Positions 1 through 64,000 of a DNA stretch of 64,000 bases are shown here, piece after piece. Source of the DNA: Onthophagus taurus (lineage: Eukaryota > Arthropoda > Insecta > Coleoptera > Scarabaeidae); contig NC_091973.1 of the NCBI RefSeq assembly GCF_036711975.1, positions 2,046,001 to 2,110,000 on the forward strand. Direction: 5' to 3'. The position numbers were made by a program, and so were the translations under genes. Positions within the stretch are counted from its first letter, which is position 1, and each line of letters opens with the position of its first letter. The notes beneath the pieces are model-generated. The model was given only the letters and a program-made list of their open reading frames with translations, was not told where the DNA came from and ran no database searches.

Positions 1-55
1 GGTTAAAAGCGGGGAAAAAGGGTAGTTTATGCCATACTGGACCCCGGACGAGATA
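1..55. repeat. Direct repeat, left copy of the Tmem63 3' end
   Basis: These 55 bases recur at 1724-1778 with two mismatches. The right copy contains the last codons and stop of Tmem63 (minus strand), so this left copy is a detached duplicate of a coding end. The two copies bracket broken retroelement DNA. This is what an insertion with an unusually long target-site duplication would leave, or a local duplication joined through repeats. Confidence 0.85.
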
Positions 56-855
56 GTGGACCAAATAGCCACATCAAATTGCCCCTCAGCTCGGACTTAA
101 CAATTTTCCAAGCAGAAGTTCTTGCTATAAAAAACCGCTTTGAACCTACAGAAGGGACAAAAAGGTGCATCCATAAACATTTTCACAGACAGTCGGGCCG
201 CCTTAAAGGCAATTCAGACCTACACGTGTGGCTCCGCACTGATCAGAGAGTGTACCAACAACCTGAGAGAACTCGCTAGGGGCAATGAGAAGGCCGACAA
301 GCTGGCCAAAGAGGCAGCAAACACGCCCTTCATTGGACCCCAACCTGGATGTGGACTACAAAAAAGCCACCTAAAACAAATAATCAACAACTGGGAGGCT
401 TCAAAGATAGCCTTACGCTGGAAAGAACTTCCAGGTCACAGACAAGCGAAGAGTATGATAACTCCGTCGCAAAACAAAACCAAAGAGGTTTTATGCCTCA
501 GCAAAGGGGATCTAAGAACGCTCTCAGGCTACCTAACCGGCCATGTGCCCCTAAAATACCACCTCTTCCACATTAGACAAGCTGAGGATCAAACTTGTCG
601 ATATATACAAGTTATAGTATATACATATACTGTGCAATTGCGTCGCCAGAGGCCGTCTAAGGCACAACGTCTTCGGTAAAACTCCCCTGTTACCTACCGA
701 CATAAAGGTTCAAGACCTCAGGACAATACTAAGGTTCATTAAGGACCTACATTTGCCCTAAACCTTTGGAGGGCAAAAGTTACAATAGATCTTATTGGTC
801 GCGGTAACGAGAGGGGCCGCCCTTCTCAGTCCGGCAGCAATAATAATAATATGTT
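56..855 (+). pseudogene. Degenerate non-LTR retrotransposon 3' end (RNase H region)
   Basis: Broken reading frames carry RNase H hallmarks of a LINE ORF2 C terminus. There is an F-QAEVLAI-like segment (about 100-140), then FTDSRAALKAI (about 180-215), then GNEKADKLAKEAA (about 283-322), and a tail running to a stop near 758. The stretch that normally lies between the second and third motifs is missing, and further frameshifts follow 600. A short AAT-type repeat at about 838-852 looks like the 3' tail of the element. It is a dead fragment; the clade (Jockey/R1/I-like) is a guess. Confidence 0.7.
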
Positions 856-1075
856 CATGATATAAGAAGTAATCTCGCCCCATATATCATGAACAATACT
901 TAGGGCGGCCGACGTCTTCGAAGTCGGCCGAGATTATTCCTTCCACAAATTTCAAGCAGGGTGCCCAACTGTCTCTATATTGTTCGTGATATGAGAAATA
1001 ATCGTCGGCCGCCCCAAGTGTCATGAGCAATATTTAGGGACTTCATGAACAATACTTAGGGAAGCCGTCGAAAGA
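853..1075. repeat. Modular palindromic repeat, short cluster
   Basis: Two or three copies of the GC-rich core (around CTTCGAAG, flanked by GGCCGA and TCGGCC) or its flanking modules lie here, with the ATCATGAACAATACTTAG spacer and part of the 'short' AT-rich module ending in TTTCAAGCAGGGT. This is the leftmost representative of the family found across the window. Confidence 0.75.
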
Positions 1076-1139
1076 AGCAGAAAGAAAAAATTCGATTTTT
1101 AAATCTGTCAGTAGAACATTCCTACACTTAGAGTCAAGC

Positions 1140-1415
1140 TTAGAGTCTTCTATGTACTGCATTGGTTCCTCCTTGGGTCCTAGTGTACACTCCATAGAAA
1201 AGCACCAAGCAGACATTGCATCTGACGAGTTTGATTTTGATATCGATATCGAGGTTGGGACTTTTAAACAGTTTAGCCAGCTGATTTAAGGCGGCTCTTG
1301 CTATCTCTATTTTGCACATCATCTCCTGAGAATGGTCCCAATCCTCATTAATCACGTTCCCCAAGTAGGTGAACTGTGATACCCCCACTATCTCCTTATT
1401 AATTGCCATGAACAA
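1140..1415 (-). pseudogene. LINE reverse-transcriptase fragment
   Basis: A 91-codon frame contains FTYLGNVINEDWDHSQE, then CKIEIARAA, then LVRCNVCLVLFYGV. This is the typical region just after the catalytic part of insect LINE reverse transcriptases (the 'YLG...I..DG...EI..RI..A' and 'R..L...LLYG.E' blocks). It lies opposite to the RNase H fragment at 56-855, so at least two different elements are mixed here. No catalytic motif remains. Confidence 0.7.
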
Positions 1416-1723
1416 CCATCTATTTTTGGGATAGTTATCAAAATGTAAAAAAAAAAAATTTTTCTAAATATGCACAGAATTTATTTTTATCAGTATATAG
1501 TAAAATATATTAAAATACAATACATAGATTACAAATAACACATTATAACAAAAATATAGAAACATCTTTTTTTAATAACGGCAAGAAAACGAAAAATAAA
1601 ATAAAAGGTAAATCTCAAACGAGGTATTTATTTAAAAAGAAATTGTTTAACAAAAAAAAATGATAAAGCTCATCCACAACCTCACAACGATATTTTTTTA
1701 ATACAGTCTCACAGCCCTGGTCA

Positions 1724-1778
1724 GGTTAAAAGCGGGGAAAAGGGATAGTTTATGCCATACTGGACCCCGGACGAGATA
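1724..1778. repeat. Direct repeat, right copy, overlapping the Tmem63 stop
   Basis: This is the partner of 1-55 (53 of 55 bases equal). Read on the minus strand it gives the end of Tmem63, with the stop at 1750-1752, followed by the first bases of its 3' untranslated region. Confidence 0.85.
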
Positions 1779-3945
1779 AAACGATTTCGTCGTCGGTGAC
1801 GGTAGAAGATCCATACCCGTTTTGATTGCTAATAACCGATATGGGTGAGATCTGATCGGAAGTGACTAAAACGGGAGCTATGTAACTGTCGGCATCGGTG
1901 GGTACATCGTGGGAATTGCTTCGTTGTTTCGGTCGGCATGACGGAAATGGACTTAGCATAAAGAAAAATCCTAATGAACCGAATAATCCTAAAATGGTAA
2001 TAATCGCCATTAAACTAAAACCACCACGGATTGTTGCAAAAGCTGCCATTGTCGTTTGAAGTAACATTACCCCAACTCGAACTAATCGAACGGCGGAACT
2101 ATGGATTTGATGACCTTCTTCAGACATTGTTATAGGTTTATAGACGTAGTAAATATTGTGCTTGTCCACTAAATGTTTAAGACAAAGATACAGGAATCCA
2201 AACGGTGTGATTAAAGGGCATATTAAGCTGTAAGCGGTGCTTATCGTAAATATTAGCAACGTCCAGGAATAGTGTATGCCGAATGGAAAGACCGCGAGAA
2301 TTTGTTTTCGTATAGTGATGACTTCCGCTTTAGATTTCATCCACAAAACCCTCCAGACGTACATTGCTAACTCTGGGAATCGGAGTAATTCAAGTCCTGT
2401 ACCGATAAGAGCGGAAGTGATGACATAATTGACGAAAAATGCACCTTTATCCGATAAAAAGATACATTCCCAACGCATAGTTTTATTCTTGTTTTGAATT
2501 GACCACTCAACAAAAGCTTGGGCACTAGTTAACCCCAACGACGGCAAAATGAGGACCATAAATAATAAAAATATAAATGTTTTGTTCATTGTAGCTAAGT
2601 TTTGTTTTGATTTTGTCCAGTGAGACATCCACTGATCTGAATACGCTACAATAACAGGCATCAAAGCCGACATTGTTAATAAGATAAGGGTTGGAAGAAA
2701 TTCGGAGAAAATCGGGGTGATTTTGTTGATGTAATCTTTAGTTGAAATAAAATCGAAAGTGCTTACAACGACAGCGGGAGTTGTCAAGAAAAAGAATACA
2801 ATAAAAAGCAAACAATTTATGATTATAGCTTTCGAATACCAATATCTCATTGAGATTTGCAAATTTTCCCAGTTGATATCTGATGGGCTTGGAGCGCGCC
2901 AAATACTCCATTTTCTTAATGTTCCAGGAACAAATTGTTCGACGACATATTTGGCTTGTTCTTCTGTTTCAAAAGTGACAAAGCATATTCCTAATGGTCT
3001 TTCGATTGCCACGTGGCGTTCTTCTCGTACTAACGCGTTCAATTCGTTTTCTAATTCGGAATAATACAGTTCCGCATCTTCTAAATTACATCGACAACAA
3101 ACGATGCATCCGTTTTTTCTGACTTTAACGTTGGCTGCCTTGTTGCCTACGCAATACATTAAACAATCTTGGGCCGCCATTCGTTGTTCTTCAACATGCA
3201 TTAATTGTTTGATTCGATAAGCAAGTTGGATATCTTTTATATCAATCAAATTTGGAAAACAGTATGATAAATAATTTTTTATGTCTTCGGTATTTCGATG
3301 TGCATGCGATATGTTTGTGATCATAATGGTTCTAGATGAAACTAAGGTTGAACTTGGAATATGGCTTGAACATCTTCGCATTATTAATATTGTTAAGGGA
3401 ACAAAAACAAGTGCTGTTACAATGTGTACCCAAAGCCAATTTGATGTTGACTCTAGATTACTGATTGTTGTGTGCCCAAAGGTGTTAACATTTCCTTGTA
3501 AATTTCCTTGGAAATTTATTGGGAGGATAACACATATTGATATAATCATAATTATTCCCATTAAGCCTAACAAATGTTGTTGGAAAGATAAATAGTGCAA
3601 GGCATCTGGGCCACATCTAGCAAAAATCTTTTGTTTATTAATCATAAAAATTGTTGGTATCCATCTACATCCAACATCAGTGTCTAATAATGCTTCTCTA
3701 CTGCTTTCTTGGCAAGCTTGACTTGTGGAAGATGACTTATAAAATAATTGCGTCCATCTTTCGTTTTGTACTAAAGCTAACCTTCCATAATCCCACGCGC
3801 GGTTTCTTAGAACCGCAAACAATAACAATAACAAGACCCATGTTGCCAAATTAAGAAGAAAAGTCTCTGGAATTCCTTCATAAACATTACCAATCTGGGT
3901 TAAATTGTCGTGGGTAAACGAACGACATGTGTCGTTTTCCAACAT
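1750..3945 (-). CDS. Tmem63: TMEM63/CSC1-like mechanosensitive cation channel
   Basis: An uninterrupted 731-residue frame. The family (OSCA/TMEM63, older name DUF221) forms osmotically or stretch-gated cation channels in plasma or lysosomal membranes. Domain order fits: an N-terminal membrane segment near residues 29-47, two more near 125-190, a cytosolic loop of about 200 residues beginning at TIMITNISHAH, then the multi-pass pore domain from about residue 375 (IIINCLLFIVFFFLTTPAV, then FLPTLILLTMSALMPVIVAY). Length is close to the usual 730-800. The first Met gives the expected short extracellular N terminus. A possible 5' UTR intron (donor GTAAGTATAT near 4028) is seen but unproven. The last codons lie inside a 55-bp sequence repeated at 1-55, so the natural 3' UTR may lie beyond the window. 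Family assignment is firm. Confidence 0.92.
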   Translation of the reverse strand: MLENDTCRSFTHDNLTQIGNVYEGIPETFLLNLATWVLLLLLFAVLRNRAWDYGRLALVQNERWTQLFYKSSSTSQACQESSREALLDTDVGCRWIPTIFMINKQKIFARCGPDALHYLSFQQHLLGLMGIIMIISICVILPINFQGNLQGNVNTFGHTTISNLESTSNWLWVHIVTALVFVPLTILIMRRCSSHIPSSTLVSSRTIMITNISHAHRNTEDIKNYLSYCFPNLIDIKDIQLAYRIKQLMHVEEQRMAAQDCLMYCVGNKAANVKVRKNGCIVCCRCNLEDAELYYSELENELNALVREERHVAIERPLGICFVTFETEEQAKYVVEQFVPGTLRKWSIWRAPSPSDINWENLQISMRYWYSKAIIINCLLFIVFFFLTTPAVVVSTFDFISTKDYINKITPIFSEFLPTLILLTMSALMPVIVAYSDQWMSHWTKSKQNLATMNKTFIFLLFMVLILPSLGLTSAQAFVEWSIQNKNKTMRWECIFLSDKGAFFVNYVITSALIGTGLELLRFPELAMYVWRVLWMKSKAEVITIRKQILAVFPFGIHYSWTLLIFTISTAYSLICPLITPFGFLYLCLKHLVDKHNIYYVYKPITMSEEGHQIHSSAVRLVRVGVMLLQTTMAAFATIRGGFSLMAIITILGLFGSLGFFFMLSPFPSCRPKQRSNSHDVPTDADSYIAPVLVTSDQISPISVISNQNGYGSSTVTDDEIVLSRPGSSMA

Positions 3946-4430
3946 TTTAGAACAGTTTTGAAGATATCTAGGAATATTACGGCCTAGATTAGATAATATA
4001 CAATTGTATTCATGCTTATATATACTTACTGTCTATAATATATTCTTATTGTTCACAAACACACTTTAAACTGTTTATCCATTGACATATGGATAAAATG
4101 TTATGGAACAACAATTAATTTTAAGTGGTTTATCAAAATATATCTACAATAGATAGTAGATGAGCTGTCATGTTATAAAAATTTGACATATATGACGACG
4201 TTAAGTGACATTTGGTTTATAAACATAGGAATCTTTAATCCAACGGATATTTGTTCTAATTAAAACAAATCCGTTAGATGGCAAAGTTTGTATTCAACTT
4301 TATCGGTAAATGCGAGATCTATCAAAAACTTGACTCCTTATTTTGTCTCTATTTGACTATAAATAAAGCCATGTGCTTGAATATGTGACGTCAAGCGGGT
4401 CTTAAATTTAAAAACATAAAATAATAAGTT
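3946..4430. other. Upstream region of Tmem63
   Basis: AT-rich DNA of about 0.5 kb between Tmem63 and the first satellite array. It must hold the Tmem63 promoter. I see no distinctive element beyond the possible 5' UTR splice donor near 4028. Confidence 0.4.
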
Positions 4431-5480
4431 GAAATTAAAATAATTTTTTTATTAATAATCTAGCAAAAATTTAAAAAAATGTTTCAAACAAACTTTGTTC
4501 CTAATTTGATTCTAAACAACTTTTATTTGAACATTTTTGCGATACAACCATTAATTACGAAGATAACCTCAAAAATTACATTTTTATAGCAGTGTACAGC
4601 ACTATCTAGCGGAAATTAAGAAAATTTGGATTGCAAAATTGATTTTAAATTACTTTTTAAGCAAATATTATTCGAAACACTTTTCGTGTTTTACCCATAA
4701 TGTATATGTAGTACCGTTCACAGGGAAATTAAAATAATTTATTATTAATAATCAAGCAAAAATTTAAAAAAATGTTTCAAACGAACTTTGTTCCTAATTT
4801 GATTCTAAACAACTTTTATTTAAACATTTTTGCGATATAATCATTAATTATGAAGATAACCTCAAAAATAACATTTTTATAGCAGTGTAGAGCGCCACCT
4901 GGAGGAAATTAAGAAAATTTGGATTGCAAAATTGATTTTAAATTACTTTTTAAGCAAATATTATTTGAAACACTTTTCGTGTTTTTCTATATAGTACTGT
5001 TCACAGGGAAATTAAAATAATTTGTTATTAATAATCAAGCAAAAATTAAAAAAAATGTTTCAAACAAAATTTGTTCCTAATTTGATTCTAAACAACATTT
5101 ATTTGAACATTTTTGCGATACAACCATTAATTACGAAGATAACCTCAAAAATTACATTTTTATAACAGTGTACAGCGTTACCTAGCGGAAATTAAGAAAA
5201 TTTGGATCGCAAAATTGATTTTAAATTACTTTTTAAGCAAATATTATTTGAAACACTTTTCGTGTTTTTCTATATAGTACTGTTCACAGGAAAATTAAAA
5301 TAACTTGTTATTAATAATCAAGCAAAAATTTAAAAAAATGTTTCGAACAAACTTTGTTCATAATTTGATTCTAAACAACTTTCATTTAAACATTTTTGCG
5401 ATACAACCATTAATTATGAAGATAGCCTCAAAAATATCATTTTTATGGCAGTGTACTTTGAAATTTCGAGTTGTGCAGAA
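4430..5480 (+). repeat. ~290-bp satellite, short array (about 3.6 units)
   Basis: Unit anchors (GTTTC followed by AAACRAACTTTGTTC-like sequence) fall at about 4481, 4773, 5057 and 5340, a period of 283-292 bp. Each unit has TACTGTTCACAGGGAAATTA, a GATAACCTCAAAAATTACAT segment and TTCGAAACACTTTTCGTG. Orientation is the same as in the large array at 7560-12755. Confidence 0.95.
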
Positions 5481-5863
5481 TTTCTGATCAATTTAATTTG
5501 AATTCCATCGTATTCCTCATCATTTATGAAGTCAAATACGGAAAAGAATCACTTTTGGCAATTCCTATTTCTTTGAAAAATCATGATTTATTGAAATCTT
5601 GGAATTTTCAAGGTGAGCAGAAAATTTTCTAAATAAGAAATAAAAAACGAAAACTTCTTTCTGTTTCAACGATAAAATCAGTAAAGAAATAGTAGAAACC
5701 GGTTTAAAAAAATAAAACTAAAATATAAATTATGTATTAAGAGACAAAAACGTTTATTTTATATATATCAACAAAAATGATTAATTCTTACTTACAAATT
5801 TATAAAATCAAAAGAAACATTACAAATTTATCACAATAACACTAAAATAGTCCACATACAACT

Positions 5864-5937
5864 TTTTTTCTATCTTCTTAAGTCCTTTGTCTTTGATTAC
5901 TTTTTTCTATCTTCTTAAGTCCTTTGTCTTTGATTAC
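5864..5937. repeat. 37-bp tandem duplication spanning a stop codon
   Basis: Two perfect or nearly perfect 37-bp copies (5864-5900 and 5901-5937) contain TCTTCTTAAGTCCTTTGTCT. The copy nearer the gene encodes the last residues and stop of the small secreted-protein gene; the other lies in its 3' UTR. Confidence 0.9.
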
Positions 5938-6383
5938 TTAAAAACGATGGAACGGGAAGTTCTGGCCTAACAGGGATCGTTTCGGATTCTGCAAAGCGCG
6001 ATTGAACTGGCGGAGCAGTTGGTCTTTGATTCCTCTGGTTTTCAATTTGCTCGAAGTTTAACAACCAAAATGGGCGATTCTCGCGGGGCCACTCATTGAG
6101 TCTATCCACCAATTCGTTGTCTCCCCGTGCATCAACCGGTATTCTTGATGTAGTCCCACTGTTTTCTCCAAGACGACTTCCTAAAGTGATTGTGGAAGTT
6201 TCTTCATTTGGATCGCGGAATCTGCTCGCTAATTCTGGTTTTCCAATCGGTCTCGTTCCTGCGTATGATGGTCGTTGAGCCAATGATATAGTTATTAATG
6301 GTAATAAAACGATTAGAAGTTTCTAAAACAAAAAATCAATAAATATACTTATACAGATAAATTAATTTAATTTAACATACCAT
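5915..6383 (-). CDS. Small secreted protein of unknown function
   Basis: Model: exon 1 is only the ATG (6383-6381), a 58-bp intron follows (donor GTATGT, acceptor TTTTAG), and exon 2 is 6322-5915; 136 residues. The first residues, MKLLIVLLPLITISLA, form a clean signal peptide, with cleavage expected before QRPSYAG. The mature part is polar, rich in Arg, Asn and Pro, has no Cys, and carries one hydrophobic aromatic patch (NRPFWLLNFEQIE, about residues 86-98). The absence of Cys argues against a typical antimicrobial peptide. Dibasic or Arg sites are scattered, so a neuropeptide-like precursor cannot be excluded, but I do not recognise the family. The gene sits alone between two arrays of one satellite. 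Its last codons and stop are duplicated in tandem. A TATA-like stretch lies at about 6480-6492. Confidence 0.7.
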
Positions 6384-7559
6384 TTTCGGAATTTAAAATT
6401 TTGACAAAAAAACAATGTAAGAGATGTTGTACGTAAACCGTGTTAATATGTTCTGATGCGTTCTGAGCGACGTCTGCTATATGTATATAAAAGTGTAACA
6501 GGTTCCGAGGATTAAGTGGGAATTTCGCCTTGACGATGATCTCGCAAACGAAGGAAAAACCCAGCGATAGTACTCGAATCCATGCTAGAAAACCACAAAT
6601 TTTCGACTCACACCCATTTGCAATTCATATTAACCTTCGTCGAATAATAATCGTTTACAATTGTTTAAATGAAAAGAAAAAAAAATTTACATAAAAACAT
6701 AAAACGCGATAATCTATTATTGTGTTTTATTTATGTGACCTTCAACATCTCTTCTTTTTTTATCGTTTTTGTAGTGATTTTACCACGAAGAAAATGCAAG
6801 TCACATGAACACTAATTAAGCGTATATAAAAATCGTGCCAGATTTTGGAAAAAATAAACTTGGTCCATGAAGATAAAAAAAGATTAATTAAATTTTTTAA
6901 GTTTTGTTTATCTCGCGCGTTAATGAACCGAAACTTTCGTTGAGATAATATTAAAATTAACCATTTCAAAGTCGTCAATTCAACAAATATTATTTCAGAG
7001 AAACTTGTGGTTTTATTAAAGAAAGGAAAAATAATAATAAGAGAATGAAATATGAATATCTTATATAACCGTAGAGAAAACCACATTTTAATAAGTAAAT
7101 AATAATTATTGATAATTAAAGAAAATATTGCAATGAGAATATCGTTGAGATAGGTTAGAAAAGAAAAGATGGGTTTTATAATAAAAGATTTTGGAAAAAT
7201 ACGTTGACGTCAGTAAAGATTTTCCTTTCGATGATTCATTAGTTGTAAACAAAAACGTGATTTTTTTACGTTTCAAAAAAGTATAACCATAAATTATGTT
7301 TAAATATTTAAAGTTATTTTATAAATATTTTGTGTTTTATTTCTACAATGTGGTTTCGTGTAAACATCCATGACTAAGCGTATATGATAAAGAGCAACCT
7401 TAAGAAAGAACCTTATCTCATTCTTGGTATTTAAAATATTTTTCTTTTACATTGTTGCTTCACGTTCGGGGCCTTTCCCGCTTTTTAGTATTGGTTTATA
7501 CCCAAATTAAATAAAGATTTTTTAAAATTAAAAAGTTAATTTTGAAAATTGGTTAATTT
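6384..7559. other. Intergenic region, upstream of the secreted-protein gene
   Basis: About 1.2 kb of AT-rich sequence. A TATAAAAG-like motif at about 6484-6492 can be read as a promoter element on either strand, though only the minus strand has a gene nearby. A 108-codon minus-strand frame (7086-6760) has the composition of random AT-rich DNA. I see nothing else. Confidence 0.4.
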
Positions 7560-10500
7560 AGAAAAAAAAAAAAATTTTTTTAAATTTTTCAAACGAACTT
7601 TGTTCCTAATTTGATTCTAAATAACTTTTATTTAAACATTTTTGCGATACAATCATTAATTATGAAGATAACCTCAAAAATTACATTTTTATAACAGTGT
7701 ACAGCGCTACCTAGCGGAAATTAAGAAAATTTGGATTGCAAAATTGATTTTAAATTACTTTTTAAGCAAATATTATTTGAAACACTTTTCGTGTTTTTCT
7801 ATATAGTACTGTTCACAGGGAAATTAAAATAATTTGTTATTAATAATCAAGCAAAAATTTTAAAAAATGTTTCAAACAAAATTTGTTCCTAATTTGATTC
7901 TAAACAACTTTTATTTGAACATTTTTGCGATACAACCATTAATTACGAAGATAACCTCAAAAATTACATTTTTATAGTAGTGTACGGCGCTACCTAGCGG
8001 AAATTAAGAAAATTTGGATTGCAAAATTGATTTTAAATTAGTTTTTAAGCAAATATTATTTGAAACACTTTTCGTGTTTTTCTATATAGTACTGTTCCCA
8101 TGGAAATTAAAATAACTTGTTATTAATAATCAAGCAAAAATTTAAAAAAATGTTTTAAACAAAATTTGTTCCTAATTTGATTCTAAACAACTTTTATTTG
8201 AACATTTTTGCGATACAACCATTAATTACGAAGATAACCTCAAAAATTACATTTTTATAGTAGTGTACGGCGCTACCTAGCGGAAATTAAGAAAATTTGG
8301 ATTGCAAAATTGATTTTAAATTAGTTTTTAAGCAAATATTATTTGAAACACTTTTCGTGTTTTTCTATATAGTACTGTTCCCATGGAAATTAAAATAACT
8401 TGTTATTAATAATCAAGCAAAAATTTAAAAAAATGTTTTAAACAAAATTTGTTCCTAATTTGATTCTAAACAACTTTTATTTGAACATTTTTGCGATACA
8501 ACCATTAATTACGAAGATAACCTCAAAAATTACATTTTTATAGCAGTGTACAGCGCTACCTAGCGGAAATTAAGAAAATTTGGATTGCAAAATTGATTTT
8601 AAATTACTTTTTAAACAAATATTATTCGAAACACTTTTCGTGTTTTACCCATAATGTATATGTAGTACCGTTCACAGGGAAATTAAAATAATTTATTATT
8701 AATAATCAAGCAAAAATTTAAAAAAATGTTTCAAACGAACTTTGTTCCTAATTTGATTCTAAACAACTTTTATTTAAACATTTTTGCGATATAATCATTA
8801 ATTATGAAGATAACCTCAAAAATTACATTTTTATAGCAGTGTACAGCACTATCTAGCGGAAATTAAGAAAATTTGAATTGAAAAATTGATTTTAAATGCC
8901 TTTTTAAGCAAATATTATTCGAAACACTTTTCGTGTTTTAACCATAATTTCTATGTAGTACTGTTCACAGGGAAATTAAAATAATTTGTTATTAATAATC
9001 AAGCAAAAATTTTAAAAAATGTTTCAAACGAACTTTGTTCCTAATTTGATTCTAAACAACTTTTATTTAAACATTTTTGCGATATAATCATTAATTATAA
9101 AGATAACCTCAAAAAATATCATTTTTATAGCATTGTATAGCGCAATCTGGAGGAAATTTCGAAAATTTGAATTGAAAAATTGGTTTTAAATGCCTTTTTA
9201 AGTAAATATTATTCGAAACACTTTTCGTGTTTTAACCATAATTTCTATGTAGTACTGTTCACAGGGAAATTAAAATAATTTGTTATTAATAATCAAGTAA
9301 AAATTTTAAAAAATGTTTCAAACGAACTTTGTTCCTAATTTGATTCTAAACAACTTTTATTTAAACATTTTTGCGATACAATCATTAATTATGAAGATAA
9401 CCTCAAAAAATATCATTTTTATAGCATTGTATAGCGCAATCTGGAGGAAATTTCGAAAATTTGAATTGAAAAATTGATTTTAAATGCCTTTTTAAGCAAA
9501 TATTATTCGAAACACTTTTCGTGTTTTAACCATAATTTCTATGTAGTACTGTTCACAAGGAAATTAAAATAATTTATTATTAATATTCAAGCAAAAATTT
9601 TAAAAAATGTTTCAAACGAACTTTGTTCCTAATTTGATTCTAAACAACTTTTATTTAAACATTTTTGCGATATAATCATTAATTATGAAGATAACCCCAA
9701 AAAATAACATTTTTATAGCATTGTATAGCGCAATCTGGAGGAAATTTCGAAAATTTGAATTGAAAAATTGATTTTAAATGCCTTTTTAAGCAAATATTAT
9801 TCGAAACACTTTTCGTGTTTTAACCATAATGTCTATGTAGTACTGTTCACAGGGAAATTAAAATAATTTGTTATTAATAATCAAGCAAAAATTTTAAAAA
9901 ATGTTTGGAACGAACTTTGTTCCTAATTTGATTCTAAACAACTTTTATTTAAACATTTTTGCGATATAATCATTAATTATGAAGATAACCTCAAAAAATA
10001 ACATTTTTATAGCATTGTATAGCGCAATCTGGAGGAAATTTCGAAAATTTGAATTGAAAAATTGATTTTAAATGCCTTTTTAAGCAAATATTATTCGAAA
10101 CACTTTTCGTGTTTTAACCATAATTTCTATGTAGTACTGTTCACAGGGAAATTAAAATAATTTGTTATTAATAATCAAGCAAAAATTTTAAAAAATGTTT
10201 CAAACGAACTTTGTTCCTAATTTGATTCCAAACAACTTTTATTTAAACATTTTTGCGATATAATCATTAATTATGAAGATAACCTCAAAAAATAACATTT
10301 TTATAGCATTGTATAGCGCAATCTGGAGGAAATTTCGAAAATTTGAATTGAAAAATTGATTTTAAATGCCTTTTTAAGCAAATATTATTCGAAACACTTT
10401 TCGTGTTTTAACCATAATGTCTATGTAGTACTGTTCACAGGGAAATTAAAATAATTTGTTATTAATAATCAAGCAAAAATTTTAAAAAATGTTTGGAACG

Positions 10501-12755
10501 AACTTTGTTCCTAATTTGATTCTAAACAACTTTTATTTAAACATTTTTGCGATATAATCATTAATTATGAAGATAACCTCAAAAAATAACATTTTTATAG
10601 CATTGTATAGCGCAATCTGGAGGAAATTTCGAAAATTTGAATTGAAAAATTGATTTTAAATGCCTTTTTAAGCAAATATTATTCGAAACACTTTTCGTGT
10701 TTTAACCATAATTTCTATGTAGTACTGTTCACAGGGAAATTAAAATAATTTGTTATTAATAATCAAGCAAAAATTTTAAAAAATGTTTCAAACGAACTTT
10801 GTTCCTAATTTGATTCCAAACAACTTTTATTTAAACATTTTTGCGATATAATCATTAATTATGAAGATAACCTCAAAAAATAACATTTTTATAGCAGTGT
10901 ATAGCGCAATCTGGAGGAAATTTCGAAAATTTGAATTGAAAAATTGATTTTAAATGCCTTTTTAAGCAAATATTATTCGAAACACTTTTCGTGTTTTAAC
11001 CATAATTCTATGTAGTACTGTTCACAGGAAAATTAAAATAATTTGTTATTAATAATAAAGCAAAAATTTTAAAAAATGTTTCAGACGAACTCTGTTCCTA
11101 ATTTGATTCTAAACAACTTTTATTTAAACATTTTTGCGATATAATCATTAATTATGAAGATAACCTCAAAAAATAACATTTTTATAGCAGTGTAGAGCGC
11201 AATTTGGAGGAAATTTCGAAAATTTGAATTGAAAATTTGATTTTAAATTACTTTTTAAGCAAATATTATTCGAAACACTTTTCGTGTTTTAACCATAATT
11301 TCTATGTAGTACTGTTCACAGGGAAATTAAAATAATTTGTTATTAATAATGAAGCAAAAATTATAAAAAATGTTTCAAACGAACTTTGTTCCTAATTTGA
11401 TTCTAAACAACTTTTATTTAAACATTTTTGCGATATAATCATTAATTATGAAGATAACCTCAAAAAATATCATTTTTATAGCATTGTATAGCGCAATCTG
11501 GAGGAAATTTCGAAAATTTGAATTGAAAAATTGGTTTTAAATGCCTTTTTAAGTAAATATTATTCGAAACACTTTTCGTGTTTCAACCATAATTTCTATG
11601 TAGTACTGTTCACAGGGAAATTAAAATAATTTGTTATTAATAATCAAGCAAAAATTATAAAAAATGTTTCAAACGAACTTTGTTCCTAATTTGATTCTAA
11701 ACAACTTTTATTTAAATATTTTTGCGATACAATCATTAATTATGAAGATAACCTCAAAAAATATCATTTTTATAGCATTGTATAGCGCAATCTGGAGGAA
11801 ATTTCGAAAATTTGAATTGTAAAATTGATTTTAAATGCCTTTTTAAGCAAATATTATTCGAAACACTTTTCGTGTTTTAACCATAATTCTATGTAGTACT
11901 GTTCACAGGAAAATTAAAATAATTTGTTATTAATAATAAAGCAAAAATTTTAAAAAATGTTTCAGACGAACTCTGTTCCTAATTTGATTCTAAACAACTT
12001 TTATTTAAACATTTTTGCGATATAATCATTAATTATGAAGATAACCTCAAAAAATAACATTTTTATAGCAGTGTAGAGCGCAATTTGGAGGAAATTTCGA
12101 AAATTTGAATTGAAAATTTGATTTTAAATTACTTTTTAAGCAAATATTATTCGAAACACTTTTCGTGTTTTAACCATAATTTCTATGTAGTACTGTTCAC
12201 AGGGAAATTAAAATAATTTGTTATTAATAATGAAGCAAAAATTATAAAAAATGTTTCAAACGAACTTTGTTCCTAATTTGATTCTAAACAACTTTTATTT
12301 AAACATTTTTGCGATACAATCATTAATTATGAAGATAACCTCAAAAAATATCATTTTTATAGCATTGTATAGCGCAATCTGGAAGAAATTTCGAAAATTT
12401 GAATTGAAAAATTGATTTTAAATGCCTTTTTAAGCAAATATTATTCGAAACACTTTTCGTGTTTTAACCATAATTTCTATGTAGTACTGTTCACAGGGAA
12501 ATTAAAATAATTTGTTATTAATAATCAAGCAAAAATTTTAAAAAATGTTTCAAACGAACTTTGTTCCTAATTTGATTCTAAACAACTTTTATTTAAACAT
12601 TTTTGCGATATAATCATTAATTATAAAGATAACCTCAAAAAATAACATTTTTATAGCAGTGTAGAGCGCCACCTGGAGGAAATTTCGAAAATTTAAATTG
12701 CAAAATTGATTTTAAATTACTTCTTAAGCAAATATTATTCGAAACATTTTGCTAA
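7560..12755 (+). repeat. ~290-bp satellite, large array (about 18 units)
   Basis: The TACTGTTCACAGGG mark recurs about every 284-296 bp: near 7811, 8092, 8376, 8670, 8962, 9254, 9546, 9842, 10139, 10432, 10728, 11019, 11315, 11606, 11899, 12195 and 12487. Two subtypes occur: units with CTAGCGGAAATTAAG at the left end and units with CTGGAGGAAATTTCG from about 9120 on. Adjacent pairs are sometimes almost identical (for example 7990-8270 and 8270-8555), showing recent local duplication. No coding potential. Confidence 0.95.
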
Positions 12756-13169
12756 ATAATAAAAATTAATAACAAAGAACGTATTTTGTGGCCTCGAATA
12801 ATGAAAAGTGATGAATTGGCACTAAATGATTTTGTGCTGAATCGATTTATTTATGTGATATTCATGTGATTATACCAATATATAAAAGAAATAATCATTT
12901 TTGTGCGTTTTATATATATATTAAATTGATTAATGATTAATAATCAATTAATATATATAAATATTAATATATATATTAATTTGTTGATTAATTACCAACA
13001 AATTTTTAACAAAAATCAATTTGGCTCGTTAGATGGCGCTAGTAGCCGTATATAAATATATGTCTGTAAAGTGTTTGATGTTCTTGACTGAGCCTACGTT
13101 AGCGAATCGCTTCCCACCATTTTTTTAGTGAATTAAAGGTAGATTGAGGATAAATCTAATAAGAATTGT
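12756..13169 (+). promoter_or_regulatory. Upstream region of the UMP-CMP kinase gene
   Basis: After the satellite, an extremely AT-rich patch (about 12905-12995) contains several self-complementary TTAATATATATTAA-type runs. A TATA-like GTATATAAATAT at about 13048-13060 precedes the gene by 110-190 bp, a plausible promoter position. Inference only; no transcript evidence. Confidence 0.4.
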
Positions 13170-13946
13170 ATGATAATGGGTTATGTTTTTAGATATTTTA
13201 TGATCACCGGCTTGAGGAGCAAGTTGAAACAATTTATCAAAATGGTACCAAAGGTTGTATTTGTCCTCGGTGGCCCCGGTGCTGGCAAGGGAACCCAATG
13301 CCAAAACATTGTGCGCGATTTTGGCTTTGTACATCTCTCGGCGGGAGATTTACTCCGCGAGGAAAGAGCTAACCCCAATTCGCAATATGGTGAACTTATT
13401 GAAAATTATATACGTGAAGGGAAAATTGTTCCCGTTGATATTACTTGCAGTTTGTTGGAACGAGCAATGGAAGAATCTGGGAAAGAACGGTTCTTAATTG
13501 ATGGCTTTCCTAGAAATCAAGATAATTTAGAGGGGTGGAACAGAAGGGTTGCAAGTAAAGTGCAGTTATTAATGGTTTTATTTTTCGATTGCCCAATAGA
13601 GGTGAGTTATTTCAATTATTTTTATACAATCATCCTTGAAATAATTGCTATTGAGTTATTAAATAATTTTGTAATGAGCACTTGACCTTGTTTTGTTTTC
13701 CAATGATAAATTTTTTTTTAGATTTGTACGGAAAGGTGCTTAAATAGAGGAGCAGCTGGAAGTGGACGATCGGATGACAACTTAGAAAGTTTAAAGAAAC
13801 GATTTAACACTTATCAAGTGGAAACTAAACCCATCATAGATTATTACCAAAAAATGAACTTGGTGCGTCGCTTGGATGCCTCTTTATCGCCCGATGAAGT
13901 TTTTAATCAAGTCAAAAATGTACTTAACGAATCAAACCTTCAATAA
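13170..13946 (+). CDS. Dak1: UMP-CMP kinase
   Basis: Cytosolic nucleoside monophosphate kinase that phosphorylates UMP and CMP (and dCMP) with ATP in pyrimidine salvage. Exon 1 ends at 13601 (donor GTGAGT); exon 2 is 13722-13946. Visible signatures: P-loop [14 protein letters not shown]-binding [25 protein letters not shown], the FLIDGFPRN Walker-B-like block, and the lid [17 protein letters not shown]. From Met 13242 ([13 protein letters not shown]) the protein is 194 residues, the normal length. Met 13170 or 13200 would add a 24- or 14-residue N-terminal extension, basic in its nearer part. I give the longest frame but consider 13242 a likely start. AATAAA lies at 14135-14140. The last part of exon 2 and the 3' UTR are duplicated at 16347-16770. 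Drosophila's orthologue is Dak1; vertebrates call it CMPK1. Confidence 0.93.
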
Positions 13947-14287
13947 TTTACAGCAAAAAGTAGTTTGTTCTTAGAGACTACAATTACATCACTTAGGCAC
14001 TAACATTCCTACTTTAATTTATTGTTGTAATAATTTTTATATGTTGTAATTATTGTGAATTTATTGTAAATACCTAATTTTTTTTGCAAAATTTCGCTTG
14101 GAATACTTCTGTATATTTATGAAGCTTTTTGTGAAATAAATAACGTTGGTAGGAATTAAATAAAAGGAAATATTGACTCGACACGTTTTTATTTGCTTAT
14201 AGAGATATTGATTTAAACCTAACCTCAAATTTTCGAGAGCCTACAAACAACTTAACCTAAAAAAAAATTAATTAAAAAAAATTTTTT
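13839..14287 (+). repeat. Segment duplicated downstream (kinase 3' end, original copy)
   Basis: This region, from the last ~108 coding bases of the kinase through its 3' UTR and about 140 bp beyond, recurs at 16347-16775 with small indels. The two copies bracket the modular repeat block 14290-16335. Confidence 0.85.
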
Positions 14288-14289
14288 AG

Positions 14290-16335
14290 GTTGTTTTGGA
14301 TCACACCGAGTTTCTTATTTCTTATATCATGGACAATACTCAGAAATCGGAGCATATTATAAAAAAACTTTTAGAATAAAAGTTGTAGCAAATTTTATTC
14401 TTGACAATATTGCTCTCTTTAATTTTTGCTCTCAGATGCATAAATATCGAGCAAAATACAAAAATATGCTGAATTCGTAGTTATACGTTGTTAATGGTAT
14501 CACTCCGGATTCTGAGCATGAAACCAAGCCTACCCTGCTCATAATTTATGGAAGAAATATCTCGGCCGACTTCGAAGACGTCGGCCGCCCATAAATATCT
14601 TCATGATGCTCGGGGCGGCCGACGTCTTCGAAGTCGGCCGAGATTATTTCTTATATCATAAACAATACTCAGGAATCAGAGCATATTATAAAAAAACTTT
14701 TAGAACGAAAGTTGTAGCAAATTTTATTCTCAACAATATTGCTCTCTTTCATTTTTTCTTTCAGATGCATAAATATCGAGCAAAATACAAAAATATGCTG
14801 AATTCGTAGTTTTACGTTGTTAATGATATCACTCCGGATTCTAAGCATGATACCAAGCCTACCCTGCTTATAATTTATGGAAGAAATATCTCGGCCGACT
14901 TCGAAGACGTCGGCCGCCCATAAATATCTTCATGATGCTCGGGGCGGCCGACATCTTCGAAGTCGGCCGAGATTATTTCTTATATCATGAACAATACTCA
15001 GGAATCGGAGCATATTATAAAAAAACTTTTAGAACAAAAGTTGTAGCAAATTTTATTCTCAACAATATTGCTCTCTTTTATTTTTGCTCGCAGATAGATA
15101 AATATCGAGAAAAATACAAAAATATGCTGAATTCGTAGTTTTACGTTATTAATGGTATCACTCCGGATTTTGAGTATGAAACCAAGCCTACCCTGCTCAT
15201 AATTTATGGAAGAAATATCTCGGCCGACGTCTTCGAAGTCGGCCGCCCATAAATATCTTCATGATGCTCGGGGCGGCCGCCGTCTTCGAAGTCGGCCGAG
15301 ATTATTATAAGATTATATTATAAGAAATAATCTCGGCCGACTTCGAAGATGTCGGCCGCCCCGAGCATCATGAAGATATTTATGGGCGGCCGACGTCTTC
15401 GAAGTCGGCCGAGATTATTTCTTATATCATGAACAATACTTAGGAATCGGAGCATGTTATAAAAAAACTTTTGGAACAAAAGTTGTAGCAAATTTTATTC
15501 TCAACAATATTGCTCTCTTTCATTTTTGCTCTCAGATGCATAAATATCGAGAAAAATACAAAAATATGCTGAATTCGTAGTTTTGCGTTGTTAATGGTAT
15601 CACTCCGGATTCTGAACATGAAACCAAGCCTACCCTGCTCATAATTTATGGAAGAAATATCTCGGCCGACTTCGAAGACGTCGGCCGCCCACAAATATTG
15701 TTCATGATGCTCGGGGCGGCCGACGTCTTCGAAGTCGGCCGAGATTATTATAAGATTATATTATAAGAAATAATCTCGGCCGACTTCGAAGATGTCGGCC
15801 GCCCCGAGCATCATGAAGATATTTATGGGCGGCCGACGTCTTCGAAGTCGGCCGAGATTATTTCTTATATCATGAACAATACTTAGGAATCGGAGCATGT
15901 TATAAAAAAACTTTTGGAACAAAAGTTGTGGCAAATTTTATTCTCAACAATATTGCTCTCTTTCATTTTTGCTCTCAGATGCATAAATATCGAGAAAAAT
16001 ACAAAAATATGCTGAATTCGTAGTTTTACGTTATTAATGGTATCACCCCGGATTCTGAGCATGAAGCCAAGCCTACCCTGCTCATAATTTATGGAAGAAA
16101 TATCTCGGCCGACTTCGAAGACGTCGGCCGCCCATAAATAATGTTCATGATGCTCGGGGCGGCCGACGTCTTCGAAGTCGGCCGAGATTATTTCTTATAT
16201 CATGAACAATACTTAGGAATCGGAGCATGTTATAAAAAAACTTTTAGAACAAAAATTGTAGCAAATTTTATTCTCAATAATATTGCTCTCTTTCATTTTT
16301 GCTCTCAAATGCATAAATATTAATTTGTTAAATTT
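14290..16335. repeat. Modular palindromic repeat block (long-module type)
   Basis: About five long modules, each starting GAGATTATTTCTTATATCAT, running through AAAGTTGTAGCAAATTTTAT and TTTGCTCTCAGATGCATAAA to CCTACCCTGCTCATAATTTA, are separated by facing pairs of the GC-rich core (GGCCGA, CGT, CTTCGAAG, TCGGCC). The spacer between facing cores contains ATCATGAAGATATTTATGGG. Two head-to-head junctions (centres near 15314 and 15759) create long palindromes. Short frames across the cores are repeat artefacts. Confidence 0.9.
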
Positions 16336-16346
16336 TATTAATTTTT

Positions 16347-16775
16347 GATTATTATCAAAAAATGAACTTCATGCGTCTCTTGGATACCTCTTTATCTTCA
16401 ATAATTTACAACAAAAAGTAGTTTGTTCTTAGAGACTACAATTACATCACTTAGGTACTAACATTTTTACTTTAATTTATTGTTGTAATAATTTTTATAT
16501 GTTGTAATTATTGTGAATTTATTGTAAATACCTAATTTTTTTTGCAAAATTTCGCTTGGACTTAGAATACTTCTGTATATTTATGAAGCTTTTTGTGAAA
16601 TAAATAACGTTGGTAGGAATTAAATAAAAGGAAATATTGACTCGAAGGTTTTTATTTATTTATTTATCAAGGAACATTAAAATAATTCAACCTAAGCAGA
16701 GATATTGATTTATCCTAACCTCAAATTTTCGAGAGCCAACAAACAACTTAACCTAAAAAAAAATAAATTAATCTT
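16347..16775 (+). pseudogene. Duplicated 3' end of the UMP-CMP kinase gene
   Basis: A copy of 13839-14287. It starts in coding sequence (ATTATCAAAAAATGAACTTC), has lost most of the codons between LDASLS and the C terminus, and keeps the 3' UTR including the polyadenylation signal region near 16600. It abuts the Sec6 start at 16781, so this duplicated tail now forms part of the Sec6 upstream region. Confidence 0.8.
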
Positions 16776-16780
16776 AAAAA

Positions 16781-19700
16781 ATGTCTTCAAACGATCGTAA
16801 GTACCCCTTAAATGAATAAACTTTCGATAAACTCCCATTAAATCTTCAGAAAAACACAAATTCAACATGAAAGATTCCAATGCCGAAGCGAAAAAAAAGT
16901 CATTAAAACTTTTAAAAGACGTCTTTCAAAGTCCTGGCCAATTAGACAAAATTGAACACCACAAAAGAACAGTAATAAGAAACAAACCATCAGTGGAAGG
17001 TTTTTTTAGGTTAAGTTTTGGTTCAGAACCCTGCATACAAAGCGAAAAGACCCTCGAAAGATGTTTAAAAGAAGCCCAAGAAATTGGGCAAAGCTTAAAA
17101 CACGCAATAAACACCTTTCCTAAAGTTGAAGTCCTTTATGGCGGTTTAAACGAGCTTCGAGAAGAAAATATGCGCCACTCTCAATACGTAACAGCCCGAG
17201 AAAACTTAAAACACATATTTACCGTACCCGAAAGCGTTGAGAGAACTGAAAAATGGATAAACGAAGGGAAATTATTGCATACTCACCAGTGTTTGAGGGA
17301 TTTAGAAAACTCCCGTGATGCTTTACTTTATGAGTTACACCGTTTACCCAATCAATCGACGTTCGATAAAAACATGCTTAGCGCGTGTTTTAAAGACGTC
17401 GAAGTACTTTCTGTTAAATTAGAAAAACAGTTAAAATTAATTTTAAGTCGTACTTTAAATACAGTGAGAAAAGAACCCACCGTCATTGTAACAGCTTTAA
17501 GAATCGTTGAACGGGAGGAGAAATTAGACGAGGAGGCGCAACTCCATAAAGAAAAAACCTCCTTCTCAAGACCCGGGAGGCCTAAGGAATGGAGAAAAAT
17601 GGCTTTTGAAGTATTCGAAAAAGCCGTCGCTACACGGATTGAGGGTACTCAAGTCGATGAGAGAGAAAATAATAAAATGTGGCTTGTTACTTACTTAGAA
17701 TTAACGAGGCAATTGATTTTGGAAGATTTAAGAGTTGTTAAAACACTTTGTGTCCCTTGTTTCCCCGAAAAATATAACATTGTTGATGCTTATGTTAGAA
17801 TGTACCATAATTGTTTACGAAGACATGTAAAAAAACTAAATATTTTCGTTATTTACTTTTTAAAATACCTCATTTTAGTTGCAAGAAATTATTCAAAACG
17901 GTTTGGAAGGAAATGAGTATGTTTCAATCTTAAGTTGGACTCTAAATACTTACAAATCTGAAGAATTGATGGGTCACCCTGATTTAGCAAGATCCACACA
18001 AAATTTAGAACCACTCTTACCCGACGGCGTGTTAGAAACGTTACAACAAAAATACCTCAAAGTAAAGAACTAATTAATTTAGGTTTTCATTTCATTTATC
18101 GCCTTTTATGACTCAGTACTGCAAGAACTTTTTTATCAAGCATTTTTTCATTATCAAGTAATTTATACATTAGTAAACCATTCCAATTCATTTAGTTTCT
18201 AATTCATACTATACATGTAAAGGTTATTAATTTTTTATTATTTTTAGAACATTGAAAAAGATTATACAGAGTGGTTAGGAAATGCTATATCACAAGAAAA
18301 ACTTGAATGGATGTCAACCAACGATCCTGCAATTGAAACAACAAGGGCCACAGTTCCGGTTGTTATTTATCAAATGATTCATCAAGTTTTATCTGTAACT
18401 CAAACAATAAGGTACTAACAAATTAGTATTTTGATTATAAAAAGAGACACAAAAAAAATTTTAGAACGAAAGTTGTAGCAAATTTTATTCTTAACAATAT
18501 TGCTCTCTTTCACTTTTGCTCTCAAATGCATAAATATTGAGAAAAGTGCGAAAATTTGCTAAATTCGTGGTTCTACAATTTATTAATGGTAACACTCGGG
18601 AATCGGAGCATATTACAAAAAAACTTTTAGAACCAAAGTTGTAGCAAACTTTATTCTCAACAACATTGCTCTCTTTCATTTTTGCTCTCAGATGCATAAA
18701 TAGCGAGTAAAATACAAAAATATGCTGAAATCGTAGTTTTACGTTGTTAATAGTATCACTCCGGATTCTGAGCATGAAACCAAGCCTACCCTGCTCATAG
18801 TTTATGGAAGAAATATCTCGGCCGACTTCGAAGACGTCGGCCGCCCATAAATATTCTTCGTGATGCTCGGGGCGGCCGACGTCTTCGAAGTCGGCCGAGA
18901 TTATTTCTTATATCATGAACAAAACTCAGGAATCGGAGCATGTTATAAAAAAACTTTTAGATCGAAAATTGTAGCAAATTTTATTCTCAACAACATTGCT
19001 CTCTTTCATTTTTGCTCTCAAATGCATAAATATCAAGAAAAGTACGAAAATATCAAAATTTGCTAAATTCGTGGTTCTACAAGTTCTTAATGGTAGCACT
19101 TTGGAATCAGAGCATATAACAAAAAAACTTTTAGAACCAAAGTTGTAGCAAACTTTATTCTCAACAACATTGCTCTCTTTCATTTTTGCTCTCAGATGCA
19201 TAAATATCGAGTAAAATACAAAAATATGCTGAAATCGTAGTTTTACGTTGTTAATAGTATCACTCCGGATTCTGAGCATGAAACCAAGCCTACCCTGCTC
19301 ATAGTTTATGGAAGAAATATCTCGGCCGACTTCGAAGACGTCGGCCGCCCATAAATATCTTCGTGATGCTCGGGGCGGCCGACATCTTCGAAGTCGGCCG
19401 AGATTATTTCTTATATCATGAACAATACTCAAGAATCGGAGCACGTTATAAAAAAACTTTTAGAACGAAAATTGTAGCAAATTTTATTCTCAACAACATT
19501 GCTCTCTTTCATTTTTGCTCTCAAATGCATAAATATCAAGAAAAGTACGAAAATATCAAAATTTGCAAAATTCGTGGTTCTACAAGTTCTTAATGGTAGC
19601 ACTTTGGAATCAGAGCATATAACAAAAAAGAATTTAGAACAAAAGTTGTAGCAAATTTTGTTCTCAACAATATTGCTCTCTTTCATTTTTGCTCTCAAAT

Positions 19701-21777
19701 GCATAAATATCAAGAAAAGTACGAAAATATCAAAATTTGCTAAATTCGTGGTTCCACAAGTTCTTAATGGTAGCACTTTGGAATCAGAGTATATAACAAA
19801 AAAAAATTTAGAACAAAAGTTGTAGCAAATTTTGTTCTCAACAATATTGCTCTCTTTCATTTTTGCTCTCAGATGCATAAATATTGAGAAAAGTACGAAA
19901 ATATCAAAATTTGCAAAATTCGTAGTTCTACAAGTTCTTAATGGTAGCACTTTGGAATCAGAGCATATAACAAAAAAGAATTTAGAACAAAAGTTGTAGC
20001 AAATTTTGTTCTCAACAATATTGCTCTCTTTCATTTTTGCTCTCAGATGCATAAATATTGAGAAAAGTACGAAAATATCAAAATTTGCAAAATTCGTGGT
20101 TCTACAAGTTCTTAATGGTAGCACTTTGGAATCAGAGCATATAACAAAAAAACTTTTAGAACAAAAGTTGTTGCAAATTTTATTCTCAACAACATTGCTC
20201 TCTTTCATTTTTGCTCTCAAATGCATAAATATCAAGAAAAGTACGAAAATATCAAAATTTGCTAAATTCGTGGTTCCACAAGTTCTTAATGGTAGCACTT
20301 TGGAATCAGAGTATATAACAAAAAAAAATTTAGAACAAAAGTTGTAGCAAATTTTGTTCTCAACAATATTGCTCTCTTTCATTTTTGCTCTCAGATGCAT
20401 AAATATTGAGAAAAGTACGAAAATATCAAAATTTGCAAAATTCGTAGTTCTACAAGTTCTTAATGGTAGCACTTTGGAATCAGAGCATATAACAAAAAAG
20501 AATTTAGAACAAAAGTTGTAGCAAATTTTGTTCTCAACAATATTGCTCTCTTTCATTTTTGCTCTCAGATGCATAAATATTGAGAAAAGTACGAAAATAT
20601 CAAAATTTGCAAAATTCGTGGTTCTACAAGTTCTTAATGGTAGCACTTTGGAATCAGAGCATATAACAAAAAAACTTTTAGAACAAAAGTTGTTGCAAAT
20701 TTTATTCTCAACAACATTGCTCTCTTTCATTTTTGCTCTGAAATGCATGAATATCAAGAAAAGTACAAAAATACGAAAATTTGCTAAATTTCTAATTTTT
20801 CAAATTTATTTAATTTAATTTTTCAGTCAAGATATAACAAACAAAGCTTTCATTGTGAGCATAGAACAAGTTTTAAAATACGGCGAACAATACAAAGAGG
20901 CCATCATCGAATACAGAAATAAACTCCTTGAAGATAGAAACCAAGTAATGCATTTCACGTATCACATGATAACCATCGTAAATAATTGCAAAGAAATCAT
21001 CGATATTGGGGAACAATTAAAAAAATTTTATTGGAAACCAAATCACAACCAACAAATAAGTGCAATCAAAACATTCCCAGTTTATTTTGACGTAAGTATT
21101 AATTAACAAAAAATAATTTTTCATAACACATCTTTTAATAAAAGGAATTACGCAAAGAATCATCAAAATATCTCTTAGACGAAGTATTTATGGACGTTTC
21201 AAAACATTTCGATGACCTATTCACGCCGAGATGGATCGGAAACAACATCCCAGTAGACACAATTTGCGCCACATTCGACGATTACTTCCAAGATTATAAT
21301 CGCCTCTTAGAAACAAACTTAGAAGAAGTCATATCCGAGGCAAAAATGTCAGTTGCAAAACGTTACATAACGGCTATGTTATCGAAAAAGATGGCGTTCA
21401 AAACATTTGATGAATGCCAAAAAGCCGCCGCACAAATTGTAAAAGAACTCGATCAATTTAAACGCGTTTTCGACGCTATCGCGCATCAGATCCGCGATGA
21501 AGATGAGAACTTGGAAACGATTACCACGTTAACGGAAGTGTTAAAAGCGCAGGACGATATGATTTCGTTCGATTTGCACAACATTGTTGAGAAATATCCC
21601 AACATAACCGAAGATCATTTATTGAGGTTATTGTTTTTACGCGGTGATTTACCAAAATCTGATTTAAAGGAGAAAGTTGTTTTTGCAATGAAATCAGCAA
21701 AACCGAAAATTGGCGATGGAAAAAACGTTTTTGATGACTTGAAATTTACCACATTGTTGGGCAAATTGAATTTATAA
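16781..21777 (+). CDS. Sec6: Exocyst complex component 3 (Sec6)
   Basis: Subunit of the exocyst, which tethers secretory vesicles to the plasma membrane; Sec6 contacts other subunits and t-SNAREs. Six exons join in phase to 745 residues, the usual length: 16781-16796, 16850-17826, 17879-18061, 18248-18411, 20827-21091 and 21145-21777. Diagnostic blocks: WINEGKLLHTHQCLRDLENS, LPNQSTFDKNM, LILSRTLNTVRKEPTVIVTA, RIEGTQVDERENNKMWLV, LTRQLILEDLRVVKTLCVPC and, near the end, AKRYITAMLSKKM. I chose ATG 16781 because its 16-nt exon, spliced with GTAAGT, continues in frame into the next exon; Met 16867 is a fallback. Intron 4 (2.4 kb) is swollen by repeats, the others are 50-190 bp. AATAAA at 21969-21974. 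Confidence 0.93.
18455..19480. repeat. Long-module repeats in Sec6 intron 4
   Basis: Copies of the long AT-rich module, two of them joined to paired GC-rich cores (about 18817-18900 and 19320-19400). The rest continue into the tandem array to the right. The first copy (about 18455-18600) lacks a core, showing that the AT module also exists alone. Confidence 0.85.
19480..20790. repeat. 174-bp tandem array in Sec6 intron 4 with higher-order structure
   Basis: The ACTTTGGAATCAGAG mark recurs every 174 bp (19601, 19775, 19949 and on). Sequence variants repeat every three units (522 bp): the variant with TTGTTGCAAATTTTATTCTC appears near 20160 and again near 20682. The unit equals the AT-rich part of the long module without the GC core. 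Because 174 is a multiple of three, a 442-codon frame stays open on the minus strand; I regard it as an artefact. Confidence 0.9.
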
Positions 21778-22039
21778 CACATAGCTAATCATCAAAATAA
21801 GTCAACTAAAAGGAAATAATTTAATATTAATTATATTATAAAATAATACTTGGGTGTAATGTGTTTTAAAGCTTTATTGTATCTAAATTACGTGTAATAT
21901 ATAGTAACGCATACATAACTATGTTTAATCTTTGTAAAAATATTTATTATTGTTTTCATATGTAATCAAATAAAATTTAGGAATATATAATTAGTTATAA
22001 TAACATTATATTTTCTCCCAAATCTGCCTTCCTTATGTT

Positions 22040-22875
22040 TTAGGTTTCAAGTTTATGGAAGAAATAATCTCGGCCGACTTCGAAGATGTCGGCCGCCTTA
22101 AATATTGTTCGTGATACTTGGGACGGTCGATATACTGATTTGACTTCATTGAATTTTTTCTTTTGGGGTCATATGAAGAGTTTGTTGTTAATGGTATCAC
22201 TCCGGACTCTGAGCATGAAACCAAGCCTACCCTGCTCATAGTTTATGGAAGAAATATCTCAGCTGACTTCGAAGACGTCGTCCGCCCAATAATATTCTTC
22301 GTTTTGCTCGGGGCGGCCGACGTCTTCGAAGTCGGCCGAGATTATTTCTTATATTATGAACAATACTCAAGAATCGCAACATGTTATAAAAAAAATTTTA
22401 GAACAAAAGTTGTGGCAAATTTTATTCTCTACAATATTGGTCTCTTTCACTTTTGCTCTCAGGTGCATAAATATCGAGTAAAATACAAAAATATGCTGAA
22501 ATCGTAGTTTTACGTTGTTAATAGTATCACTCCTGATTCTGAGCGTGAAATCAAGCCTACCCTGCTCATAGTTTATGGAAGAAATATCTCGGCCGACTTC
22601 GAAGACGTCGGCCGCCCATAAATATTCTTCGTGATGCTCGGGGCGGCCGACGTCTTCGAAGTCGGCCGAGATTATTTCTTATATCATGAACAAAACTCAG
22701 GAATCGGAGCATGTTATGAAAAAACTATATATCTGCGGATTCCGCGGATGAAACCAAACCTACCCTGTTTATAGTTTATACAAGAAATATCTCGGCCGAC
22801 TTCGAAGACGTCGGCCGCCCATAAGTATTGTGTATGATACTTGGGGCGGGAGATTATTTCTTATATCATGAACAA
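22040..22875. repeat. Modular palindromic repeat cluster downstream of Sec6
   Basis: Begins with a GC core near 22070 and contains several facing core pairs, one nearly complete long module (about 22315-22600) and truncated modules near 22740-22870. It starts only about 65 bp after the likely Sec6 polyadenylation site. Confidence 0.85.
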
Positions 22876-24848
22876 TACTCAGGAATCGGAGTTATGGAAA
22901 AATGGAAAAATCACATGACTATACAGACTTTGAAGACGTCGGCCCAAGTGTCATGAACAATACTTAATGCGGCCGACGTCTTCGAACTCGGTCGAGATTA
23001 TTTCTTCCATAAAGTTATTAATGGTATCACTCGGGATTCGAAGCGTCTACCCTGCTTGAAATTTATGGAAGAAATAATCTCGGCCGACTTCGATCCGATC
23101 TACTTGATCTTTCTACAACAAGTATTAAACGTGTTGTTGGATACTGTGAGGTTGAACGTCCATCAAGATACGTGGTTTCAACTGCAGGACAGATTGTAGA
23201 TATCACCAGACAGGATGGAGCGAGTCTGCAGAACTTCATTAAACCGCACTTGTAATGGATCGGAATGCTAACTATTCTTTGAAAAGGATAAAAAGACTTA
23301 TTATTAAAGGTCTCATGTACAAACTCTTGAAGTTTGGGAGAGCACATGTATAACAATGTTAGTAAATATAGGAGTAAAAGTTCTAGAAGACTATAAATAC
23401 AGCGATCTGGAGTTGCTCTAATTAGGAGACATCTATATTACATACTATAAATCTGATTAAGTGAAAAAATTGCATGATTATCGAAATTCATGTTTGTTGC
23501 ATGGGTAGTGGGTAGTCGTGAAAAATACCCAGGAATCGGAGTTATGGAAAAATGGAAAAATCACATGACTATACCGACTTTGAAGACGTCGGCCGCCCCA
23601 AGTGTCATGAACAATACTTAATGCGGCCGACGTCTTCGAAGTCGGCCGAGATTATTTCTTCCATAAAGTTATTAATGGTATCACTCGGGATTCGAAGCGT
23701 GAAACCAAGTCTCCCCTGCTTGAAATTTATGAAAGAAATAATCTCGGCCGACTTCGATCCGATCTACTTGATCTTTCTACACCAAGTATTAAACGTGTTG
23801 TTGGATACTGTGAGGTTGAACGTCCATCAAGATACGTGGTTTCAACTGCAGGACAGATTGTAGATATCACCAGACAGGATGGAGCGAGTCTGCAGAACGT
23901 CATTAAACCGCACTTGTAATGGATCGGAATGCTAACTATTCTTTGAAAAGGATAAAAAGACTTATTATTAAAGGTCTCATGTACAAACTCTTGAAGTTTG
24001 GGAGAGCACATGTATAACAATGTTAGTAAATATAGGAGTAAAAGTTCTAGAAGACTATAAATACAGCGATCTGGAGTTGCTCTAATTATGAGACATCTAC
24101 ATTACATACTATAAATCTGATTAAGTGAAAAAATTGCATGATTATCGAAATTCATGTTTGTTGCATGGGTAGTGGGTAGTCGTGAAAAATACTCAGGAAT
24201 CGGAGTTATGGAAAAATGGAAAAATCACATGACTATACAGACTTTGAAGACGTCGGCCGCCCCAAGTGTCATGAACAATACTTAATGCGGCCGACGTCTT
24301 CGAAGTCGGCCGAGATTATTTCTTCCATAAAGTTATTAATGGTATCACTCGGGATTCGAAGCGTGAAACCAACTCTACCCTGCTTGAAATTTATGGAAGA
24401 AATAATTTCGGCCGACTTCGATCCGATCTACTTGATCTTTCTACAACAAGTATTAAACGTGTTGTTGGATACTGTGAGGTTGAACGTCCATCAAGATACG
24501 TGGTTCCAACTGCAGGACAGATTGTAGATATCACCAGACAGGATGGAGCGAGTCTGCAGAACGTCATTAAACCGCACTTGTAATGGATCGGAATGCTAAC
24601 TATTCTTTGAAAAGGATAAAAAGACTTATTATTAAAGGTCTCATGTACAAACTCTTGAAATTTGGGAGAGCACATGTATAACAATGTTAGTAAATATAGG
24701 AGTAAAAGTTCTAGAAGACTATAAATACAGCGATCTGGAGTTGCTCTAATTAGGAGACATCTACATTACATACTATAAATCTGATTAAGTGAAAAAATTG
24801 CATGATTATCGAAATTCATGTTTGTTGCATGGGTAGTGGGTAGTCGTG
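22876..24848 (+). repeat. 664-bp unit repeated three times
   Basis: Three head-to-tail copies begin near 22876, 23525 and 24190; the second and third are offset by exactly 664 bp and the first has small deletions. Identity is very high, so the amplification is recent. Each unit contains facing GC cores with a short module, then about 430 bp of sequence seen nowhere else in the window. The junction cuts a GC core in its centre. The unique part holds a plus-strand frame ending LQNFIKPHL (copy 1) that I cannot place. The array ends right at the HCF promoter region. Confidence 0.9.
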
Positions 24849-25184
24849 GATTAGTTGAGAAGTTGAAATAGAGATGTCACTCGAAACCATTTTGTTTCTG
24901 TCGGCCATATTGAAACGAAGTATTTGGCAGCGCCGTGCAGTAGCGTTTACAATTATTAATTTTCGAAGCGGGCATTTTTGTTTGAAATAACCTGTTCGTC
25001 GGTCGCCAGACGCGCTGCCGGCTTAGCTTTCGTGAGCTTTCGTATTATTGTCCCTTGTGCGTGTGGAAGGACGCGGACGCGGTTGCTATGTCGAGGTAGG
25101 GCGAGCGAGGTTAGGTTAAATCAGAGTTCAAATTGATGCGATTCTATTGGCGTCCCGAGTTTTTGAGTGCAATGTGATCACATA
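24849..25184 (+). promoter_or_regulatory. Putative HCF promoter and 5' UTR
   Basis: A 336-bp stretch with higher GC than its surroundings and several CpGs between the 664-bp array and the HCF start codon. It has no TATA box that I can see, as expected for a broadly expressed gene. Confidence 0.45.
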
Positions 25185-28100
25185 ATGGCGGGTAAGCTAC
25201 TACGGTGGAAATCAGTGAATGACCCGTCCGGTCCGCAGCCGAGACCTCGACATGGACATCGCGCCGTTGCTATCAAAGATCTTATGGTAGTTTTCGGGGG
25301 CGGTAATGAGGGCATAGTCGAAGAACTTCACGTTTACAACACAGGTATTGATGTGAATCGCGGCCATTAAATATGGCGCGTGTATGTTATTATTTATACT
25401 TTTTATCTGTAAAGGATTATAGCGACCCCAAAATTCCAACATTCCTCCTACACAAAATCATTAAGTCTTTTCCATTTAAATTCGCCTTTCTATTCATCAT
25501 TTAACCAAAAACTACTTTTTACACCAACGTTTATTTTATGCGCGTGTAAAGATGGCGGCACATACAAACTATTAAACCAACACAATTTTAAATATAAACA
25601 TATATTCTTCTTATTCAATTCAAATCACTAAACCAAGTATCAATTTCATTAAAAAAAAATTTATTATTTTTATTTCTTTTCTCAGCTACTAATCAATGGT
25701 TCGTTCCGATTATGAAGGGGGATATACCCCCTGGATGTGCAGCTTACGGATTTGTCGTCGACGGCACACGTTTATTAATCTTTGGTGGAATGGTTGAGTA
25801 TGGAAAATATAGCAGTGAACTTTATGAACTACAGGTAAATATAATTTATTTTTGTTCCAAAATACTGTCTAAATACAGTAAAACCTCCATATAATGAGAC
25901 AAAATATATCTATATAGATATAATCCAACTTGGGTTATTCCCCAACTTGTTCTATTCCATGTTTATAGATAAACTTGGGGTATTCCCTGACTTATCTACA
26001 CTATGTATAAATCAACAATGGTAGTTCTAGTCTTATTCTAATTGCAGTATATACAGGGTGTTTCACTTAAAATTCCCAGACCTATTATCTCTGGAATGGG
26101 TTGAGATATTTTAGTTCACATAAACTTTTTATTAGGTGCTTGTGACAGAGCAAAAACTGTACAACTTTCCTTATTTACATGATTTCATGTTATTAAGAAA
26201 GTTGTAGCAAATTTTATTCTCAACAATATTACTCTCTTTCACGTTTGCTCTCAGATGCATAAATATCAAGAAAATATCAAAATTTACTAAATTCTACAAG
26301 TTCTTAATGGTAACACTTTGGAATCAGAGCATATAACAAAAAAACTTTTAGAACGAAAGTTGTAGCAAATTTTATTCTCAACAATATTCCTCTCTTTCAT
26401 TTTTGCTCTCAGATGCGTAAATATCGAGCAAAATACAAAAATGTGGTTAATTCGTAGTTTTACGTTATTAATGGTATCACTCCGGAATCTGAGCGTGAAA
26501 CCAAGCCTACCCTGCTCATAGTTTATGGAAGAAATATCTCGGCCGACTTCGAAGACGTCGGCCGCCCATAAAAATAGTTCACGATGCTCGGGGCGGCCGA
26601 CGTCTTCGAAGTCGGCCGAGATTATTTCTTATATCATGCACAATATTCGGGAATCGGAGCATGTTATAAAAAAACTTTTGGAATAAAAGTTGTAGCAAAT
26701 TTTATTCTCAACAATATCACTCTCTTTCATTTTTGCTCTCAAATGCATAAATATCGAGCAAAATACAAAAATGTGGTGAATTCGTAGTTTTACGTTATTA
26801 ATGGTATCACTCCGGATTCTGAGCGTGAAACCAAGCCTACTCTGCTCATAGTTTATGGAAGAAATATCTCGGCCGACTTCGAAGACGTCGGCCGCCCATA
26901 AAAATAGTTCACGATGCTCGGGGCGGCCGACGTCTTCGAAGTCGGCCGCCCCGAGCATTGTGAACTATTTTTATGGGCGGCCGACGTCTTCGAAGTCGGC
27001 CGAGATTATTTCTTATATCATGAACAATATTCAGGAATTAGAGCATGTTATAAAAAAACTTTTAGAACGAAAGTTGTAGCAAATTTTATTCTCAACAATA
27101 TTGCTCTCTTTCATTTTTGCTCTCAGATGCGTAAATATCGAGCAAAATACAAAAATGTGGTTAATTCGTAGTTTTACGTTATTAATGGTATCACTCCAGA
27201 TTCTGAGCGTGAAACCAAGCCTATCCTGCTCATAGTTTATGGAAGAAATATCTCGGCCGACTTCGAAGACGTCGGCCGCCCACAAATATTGTTTATGATG
27301 CTCGGGGCGGCCGACGTCTTCGAAGTCGGCCGAGATTATTTCTTATATCATGAACAATACTCAGGAATCGGAGCATGTTATAAAAAAACTTTTGGAATAA
27401 AAGTTGTAGCAAATTTTATTCTCAACAATATTACTCTCTTTCATTTTTGCTCTCAGATGCGTAAATATCGAGCAAAATACAAAAATGTGGTGAATTCGTA
27501 GTTTTACGTTACTGATGGTATCACTCCGGATTCTGAGCGTGAAACCAAGCCTACTCTGCTCATAGTTTATGGAAGAAATATCTCGGCCGACTTCGAAGAC
27601 GTCGGCCGCCCATAAAAATAGTTCACAATGAACTTTTCTTATTTACATTGATTTCACGTTATTGAGAAAGTTGCCAAAACTGAAAATTCAGCTAAGAGAT
27701 TCTCTCCTGGCAAAAATTTATTTATTTTTTGAATTCGATGACATGTAACAGAAATTTGCATGTTCTCTTACAAAACTACAATATCTCAACTCATTCCAAA
27801 GATACTTGACCTGGAAATTTTAAGTGAAACACCTTGTATATTCTGTTGAGACTCGCTATATGTCGTGGTTTTACTGTAATTTTATAAAAATAACTTAAAA
27901 TAAAATTGCTATAGGCTTCCAGGTGGGAATGGAAAAAATTAAAACCACGTCCACCAAAACTCGGTACAGCACCGTGTGCTCGACTTGGTCACAGTTTTAC
28001 CCTTGTAAATGATAAAGTGTACTTGTTTGGGGGATTAGCAAACGAAAGCGAAGACCCAAAAAATAATATACCCCGTTATTTAAATGATTTATACGCGTTG

Positions 28101-31100
28101 GATATTCGTACAAATCCTGTACAATGGGAAGTGCCCCCGACGGTTGGTCCAGCGCCTCCACCTAGGGAGTCGCACACCGGTGTCTCGTACATCGATAAGG
28201 AACGATCTCGATCTTTCTTGGTTATTTACGGTGGAATGAGCGGTTATCGTTTGGGGGATTTATGGTTTTTGAACGCGGATACGCTCACTTGGAGTAAACC
28301 GACCGTTTCGGGGCATACCCCTCTACCTAGATCGCTGCACACATCCACGCTAATTGGAAACAGAATGTTTGTGTTTGGTGGTTGGGTCCCAGTTACTACA
28401 GAGGACACCAAAACGCCGCAAAATGAGAAAGAATGGAAATGCACCGGTACCATGGCTTGCCTTAACCTGGAAACGATGAACTGGGATGATCTCTTAATTG
28501 GTACTTTTGATGTAAACCTTCCGTGCGCGAGAGCTGGGCATTGCGCTGTTGGCATTAATAATCGTCTTTACGTTTGGTCGGGAAGAGACGGGTATCGAAA
28601 AACATGGAACAATCAAGTTTGTTGCAAAGATTTGTGGTATTTAGAAGTTGATAAACCGCCCGCTCCCGGAAAAGTTGCTTTATTAAAAGCCGCAACTAGT
28701 TCATTAGAGGTAAACTGGACCGGCGCGCCACAAACGCAAGTATACATTTTGCAAATACAAAAGTATGATTTACCACCGCAACCGATGGTACCGCCCAATC
28801 CAAAACCACTTATGCCACCAGCTCCAAAACCGCTCGTAACCGCTTCTGCCAAGCAAGGCGTACAAACCGCCACAAGACCAATATTAACAGCTCAACGAAC
28901 CCAAACCACCGCCAACGTTGCAAAAACACACATTACCAACGTACAGCCAGCAGCAGCTGCTGTTGCTTCGCCAAAAGTAGCGTCGTTAGATATCTTATCG
29001 AGAGTGGCAAGACAAGCTGCCACAAAAGCAGCGGTCACCACAAACGCTTCCGTTATATTACCAGTAGCCACAGCGGCCGCTGATGGAACTGCACAGGTTA
29101 AAACCGCACAGAGTAGCATGTCTGGTATTCAAGCTTTGGCAGCAGCCGCCGCTGCCACACAAAAAATAACCGTCGCTGCTGGACCAGGACAAATTAAAAT
29201 CGGCAAGTTATTATTATTATTTAGTATCTCATTATTTTCTAATCTAATTTTTATGTTGTTATAGCTTCACCAGGTGTTAAAATTCAACAAGCAGGTGGAA
29301 CAATAATTCGTCAAGCAACACCACAACAAACAGCAGGTAAACAAGTAATCCTTCAAAAAGGAACTGGGTTACTTCAAAAAGGTGGCGTCCAACCGCAAAT
29401 AGTCACGCTGGTTAAAACCAGCACGGGAATGACCGTCGCCGCTTTGCCAAAAGGTTCTAAAGCGCTACCAAACACTGTATTACAAACGACAACCGGAAAT
29501 AATACCATCGTTAAATTAGTACAACCCAACACCAATAAAGTTTTAACCGCCGTTAAAACAATTCCATCAAATATGATCAAAGTGAACAAACCAGGAAATC
29601 AAATAGTACTTTCAAAAGGCGCCACCGGTCAAATACCTACCATAGGCAACCAACAAGTCATCGTTGTAAGTTCAAATGCCGCCATAAGAAACATTCAAAC
29701 GGTCACCAATGCGCAAGCTGTTAACGTTGCCCAAACAAAAACTTCCACGGTTAATGTTCAACCAATTACTAAAGGAGGTACTGTTACAAATTTACAAAAT
29801 GTTAAAATTGGTGGAAAACCCATTATTATGCCAATGGGTGTTGTTGGTACACAAAAAACAGTTACGGTAATTTTCATTGTTATTTAATTTATATATTTTT
29901 ATTAATTAACTTATTGTTTTTTGAATAGAAACAGGTAATGATTGGTGGAAAACCTGTAACGGTACAAGTATCAGGAACTGGAAATAAAGCATTATATGTT
30001 CAACCACCACAAGGAAAAATTTTACGTATTCCAGCATCATCAGCATTAACAGCAAATGTAAATACAGGAAACGACCAACAGCCAAAATTAATGGTGGTTT
30101 CTCGTCCAAAACAAAAACCCGTTCAACAACCATCCGCAACATTGGCTTCAACATCATTTGATGGACCAGCAACAACAGATGCAGCTTTGGCTGCTTTAGC
30201 GGCTGAAGCTGGTTTGATTGATCCGGAACCAGACAAAGATTTATCATCTTTAGACTCGTCACAAGCTGAAGATGATAAATCGCTTGATGTGTCTTTGGAG
30301 GAGTCTGATAAAAGTCAATCCGATATTGCGATGGATAGCGATGTCGTTGGAGCAACAGCGACAGCAGTAGGTTTATTTGGGGGAACACCGCGTTATATTA
30401 AGCCTGGTTTAAGAGGAGGGTGCAGTTTAAAAGGATCAAATTATTTTTTATATAGAGGTGGCCTCAGAGGAGTTAATGAAACAACTATTACCTCCAATGA
30501 GGCCACTGGCCAAATGTCAAAAAAACCATTAGACTATAAGACTGAGAAGACGGGACGAATTGTACATAAAAAAGTACACAAAGATGTGAAGATAGATGCA
30601 GATTTTGTGGATCGTGGTGAGCAAAGAATTTTAATGAAAACCAACAAAAACGACGATTTTGTTGCCTTCAATGAATATTCGCTGACGACACGACCTACTT
30701 TCTCTATATCTTTCGTTAACTTGGAGCTTTTTCCTTTAGCTGCTTATTTTAACAGCTATTTTGACGAAATTTCTTCAATTTTTACTGAAGACTTTTTCAA
30801 TACCTATTGTACTGTTCGAAATACATCGATTCTCGACGAAAATGTGCTCAGATTTCAATATCTTATTCAACATATTTATGGTTATGGACCTGCTGTACAA
30901 GTTAGGTGGACAAAAGGTAAGGAAAAAATATAAATTTTTTCAGGTTTTTATGTTAATTTTTTAATAAAAATTGTTGAAAATCTCGAAAATTGTTGAAATT
31001 TGCCGAGATTTTATGAAAATTAGGTAAGTTTGTGTAATAAAAAAAGCGAAAAATGGTCAAAATATATAATTAGCGTTTTATATTTTAATTTTAAACTATT

Positions 31101-32791
31101 GGGTTGAAGAAGCTATGGCAAATCAAATGCTATAATGTGACATATAGATATACAAGGTGTTCATTAAGTATAGAACGAAGTATAGAATAATCTTGAATTC
31201 AATATCTGTACTGTTCACAGGGAAATTAAAAAATTGACAATTTTAAAAAATGGTGCTAAAAAAAGTTGTTCCTTTTTTAATTCTTAACAAGTTTTATTTG
31301 AAAAATATTTTGATACAAATAATATTTAGGAAAATAATCTTGAATTCCATCTCTATACTGTTCACAGGGAAATTAAAAAATTGATAATTTTAAAAAATGA
31401 TGCATACAAAAGTTGTTCCTTGTTTAATTTTTAACAAGTTTTATTTAAAAAATATTTTGATACAAACAATAATTAGGAAAATAATCTTGAATTAAATTTC
31501 AATACTGTTCACAGGGAAATTAAAAAATTAATAATTTTAAAAAATGGTGCCAATGAAAGTTGTTCCTTACTTAATATTTAACAAGTTTTATTTGAAAAAT
31601 ATTTTGATACAAACAATAATTAAGAAAATAATCTTGAATTAAATTTCAATACTGTTAACAGGGAAATTAAAAAATTGATAATTTTAAAAAATGGTGCTAA
31701 TGAAAGTTGTTCCTTACTTAATTCTTAACAAGTTTTATTTGAAAAATATTTTGATACAAACAATAATTAGGAAGATAATTTTGAATTTGATTTCTATACT
31801 ATTCACAGGGAAATTAAAATGTTGATGATTTTAAAAAATGATGCTAATGAAAGTTGTTCCTTGTTTAATTCTTAACAAGTTTTGTTTAAAAAATATTTTG
31901 ATACAAACAATACTTAGGAAGATAATCTTGAATTTAGTTTCTATACTGTTCAGAGGGAAATTAAAAAATTGATGATCTTAAAAAATGGTGCCAATAAAAG
32001 TTGTTCCTTTTTTAATTCTTAACAAGTTTTATTTGAAAAATATTTTGATACAAATAATATTTAGGAAAATAATCCTGAATTCCATCTCTATACTGTTCAC
32101 AGGGATATTAAAAAATTGATAATTTTGAAAAATTTTTCCAACAAAGGTTGTTTCTTTTTAATTCTTAACAAGTTTTATTTGAAAAATATTTTGATACAAA
32201 TAATATTTAGGAAGATAACCTTGAATTCAATATCTATACTGTTCAGAGGGAAATTAAAAAATTGATGATCTTAAAAAATGGTGCCAATAAAAGTTGTTCC
32301 TTTTTTAATTCTTAACAAGTTTTATTTGAAAAATATTTTGATACAAACAATAATTATTAAAATAATCTTGAATTTCAGTACTATACTGTTCACAGGGAAA
32401 TTAAATTATTATTAAATATTATTAAAAAGATACTTAATTAACACTTTGTGTATATCACATATAGATCTTGATAATCGAGTACAACATTTACAAGTTATCA
32501 GTTAAAAGTCATTTTTGTATTATTTTATTTTTCTTGAAGTTTTCTTGTTATAATCAAAATACTAAAAATCGGAAAAGGACACACCGTTATGAAACCTCTA
32601 AAAAAATTCAATTCTATATTACTATACAAAAATTTTTATTGTAAATTTAAATTGAGTTGTATAAAAAAAATTTGTATTGATTTACAGATTGTAAATGCCC
32701 GACATACCCATCATTATTAATATCATCGAAACACGTCGCAACCGGAAGCAAAGGGACAGCTGTAAAGAAACAAATGATTACGGATATATAG
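25185..32791 (+). CDS. Hcf: Host cell factor (HCF), Kelch-domain chromatin coregulator
   Basis: Nuclear scaffold linking transcription factors to histone-modifying complexes. Exons in phase: 25185-25344, 25686-25834, 27915-29202, 29265-29866, 29929-30916 and, tentatively, 32688-32791 (1096 residues). The six-bladed Kelch propeller fills residues 1-350 ([54 protein letters not shown]). A first fibronectin-like half-domain follows ([18 protein letters not shown]), then a long Ala/Thr/Val/Gln-rich region and an acidic stretch. The C-terminal fibronectin region is recognisable only at its end ([18 protein letters not shown]). Intron 3 (29203-29264) needs a GC-AG border: only GCAAGT at 29203 keeps the frame. 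Intron 2 is filled with nested elements. If the last exon is wrong, the frame ends at 30933. AATAAA at 34253-34258 is one candidate 3' end. Confidence 0.85.
26052..27838. mobile_element. Inner MITE with inverted ends, itself split by a repeat block
   Basis: Left end TACAGGGTGTTTCACTTAAA pairs with the right end ATTTTAAGTGAAACACCTTG; similarity continues for about 60 bp (GGAATGGGTTGAGATATT against its complement near 27781). TA at both borders fits a Tc1/mariner-type miniature element. It was later split by the modular repeat block 26205-27630, and a 42-43 bp piece of it appears on both sides of that block (26163-26204, 27631-27673). Confidence 0.65.
26190..27630. repeat. Modular palindromic repeat block in HCF intron 2
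   Basis: Four to five long modules with GC core pairs. At 26898-26975 a single core has the same GGGC-side flank on both sides, giving a palindrome with arms of about 35 bp. Modules here carry AAAAATGTGGTGAATTCG where those at 14290-16335 have AAAATATGCTGAATTCG, so the block amplified locally. Confidence 0.88.
31195..32415 (+). repeat. ~148-bp satellite array (about 9 units)
   Basis: CTGTTCACAGGGAAATTAAA (or a close variant) recurs near 31208, 31367, 31505, 31654, 31799, 31947, 32092, 32239 and 32387. Other unit parts are GTTGTTCCTTTTTTAATTCT and TTTTGATACAAACAATAATT. The unit aligns with the first half of the ~290-bp satellite. The array lies in the proposed last intron of HCF. Confidence 0.93.
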
Positions 32792-34778
32792 ATATATGTT
32801 ATGAGAGTGCGTTAGTAGTGTGGTTGTTGTAAATTTAGAGGAAAAAAATGGGAAGAAAACGTTAAAGAATGACGCTGAGAGAGAAAGAAAGAGAAAAGGG
32901 TAGGAAAAAAAATAACGAGAAATAATTTTCTACAAGATATTGCGATTTTTTTCGTAGCTATTATAAAAGATTTTGAAAAAAAAAAAGAAAAAACTAGTTA
33001 GAATGGAAAATTTAGGGGTTTTCCCTATTGTTAACTTGTTCTCACTTTTTTGAAACTTTATTTATTAACTATGCCTATTATTACTTGGTGTTAAAAAATT
33101 TGAACAGCTGTTTTTTTCTTTTATATTGATAACTATTTAAATGTATTAATTACTTTTTTGTACATCTTCATTGACTTCTGTATTTTACAAAAAACTAACA
33201 ATTTAGAATTTCATCCAGAAAAAGAACGAAAAAATATATATATTTTATTTTGTAAAGTATGATAGCTTTACATGTATCTTTTAGAACGTTATGTAAGTTT
33301 GGATAAGGTATGAATGTGTTATGTAATATTTCCCTATTTTGTAATATGAGTTGCTTTTCTTTTTTGACACTTATTCAATTAATTTTGTTTCGCTCGCGTC
33401 TACGATGATTAACGTTTCAGTTTAGGTGCTTAAGAAATTGTTAAATAAATAGAATTAGTACAAAAAAAATTATAAGAAAATGAAAAAAACTATCAAGTAT
33501 TTACTGAGGAGGTGCGCGAAGACGTGCTTAATCAGGATACGATAAAAAACTGAATGAATTTTTTAATGACTCCCATTTTTGCACCTATATTAGTTTCGGC
33601 CGTGTATGTAATTAAATTCAGTACACTTACCGTATAAATATGTATTGTTAAAAGAATTTAGTAAAAAAAAAAACTGAAAGAAAGAATTATGATTTATTAT
33701 ACTTTCATAAAATTTGTTTTTACAAGATTATATATTTATTTATTAACAACATGTTCATCAAATTTTCAAGATAATGTTGTAGATTTAGTGTGACCATTGT
33801 ATGTACTTTTGTTTTTTTACATAGATATATTAGAAAAAACAAGTTGATTTGCAATATCGTAAATTTTAATTTTAAAATAATGCTTACTACCTTCACGTAT
33901 TCCTTAAAAAGAAAAATAAAAATAAAAAAGAAACAGCAGCAAATCCGGAATACAAGTGTACTAGAAAAATATTTGGTCATGGTTGTTTTCGATGTGCGAT
34001 ATAAACTGTAACTTAATGTAATTTCTTCTTTTTTCTTTTTGGCAAAACGTTCTTTTTTTCCTTTATAAATGTGAATCAAATGTAACTACGATGTAACCGT
34101 AAATAAGTAAATATTGTAATTATTATTATTTTTTTTTGAAATAGTGGTAATGAGAAGCTATCGAATTGGACCTTAAGTCTTAATTAACTGACAACCGAAG
34201 ATGTTTTTTCTACTATTCGTTCAAACGTTTTTTCGAAATATTACATAATCTAAATAAAATTGTAACAGAAAAGTTTTATTTTATTGTTTATACTTTTAAT
34301 TAGAAATAAATAACAAAATCTTCTAATCAAATCATTTTAATTTATCCCCCATTGATACATTTCCTTCCTTAAAGTTGGTATTACGTAATATAAGTCGGCA
34401 AAGTAGTAACTTGCGTAATAACCTCAAAACGGATCATAACCTCAAAAAAAAAATCTGACTTAAACCAATAATAATCAAGATAAAAGAATAAATTTTACAT
34501 ATATTTCTAAATTTGATTGTTATAAGAAAAATTGCGTAACTAACATAATATTCCTCTTAATTATAACCGGCATTTTATAGTTATAATCGTTTGTTTGTCA
34601 TGCGCAGTAAGGTTCTTGTATCGTTGCGCATGTGCTGATTTCCTCGTGCATCCAATAACCCAAAGCCGGCCATATTGTGCTGAATGATTGCGTGAAAACA
34701 GAGGGCTTGAACGAAGCCGAAAATTTTTAATCTTCCAACATCGCAAAGTTGAGAAGAGGCGAGCTCAGTTTCGGAGCG
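32792..34778. other. HCF 3' UTR/intergenic region before vig
   Basis: About 2 kb of AT-rich DNA with many A and T runs and several AATAAA motifs (for example 34253-34258). No conserved frame. The last ~200 bp before 34779 are richer in CpG and must contain the vig promoter and 5' UTR; no TATA box is obvious. Confidence 0.45.
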
Positions 34779-37700
34779 ATGGAGAACTCCTACGGCATCG
34801 GTGTGGAGAACCGTTACGCGCTTTTCCTCGATGACGAATCGGACCCGTTGGAAACGATTAAATTGAAGGAGCAAGAGAAAGAGCTGAAAAAGAAGACGAA
34901 GGTTGCCGAGAAGGAAAACAAGGTTAAGACCGAAGCCCCGGCTAAAGGCAAGACCGCACTGCCCCAGAAGAAGGTCGTTAAAGATCCACCAAATCATAAA
35001 ATACAAGATAACAAGCGCGAAGGTGAGTATATATACTTTAATTTATATTTATATATCTACCTTCATTGAAACCGATTGAGACGGCCATGTTCAGGCACAT
35101 GTGATTTCTATACCACACTTTTTTACTTATTTACCAAGTAAATACTCCATCAATCTTATTTTACGTCGATGAAACTAGATTTTATATTTAAGTTTCCCGG
35201 CTTACTCAAATCGATTTGTTTAGATATCTTTTTGTTAAAACTATAACTTAACCTTTTTTGGGAAAACTAACCTTGTCATATCTCTATATCTATATTGTAA
35301 ATTTTTAAATGAAAAAACTCATTAAAAGTTATGAGTCCTCAATTTTATCAATTTTCTTAATAATCCTATTTAAGATTTAAAAAAATATTTGTTTGCAACA
35401 AAAATTTCTTGTTTGATTTATGATATCTAACATCAAGTTGAATAAAAAATTATTAATTACTTCATTCTTGGAATTTAACTTTTTTTGTAACCTTTATTAA
35501 ACATTTTTATGCAATGACTTTTCACAACTAATTTCAACAATGATTTGGTATTGCTACTTTTGGAGCTTAGATTAGAAATTTATTAATGACTCATTTATTA
35601 AGAATGAATTGATAAATTCGACTTTTTTGGGAAAGTTAAAATGATTATTAATATTGTTATTTTTATAAGTTTAACCCTTTATTAATGAAGAGCCTATACA
35701 GTGTGTTTGATTTTAGTAGTAAAAGCAGATATCTTGATCCAACCCAATTTGAACATGAACCCAAGTCTACCCTGGTGGATAAGAAAAAATAGAAATAATC
35801 TCCCGCCCCAAGTATCATGAAGAATACTGAATACTTAATTCTTCCATAAACTTCAACCAGGGTAGACTTGGTTTCATGTTCTGAATCCTGAGTGGTCCAT
35901 TAACAACTTTATAGAAGAAATAATCTTGGCCTACTTCGAAAACGTCGGCCGCCCCAAGTTTTTTCGTGATATAAGAATTAATCTCGGCCGACTTCGAAGA
36001 CGTCGGCCGCCCCAAGTATCATGAAACCCAACCCAACCCAAGTATCATGTGCAATACTTAGGGCGGCCGACGTCTTCGAAGTCGGCCGAGTTGTTTCTTC
36101 CATAAACTTCAAGTAGGGTAGACTTGGTTTCACGCTTTAAATACTGGGTGATCCCATTAATAACTTTATGGAAGAAATAATCTCGGCCGACTTCGAAGAC
36201 GTCGGCCGCCCCAAGTACCATGAGCAATACTTAGGGCGGCCGACGTCTTCGAAGTCGGCCGAATTGTTTCTTCCATAAACTTCAAGCAGGGTAGACTTGG
36301 TTTCACGCTTTAAATACTGGGTGATCCCATTAATAACTTTATGGAAGAAATAATCTCCTCCGACTTCGAAGACGTCGGCCGCCCCAAGTATCATGAAGCA
36401 TGAGCAATACTTAGGGCGGCCGACGTCTTCGAAGTCGGCCGAGTTGTTTCTTCCATAAACTTCAAGTAGGGTAGACTTGGTTTCACGCTTTAAATACTGG
36501 GTGATCCCATTAATAACTTTATGGAAGAAATAATCTCGGCCGACTTCGAAGACGTCGGCCGCCCCAAGTATCATGAGCAATACTTAGGGCTGCCGATGTC
36601 TTCGAAGTCGGCCGAGTTGTTTCTTCCATAAACTTCAAGCAGGGTAGACTTGGTTTCACGCTCCGAATCCCGAGTGATACCATTAACAACTTCTAAAACT
36701 ACGAATTCAGCAAAGTTTCATATTTTTGTATTTTTTTCGTTATTTATGCATCTGAGAACAAACGTGAAAAAGAGCGATATTGTTAAGAACTCGGAATTCC
36801 AGGTGTTTTGAAATGAAAAATTGATTCATTTTGCTTCCAGATAAGGAGGTATATTGTTCTGCGATATGTCAATTTGTTTCAATTGACTCTACATCAAGTC
36901 TGCACAGAGTCAAGTCAGCATTAAGATAGTATTACATCTCTTAATTTGCTCATTAAATGTGAATCAAATCATTTATCAAGTTAAAGGCTGCTTCAGATTT
37001 CTATAAGACCTGCAAAACTATGTTTAGCAGTACATCATAACGTAATAAAGTTTAATAAAATCCTCATTAAGATTAAATCAAGTCTTTCGATGTTTGCATG
37101 AATATCTTCTTAACCATTTGTTGTAATCACCGAATATTTCTACATAAAATATGTGATTTTGAAAATTTTCTTATCGCGATAAAAATTTTTAATTTTTGTC
37201 CCCTTTATGATTTTTTTTCTCAAAAATTACTTGACGAAAAAAATTTAAATTTTGGACAGGTGGTGCTTGATGTGTTCTTAATAAGGGACATATTTTATTT
37301 TTTGTATATTCCATTTAGTTTCGCAGAAAATCGCGGTTTAATAGGCTACCATTATGTCGAAAACTGGCGGAATATATTAAATATTTTCGGGTTATTTCAA
37401 AATAACTATAAAAAAAACTGCTGGATTTAATATCGAACGCGTTAAATTGATTTCACTGGAATTTCGTGACTCATTTTCACGAATTACAAACGAACACAAT
37501 GGGGCAATATTTTCGTACTTTGCTTATTTTAAACAAAAAAAGTGCTTAAACATTTTTATCTTTATCGTTCGATTAAATATTTCTTTAATTCTGGTGATTG
37601 CTTTAAATTCTTCATTATGTTTGTTTAAGTTTTTATTTGTTCTTGGCAAAAAAATGAAAAAAAATGTTTTATTGAAAATATAAATTTTTATTTTAGAAGG

Positions 37701-39253
37701 TAAACCCATTCCAAGGTCAAACGATAACAAACCAGAACGCCCCTACAATAAATTCAACAACGAAAACCGAGAGGAAAGGAATAACAGGCGGAATCGCGAA
37801 GATAGACCTTACAATGGACCGGATAATAAGTAAAAAAAATGGTTTTTAATAATAATTTTTTTATTTTGTTTTATTGTTTTTTTAATAAGGGATGAACGAC
37901 CACGAAGGGACGGGGACAATTTTGAAAATCGCCGAGGCAGGCCTTTGGCGAACAAAATGGGTGGAGGAGGAGGAGGACGTGGAGGACCAAGACGCAATTT
38001 CGATGACCGACGTGGGAAAAGGGACTTTGATAGGCAAAGCGGATCGGACAAAACGTAAGAGATTGGCTTTCGATTCGTTTTATTTTTTATTTTTTTGGTT
38101 TGTTCAAGTTTTTATTTAATTGCGCTCTAACTCTCTATCCCCGTGGTGGTTGTCTGTTTAATTAATTTTCGGTTGTTTATCTCTTTAAACACAAAAATAC
38201 TGAAAGCAGGCATGGTTACAGAGGAGTCAAGCCCGTTGACAAACGCGATGGCGCAGGCGCTCATAATTGGGGCTCCCATAAAGATGTCATTGAGTAAGTT
38301 TTTTTGAATTTATTTTAATATATTATTAAGCACTTAATATGGGGTGGTAATTAAGAGTTAAAGTGAATCACCTCGTATAAATTTTTTTAATTAACCCCTT
38401 AATCATTTTGAAATAGTAGTGAAGCAGATAAAACGAATGAGGAAACGTGGACTACTGGAGGAGAAAATAAACCGGAAACGACTGAACCCCCGACCGAGAT
38501 TAAGTAAAAAAATTTTCCCATTCATTTTTTGGATTCTGTAAGGAAAATAATTTTTATTAGGGAACCCGAACAGGAACGAGAACCACCGACGCCCGTGGAA
38601 GAGGAAGCGAAAGAGCTCACTTTGGACGAATGGAAAGCGACCCAAAAGGCTGGACGATTGAGACCGCAATATAATATACGTAAAGCTGGCGAAGGAGAGG
38701 ACCCAAGTCAATGGAAGAAAATGTACGAATTGAGCAAGAAAAAGGAAGAAGAAGAGGTAAAACTGTTTAACTATATTTTCCCTTAATCAACTGTACCATA
38801 CTTTAAAAATGACGACATCTAAATAATTATGTTTAATTAAATAGGAATCTGAGGATGAAGAATATGATGCAAGTGAATATCCCCAACGTGTTGGACGTCA
38901 AAAACATGTACTGGACATCAATATACATTTTAATGATAGCAGGAGAGCGGGATTGGGACGTGGACGTGGTGGACGCGGTGGTGGAAGGGGTGGACGCAAT
39001 AATCGGGAAGGACGTGAAAGACCAACGGGAACTGGAGGAACTGGAACTGGACGTGGCGGCGGCGGCGGCAGCGGTGGTGATCGTTTCCGGGGAAATGAAG
39101 AACAAGTAAGAAATTGAACAAAAAATAAAAATAATTTTTTTATATGATATTTATTAATAGCAGGCTGGTGGTGGTGTTGGTGGAGAAGATAGGATTGATA
39201 ACCGTGGTGCGCCTAAGGTGGATGACGAGCGTGACTTCCCATCCCTGGGTTAA
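34779..39253 (+). CDS. vig: Vig/SERBP1-family RNA-binding protein (Hyaluronan/mRNA-binding family)
   Basis: Cytoplasmic RNA- and ribosome-associated protein; Drosophila Vig was found with RISC, and SERBP1/Stm1 relatives occupy the mRNA channel of idle ribosomes. Eight exons join in phase to 420 residues: 34779-35022, 37697-37829, 37890-38054, 38210-38293, 38417-38503, 38561-38756, 38845-39105, 39161-39253. Signatures: N-terminal YGIGVENRYALFLDDESDP, a Lys/Glu-rich segment, RGG-like GGGGGRGGPRRN, the conserved KRDFDRQSGSDKT and DKRDGAGAHNWGSHKD, LTLDEWKATQK, a second Arg/Gly box in exon 7 and the terminal DERDFPSLG. The last acceptor reads TAGCAG, a NAGNAG site that could drop one Gln. Intron 1 (2.7 kb) houses modular repeats. 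A likely polyadenylation signal is AATAAA at 41297-41302, implying a 2-kb 3' UTR. Confidence 0.92.
35780..36800. repeat. Modular palindromic repeat cluster (short-module type) in vig intron 1
   Basis: About five short modules (TTTCTTCCATAAACTTCAAG, GGGTAGACTTGGTTTCACGC, ATTAATAACTTTATGGAAGA) alternate with facing GC core pairs whose spacer is AAGTATCATGAGCAATACTT. Units of about 180 bp repeat nearly unchanged between 36045 and 36600. At the right end (about 36700-36790) a piece of the long AT-rich module, inverted, is attached. Confidence 0.9.
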
Positions 39254-42200
39254 TAAAAAGAAAAAAGAAAAAAAAATGGGGCGCGGACGGATGCAGAAAA
39301 CTTCAGGTCTCACTTAAATTCTCCGGTTTAATATGTCAAATTGGTACAAAAAAATCCTCTTAAAAAATAATAAAAAATATGAAAGGAAAGGGAAAATTGA
39401 ACTAGCCAAGGAAAAAAATTGAAAAAAACTATAAAATTTGTTACTTAGGATTAATAGTGTTTTTTGAGAATTATTTTGTAGCGTGTCGCCCGACGAGGGT
39501 CTCGGTTGCTAGTCAGTGTTACTACTGCGTTGTTACTACATTTTAAATAAAATGCTCACTTGGTATAATCTATGTTTTTACATAAGTTTTTATACTGTTT
39601 CATTTTTGAGTGAATATAAAAAAGAAATAATAATAAAATTTCATAACGTAGATTCGTACCATATGGGTAACTTATTGGCACCAACACTATCAAAATTTTT
39701 ATCGGGAATATTATATCGAAAAAAAAAACAAAAAAAAAAAGAGAAAAGAATGTTATTTTCTTACGCTTGATTCAATTTTTTGTAATTGTTCACCAATTTA
39801 TTTTTCAAATTATCAAATATTAATTGAATCGATAACATAAATATTTTATTACGCCTTCAAATATATTTTCATTTTGAGTAGGCTGTGAATATATTAATAA
39901 GTTAGCAACATATACCATGGTACTTGATATCATTTATAGTACAAGGTGTGACAGAGAAAGTAGTTAACAGAATTTTTTTTAGATCAATAAATTTAAATTG
40001 GCATATGATTTTGTGCCATACTTAAAATTATTAGCCAGTTTAGCATAAACATCTCTGTTAGTGATAACAAGTCAAATAAATATAAACTATATAGATCATA
40101 GCCTACTATGAAAATTTATTTGTGGGCTGATATTAATTTTAATATTTTAATTCATTGACACTGGCGTTCCAACATAGATGTACATAAAGAACTCGTAATT
40201 TTATGCGTTTTTCGATATCATCGGTAAAAAGGATTACCTTAATCTAACCTTTTATATGTTAAAAATCGTTTATAACAACTTGTAATCGTGACTATAATCG
40301 ATTTTTAATGTATTAATATTATTTTGTCGTGGTGATATCTTGTGTGCTCGATATCCTTGTCTCTTAATTTTATTTTTTTCTTCTTTGGTTGAAGCGCGAT
40401 GAATGCTTTGTCCGAAAACGAGTATCATTGGTAGGTGCTTACTTTTAAAGCTTTAGCAAAAATTATTAATTAAAAAGAATTAATTTAAAAAATGGAATTT
40501 TTTTGATGTTTTTATTCATTACATTTTTTGGTTTACTTCCAGAAACAATGAATTGTGTTTTTGTATAACACATCATAGGATATAAGTTTTAGAATAGATA
40601 CCCTTTTATTGCCAAATAATGTTGAGTGTTGCTATAACGTGCCGACTATTATTTTATTAATTTTTTTTTTGATCGAATTACCTGTTAAAACACTTCGTTT
40701 ATTATTTTTTGTTTTTCTCTCCTTCAAAAAAAGTTGCAGTATCGCATCGCGTCACTATATAATTAATGGTTTTTTAGAATTTTCATCATGACATTAATTT
40801 TTTTGTTTTTCGCAAACCCTCCACCCTTCCTAACCTCTTTAATAATTAATTTATAACGATAATATTAACGTTTATAATAAATGGCATAATACATAAATAG
40901 GTTCTTGATTTATTTCCCTTGCAAATAGGGAAGAAGCTCACTGCTGATGCCATTATTTCTTTTTGTTTTTCGCTTCGTTTTTGATTTCCTTTTCCAACTT
41001 AGAGTACCTTTTTAGGCGTCTCATTTAAAAAAAATTTTATAATAAAAATTATAAAAGAAAAATACGGTAATTGTAATTTTAAAAAAGATTTATTGTGCCT
41101 AAGTTGGTGTGCGTTCGTATACATACTACATACAGTGATAAATGAGGCAAAAAAAATAATTGAAATATTTGATACTGTCAGTAAATAAATAAATAAATAA
41201 AAAACGGATGTATTTCGCGTTTTTACGAGGGGAGAGTCAATTCATTTCTGCGTATGAAGTTTTTATCATTAACATCCAGTTATGTATTTTATGTGGAATA
41301 AAGAGAAGAAACAATAATTTTCTTTTTTGAATTAGTTTTTATTTATATCTTAACCCCAAACCCAATAATTTGTAAAATATAGTATAGTTAAAATCGTATT
41401 ATAAAAAAAGTTTTTGTATAAAAGTTGTAGCAAATTTTATTCTTAATAATATTGCTCTTTTACACTTTTGCTCTCAGATGCATAGATATCGAGAAAAATA
41501 CGAAAATCTGAAAAGTAGGTGAAATCGTAGTTTTACACTTTGATGGACTACAATAAATCTTCAAAGAGTTTATTATTATTTTGATTCAAAGCTTATCTTA
41601 TATATCATTATTAGCCCCTTCAATATAGATCACCCTAATAACAGCAGCTTCAAATGAGATAAGCGCCATCTATTAATAATTCAGATTTTTATATCTAAAT
41701 ATTGGTTCCAAAGAGGCAGCGCAACACAAAATGGGTTAAAACCGCGTTTAAAATAGCTTAAAAATGTTTTTATTAGAAACATTTTCCATAAAATTAATTA
41801 TTAGCATTTTCGTGTTTCCAAAATAATTTTTAATACCCTAATTCTGACAAATACTTCAAGAACCCCTTTTCTTATATATAATTGAAAAAAATAAATAAAT
41901 GTTAACATTTTTGGAAAATGAGGTTAGATTAACAAATTTTTTTGTGAGAAAATGGAGAGATTATTTGCGGTCAACAATCAACAATGCCTACGTGACTTGT
42001 AGCACGCAAACATTAAACATTGATTTACACGAATAAAAACGTGACATGTTCGCTTTAAAAAAATTAAAATAAAATTTTAGTTTATATAAATGAACAAATA
42101 GCAATGTTGAGGAGACCTTTTTTCTTTTTAAATAATAGCTATTACGAAATTCAAAATATCTATCCTATTTTACGCTTCAAATCAGTGGCGTAACAACCAC

Positions 42201-42616
42201 ACAAACTTACCAACCTTCATATCGCGTCAACTCAACTTACATAACTAACAATAAAAATTGGTTTTGTTGCTATTTTATTATTTCAAACGTGATTTCTTGG
42301 TTGAATTGCAAAACAGATTGTAAATTAGTAAATAATTTTGAATAAGTAATTGGGTACGGTGTCATGTTACGCCACTGTGTCTGCAAACAACCGGTAACAA
42401 TATGGCGATAAGTTTGCTCGAAACGTATAAACGGCGTTAGCACGTTTCGTCGAAAATAAACGAAAAAAATAACGTCGTAAAGACGTACCGAGTAGTCGTT
42501 TGATTACTTCCGGCTGTGTTCGGTGCGTTCGTGTTGTGTATCCGGTGAATTAATGTCACAAACGGCGTCGATTGCGCGATTTCTAACCATCGTCCGGGCA
42601 TAGTTTTCGGTTTGTT
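39254..42616. other. vig 3' UTR and intergenic region before the RSBN1-like gene
   Basis: AT-rich DNA. The first 2 kb may be vig 3' UTR, ending near AATAAA 41297-41302. One lone AT-rich long module lies at 41395-41545. The last ~250 bp before 42617 are CpG-richer and probably hold the next promoter. Short frames (for example 40609-40791) look random. Confidence 0.45.
41395..41545 (+). repeat. Solitary AT-rich module without GC core
   Basis: Contains AAAGTTGTAGCAAATTTTAT and TTTTGCTCTCAGATGCATAG, the body of the long module, but no core on either side. With the copy at 48365-48520 it shows that this ~150-bp sequence spreads independently. Confidence 0.8.
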
Positions 42617-45600
42617 ATGGCGTCAAACGAAGACGACAGTTCTTTCTCCAGCCCGGAAACGAAATTAAACCCATCAACAGCATCCAACGAACAATCCAAC
42701 AGTTGCCCGTGTATTAACCAAGAAAAAAATGATATTAAAGGTATGAGAAATTCTAAAAATGTCTTCTATTGTTGACATCACGCCTACGATTCTAACCTCA
42801 TTCTTTTAGTTGGGTTTCATCACAAAACCCATCATCAGGAATCTTTTAGAAATTATGCACCTACAAATATTTCTTATAAAAAATTAAATTAATATTTTTA
42901 TTAAAAAAAATTGTTATAAATAATATTTTTATATTTATTTGATTTTCCAATATAGGTAATTATTAGGCTACTTAGAGTGAAGCGCAAGCGCATTTTATAT
43001 CCCAAGCAGCGAAAGTGTTATTGCGCATGTATGGAGGTGGATTGAGTAATAATGCCTTTTTGAAATCCTCATGGAGAAGACGTTAAAATGATTCCACCAT
43101 ATTGATGATTTGGTAATGCGCGGGAAAACGACTCGACTTCCATTGGAGATATGACAAAATCTCGGCCGACTTCGAAGACGTCTTATATCACGAACAACTT
43201 GGGGACGTCTTCGAAGTGGGCCGAGATTATTTCTTCCATAAAGTTATTAATGCTATCACTTAGGAGTTGGAGTGTGAAACCAAGTCTACCCTGCTTGAAA
43301 TTTATGGAAGCCATAATCTCGGCCGACTTCGAAGACGTTGGCCGCCCCAAGTTAAGCTCGTGATGTAGGAAATGATCTCGGCCGACTTCAAAGACGTCCA
43401 TTCCTATATCACGAACTCAACTTGGGGCGGCCGACGTCTTCGAAGTTGGCCGAGATTATTTCTGTTGATATAGGTAATAATCTCGGCCGACTTCGAAGAC
43501 GTCGGCCGCCATAAGTATTGTTCGTGATGGAGCATGATCTTCGCCTGCAACCCAACCTAAGTATCAAGAACAACACTTAGTGTGGACGACGTCTTCGAAG
43601 TCTTTCTATATCACGAATAATACTTGAGGCGGCCGACGTCTTCGAAGTCGGCCGAGATTGTTTCTGTTGATATAGGTAATAATCTCGGCCGACTTCGAAG
43701 ACGTCGGCCGCTATAAGTATTGTTCGTGATGGACCATGATCTTCGCCTGCAACCCAACCTAAGTATCAAGAACAACACTTAGTGTGGCCGACGTCTTCGA
43801 AGTCGGCCGAGCTTGTTTTCTACATCACTAATAATACTTGAGGCGGCCGAAGTCTTGGAAGTCGGCCGAGATTATTTCTTCCATAAAGTTATTAATGGCA
43901 TCACTCGGGATTCGAAGCGTGAAACCAAGTCTACCCTGCTTGAAATTTATGGAAGCCATACTCTCGGCCGACTTCGAAGACTTCGGCCGCCCCAAGTTAA
44001 GCTCGTGATATAGGAAATGGTCTCGGCCGACTTCGAAGACGTCAGTTCCTATATCACAACTTTAAAACTCAACCCAAGTATCACGAACAATACTTAGGGC
44101 GGCCGACGTCTTCGAAGTCGGCCGAGATTGTTTCTGTTGATATAGGTAATAATCTCGGCCGACTTCGAAGACGTCGGCCGCTATAAGTATTGTTCGTGAT
44201 GGACCATGATCTTCGCCTGCAACCCAACCTAAGTATCAAGAACAACACTTAGTGCGGCCGACGTCTTCGAAGTCGGCCGAGCTTATTTTCTATATCACGA
44301 ATAATACTTGAGGCGGCCGACGTCTTCGAAGTCGGCCGAGATTATTTCTTCCATAAAGTTATTAATGGCATCACTCGGGATTCGAAGCGTGAAACCAAGT
44401 CTACCCTGCTTGAAATTTATGGAAGCCATACTCTCGGCTGACTTCGAAGACTTCGGCCACCCCAAGTTAAGCTCGTGATATAGGAAATGGTCTCGGCCGA
44501 CTTCGAAGACGTCAGTTCCTATATCACAACTTTAAAACTCAACCCAAGTATCACGAACAACACTTAGGGCGGCCGACGTCGGCCGCCATAAGTATTGTTC
44601 GTGATGGAGCATGATCTTCGCCTGCAACCCAACCTAAGTATCAAGAACAACAGTTAGTGTGGCCGACGTCTTCGAAGTCGACCGAGCTTGTTTTCTATAT
44701 CACGAATAATACTTGAGGCGGCCGACGTCTTCGAAGTCGGCCGAGATTATTTCTTCCATAAAGTTATTAATGGCATCACTCGGGATTCGAAGCCTGAAAC
44801 CAAGTCTACCCTGCTTGAAATGTATGGAAGCCATAATCTCGGCCGACTTCGAAGACTTCGGCCGCCCCAAGTTAAGCTCGTGATGTAGGAAATGGTCTCG
44901 GCCGACTTCGAAGACGTCAGTTCCTATATCACAACTTTACAACTCAACCCAAGTATCCCGAACAACACTTAGGGCGGCCGACGTCTTCGAAGTCGGCCGA
45001 GATTATTTCTGTTGATATAGGTAATAATCTCGGCCGACTTCGAAGACGTCGGCCGCCATAAGTATTGTTCGGGATGGAGCATGATCTTCGCCTGCAACCC
45101 AACTTAAGTATCAAGAACAACAGTTAGTGTGGCCGACGTCTTCGAAGTCGGCCGAGATTATTTCTTCCATAAAATTATTAATGGTGTCACTCGGCATTCG
45201 GAGCGTGAAACCAAGTCTACCCTGCTTGAAATTTATGGAAGCCATAATCTCGGCCGACTTCGAAGACTTCATTTCCTATATCACAACTTTACTTGGGGCG
45301 GCCGACGTCTTCGAAGTCGGCCGAGCTTGTTTTCTACATCACGAATAATATTTGAGGCGGCTGACGTCTTCGAAGTCTCCAAAGTCTTCAGAGCATCAAA
45401 ATATTTGCTGTGACAGCTAATATCAAACACACTGTGTACATCATACAACAACCTTCTGATTAAAGAGATTGGACTCTACAGTTATGCTATATTATTATGT
45501 AGTTGCCTCAAAGTCGACATATTCAACCAACAACATTGATGTTGGTGAAATTATCATGCATACTGAACGCAATGGATGCATAACTCATTACACAGGGGAA

Positions 45601-48600
45601 TTTATTCGATAATGCCCCGAAATTAATTCATATTCCAACGAAAATGCAAGAAATTTGTAATCCATTGCAGGTAAAGTGGTCTTTCTGAACATTGTACAAT
45701 AAAATTTTATTAAGATAAAAAGTTTCTTGTATCAAATTATAGAGATATGCCAAATTTTATAAATTTTGAATACAAATTTTTTTCAACCTCAGAAACTCCA
45801 CGTAGAATCTTGGCTTCTGAGTGTAGCCGAGATCGCTTGCAGTCAAAACGCTGCATAATGTGTTAAATAGATTTGGGTTGATATGCTATTAATTGCATCG
45901 CCTCGGCGGTATCAGATAAAATCGTAAATTTCCATCATAATTGCGGCGAGGCGCAGCCTCATCTCTTAACTAGATTTGAGTTGCCTCAACCGAAGCGATT
46001 TTTTATTTCCTCAATCTATTAGATTAATTCGACGAACTTTCTTATTAGTTATTGAATTTTTGTTTCAGAAACTTTTTGTACAAATATGTACGACTCCGAA
46101 AACAATCAAAACTTTGGTGTATCACTTCCAAAGGTATATTATTCGCCAGAAAACATAGCTGTCGGTCATGAATCCGAATCGATTGACGTTGAATCAAAGA
46201 CGGAAAAAATTCTTAGCGATTCGCCTACAAGCTATGAAAAGGAGAATAATTATAACAATAACGGCCAAGTTGATAAAGAAAGTTGGATTTTACAAACGCT
46301 GGAAGAAGTGAAAGTGAAGGGCCAAAAGCGGGCGTTAAACACGACAGTTGATTGCCCGATTGAAAAGAAAAAGCGCGCTTTTGAACCGCCAAATCTATTA
46401 AACCACGATGAAAAGAGTTTTAATTGTAATAGTAAAATTAATTGTGATACTTCGGATAAAATTAAAACTTACAAACCGCTTAATAATGGACACACATTAA
46501 ACGGAGTTGAATCCGAGTCTGATACAGATAAAGAAAATAATGACAGCGTTTGTAAAGATCGTGTTACTAATGATGGTGTTGAGGAAACAGATAATGAAAT
46601 ACAAAGGTTCACGCGAAAATTTCGCGCTAAATCGTTAGATTTACAGATAACATCGACAAAACCTTTCCAAACTCCAAGAGCGAAAAGTTCCACGGAAATG
46701 ATTTCGCACGAAAACATTGCAGAATTCATTGGAACACCATGTCAGATAAAAACAGAACCCCAAGAAGTCAAATTAAACGGCGACATCAAAGAGAACAATC
46801 ACAAGAAACACGAGAACAAATCAAAATATGATGATAAATACAAAAATAATCACAAACCAAGTGACAGATATGATAAAAAACGCGATTACTCGAAAGATTC
46901 GAGTCGAAAACGCAGTCATAGTCACAGTCACAATGACAAACACGAATCCAGTCATAAAAAAGATAAAAAGGAATCGAGTTCAAGTCATAGTCATAGAAAA
47001 GAGTCGAGTAGAAGTGATCGACATCATCGACATCACTCTTCAAAATATCGCTCGTCTAAAGATGATAAATATACATCAATAGGCATACAAGCTTCTGGAA
47101 GAGACGACGAAAAACGTCGTCACGATCGAAAGATTATTGAACCAAGACCGCGATTAATGTTATCCGGGAATTATACATATCCACCATCTGAATTGCGTTT
47201 AAAATATGCCAAGTATTTCCATATAGAAACGCATTCAAACGGAGGCGCAAAAGTTGTTCACGCCTATCATGATGAAATAAAACACTTAACGGGCCAAAAC
47301 TTACGAGATTTAGTCGATGAGTACTTTCGATTAGCTTTTGCGGAAGACGAAAATCATCGCGCTATTTATGTTATGGCGATTGTACACGGATCCGGGGCGC
47401 ATATTCCCGATTTATTAGATTATATGGCTACCGAACATCCGGCTGTTATTGTGAAACATGGATTTTTGAATAGAACGTCCGATTTAGAGACGACCACATT
47501 CCGACAATACAATGAAAACGTTATTCGCAATTATGATAACGGTACTTATCGATTTGGACCATTACACCAAGTTAGTATTGTTGGAACAGCGCATGAAGAG
47601 GTTGGGGGATATTTTCAGGACGTTTTATCTATTTTAGAACAAAATCCGTTTCTACAACAAGTAAATATATTTTTTAAGGTTAATTTATTACCAATTAATT
47701 GATTAATTTTTTAGACGATGCCTTGGGGTCAAGTATCCGGTGTTCACATGCACCCAACAGATTCAAATGACGGCCCAATACTGTGGTGTCGCCCAGGGGA
47801 ACAATTAGTACCAACAGCTGATAGTAGAAGTCCGGCGAAACGGAAACGAACCGGCATAAACGAGTTGCGGAACCTCCAGTACCTTCCCCGATTATCGGAG
47901 GCGCGCGAACATCTTTTCGAGGACCGAACGCGAGCTCACGCCGATCACGTTGACCACGGGCTCGATCGCCGCACAACGGCCGCCGTTGGACTCCTAAAAG
48001 CCATCCACGCAGGCCGCGACGAAGGAAAAATTAACCGAATTACGAAAGATGTCGTTGCATTTGACGCAAAAGATTTTGAGATTATATCAGAAAAGTTACA
48101 TTTGGATTTACATGAACCTCCAACATCTCAAGTAATTTACATAAAATTAATTTTTTTCTTTAATTTCATTTCAATTTAATATTTTTTAGTGTATATCTTG
48201 GATAGAAGATGCTAAATTAAACCAGTTGAGGCGCGAGGGAGTGAGATATGCAAGAATAAACCTTTATGATAACGATATTTATTTTTTACCAAGGCGGATA
48301 ATTCATCAATTTAGGACTGTTAGTGCAGTGACGAGTGTTGGTAGGTAATTTTTAAATGTTTAACTTTTTTGTGATGTATGTAAAACGCCGATTTGAAATA
48401 TTTTCACATTTTTCTCGATATCTATGCATCTGAGAGCAAAAGTGGAAAAGAGCAATGTTGTTAAAAATAAGATTTGCTACAACTTTTATATTAAAAGTTT
48501 TTTTAAAACGTTCCGAATCATGTACTTTACCAACAACCCAAGCTGGCTGCACCGTGATATAAAAAATAAAGACGTCGGCCGCCCTAAATATTGTTCATGA

Positions 48601-51600
48601 TATAGGAAATAATCTCGGCCGACTTCGAAGACGCCGGCCGCCCTAAGTATTCTTCGCGATGCTTGGGTTGGGTTCTGTTCGGCCCAGATTATTTCTGTTG
48701 ATATAAAAAATAATCTCGGCCGACTTCGAAGACGTCGGCCGCCATAGGTATTGTTCATGACAGGCATGATCTTCGCCTATATGCAACCCAAACCAACTGA
48801 AGTCAACCCAACCCAAGTATTGCGAACAATACTTAGGACGGCTGACGTCTTCGAAGTCGGCCGAGATTATTTCTGTTGATATAAGAAATAAGCTCGGCCG
48901 ACTTCGAAGACGTGGGCCGCCCCAAGTTATCTTCGTGCTATAAAAAGTAATCTCGGCCGACTTCGAAGACGTCGGCCGTCCTAAGTATTGTTCGCGATAC
49001 TTGGGTTGGGTTGAGTTCAGTTTGTTTGGGTTGCATATAGGCGAAGATCATGCTCTATCACGAACAATACCTATGACGGCCGACTTCGAAGACGTTGGCC
49101 GCCCTAAGTATTGTTCGCAATACTTGGGTTGGGTTCTGTTCGCCCGAGATTATTTCTGTTGATATAAAAAATAATCTCGGTCGACTTCGAAAACGTCGGC
49201 CGCCATAGATATTGTTCCTGACTGAGCATGATCTTCGCCTATATGCAACCCAAACCAACTGAACTCAACCCAAGTATCGCGAGCAATACTTAGGACGGCC
49301 GACGTCTTAGGAGGCGGGCGAGCTTATTTCTTATATCAACAGAAATAAGCTCGCCCAACTTCGAAGACGTCGGCCGCTCCAAGTTATCTGCGTGATATAA
49401 GAAGTAATCTCCAAGTGCTGTACAGGGTGGGCAAATTTGGGTGTTATTATAGGCTATCTCAGAAACTATAAGAGATACAAAAAAAGTAGGTGCCATGTCC
49501 CGGTCTCTTTTTCCGAGACTAATCCAATCCCGTAAAGACCAAATCTCTATCTTCTTTTGTTTTTAAGTTATAGCCAAAAAGTCAAATTTTAGTGATTTCA
49601 AAAAATGCTCGTATTTCATTTATTTTTCAAATTAGAGAAATGGGCTTAATGCATTCTTAAGACACTTTTTTGAGTAGAATATACTGCCGTTGAAAATTTT
49701 TTAACATAGCTGATAATTTTTGAGATATAACATAAAGTTGTATTTTTTTAAATACAACCTATACTTTATTACGATGTTACTGAAAAGAGCATGATGTTTC
49801 TGCGGAAAATAAGCGTTATTTTTCAATTTTTAAAATATTAAAGATTAAAATTCAAATTTTTAATTATAGTAGGCGAGGAAAACGCTAAATACTACTTAGT
49901 TACTATAGCAACGTGAGTTTACTTGTCATTTCATTCATAAATTTTGCGAAACGAGTTTCCCGTTTAAGAAGTTCCGCATTATCTTTAAAGAAAACGATAA
50001 AATTAAATATAGAATATATTGGAGTCCGCTTTGAAGATGATACATAAGTCTTCATATCCCCATTCAAACGGTGTTTCAATGGAAAGTCCGCTCCCAGTTT
50101 ATGATTCCTAATTTTCCTCTATCTCACCCAATTTCAAAAGAAAATATTGCTGATATCAAAAAACTTCTACATCTTATGTTTGGGGAAAACTGGGAATATA
50201 CTACCGAAGATTTCATTCATTGATACCGAACTGTTCTAATCTTACAACCAGTAAGTTGAGTAGAAGAAGATGACAGTTTATGACTCTTTAGTTCCTGAAG
50301 TTGTCCATATTTAATTATTCATTAATTAATACATTTCTTGTATTTTTAATAAACAAACTTTAAATGCTAATCATTTTTTATTGGTGAACAAAGTCAGGGA
50401 TAAGATGCTGAGAAATTTAAATTAACTATTCAAAGTTTTTATTCGTTGGTACAAAACCAACTTATCCTGAATAATGGTACAAAACCAACTTTATTCTGTC
50501 ATATTCGTGCAAAACCATATATTATAGCCACTAGGTAGTATTTACTGTCCGGACCCGCCTACTATAATCGAAATTTTGAACATTAGCGCTTACTATTTTC
50601 GAATTGAAAATTAACGCTTATTTTCCGCAGAAACATTATGCGTGCGATACATCATTGGAAAGCTAAAAATATGCTCTTTTCTTTAACATCATAATCGAGT
50701 ATAGTTTGTATTTAAAAAAACACAACTTTGTGTTATATCTCAACAATCATCAAGTATATTTAAAACTTTTCAACGGCAGTATATTCCACTTAAAAAAGTG
50801 TCTTAAGAACGTATCAACCCCATTCCTATAATTTGAAAAATAAACGAAATATGAGCATTTTTTGAAATCACGAAAATTTGACTTTTTGGCTATAACTTAA
50901 AAACAAAAGAAGATAGAGGTTTGATGTTTGCGGGATTGAATTAGTCTCGAAAAAAGAGACCGGGACATGGCACCTACTTTTTTCGTATCTCTTATAGTTT
51001 CTGAGATAGCCTATAATAACACCCAAATTTGCCCACCCTGTACAACTCCAAGTATTGTACTCCAAGTACAATACTTAGCTAATTTTCATAGTTTTCTGGA
51101 TATTTACGCTTCTAAGAGCAAAAGTCTAGTGTTAGTTAAATAAAAATATGTTTTTGTCTACATTTAATGTCTATATTTTACTATATTACTAATATTTTTT
51201 AGCATGGCATATAAGATTAAAAATGTATGGAGAGCCCGTAAAACCAGGCACAGGTCCCGAATTTTTATCATTAAATGGTACATTAATTCCGGGAATGGCG
51301 GATAGACCCATAGCAAAATCAGATCAAGTGAAAGTGGAGCGTGAAAAAGAAAAAGAAAAACACCGCGAGAAACAAAACACCACGAAACATACTTCAACTA
51401 AAGAAGAAGATTTAAAGCGACCCCACAAAGGTGATAAATCCGAAAATCCTCATAGCAGACATTACGACAAAGATTACACGCCAAGTAAACATAAAAGTTC
51501 GAAACGAGATCGACATGACGACGATAAAAAGAAACACAGGCACAAATCGTCGTCAGATCATCATCATAGATCGTATACAGATCAAAATAAATCGGTTAAA

Positions 51601-51834
51601 AATGTGTTAATTTCTTCGACGGGAAGTTCCCCTGAAAATATAAAGAAGGTTGAGTCTAAAGAGGTGAAGGTACAAAAAACTGATAATCACGATGTTGTTG
51701 TGAAAAAGTCAGACAGTGAAGTAATAAAGAAAACTGATGATGTGAAGAAACCGCGACCACCAAAAATTAAGAAACCCGAAAGTATCGATGTTCTCGGTGA
51801 TATTCTTAAACATATGACACCGAAAAAACAATAG
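42617..51834 (+). CDS. Round spermatid basic protein 1-like (RSBN1/DPY-21 family)
   Basis: Nuclear protein of the RSBN1/DPY-21 family; DPY-21 in worms demethylates H4K20me2 through a JmjC-type fold, and RSBN1 proteins are proposed to do the same. Five exons join in phase to 971 residues: 42617-42740, 46069-47660, 47715-48131, 48190-48340 and 51203-51834. Residues about 240-350 form a His/Lys/Ser/Asp-rich low-complexity region ([18 protein letters not shown]). The conserved domain runs from about residue 360 ([20 protein letters not shown]) through [52 protein letters not shown] and [20 protein letters not shown] to [13 protein letters not shown] second basic tail ([20 protein letters not shown]) ends the protein. 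I cannot confirm the metal ligands by eye. Introns 1 and 4 (3.3 and 2.9 kb) are repeat-filled. AATAAA at 53652-53657. Confidence 0.9.
43155..45390. repeat. Densest modular palindromic repeat cluster, in RSBN1-like intron 1
   Basis: Roughly 30 GC cores in 2.2 kb, with short modules (GTTATTAATGGCATCACTCG, GTGAAACCAAGTCTACCCTG) and spacers such as AACCTAAGTATCAAGAACAA and ATAAGTATTGTTCGTGATGG. A higher-order unit of about 435 bp repeats near 43665-44100, 44100-44535 and, shortened, 44535-44945. Some cores have lost one side (for example TTCGAAGACGTCAGTTCCTA), giving half-palindromes. Confidence 0.92.
48365..48520 (-). repeat. AT-rich long module, inverted, in RSBN1-like intron 4
   Basis: Complement of the long-module body: TATGCATCTGAGAGCAAAAG and AAGATTTGCTACAACTTTTA are visible. 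No core is attached to its left; a core cluster begins about 50 bp to the right. Confidence 0.8.
48560..49405. repeat. Modular palindromic repeat cluster in RSBN1-like intron 4
   Basis: About a dozen GC cores with spacers TATTGCGAACAATACTTAGG and TTGATATAAAAAATAATCTC, plus GCATGATCTTCGCCTATATG also known from intron 1. A unit of roughly 440 bp is partly repeated in inverted order, so the right half mirrors the left. It borders a different inverted-repeat element at 49423. Confidence 0.88.
49423..51040. mobile_element. Foldback-type DNA element with ~500-bp inverted arms
   Basis: Left terminus CAGGGTGGGCAAATTTGGGT is mirrored at the right end (ACCCAAATTTGCCCACCCTG ending at 51040), with TA on both outer borders. 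The two arms (about 49423-49910 and 50525-51040) stay alignable over their whole length, through GTAGGTGCCATGTCCCGGTC and ACGGCAGTATATTC. The ~610-bp centre has no long frame. A non-autonomous element, TA targeting suggesting the Tc1/mariner superfamily. Confidence 0.75.
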
Positions 51835-53815
51835 TTAACGGTGTTTTATTGAAAGTTTTAAATTAATTTTGAGGTTGTTTATTAAAAAAATTTTTTAATA
51901 ACGTTTTAGTTATTCAATATTCAGTTCTAATTTATTCAAATAACCTCAAAATGATTATATTTCCTTTTTTAAATATAAATATGTATATAGTATATTATAA
52001 GCAAAGTTGTACACCAATTTCTATCATCTTTGTATAGTATTCAGTTGAATTAATTCATTTAATTAATTTAGGAGTTTGCTTTTTAGATGTTTTCTTTCTA
52101 AATTTTTCTCGACGATTATTTATGCAGCTAATTTATATAGTAATATATAATAAGTTCGTTCTAGAAATGATTGTTTTCAATTTATTGGAATAAACATAAT
52201 AAATAAATAATAAAGATCTCGTGAGAAACACTTTTTTTGGAGAAAATATATATATATAGGTTCTATGAGAGTACTATTTTTAGGTTACGTATTTTTAGCT
52301 ATTTATGACGTAAGTGAAAATAAAACAATATATAATTAATTGATTAAGATGATATATGTGTATATAGGCCCCTTTGTACAGATAGATTTTTAAGGTGTAC
52401 AGATTTTTTTATATAGCAAGAGTTGTTACGAAAATTAAAATGTATAAAAATGTTACATAGAAAAAATAATAATAACAATTAATACATTCACATAATTACA
52501 TCACTTCTAACGTCGTAAACGTTTAATCGCTTTATACTTCCCGTTTTATGACTAATTCTCAATCAAAAAAGATTAACTAATAAATGATAGGCAAAAAATT
52601 GAAGTAATTATGTGGATACATATATTACAAGTATATTTTCCTATCAACAATTCTTTTAAAATATATAAATATATACATATAAAAAGTGTGTAATAAAATA
52701 AAAAGTTTTGGAGCGATATAAAATCTACTTATCTACTATTTAAAAAAAAACTTTCTTTCTCCAACTTAAAAAAATAAATTATCACTCAATATTTTTTATT
52801 TTATTAAACACGCGATTATAAACATTTGTATATTACCCAATATTTGCAAAAAAAAAGTAATAAAAAAGGTTTCATTCCTTTTTTTAAGATTTTCTTGGTT
52901 GATAACTAGATTAATTAATTATAAAAATCGGATCCCCGTCTTGGCTTATGTTGGCCTGTTGCAATTTACATTTGTGTGATGTGTATCGTCTTTTTCGTTT
53001 ATAGATTTACGACGAAAGATTAAAAATGAAATTCAGCAAACGTTAATTTATTTATTTAAACTTAAGTTATTAACAAATTCTAAGTAAGCTGATACCTTGT
53101 GCTCAGTTCATTTTTGAGAGAAAAATTGACGAAAAAGTAAACGTTTTTGTTATGCCACTTAATTAATTCAATAACTACTTGTACAAATAATGTGAAAACG
53201 AAAAATTAGTATTCCGACGCATTTAAGGTATCGGCCAAGTATTTTACATGTGATAATTTTTATAGAAAAAAATTATTCGTATTATTGACAGAAAGTTATG
53301 ATTATTTTTTGTGTGAAGTGTACAAAACATTTGTATATCTATGCCAGAACAGAGATCATAGTGCTTAGAGTAGTATTTCTTTTCGATTTTTCAAATAATA
53401 CCGAAATCATTTTTTATATCCCATCTTTTTTTATATAATATACTTAACAATAATCAAACAGTAATAAGAAAATTGTTACCGCACTTAGTGAACGCAACAT
53501 ATTTTAATTTATTTTTAAATTAATTCCTACGGATTTAATATTAATTAATCAGAGTTTGTATGAAAATTGTAATCAAACCCAACTTATTTTTTTCCTTTAT
53601 ACTAATGTTATTTATTTAACATTCCACCAAAAAACCTTTTTTTGTGTTTTCAATAAAAACTTTTTGTCAATTACTCTAAGTGGAAACTTTTATTTGTTTA
53701 TTTATTCATTTTAAATAAATATATAATAAATAGAACCTGATGGGAAAGAGAAAAAGAAAACTTATTTCGAAATAAATTAATTTATTAAAACATTTTATTT
53801 ACAATAAATATGATT
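51835..53815. other. Convergent 3' region between the RSBN1-like and receptor-like genes
   Basis: Very AT-rich. The RSBN1-like 3' UTR probably ends after AATAAA at 53652-53657. The opposite gene has AATAAA on the minus strand at 53799-53794, only 17 bp past its stop. Its transcript end would then come within roughly 150 bp of the other transcript's end. No repeats or frames recognised. Confidence 0.5.
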
Positions 53816-56800
53816 TTAAGATGTATTAAAATTTAATTTGAAAAGTAATTTCTTAATAAGAAGTTTGTAAGCAGTGTACATAATTGTGATTAAAACAAGA
53901 GAAATAATCAAGATTATAGTTGTAACCCAACCAAAACTAGAATACCCCAATTTTAAGAAAAATGGTTTTGATACACATCTTACTTCACTGTCAAAAGAAT
54001 TCCTAACGACAACGACCAACGTTTGCGTAATTTCCTCGTGTATTAATTCGTCTTTTAAAGCAACGCTTAACTTTGGATCTTCCTTATTAAGTTCTGTATG
54101 CAACAATTTAGTGTGATGGTAAATTTTTTCGTCGTTTAAATCACTACAATTGTATTTAAACACTTCGTAAGCATGTTTTGGAAGATAAACGAACGCTTCG
54201 CTAAAATCAAAAAAATAAATTAATAATAAAGAAAACCCCCAAAATTATTACCAACCTAAATCCATCCAAATTTTTGAAAATTAATGATTTAAAAACGATA
54301 AAAGTGTCATTAATAAATTCAAAACTACCGCTTCTTTTAATTATTGGTGTTTTCGGTGGAGTTTTTATTGTTTTATATATAGGATTTGAAACTCCTCCTA
54401 AATTGGTGACTTGTAAACCGACGGTTATGTATTTTGCGCTAAATTCTTCAACGTTCATTGCCATCGAAAAGAATTTAATATCATCCCCTTCAATGGAAAA
54501 CATAAAAATCCTTTTCGCAATAGTTATGATACAAAAGATTAATCGTCCATAAGATTTATCGGGGCGTTCAAAATTAACAACCATAACAAGATCGTGCAAA
54601 ATAATTTCAAAGTTTAGAGGCGCTTCGGGTCGATCTTCTTTGGTTACAACGTTAATAGGATTCGTACATTCACTTAAATTCGTCGAATTAACATTTTTCC
54701 CAACAACCTAAACAATATATTGGGAGTAAATTAATTCAGATTTTTTTAAATACTTACACAAATCGTGTAATTTTCGTTTGCTTTTAAATTGTTAATTTCG
54801 CCGCAAATAAGTTCAGGCCAAAAAATGCAATTCGAATCGATCTCGATTTTTGCTACTCGAAGTTCTTGACGTCTCGTTTCAACCCAGTATTGTATAAAAT
54901 AATTTTCTAATTGTCCTGTAGGTGGATACGGTTTTGACCAGCGAAGAGAAATCGAAGAAACCGTTTTTGAATACATTGTAATGTTGGGTATAGGAAGTGG
55001 AGCTAAAAAAATTTTGTTAATTTTAAAAATCGAAATATTATTTTGTTACCTGTTGGAGCAGTTAAAATTGAGAAGTTGTGATATAGGCGATTATTTAAGA
55101 AATTTTCATTCCTCGAAAATAATATGGTAACGTTATATGTTGAGTAACCCAATATTTTATAGCTGTGGCTCATAGATCCCCGATAAAATCTTTTTGTAAC
55201 TGTTTTTGTTTTGATGTCTTCGTTCCATGGATCTTTTCCTTCCACTGTTAAGATATAGAATAATTGCCCTTGTATTTTTTTGCAGTCAAATAATGATAAT
55301 GAAATTTCTAAATTAAAATGATCTTGTTTTGTTTGTATTATTGGCAAATCCTCTTCTTCAAGTGTTTCTAAAAAAATATTAATTATTTATATATTAATTT
55401 TTTTATTAAATACTAATAAATAATTACCTTTTGGGAACATATCTATAGCTTGTTCTAAAATAATTCCTTCATTTTCATGTAAAATCGTAAAATTGTAAGT
55501 TACAAAAGGTGTTAATCCCGATAAGTTAGAAAACAATATAGTTCCAAAATTATCTGGGACAACATATTTAATTGTAACGTTGCTTTCGTAAATTTTTTTC
55601 TTACAATCGACGTATTTAACGGGCTAAAACAAAAAAATTCGATTTATATTTAATTTATATAAATTATATATAAATTATTATAATAATAAGTACTTACAAT
55701 ATACTCCAAAGTAAAATTTTTATTTTCGCTGTTTGAAACCCAAAACAAATCGACTTCTTCGCTACTTTTTACAATAATCGTTCCTTTTTTAGTAACTCCC
55801 CTCCTCGATTTAATGCTAAGTTCCGGGTATCTTATCGAAGCGCAAACTGGTACCTTATTCAGCATCATTTTCGTCGTATTTAATTCTAAAATTCGATTGT
55901 TGTCGCTACAATCTCTTAAATCGCTTACAAAAACTTTGTGTCCATCGGTTGAGGTGGATATATTTAAATATAAACCAACATCGTCGCCGATTTTAGCTCT
56001 TAAAAAGACTTCTTCCCAAACGTTTTCTTTCGTAACCGTATAATTAACAATCGGGGAAATCTCATTATTTAACGATAGAGATAAATTCGCTTGGGGAGTT
56101 TTCTTAACGAAAATAGCCAAACAAACATTTCCCTTTTTGTTAATTTCTTGTATAGGAAATTTGATTTCGCCGGTTTGATTCGTCGAAATGAAATCGTCTA
56201 AAAAGACAAAATTAAAAAAATTAAACAAAATTTTTTTAATTAATTAATTCTTACATGAATGTATTTTCCATAAAACCACTTTTTCGCTACCAATGAAAAC
56301 GTAATTCGCCGTAAAATCATCGTCTTTGAATTCGGCAATTTTTTCTTTATCATCTATTAAGAATGTAAAAATGTTGTTTTCGCTTAAAAATTTTAAATGG
56401 TACCAAATCGCGGATTTTTTAAAAGCTGGCCAAAAACTCCTAGTATTCTTTATACAACCGTCTAGGGAAATTTTGCAAATTTCAACGTTATCGTTGAAAA
56501 TAATTTTGTAACATAATCCGGCGAAAACGGTGTTATCTTCGCAAATTAGAACGAAAAAGGTGTCAGTTGGGGAGCCTTTTTTAACCGAGAAAGTAATTGA
56601 TGACTTATTAAAATCATTTTTTGGAAATTTATGAATTAATTGGGCCTCTCCCGTGCGGTGAATGTTCGAGTTTTGATTTATTTTCCATTCAGCGGGCGAA
56701 TTTGTTAAACTTGCTATGAAAACATAACGGGTTAAAATTACATCATCGGTATCCTTGTAATGTATTATATTGTTCTTGTCACTTTGGATGTTAATCATAG

Positions 56801-57577
56801 AATTTAATACTGTTATTAAGTAAGAATTCCAACCATCTTCGATTTTTTCGCGATGAAAAGATTGAATCTCTTTTTTATCCCTACATTTTCCCCGGGGATT
56901 AACCCCTTGATATTGGGGAATCGTGCCTTGTTCGCACCTCCTTACACTAATCTCTTTGTGGTTATAACCAGCTAAAGTTATCCAGTAACAATTGCTATCG
57001 GGCGGAAAATTCCCATCGCAGAGATAAACGAAACCGTTGGTGTTAGTTTTAAGAGAAATTTTAATTTGTAACTTAATATATATGTTAGGAATATCTACGA
57101 GTTGATAATATATAGGTGTTGTTTTGATAGCTTCAAAACCTAAAAAGAATTTTTTTAAAAAATATTTTATATCCATATAAAAAAAATCTAACTTTCCCAT
57201 CTCCGATCTAAAATCGTATCGAAGTCATAATTCAATGAGTTATCGAGGGTCCAAAAATCGCGCAATAATCGTCTCGTGCAATCATTATCTTTACCAACGG
57301 AACAATAAAACAGATTCGGTTTATATCTTGATATTTTCACCACGTCTGTTTGATTTGTTTCCCAGACAATCGCCGTCCCGGTTGTCTGGGTTTCGTCTTT
57401 TAAAAGACAGTATAAGAGGTTGGCTGGTCGATTTTCCAATAATTCCAAACTTGGTAAATTCGAATTCCCGAATTTAAGATGAATCAAGAGCGACAATAAA
57501 ATCCTAACATCCATATTAAAAAAAAATATAATAATTAACAAACAATAAAGAACTTACCATTGAATTTTCAAACTCAT
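53816..57577 (-). CDS. Single-pass membrane receptor-like protein with fibronectin-type modules
   Basis: I do not recognise the gene by name. Nine exons join in phase to 1103 residues (complement): 57577-57558, 57503-57193, 57139-56255, 56197-55698, 55623-55428, 55367-55050, 55002-54758, 54707-54256, 54200-53816. The first exon gives MSLKIQWILLSLLIHLKFG, a signal peptide. Exon 3 encodes two tandem ~140-residue modules that resemble, weakly, the farnesoic-acid O-methyltransferase-like domain (SNCYWITLAGYNHKEISVRR; TANYVFIGSEKVVLWKI). Later exons hold fibronectin-III-like repeats, best at SISLRWSKPYPPTGQLENYF. Many Asn-X-Ser/Thr sites support an extracellular location. A membrane segment (WVTTIILIISLVLITIMYTA) is followed by only about 20 basic residues, so there is no kinase or phosphatase domain. 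TATATAAG (minus strand, 57680-57673) is a likely TATA box. A copy of part of exon 5 lies at 58618-58730. Confidence 0.75.
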
Positions 57578-57672
57578 TTTCTTAGAACTTGTTGATAATA
57601 ACAATAACAGCTGGAGCAAGCAAAGCTAGGAGGTTTAAGACAAACTAAACCAAATTTTATTAATTTCGCCCG

Positions 57673-57681
57673 CTTATATAC
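57673..57681 (-). promoter_or_regulatory. TATA box of the receptor-like gene
   Basis: AGTATATAAGCGGGC on the minus strand lies about 100 bp upstream of the start codon. Transcription would be expected to begin near 57645. Confidence 0.55.
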
Positions 57682-58037
57682 TCTCCAAAAAGGAAATTAT
57701 TAATCACCTTTTTAAAAAAAGTGGTTACTAAGAACAATTTCGTAAATCAAAAACTATTTGAACTATAGCTGATTAATTTTAAATAAAGAACTCGGCACGG
57801 GGAAAAGGAAGGAAGATTGATAAGGCCGAAGAATTTCACGTTGGCCACTATTAGAAATGAAAAAGGAATTTTGTTTTTTTCCATGTCGAAAAATGTTCCG
57901 ATTAATCATACCTAAGCTTAATTAAGACTCATTTCCCAATTATTATTTGTATCAAAATATTTTTCAAATAAAACTTGTTAAGAATTAAAAAAGGAACAAC
58001 TTTTCTTAGCGCCATTTCTTAAAAATCATTTTTAACT

Positions 58038-58578
58038 TTTAAGTTATTAATTTTTTTTGGATTATTTTTTATTAAAAATTCATAAAAAATCAATTTCTTG
58101 GAATATTACTACGATATTTTGGGTTCATATTAAAATAATAGTCTATTTTATCGTGGTGAAATCGGATTTTGAAAATCTCATTTCGTTAGGGAGATAAACA
58201 TTTTTAAACACAACCCTAATTTGGACGAAATTAATAATTTTTAAACATTTAAAAAAAATCGATTTTAATGCAATCGTTTTGAATTTATGACGATTTGTAG
58301 AGAAAACGGGCGCCTTTTTGGTGGTGAAATTCGTTTTTAAAAAACATTTTGTTTTTAAGTTATTAATTTTTTTGGATTAAACGAAATTTGTGGATTATTT
58401 TTTTAAAAAATTCATAAAAAATCAATTTCTTGGAATATTGCTACGATATTTTGGGTTCATATTAAAATAATCGTATATTTTATCGTGGTGAAATCCGATT
58501 TTGAAAATTTCACTTCGTTAGGGAGATAAACATTTTTAAACACAACCCTACTATGGACGAAATTAATAATTTTTAAAC
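58038..58578. repeat. Local direct duplication of ~225-240 bp
   Basis: Segments 58038-58275 and 58354-58578 share TCTTGGAATATT, TTTTGGGTTCATATTAAAAT, TTATCGTGGTGAAATC and GGGAGATAAACATTTTTAAA. They are separated by about 80 bp and lie next to the satellite. Confidence 0.85.
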
Positions 58579-58617
58579 GAATTTATGACGATTTATAAAG
58601 AAAAAGAATAATTAGAA

Positions 58618-58730
58618 ATAAATAATTACTTTTTGGAAACATATCTATAGTTTGTTCTAAAATAATTCCTTCATTTTCATTTAAAATCGTAAAATTGTAA
58701 GTTACAAAAGGTGTTAATCCGGATAAAAGA
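58618..58730 (-). pseudogene. Duplicated fragment of a receptor-like gene exon
   Basis: On the minus strand this encodes LSGLTPFVTYNFTIL, then NENEGIILEQTIDMFPK, matching exon 5 (55428-55623) of the receptor-like gene with only H-to-N and A-to-T changes. The first half of the exon is replaced by satellite sequence, and the donor GTAATT of the original reads GTAATTA-like after a changed base. It is an orphan half-exon inside a satellite array. Confidence 0.85.
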
Positions 58731-61299
58731 AGAATGATATCTTCCCAATCAGTTTGTATCAAAATATTTTTCAAATAAAACTTGTTAAGAATTAAAAAAG
58801 GAACAACTTTTATTGGTACCATTTTTTAAAATTATCAATTTTTTTATTTCCTTATGAACAGTATAGAAAATTAATTCAAGATTATTTTCCTAATTATTGT
58901 TTGTATTAAAATATTTTTCAAATAAAACTTGTTGGGAATTAGAAAAGGAACAACTTTTATTAGCACCATTTTTTAAAATTATGAAATTTTTATTTCCTAT
59001 TTAATTACATTGGTTATTTTTTTTTGTTTGTATCAAAATATTTTTCAAAAAAAACTTGTTAAGAATTAGAAAAGGAACAACTTTTGTAGGCACCATTTTT
59101 TAAAATTATCAATTTTTGCATTTCCCTATGAACAGTATAGAAATGAAATTGAAGGTTATCTTCTTAATTATTGTTTGTATCAAAATATTTTTCAAATAAA
59201 ACTTGTTAAGAATTAAACAAGGAACAACTTTTGTAGGCACGATTTTTTTAAATTATCAATTTTTTAATTTCCCTATGAACAGTATAGAAATTTAATTCAA
59301 GATTATTTTCCTAATTATTGTTTGTATTAAAATATTTTTCAAATAAAACTTGTTGAGAATTAGAAAAGGAATAACTTTTATTAGCACCATTTTTTAAAAT
59401 TATGAAATTTTTTATTGCCTATTTAATTATGTTGGTTATTTTTTTTGTTTGTATCAAAATATTTTTCAAATAAAACTTGTTAAGAATTAAACAAGGAACA
59501 ACTTTTATTAGCACCATTTCTTAAAATTATCAATTTTGTTAGTTTCCCTGTAAACAGTATAGAAATTTAATTCAAAATTATTTTCCTAATTATTGTTTGT
59601 ATCAAAATATTTTTCAAATAAAACTTGTTAAGAATTAAAAAAGGAACAACTTTTATTGGCACCATTTTTTAAAATTATCAATTTTTTAATTTCCCTATGA
59701 ACAGTATAGAAATTTAATTCAAGATTATTTTCCTAATTATTGTTTGTATTAAAATATTTTTCAAATAAAACTTGTTGAGAATTAGAAAAGGAACAACTTT
59801 TATTAGCACCATTTTTTAAAATTATGAAATTTTTTATTGCCTATTTAATTATGTTGGTTATTTTTTTTGTTTGTATCAAAATATTTTTCAAATAAAACTT
59901 GTTAAGAATTAAACAAGGAACAACTTTTGTAGGCACGATTTTTTAAAATTATCAATTTTTGCATTTCCCTATGAACAGTATAGAAATGAAATTGAAGGTT
60001 ATCTTCTTAATTATTGTTTGTATCAAAATATTTTTCAAATAAAACTTGTTAACAATTAAATAAGGAGCAACTTTTATAGGCACTATTTTTTAAAATTATT
60101 AATTTTTTAATTTCCCTATGAACAGTATAGAAATTTAATTCAAGAATATTTTCCTAATTATTGTTTATATTAAAATATTTTTCAAATAAAACTTGTTGAG
60201 AATTAGAAAAGGAATAACCTTTATTAGCACCATTTTTTAAAATTATGAAATTTTTAATTTCCCATTTAATTATGTTGGTTATTTTTTTTGTTTGTATCAA
60301 AATATTTTTCAAATAAAACTTGTTAAGAATTAAACAAGGAACAACTTTTATTAGCACCATTTCTTAAAATTATCAATTTGTTAGTTTCCCTGTGAACAGT
60401 ATAGAAATTTAATTCAAAATTATTTTCCTAATTATTGTTTGTATCAAAATATTTTTCAAATAAAACTTATTAAGAATTAAACAAGGAACAACTTTTATTG
60501 GCACCATTTTTTAAAATTATCAACTTTTTAATTTCCCTGTGAATAGTATACAAATAGAATTTAAGATTATCTTCCTAATTATTGTTTGTATCAAAACATT
60601 TTTCAAATAAAACTTGTTGAGAATTAGAAAAGGAACAACTTTTGTAGGCACCATTTTTTAGAATTATCAATTTTTGCATTTCCCTATGAACAGTATAGAA
60701 ATGAAATTCAAGGTTATCTTCTTAATTATTGTTTGTATCAAAATATTTTTCAAATAAAACTTGTTAAGAATTAAAAAAGAACCAACTTTCTTGGCACCAT
60801 TTTTTAAAATTATCATTTTTTTAATTTCCCTGTGAACAGTATAGAAATTAATTCAAGATTATCTTCCTAATTATTGTTTGTATCAAAATATTTTTCAAAT
60901 AAAACTTGTTAAGAATTAAATAAGGAACAACTTTTATTCGCACCATTTTTTAAAATTATCAACTTTTTAATTTCAATATGAATAGTATAGAAATTTAATT
61001 CAAAATTATTTTCCTAATTATTGTTTGTATCAAAATATTTTTCAAATAAAACTTGTTAAGACTTAAACAAGGAACAACTTTTGTAAGCACAATTTTTTAA
61101 AATTATCAATTTTTTAATTTCCCTGTGAACCATATAGAAATAGAATTCAAGATTATCTTCCTAATTATTGTTTGTATCAAAATATTTTTCAAATAAAACT
61201 AGTTAAGAATTAAAAAAGGAACAACTTTTCTTGGCAGAATTGTTTAAAATTAACAATTTTTTAATTTCCCTGTGACCAATATAGAAATAGAATTCAAAT

Positions 61300-62259
61300 T
61301 TAGACTAGTGGTGCTATACAATTCGTTTTGCTAGTTCAAATTGAATAGATTTGATTTAGCTCTCAAAGTTTGTATGGCCATTTACGCAATTTAGATCAAA
61401 ATTTGAAGTCGAATAGAGAATTAGAACCGAATTGACCAATTCAAGTTCTCATCGAAAGATGGTATGACACTTTTTCTAAGTCATAGGGTGGAGGAATCTA
61501 GGAATAACAAAGAGAGAAAGCTCCACAAGTGTTAAAATATTCTCAAATGTATAGATTATAGTCTTAATAAAATTTGGTGTTGAATCCTCAAGATTAAGAT
61601 GTGTATTGGCCCTTTAAGATGGTGAAGTAGTTATTAAATTATCAAAATTTTAAAAATTAATTTTAGTAACTTAATCAAAGATGACGCTATTTACAGAAAA
61701 CTACCTCAACATTTTAGAATGACAAGTAAAATAAAATAAAAAATAAATACTTTTTGAAAACCATTCATTAATTAACCATTGTCATTTAAAATGCCAGAAT
61801 AATAATAAATATAGAAAAATGTATAAATTCCTAAACATAATTGCACTTTGTTCTTTTCCCATATTTTTTGTTTATGCATGTAACAATACCATGTTTAGAG
61901 TAAGGCAAGTCGAGCTTTTGTTATTGTTTAGATAAAGGTTTTATCACCTAATTCAATGGTTTAAATTCCCACGAGGGTTCCAGATAATAAATAAAAAACC
62001 GTAAGCCGATATAAATGTCGATTACCATGCGAAATTGCTCACTATTCACGTTTACGTTCTCAAAGTCGGGTACAGGTTATGTTCTATGACAAAACGTTTA
62101 TGTTCAATTAAAACAATTTTTATTGCAAAGTGTGAATCGGCCGAGTAATTGCCACATCGATCGAAAATAGCCTAAATAAGCCTTTTTATATTTACTTTAA
62201 TACTTGGTATTTCAAAACCGCAAATATTTTGGAATATTAATATATTATTATTATACAAA
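61300..62259. other. Upstream region of CPT2
   Basis: About 1 kb without recognisable repeats or frames between the satellite and CPT2. The last 250 bp contain some CpGs (for example TCGGCCGAG near 62138) and must include the promoter; no clear TATA box. Confidence 0.4.
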
Positions 62260-64000
62260 ATGGTGATTTTTCAATCAACAAGTGCCTTCCCATTACTTCA
62301 TCGATTAGGATTTAGAAGATGCTTCAGTGGTAAGAACATGTATATCCAACATAGTAAAATACCAACGATGCATTTTCAACCTTCTTTACCTCGATTACCA
62401 ATACCAAAACTTGAATTAACTTGTGAAAGGTATTTGGCTGCGCAACGACCTTTATTAATTGATGAGTATTACCATAAGACTGAAGATACAGTATGGAAAT
62501 TTCGTGACACCCACGGTAAAGAGCTACAAAAATTATTAAAAGAAAATGATAAACAAAATAAGCACACAAGTTACATTTCCGAAGCTTGGTTTGATATGTA
62601 TTTGAGCTTGAGAAAACCTTTACCACTTAATTTTAACCCAATGTTGGTTTTTCAAAACGATCCAAAGAAAGAATACAATAATCAATTAATTCGTACCGCA
62701 AATTTGTTATTGAGCTCATTAAAATTTTATAAATCGTTGAAAGCGGGGATTTTAGAACCGGAAGTTTTTCATTTAAACCCTAAGAAAAGTGATAACGAAA
62801 CTTTTCGTAATATTTGCTCAAAAATACCATCACCGTTCTCTTGGTACGCCGCCTTCCTATTTAAAGCATACCCCCTTGATATGAGTCAATACCCCAGCTT
62901 ATTTAACACAACTAGAATCCCGGAAATTGATAAAGACCGCCTTTACACAAATCATAAAGCCAAACACATCACCGTCCAAAGAAACGGTTATTTTTACGCT
63001 TTCGATGTGTTAGATGAAAACGATAACATCATATCACCAAATTCAATTTTGGCTCGCCTAAAATACATCATTGATGATAACATAAAACCAAACGAATTCC
63101 CAATTGGGGTTTTAACAACATTGGAGCGTAATAAATGGGCCACTTTACGCCACAACTTAACGGAATTGGGCAACCAAGACACGTTTAAAATCATAGATAG
63201 CTCCCTTTTTAATATTTGTTTAGACGATGAATCGATCGGCGAAGATTTAAATAAATTAATTCGAATTTTCCTTCACGGTAACGGCGATAACCGATGGTTT
63301 GATAAATCATTTTCACTCCAAGTGAGTAAAGATGGATTTGCCGGGGTTAATTTCGAACATTCCTGGGGCGACGGAGTGGCCGTTTTGCGTTATTTCCAAG
63401 ATATTTACAAAGATACCACGAAAAACCCTCTAATCCACCCGGATACAAAACCATCCGATGAAGCTAACTCCTCCGTAAAACGCTTACAAATATGTTTAGA
63501 TGAAAATACGAAAAGCGAGATTAAATCGGCACAAAATTCATATAAATCTTGGTGCGATTCCTTATCGATTAACGCGATCGAACTTGAAGGAGTCGGTCGC
63601 AAAAATTGCCGCCAATTTAATATAAGCCCCGATGCGCTGATGCAAATGAGCTTCCAAGCTGCTTATTATAAAATCCACGACTGTTTTGTCCCAAGTTACG
63701 AATCGTGTAGCACTGCAGCTTTTAAACACGGCCGAACGGAAACCGTACGTCCTTGTACCGTTGCGACAAAATCTCTCAGCGAAGCTTTAGTTAAGAAAAA
63801 CCGTCCTTCAAACATCCAGTTAAAACAACTCGTTCAAGAATGTTCAAGAGTCCATATGCAACTAACCAGAGAAGCCGCCATGGGTCAAGGATTTGATCGA
63901 CATCTTTACGCGTTAGAATTACTTGCGAAAAAATCAAATTACACCGAAAACATCTTCGATGATCCTGCGTACGAAAATTTACAAAAAAATATTATTTCTA
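62260..64000 (+). CDS. CPT2: Carnitine O-palmitoyltransferase 2, mitochondrial (3' end outside the window)
   Basis: Inner-membrane enzyme that turns long-chain acylcarnitine back into acyl-CoA in the matrix for beta-oxidation. One uninterrupted frame of 580 codons reaches the window edge; the family's usual length is about 650, so some 70 residues are missing. The N terminus (MVIFQSTSAFPLLHRLGFRR) is a plausible mitochondrial targeting peptide, followed by the family start IPTMHFQPSLPRLPIPKLE. The catalytic His is in FEHSWGDGVAVLR (about residue 367). STAAFKHGRTETVRPCT (about residue 490) is the carnitine/CoA-site block. A GGTAAGAA at 62331 looks like a splice donor, but reading through it gives the conserved sequence, so I do not splice there. 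The symbol follows the vertebrate name. Confidence 0.95.
   Translation, partial: MVIFQSTSAFPLLHRLGFRRCFSGKNMYIQHSKIPTMHFQPSLPRLPIPKLELTCERYLAAQRPLLIDEYYHKTEDTVWKFRDTHGKELQKLLKENDKQNKHTSYISEAWFDMYLSLRKPLPLNFNPMLVFQNDPKKEYNNQLIRTANLLLSSLKFYKSLKAGILEPEVFHLNPKKSDNETFRNICSKIPSPFSWYAAFLFKAYPLDMSQYPSLFNTTRIPEIDKDRLYTNHKAKHITVQRNGYFYAFDVLDENDNIISPNSILARLKYIIDDNIKPNEFPIGVLTTLERNKWATLRHNLTELGNQDTFKIIDSSLFNICLDDESIGEDLNKLIRIFLHGNGDNRWFDKSFSLQVSKDGFAGVNFEHSWGDGVAVLRYFQDIYKDTTKNPLIHPDTKPSDEANSSVKRLQICLDENTKSEIKSAQNSYKSWCDSLSINAIELEGVGRKNCRQFNISPDALMQMSFQAAYYKIHDCFVPSYESCSTAAFKHGRTETVRPCTVATKSLSEALVKKNRPSNIQLKQLVQECSRVHMQLTREAAMGQGFDRHLYALELLAKKSNYTENIFDDPAYENLQKNIIS

Follow-up and report, generated by a model that had tools for sequence, protein, structure and literature searches.

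The window analysed here, 64,000 bp of the Onthophagus taurus genome (bases 2046001-2110000 of contig C8, which measures 21.07 Mb; the genome amounts to 290.8 Mb in 33 contigs), carries many copies of a 23-bp asymmetric near-palindrome, GGCCGACGTCTTCGAAGTCGGCC, hereafter the core. The question raised by this locus is what kind of element the core belongs to, and what keeps it uniform among sequences that differ. An earlier note on this DNA had taken the core for the centre of a modular repeat family, and possibly for a recombination or replication junction; the core itself was read directly in the window as described there.

Core clusters and their neighbourhood in the window

The window contained 49 exact cores (28 plus, 21 minus) and 86 cores with ≤5 mismatches, which bore out an estimate of 80-100. 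When cores with ≤4 mismatches lying <1500 bp apart were grouped, eight clusters were obtained instead of the nine claimed. The interval that had been regarded as the densest did hold the largest cluster (43164-45381), but the cluster at 35928-36613 was about equally dense per kb. The features referred to below are as follows.

907..929, plus strand: single exact core
14564..16183, unstranded: cluster of 14 cores, with 329/443-bp higher-order units and facing core pairs
14564..14639, unstranded: example of a facing pair (core on minus, 30-bp spacer, core on plus)
18820..19399, unstranded: cluster of 4 cores between two Sec6-matching ORFs
22072..24311, unstranded: cluster of 12 cores downstream of the last Sec6-matching ORF
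26541..27607, unstranded: cluster of 8 cores just upstream of an ORF matching the HCF kelch domain
35928..36613, unstranded: cluster of 9 cores in 173-bp units
43164..45381, unstranded: largest cluster, 27 cores (≤4 mismatches), with 202/405/470-bp composite units
44256..44314, plus strand: the simplest unit, exemplified by a 59-bp step between successive core starts
44571..44584, plus strand: collapsed core GGCCGACGTCGGCC, its TTCGAA centre lost (read directly)
48617..49375, unstranded: cluster of 9 cores near TTGGG-type telomere-like words

Among the 20 window ORFs of ≥120 aa, 18 were scanned (10 at E 0.001 and 8 at E 0.05), and matches to Sec6, host cell factor (HCF), a CSC1-type channel and adenylate kinase were identified. 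An ORF on the minus strand (56244-57200) showed a weak match, below the cut-off, to farnesoic acid O-methyltransferase. No known structured RNA was matched in the window at the Rfam gathering score. A dispersed repeat at 49687-51011 shared 93% identity with C1 near 23.21 Mb over 1377 aligned columns. Further, long AT-rich tandem arrays without cores were present at 4431-5456 (283 bp), 7570-12750 (294 bp), 19450-20790 (174 bp), 31186-32405 (147 bp), and 58738-61302 (147/421 bp), and sequence resembling the 174-bp repeat also adjoined cores in some composite units.

Copy number, direction and modules

Genome-wide, 1372 exact cores were found (694 forward, 678 reverse) against 0 copies of the reversed control pattern, which excludes chance. 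The symmetric 20-mer, corresponding to the palindrome without the three extra bases, occurred at a single site in the entire genome; the asymmetric form is the one that is kept, although the rarity of the 20-mer alone does not prove selection, because its formation takes one specific 3-bp deletion. Two one-base variants were present in 122 and 12 copies, respectively. A variant altered in both palindrome arms had five exact copies, all in a single array (C16:2.261-2.263 Mb), and was rejected as hairpin proof by compensatory change, since a double change limited to one array provides no independent covariation. The core was not found in viral contigs or in bacterial and archaeal genomes, and three of its substrings had no match in the literature text searched, which agrees with the earlier opinion that no named family has such a design, though the core may still have a counterpart among named insect repeats.

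The core had been described as directional, with its CGT side facing GGGC and its other side facing GAGA. This rule was followed by 83 of the 86 window cores (1 reversed, 2 unclear) and, over 27 loci, by 423 of 441 scored cores (8 reversed, 10 unclear; 442 cores were found, one of them without flank). A stricter form of the rule, with C as the left neighbour and GA as the right neighbours, was obeyed by 170 of 198 cores. Core orientation thus predicts the neighbouring module, and the description of a modular family built on a directional core held. The details of the modules differed from those first given. The spacer between facing cores was usually 30-31 bp, both GGGC ends included, rather than ~20 bp, and the start-to-start distance of facing pairs in the window was 53 or 54 bp in 17 of 32 cases. 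The right-hand module, first given as AT-rich, proved to be one of several.

Over 14 merged loci, neighbouring cores <700 bp apart had their CGT sides facing in 65 pairs and their GAG sides facing in 58, and were arranged in tandem in 53. Core-to-core steps in these loci were most often 53/54 bp where CGT sides faced each other and 59 bp where cores ran in tandem, which makes 59 bp the simplest repeat unit; longer units consisted of this unit plus other modules. All four pairings of two left with two right module types were detected, each in 2-10 loci, these types being simple pattern classes in which the two left types are alike and 276 of 415 cores were scored as "other" on at least one side. 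Tandem Repeats Finder (TRF) arrays holding cores were identified in the window, and core-bearing tandem arrays, the arrangement that defines satellite DNA, were present on C1, C2, C6, C8, and C16. Another 13 C8 loci, picked because cores were already known there from previous searches, carried the same core, and their near flanks were for the most part shared as well. The sequences represent a satellite-DNA superfamily, arranged as short composite arrays in gene-bearing DNA, with a simplest unit of 59 bp.

Outside the core, the units were diverse. Twelve representative monomers were compared at E 0.01 with the cores and 15 bp on each side masked, and 50 of 66 pairs gave no match. Three groups were left. 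One held units of 306/334 bp (C1, C16). A second held units of 317 bp (C2, C8), with a weak link to a 391-bp C8 unit through a match of 29 bp. The third comprised the window units together with C8 and C6 units that short matches connected to them. By eye, the 391-bp unit had a right flank resembling a diverged window module. The same motif was thus conserved in otherwise divergent monomers, with exceptions in 5 of the 15 array comparisons described below.

An old non-autonomous transposon, or an element of the foldback/Helentron type, could account for such dispersal if the core were a subterminal transposase site and the arrays internal repeats, but we consider this improbable. Single and paired copies on other chromosomes and the common inverted arrangements of cores are in its favour, and the excerpts of PMC7492417 describe both palindromes and satellite-like repeats in the centre as typical of HINE elements in oyster. 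The oyster arrays and those described here have dispersed short arrays and palindromes in common; the excerpted text reports element-specific left and right flanks for Helentron/HINE arrays, whereas in our data 14 of 351 locus pairs had any sequence in common at more than 130 bp from a core, with no common ends, several loci being short and retaining little flank. The earlier suggestion that the core is not a simple transposon end fits this result. Against a transposon also speak the 18 scanned ORFs, which gave no transposase match (an RNase H hint at E 0.029 was below the cut-off), and the copies read, in which no target duplication was noticed by eye. As judged from sequence, the data lend no support to a mobile element as the carrier of the arrays.

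Probable constraint on the core and the ends of homology

Conservation of the core was examined in a flank-anchored comparison, in which the flanks served as anchors and the second core was not chosen for being intact; the pairs overlap and are not independent. Exact cores were seen in none of 4 pairs at 70-75% flank identity, in 4 of 10 at 75-80%, 40 of 76 at 80-85%, 240 of 370 at 85-90%, 448 of 705 at 90-95%, and 180 of 279 at 95-100%. In the upper bins, mean core identity (91.7% at 90-95% and 95.4% at 95-100%) did not exceed flank identity, because cores were either exact or replaced/misplaced.

Within arrays, 626 of 6792 core sites differed, compared with 4346 of 25271 sites outside. The ratio of core to non-core divergence was <0.6 in 10 of 15 array comparisons and 0.93-3.4 in the other five, each of which had one to three monomers; the 15 comparisons are not independent, monomers being partly shared, and most loci were chosen because they bear cores. 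The clearest cases were the 334-bp array on C16 (1 of 138 core sites differing vs. 130 of 1491 outside) and the 329-bp array of the window (5 of 368 vs. 156 of 2218). In a window-by-window divergence test, which could be scored for nine of the 15 comparisons, the core changed more slowly than every non-core stretch in four; in two more, 4 of 198 and 44 of 184 non-core stretches were equally slow, and in the remaining three the core was unremarkable or among the fastest stretches.

Among copies ≥80% identical, divergence outside the core was 0.152 at CpG, 0.091 at other G/C, and 0.066 at A/T sites, and that within the core was 0.044 at G/C and 0.054 at A/T sites, the latter barely slower than flank A/T. 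CpG and G/C sites decay fastest outside the core, and mutation pressure therefore works against the core, not for it. The slow change of the core despite this decay points to a constrained site, most likely a protein-bound one; homogenisation or recombination centred on the core could also keep it uniform.

Plain local expansion of a functionless GC-rich satellite along one region, with the core kept uniform by gene conversion, seems unlikely. Many other tandem arrays exist in the window and in the loci, and some arrays showed no excess core conservation, both of which such an expansion would accommodate. It is less easily reconciled with the recurrence of the same core in three monomer groups lacking detectable similarity, on C1, C2, C6, C8, and C16, or with the divergence outside the core, where no sign of G/C sites being favoured was seen.

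The junction idea of the earlier note fared better in some respects than in others. In the form considered here, the palindrome would break or stall replication forks and template switching would join new flanks at its edges, local re-insertion would build arrays nearby, and the core would be uniform since only core-carrying units keep amplifying; as a whole we regard this as possible but rather doubtful. Homology between arrays did tend to stop near the core: homology ends were 1.1-2.2 times as frequent as expected from -30 to +49 bp from the core centre, peaking between +20 and +29 bp (2.24 times expectation) and with values ≤0.61 from 60 bp outwards, although part of this pile-up is to be expected, since the conserved block has its own edge there. 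Modules reassort across the core, and cores are strongly clustered locally. In addition, both facing pairs that were folded, as DNA or RNA, formed predicted long hairpins (z between -12.4 and -15.3), among them 14564..14639 with its flanks (14555-14648; DNA z -12.4). The arrays, however, were not regularly bounded by cores as a junction would predict, and tandem arrays without any core were common in the same loci, which speaks against the core being needed for amplification. A junction by itself does not need all 23 bases, and the symmetric form, which would be the better cruciform, exists at one site only. The outcome is consistent with a junction and leaves it unproven, and the conservation of the core appears to point at least as much to a protein-binding site.

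We tentatively prefer, at a confidence just short of even, a satellite superfamily whose conserved core is a putative protein-binding site around which modules have been swapped. More than 1000 near-invariant cores in short arrays, apparently located mostly in one part of one chromosome, suggest recognition by a protein. The core would then be the binding site of a sequence-specific DNA-binding protein, organised as two half-sites, GGCCGAC and GTCGGCC, around a GTCTTCGAA centre that gives it direction. Such a protein would read the entire 23-bp site, including its direction, so that the core tends to stay fixed while its neighbours change. Sequence adjoining a bound, hairpin-prone core might more often be duplicated, inverted and swapped, with new modules gathering around an unchanged core. 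Breakage or template switching beside the core may be the source of this variety, as suggested by the hairpins, the homology ends, and the module swapping.

Chromosomal distribution and comparison with known systems

Among the first 100 of the 1372 exact matches listed, 48 were on C1-C7, which span at least 177 Mb (from the lengths of C1, C2, and C6 and the highest match positions for C3, C5, and C7), and 52 were on C8 up to 1.75 Mb; none of the 100 was on C4. The copies are thus distributed very unevenly, C1-C7 accounting for 48 of all 1372. The 52 listed C8 cores were all on the plus strand, which was taken as an artefact of the listing, the 122-copy variant occurring on both strands of C8. 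Two variant searches were listed in full and together gave 40 places: 27 on C8, 26 of these at 2.62-5.33 Mb, with 7 in one C16 array and 6 on C1-C7. One of the two, made with a family-specific flank, contributed 28 places, namely 15 on C8 (2.62-4.45 Mb), 7 on C16, and 6 on C1-C7. The other, for the 12-copy variant, had all its places on C8, with 11 copies at 2.63-5.33 Mb and one at 8.99 Mb, the site of an array with 15 cores. Of the first 100 matches listed for the 122-copy variant, 95 fell at 1.15-5.42 Mb of C8. When C8 was sampled systematically in 4-kb pieces, cores turned up in 1 of 8 pieces at 1.25-5.1 Mb and in none of 11 from other parts, numbers too small to weigh either way. An exact 39-mer of the AT-rich 174-bp repeat was found at six places (five in its own array and one on C10), too few to serve as a concentration control. 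The concentration of cores in ~1-5.5 Mb of C8 is well supported, the exact share aside.

This distribution raises a special case of the preferred protein-binding reading, in which the core would be the address of a chromosome domain, for X-recognition or meiotic pairing, read by a dedicated protein; we consider it very unlikely. The variant places on C8 just described are in line with it, and C8 begins with a telomere array; the 15-core array at 8.99 Mb and the scatter of the chromosome-4 markers are not. Drosophila chromosome 4 is the old insect X, and HCF, PurA, RpS3A, CaMKII, PAX, and Ephrin are genes resident on it. Of these markers, HCF was located on C8, within the window, and PurA and RpS3A on C16, and CaMKII matches were found on C1 in pieces and on C7 in a single frame. 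None of 14 PAX matches was on C8 or C16, and the Ephrin-domain search gave no match anywhere, controls included, and is uninformative on location. These scattered markers gave a mixed picture, and C8 as an X, or a dosage-compensation role, was not supported. PurA and RpS3A share the 3.2-Mb contig C16 (C16:2415689-2416282 among the sites), which also bears a core array and deserves a second look. The CaMKII match on C7 (C7:37140209-37140583) is an undivided open frame that encodes a CaMKII association domain and is distinct from the C1 matches.

In a broader form of the address reading, the core would be a long directional address by which a dedicated insect DNA-binding protein marks several Mb of one chromosome for meiotic pairing or coordinated regulation, with the satellites as the vehicle multiplying it; this, too, we hold to be quite unlikely. 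Under the preferred reading, the marked domain could have a chromosomal job or the core could be merely a selfish site.

Six contig ends were fetched, and pure (TTGGG)n was found at four of them (the starts of C8, C2, and C1 and the end of C6); the ends of C8 and C2 were not (TTGGG)n arrays. Such a telomere motif is uncommon among insects; the excerpts of PMC12564400 and PMC8233369 report it from beetles, Odonata, Hymenoptera, and Neuroptera. Telomere-like words, (TTGGG)x2, adjoined cores in the window (36027-36041, 48663, 48807, 49001, and 49124) and at three other loci (L066, L070, and L071). Of 32 such words, 27 lay within 75 bp of a core, a zone covering 28.8% of bases in loci chosen for their cores, and six were seen in the window versus 0.1 expected. 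A subtelomeric origin of one module is possible.

The anatomy of the family is that of satellite DNA with a conserved box, a kind already known from Meloidogyne. In the excerpted text of PMC9673304, Meloidogyne satellites carry a CENP-B-box-like 17-bp motif and a 19-bp box that are conserved in satellites otherwise divergent (36-74% identity), and the motif is a proposed protein-binding site seen by FISH on all chromosomes. The core resembles these boxes as a short motif highly conserved within divergent satellites and differs from them in that its listed copies are concentrated on part of one chromosome. Compared by eye with the CENP-B box quoted in those excerpts (YTTCGTTGGAARCGGGA), the core did not match, TTCG being common to both and the remainder not.

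Other systems share single features with the core. The Drosophila 1.688X satellites form short tandem arrays, hundreds in number, amid the genes of a single chromosome, and are AT-rich with a unit of ~359 bp according to the excerpts of PMC11228850; the arrays described here resemble them in their placement but have a GC-rich fixed core and variable units. Meiotic pairing centres of C. elegans, one per chromosome, recruit HIM-8/ZIM zinc-finger proteins and consist of short-motif clusters near one chromosome end, as excerpted from PMC3820632. The core is similarly clustered near one end, its listed places falling mostly in 1-5.5 Mb of the 21-Mb C8, a result that rests partly on the first 100 of 122 and the first 100 of 1372 matches listed. 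Nested dyad symmetry in insect satellites is also known from Tribolium madens, whose macro-dyad satellites are described in the excerpts of PMC13081366 as megabase-sized, with kb-scale inversions, in likely (peri)centromeric regions, in contrast to the short arrays near genes and the 23-bp core of O. taurus.

A 23-bp site that tends to stay fixed amid replaced surroundings, packed in one gene-bearing chromosome domain, provides an unusually clean handle on the question of whether recognition by a protein is what maintains dispersed satellites. Its length would allow a candidate protein to be sought by affinity purification. If the domain has a role, the core would be another chromosome-specific address beside the 1.688X/MSL sites and the worm pairing centres.
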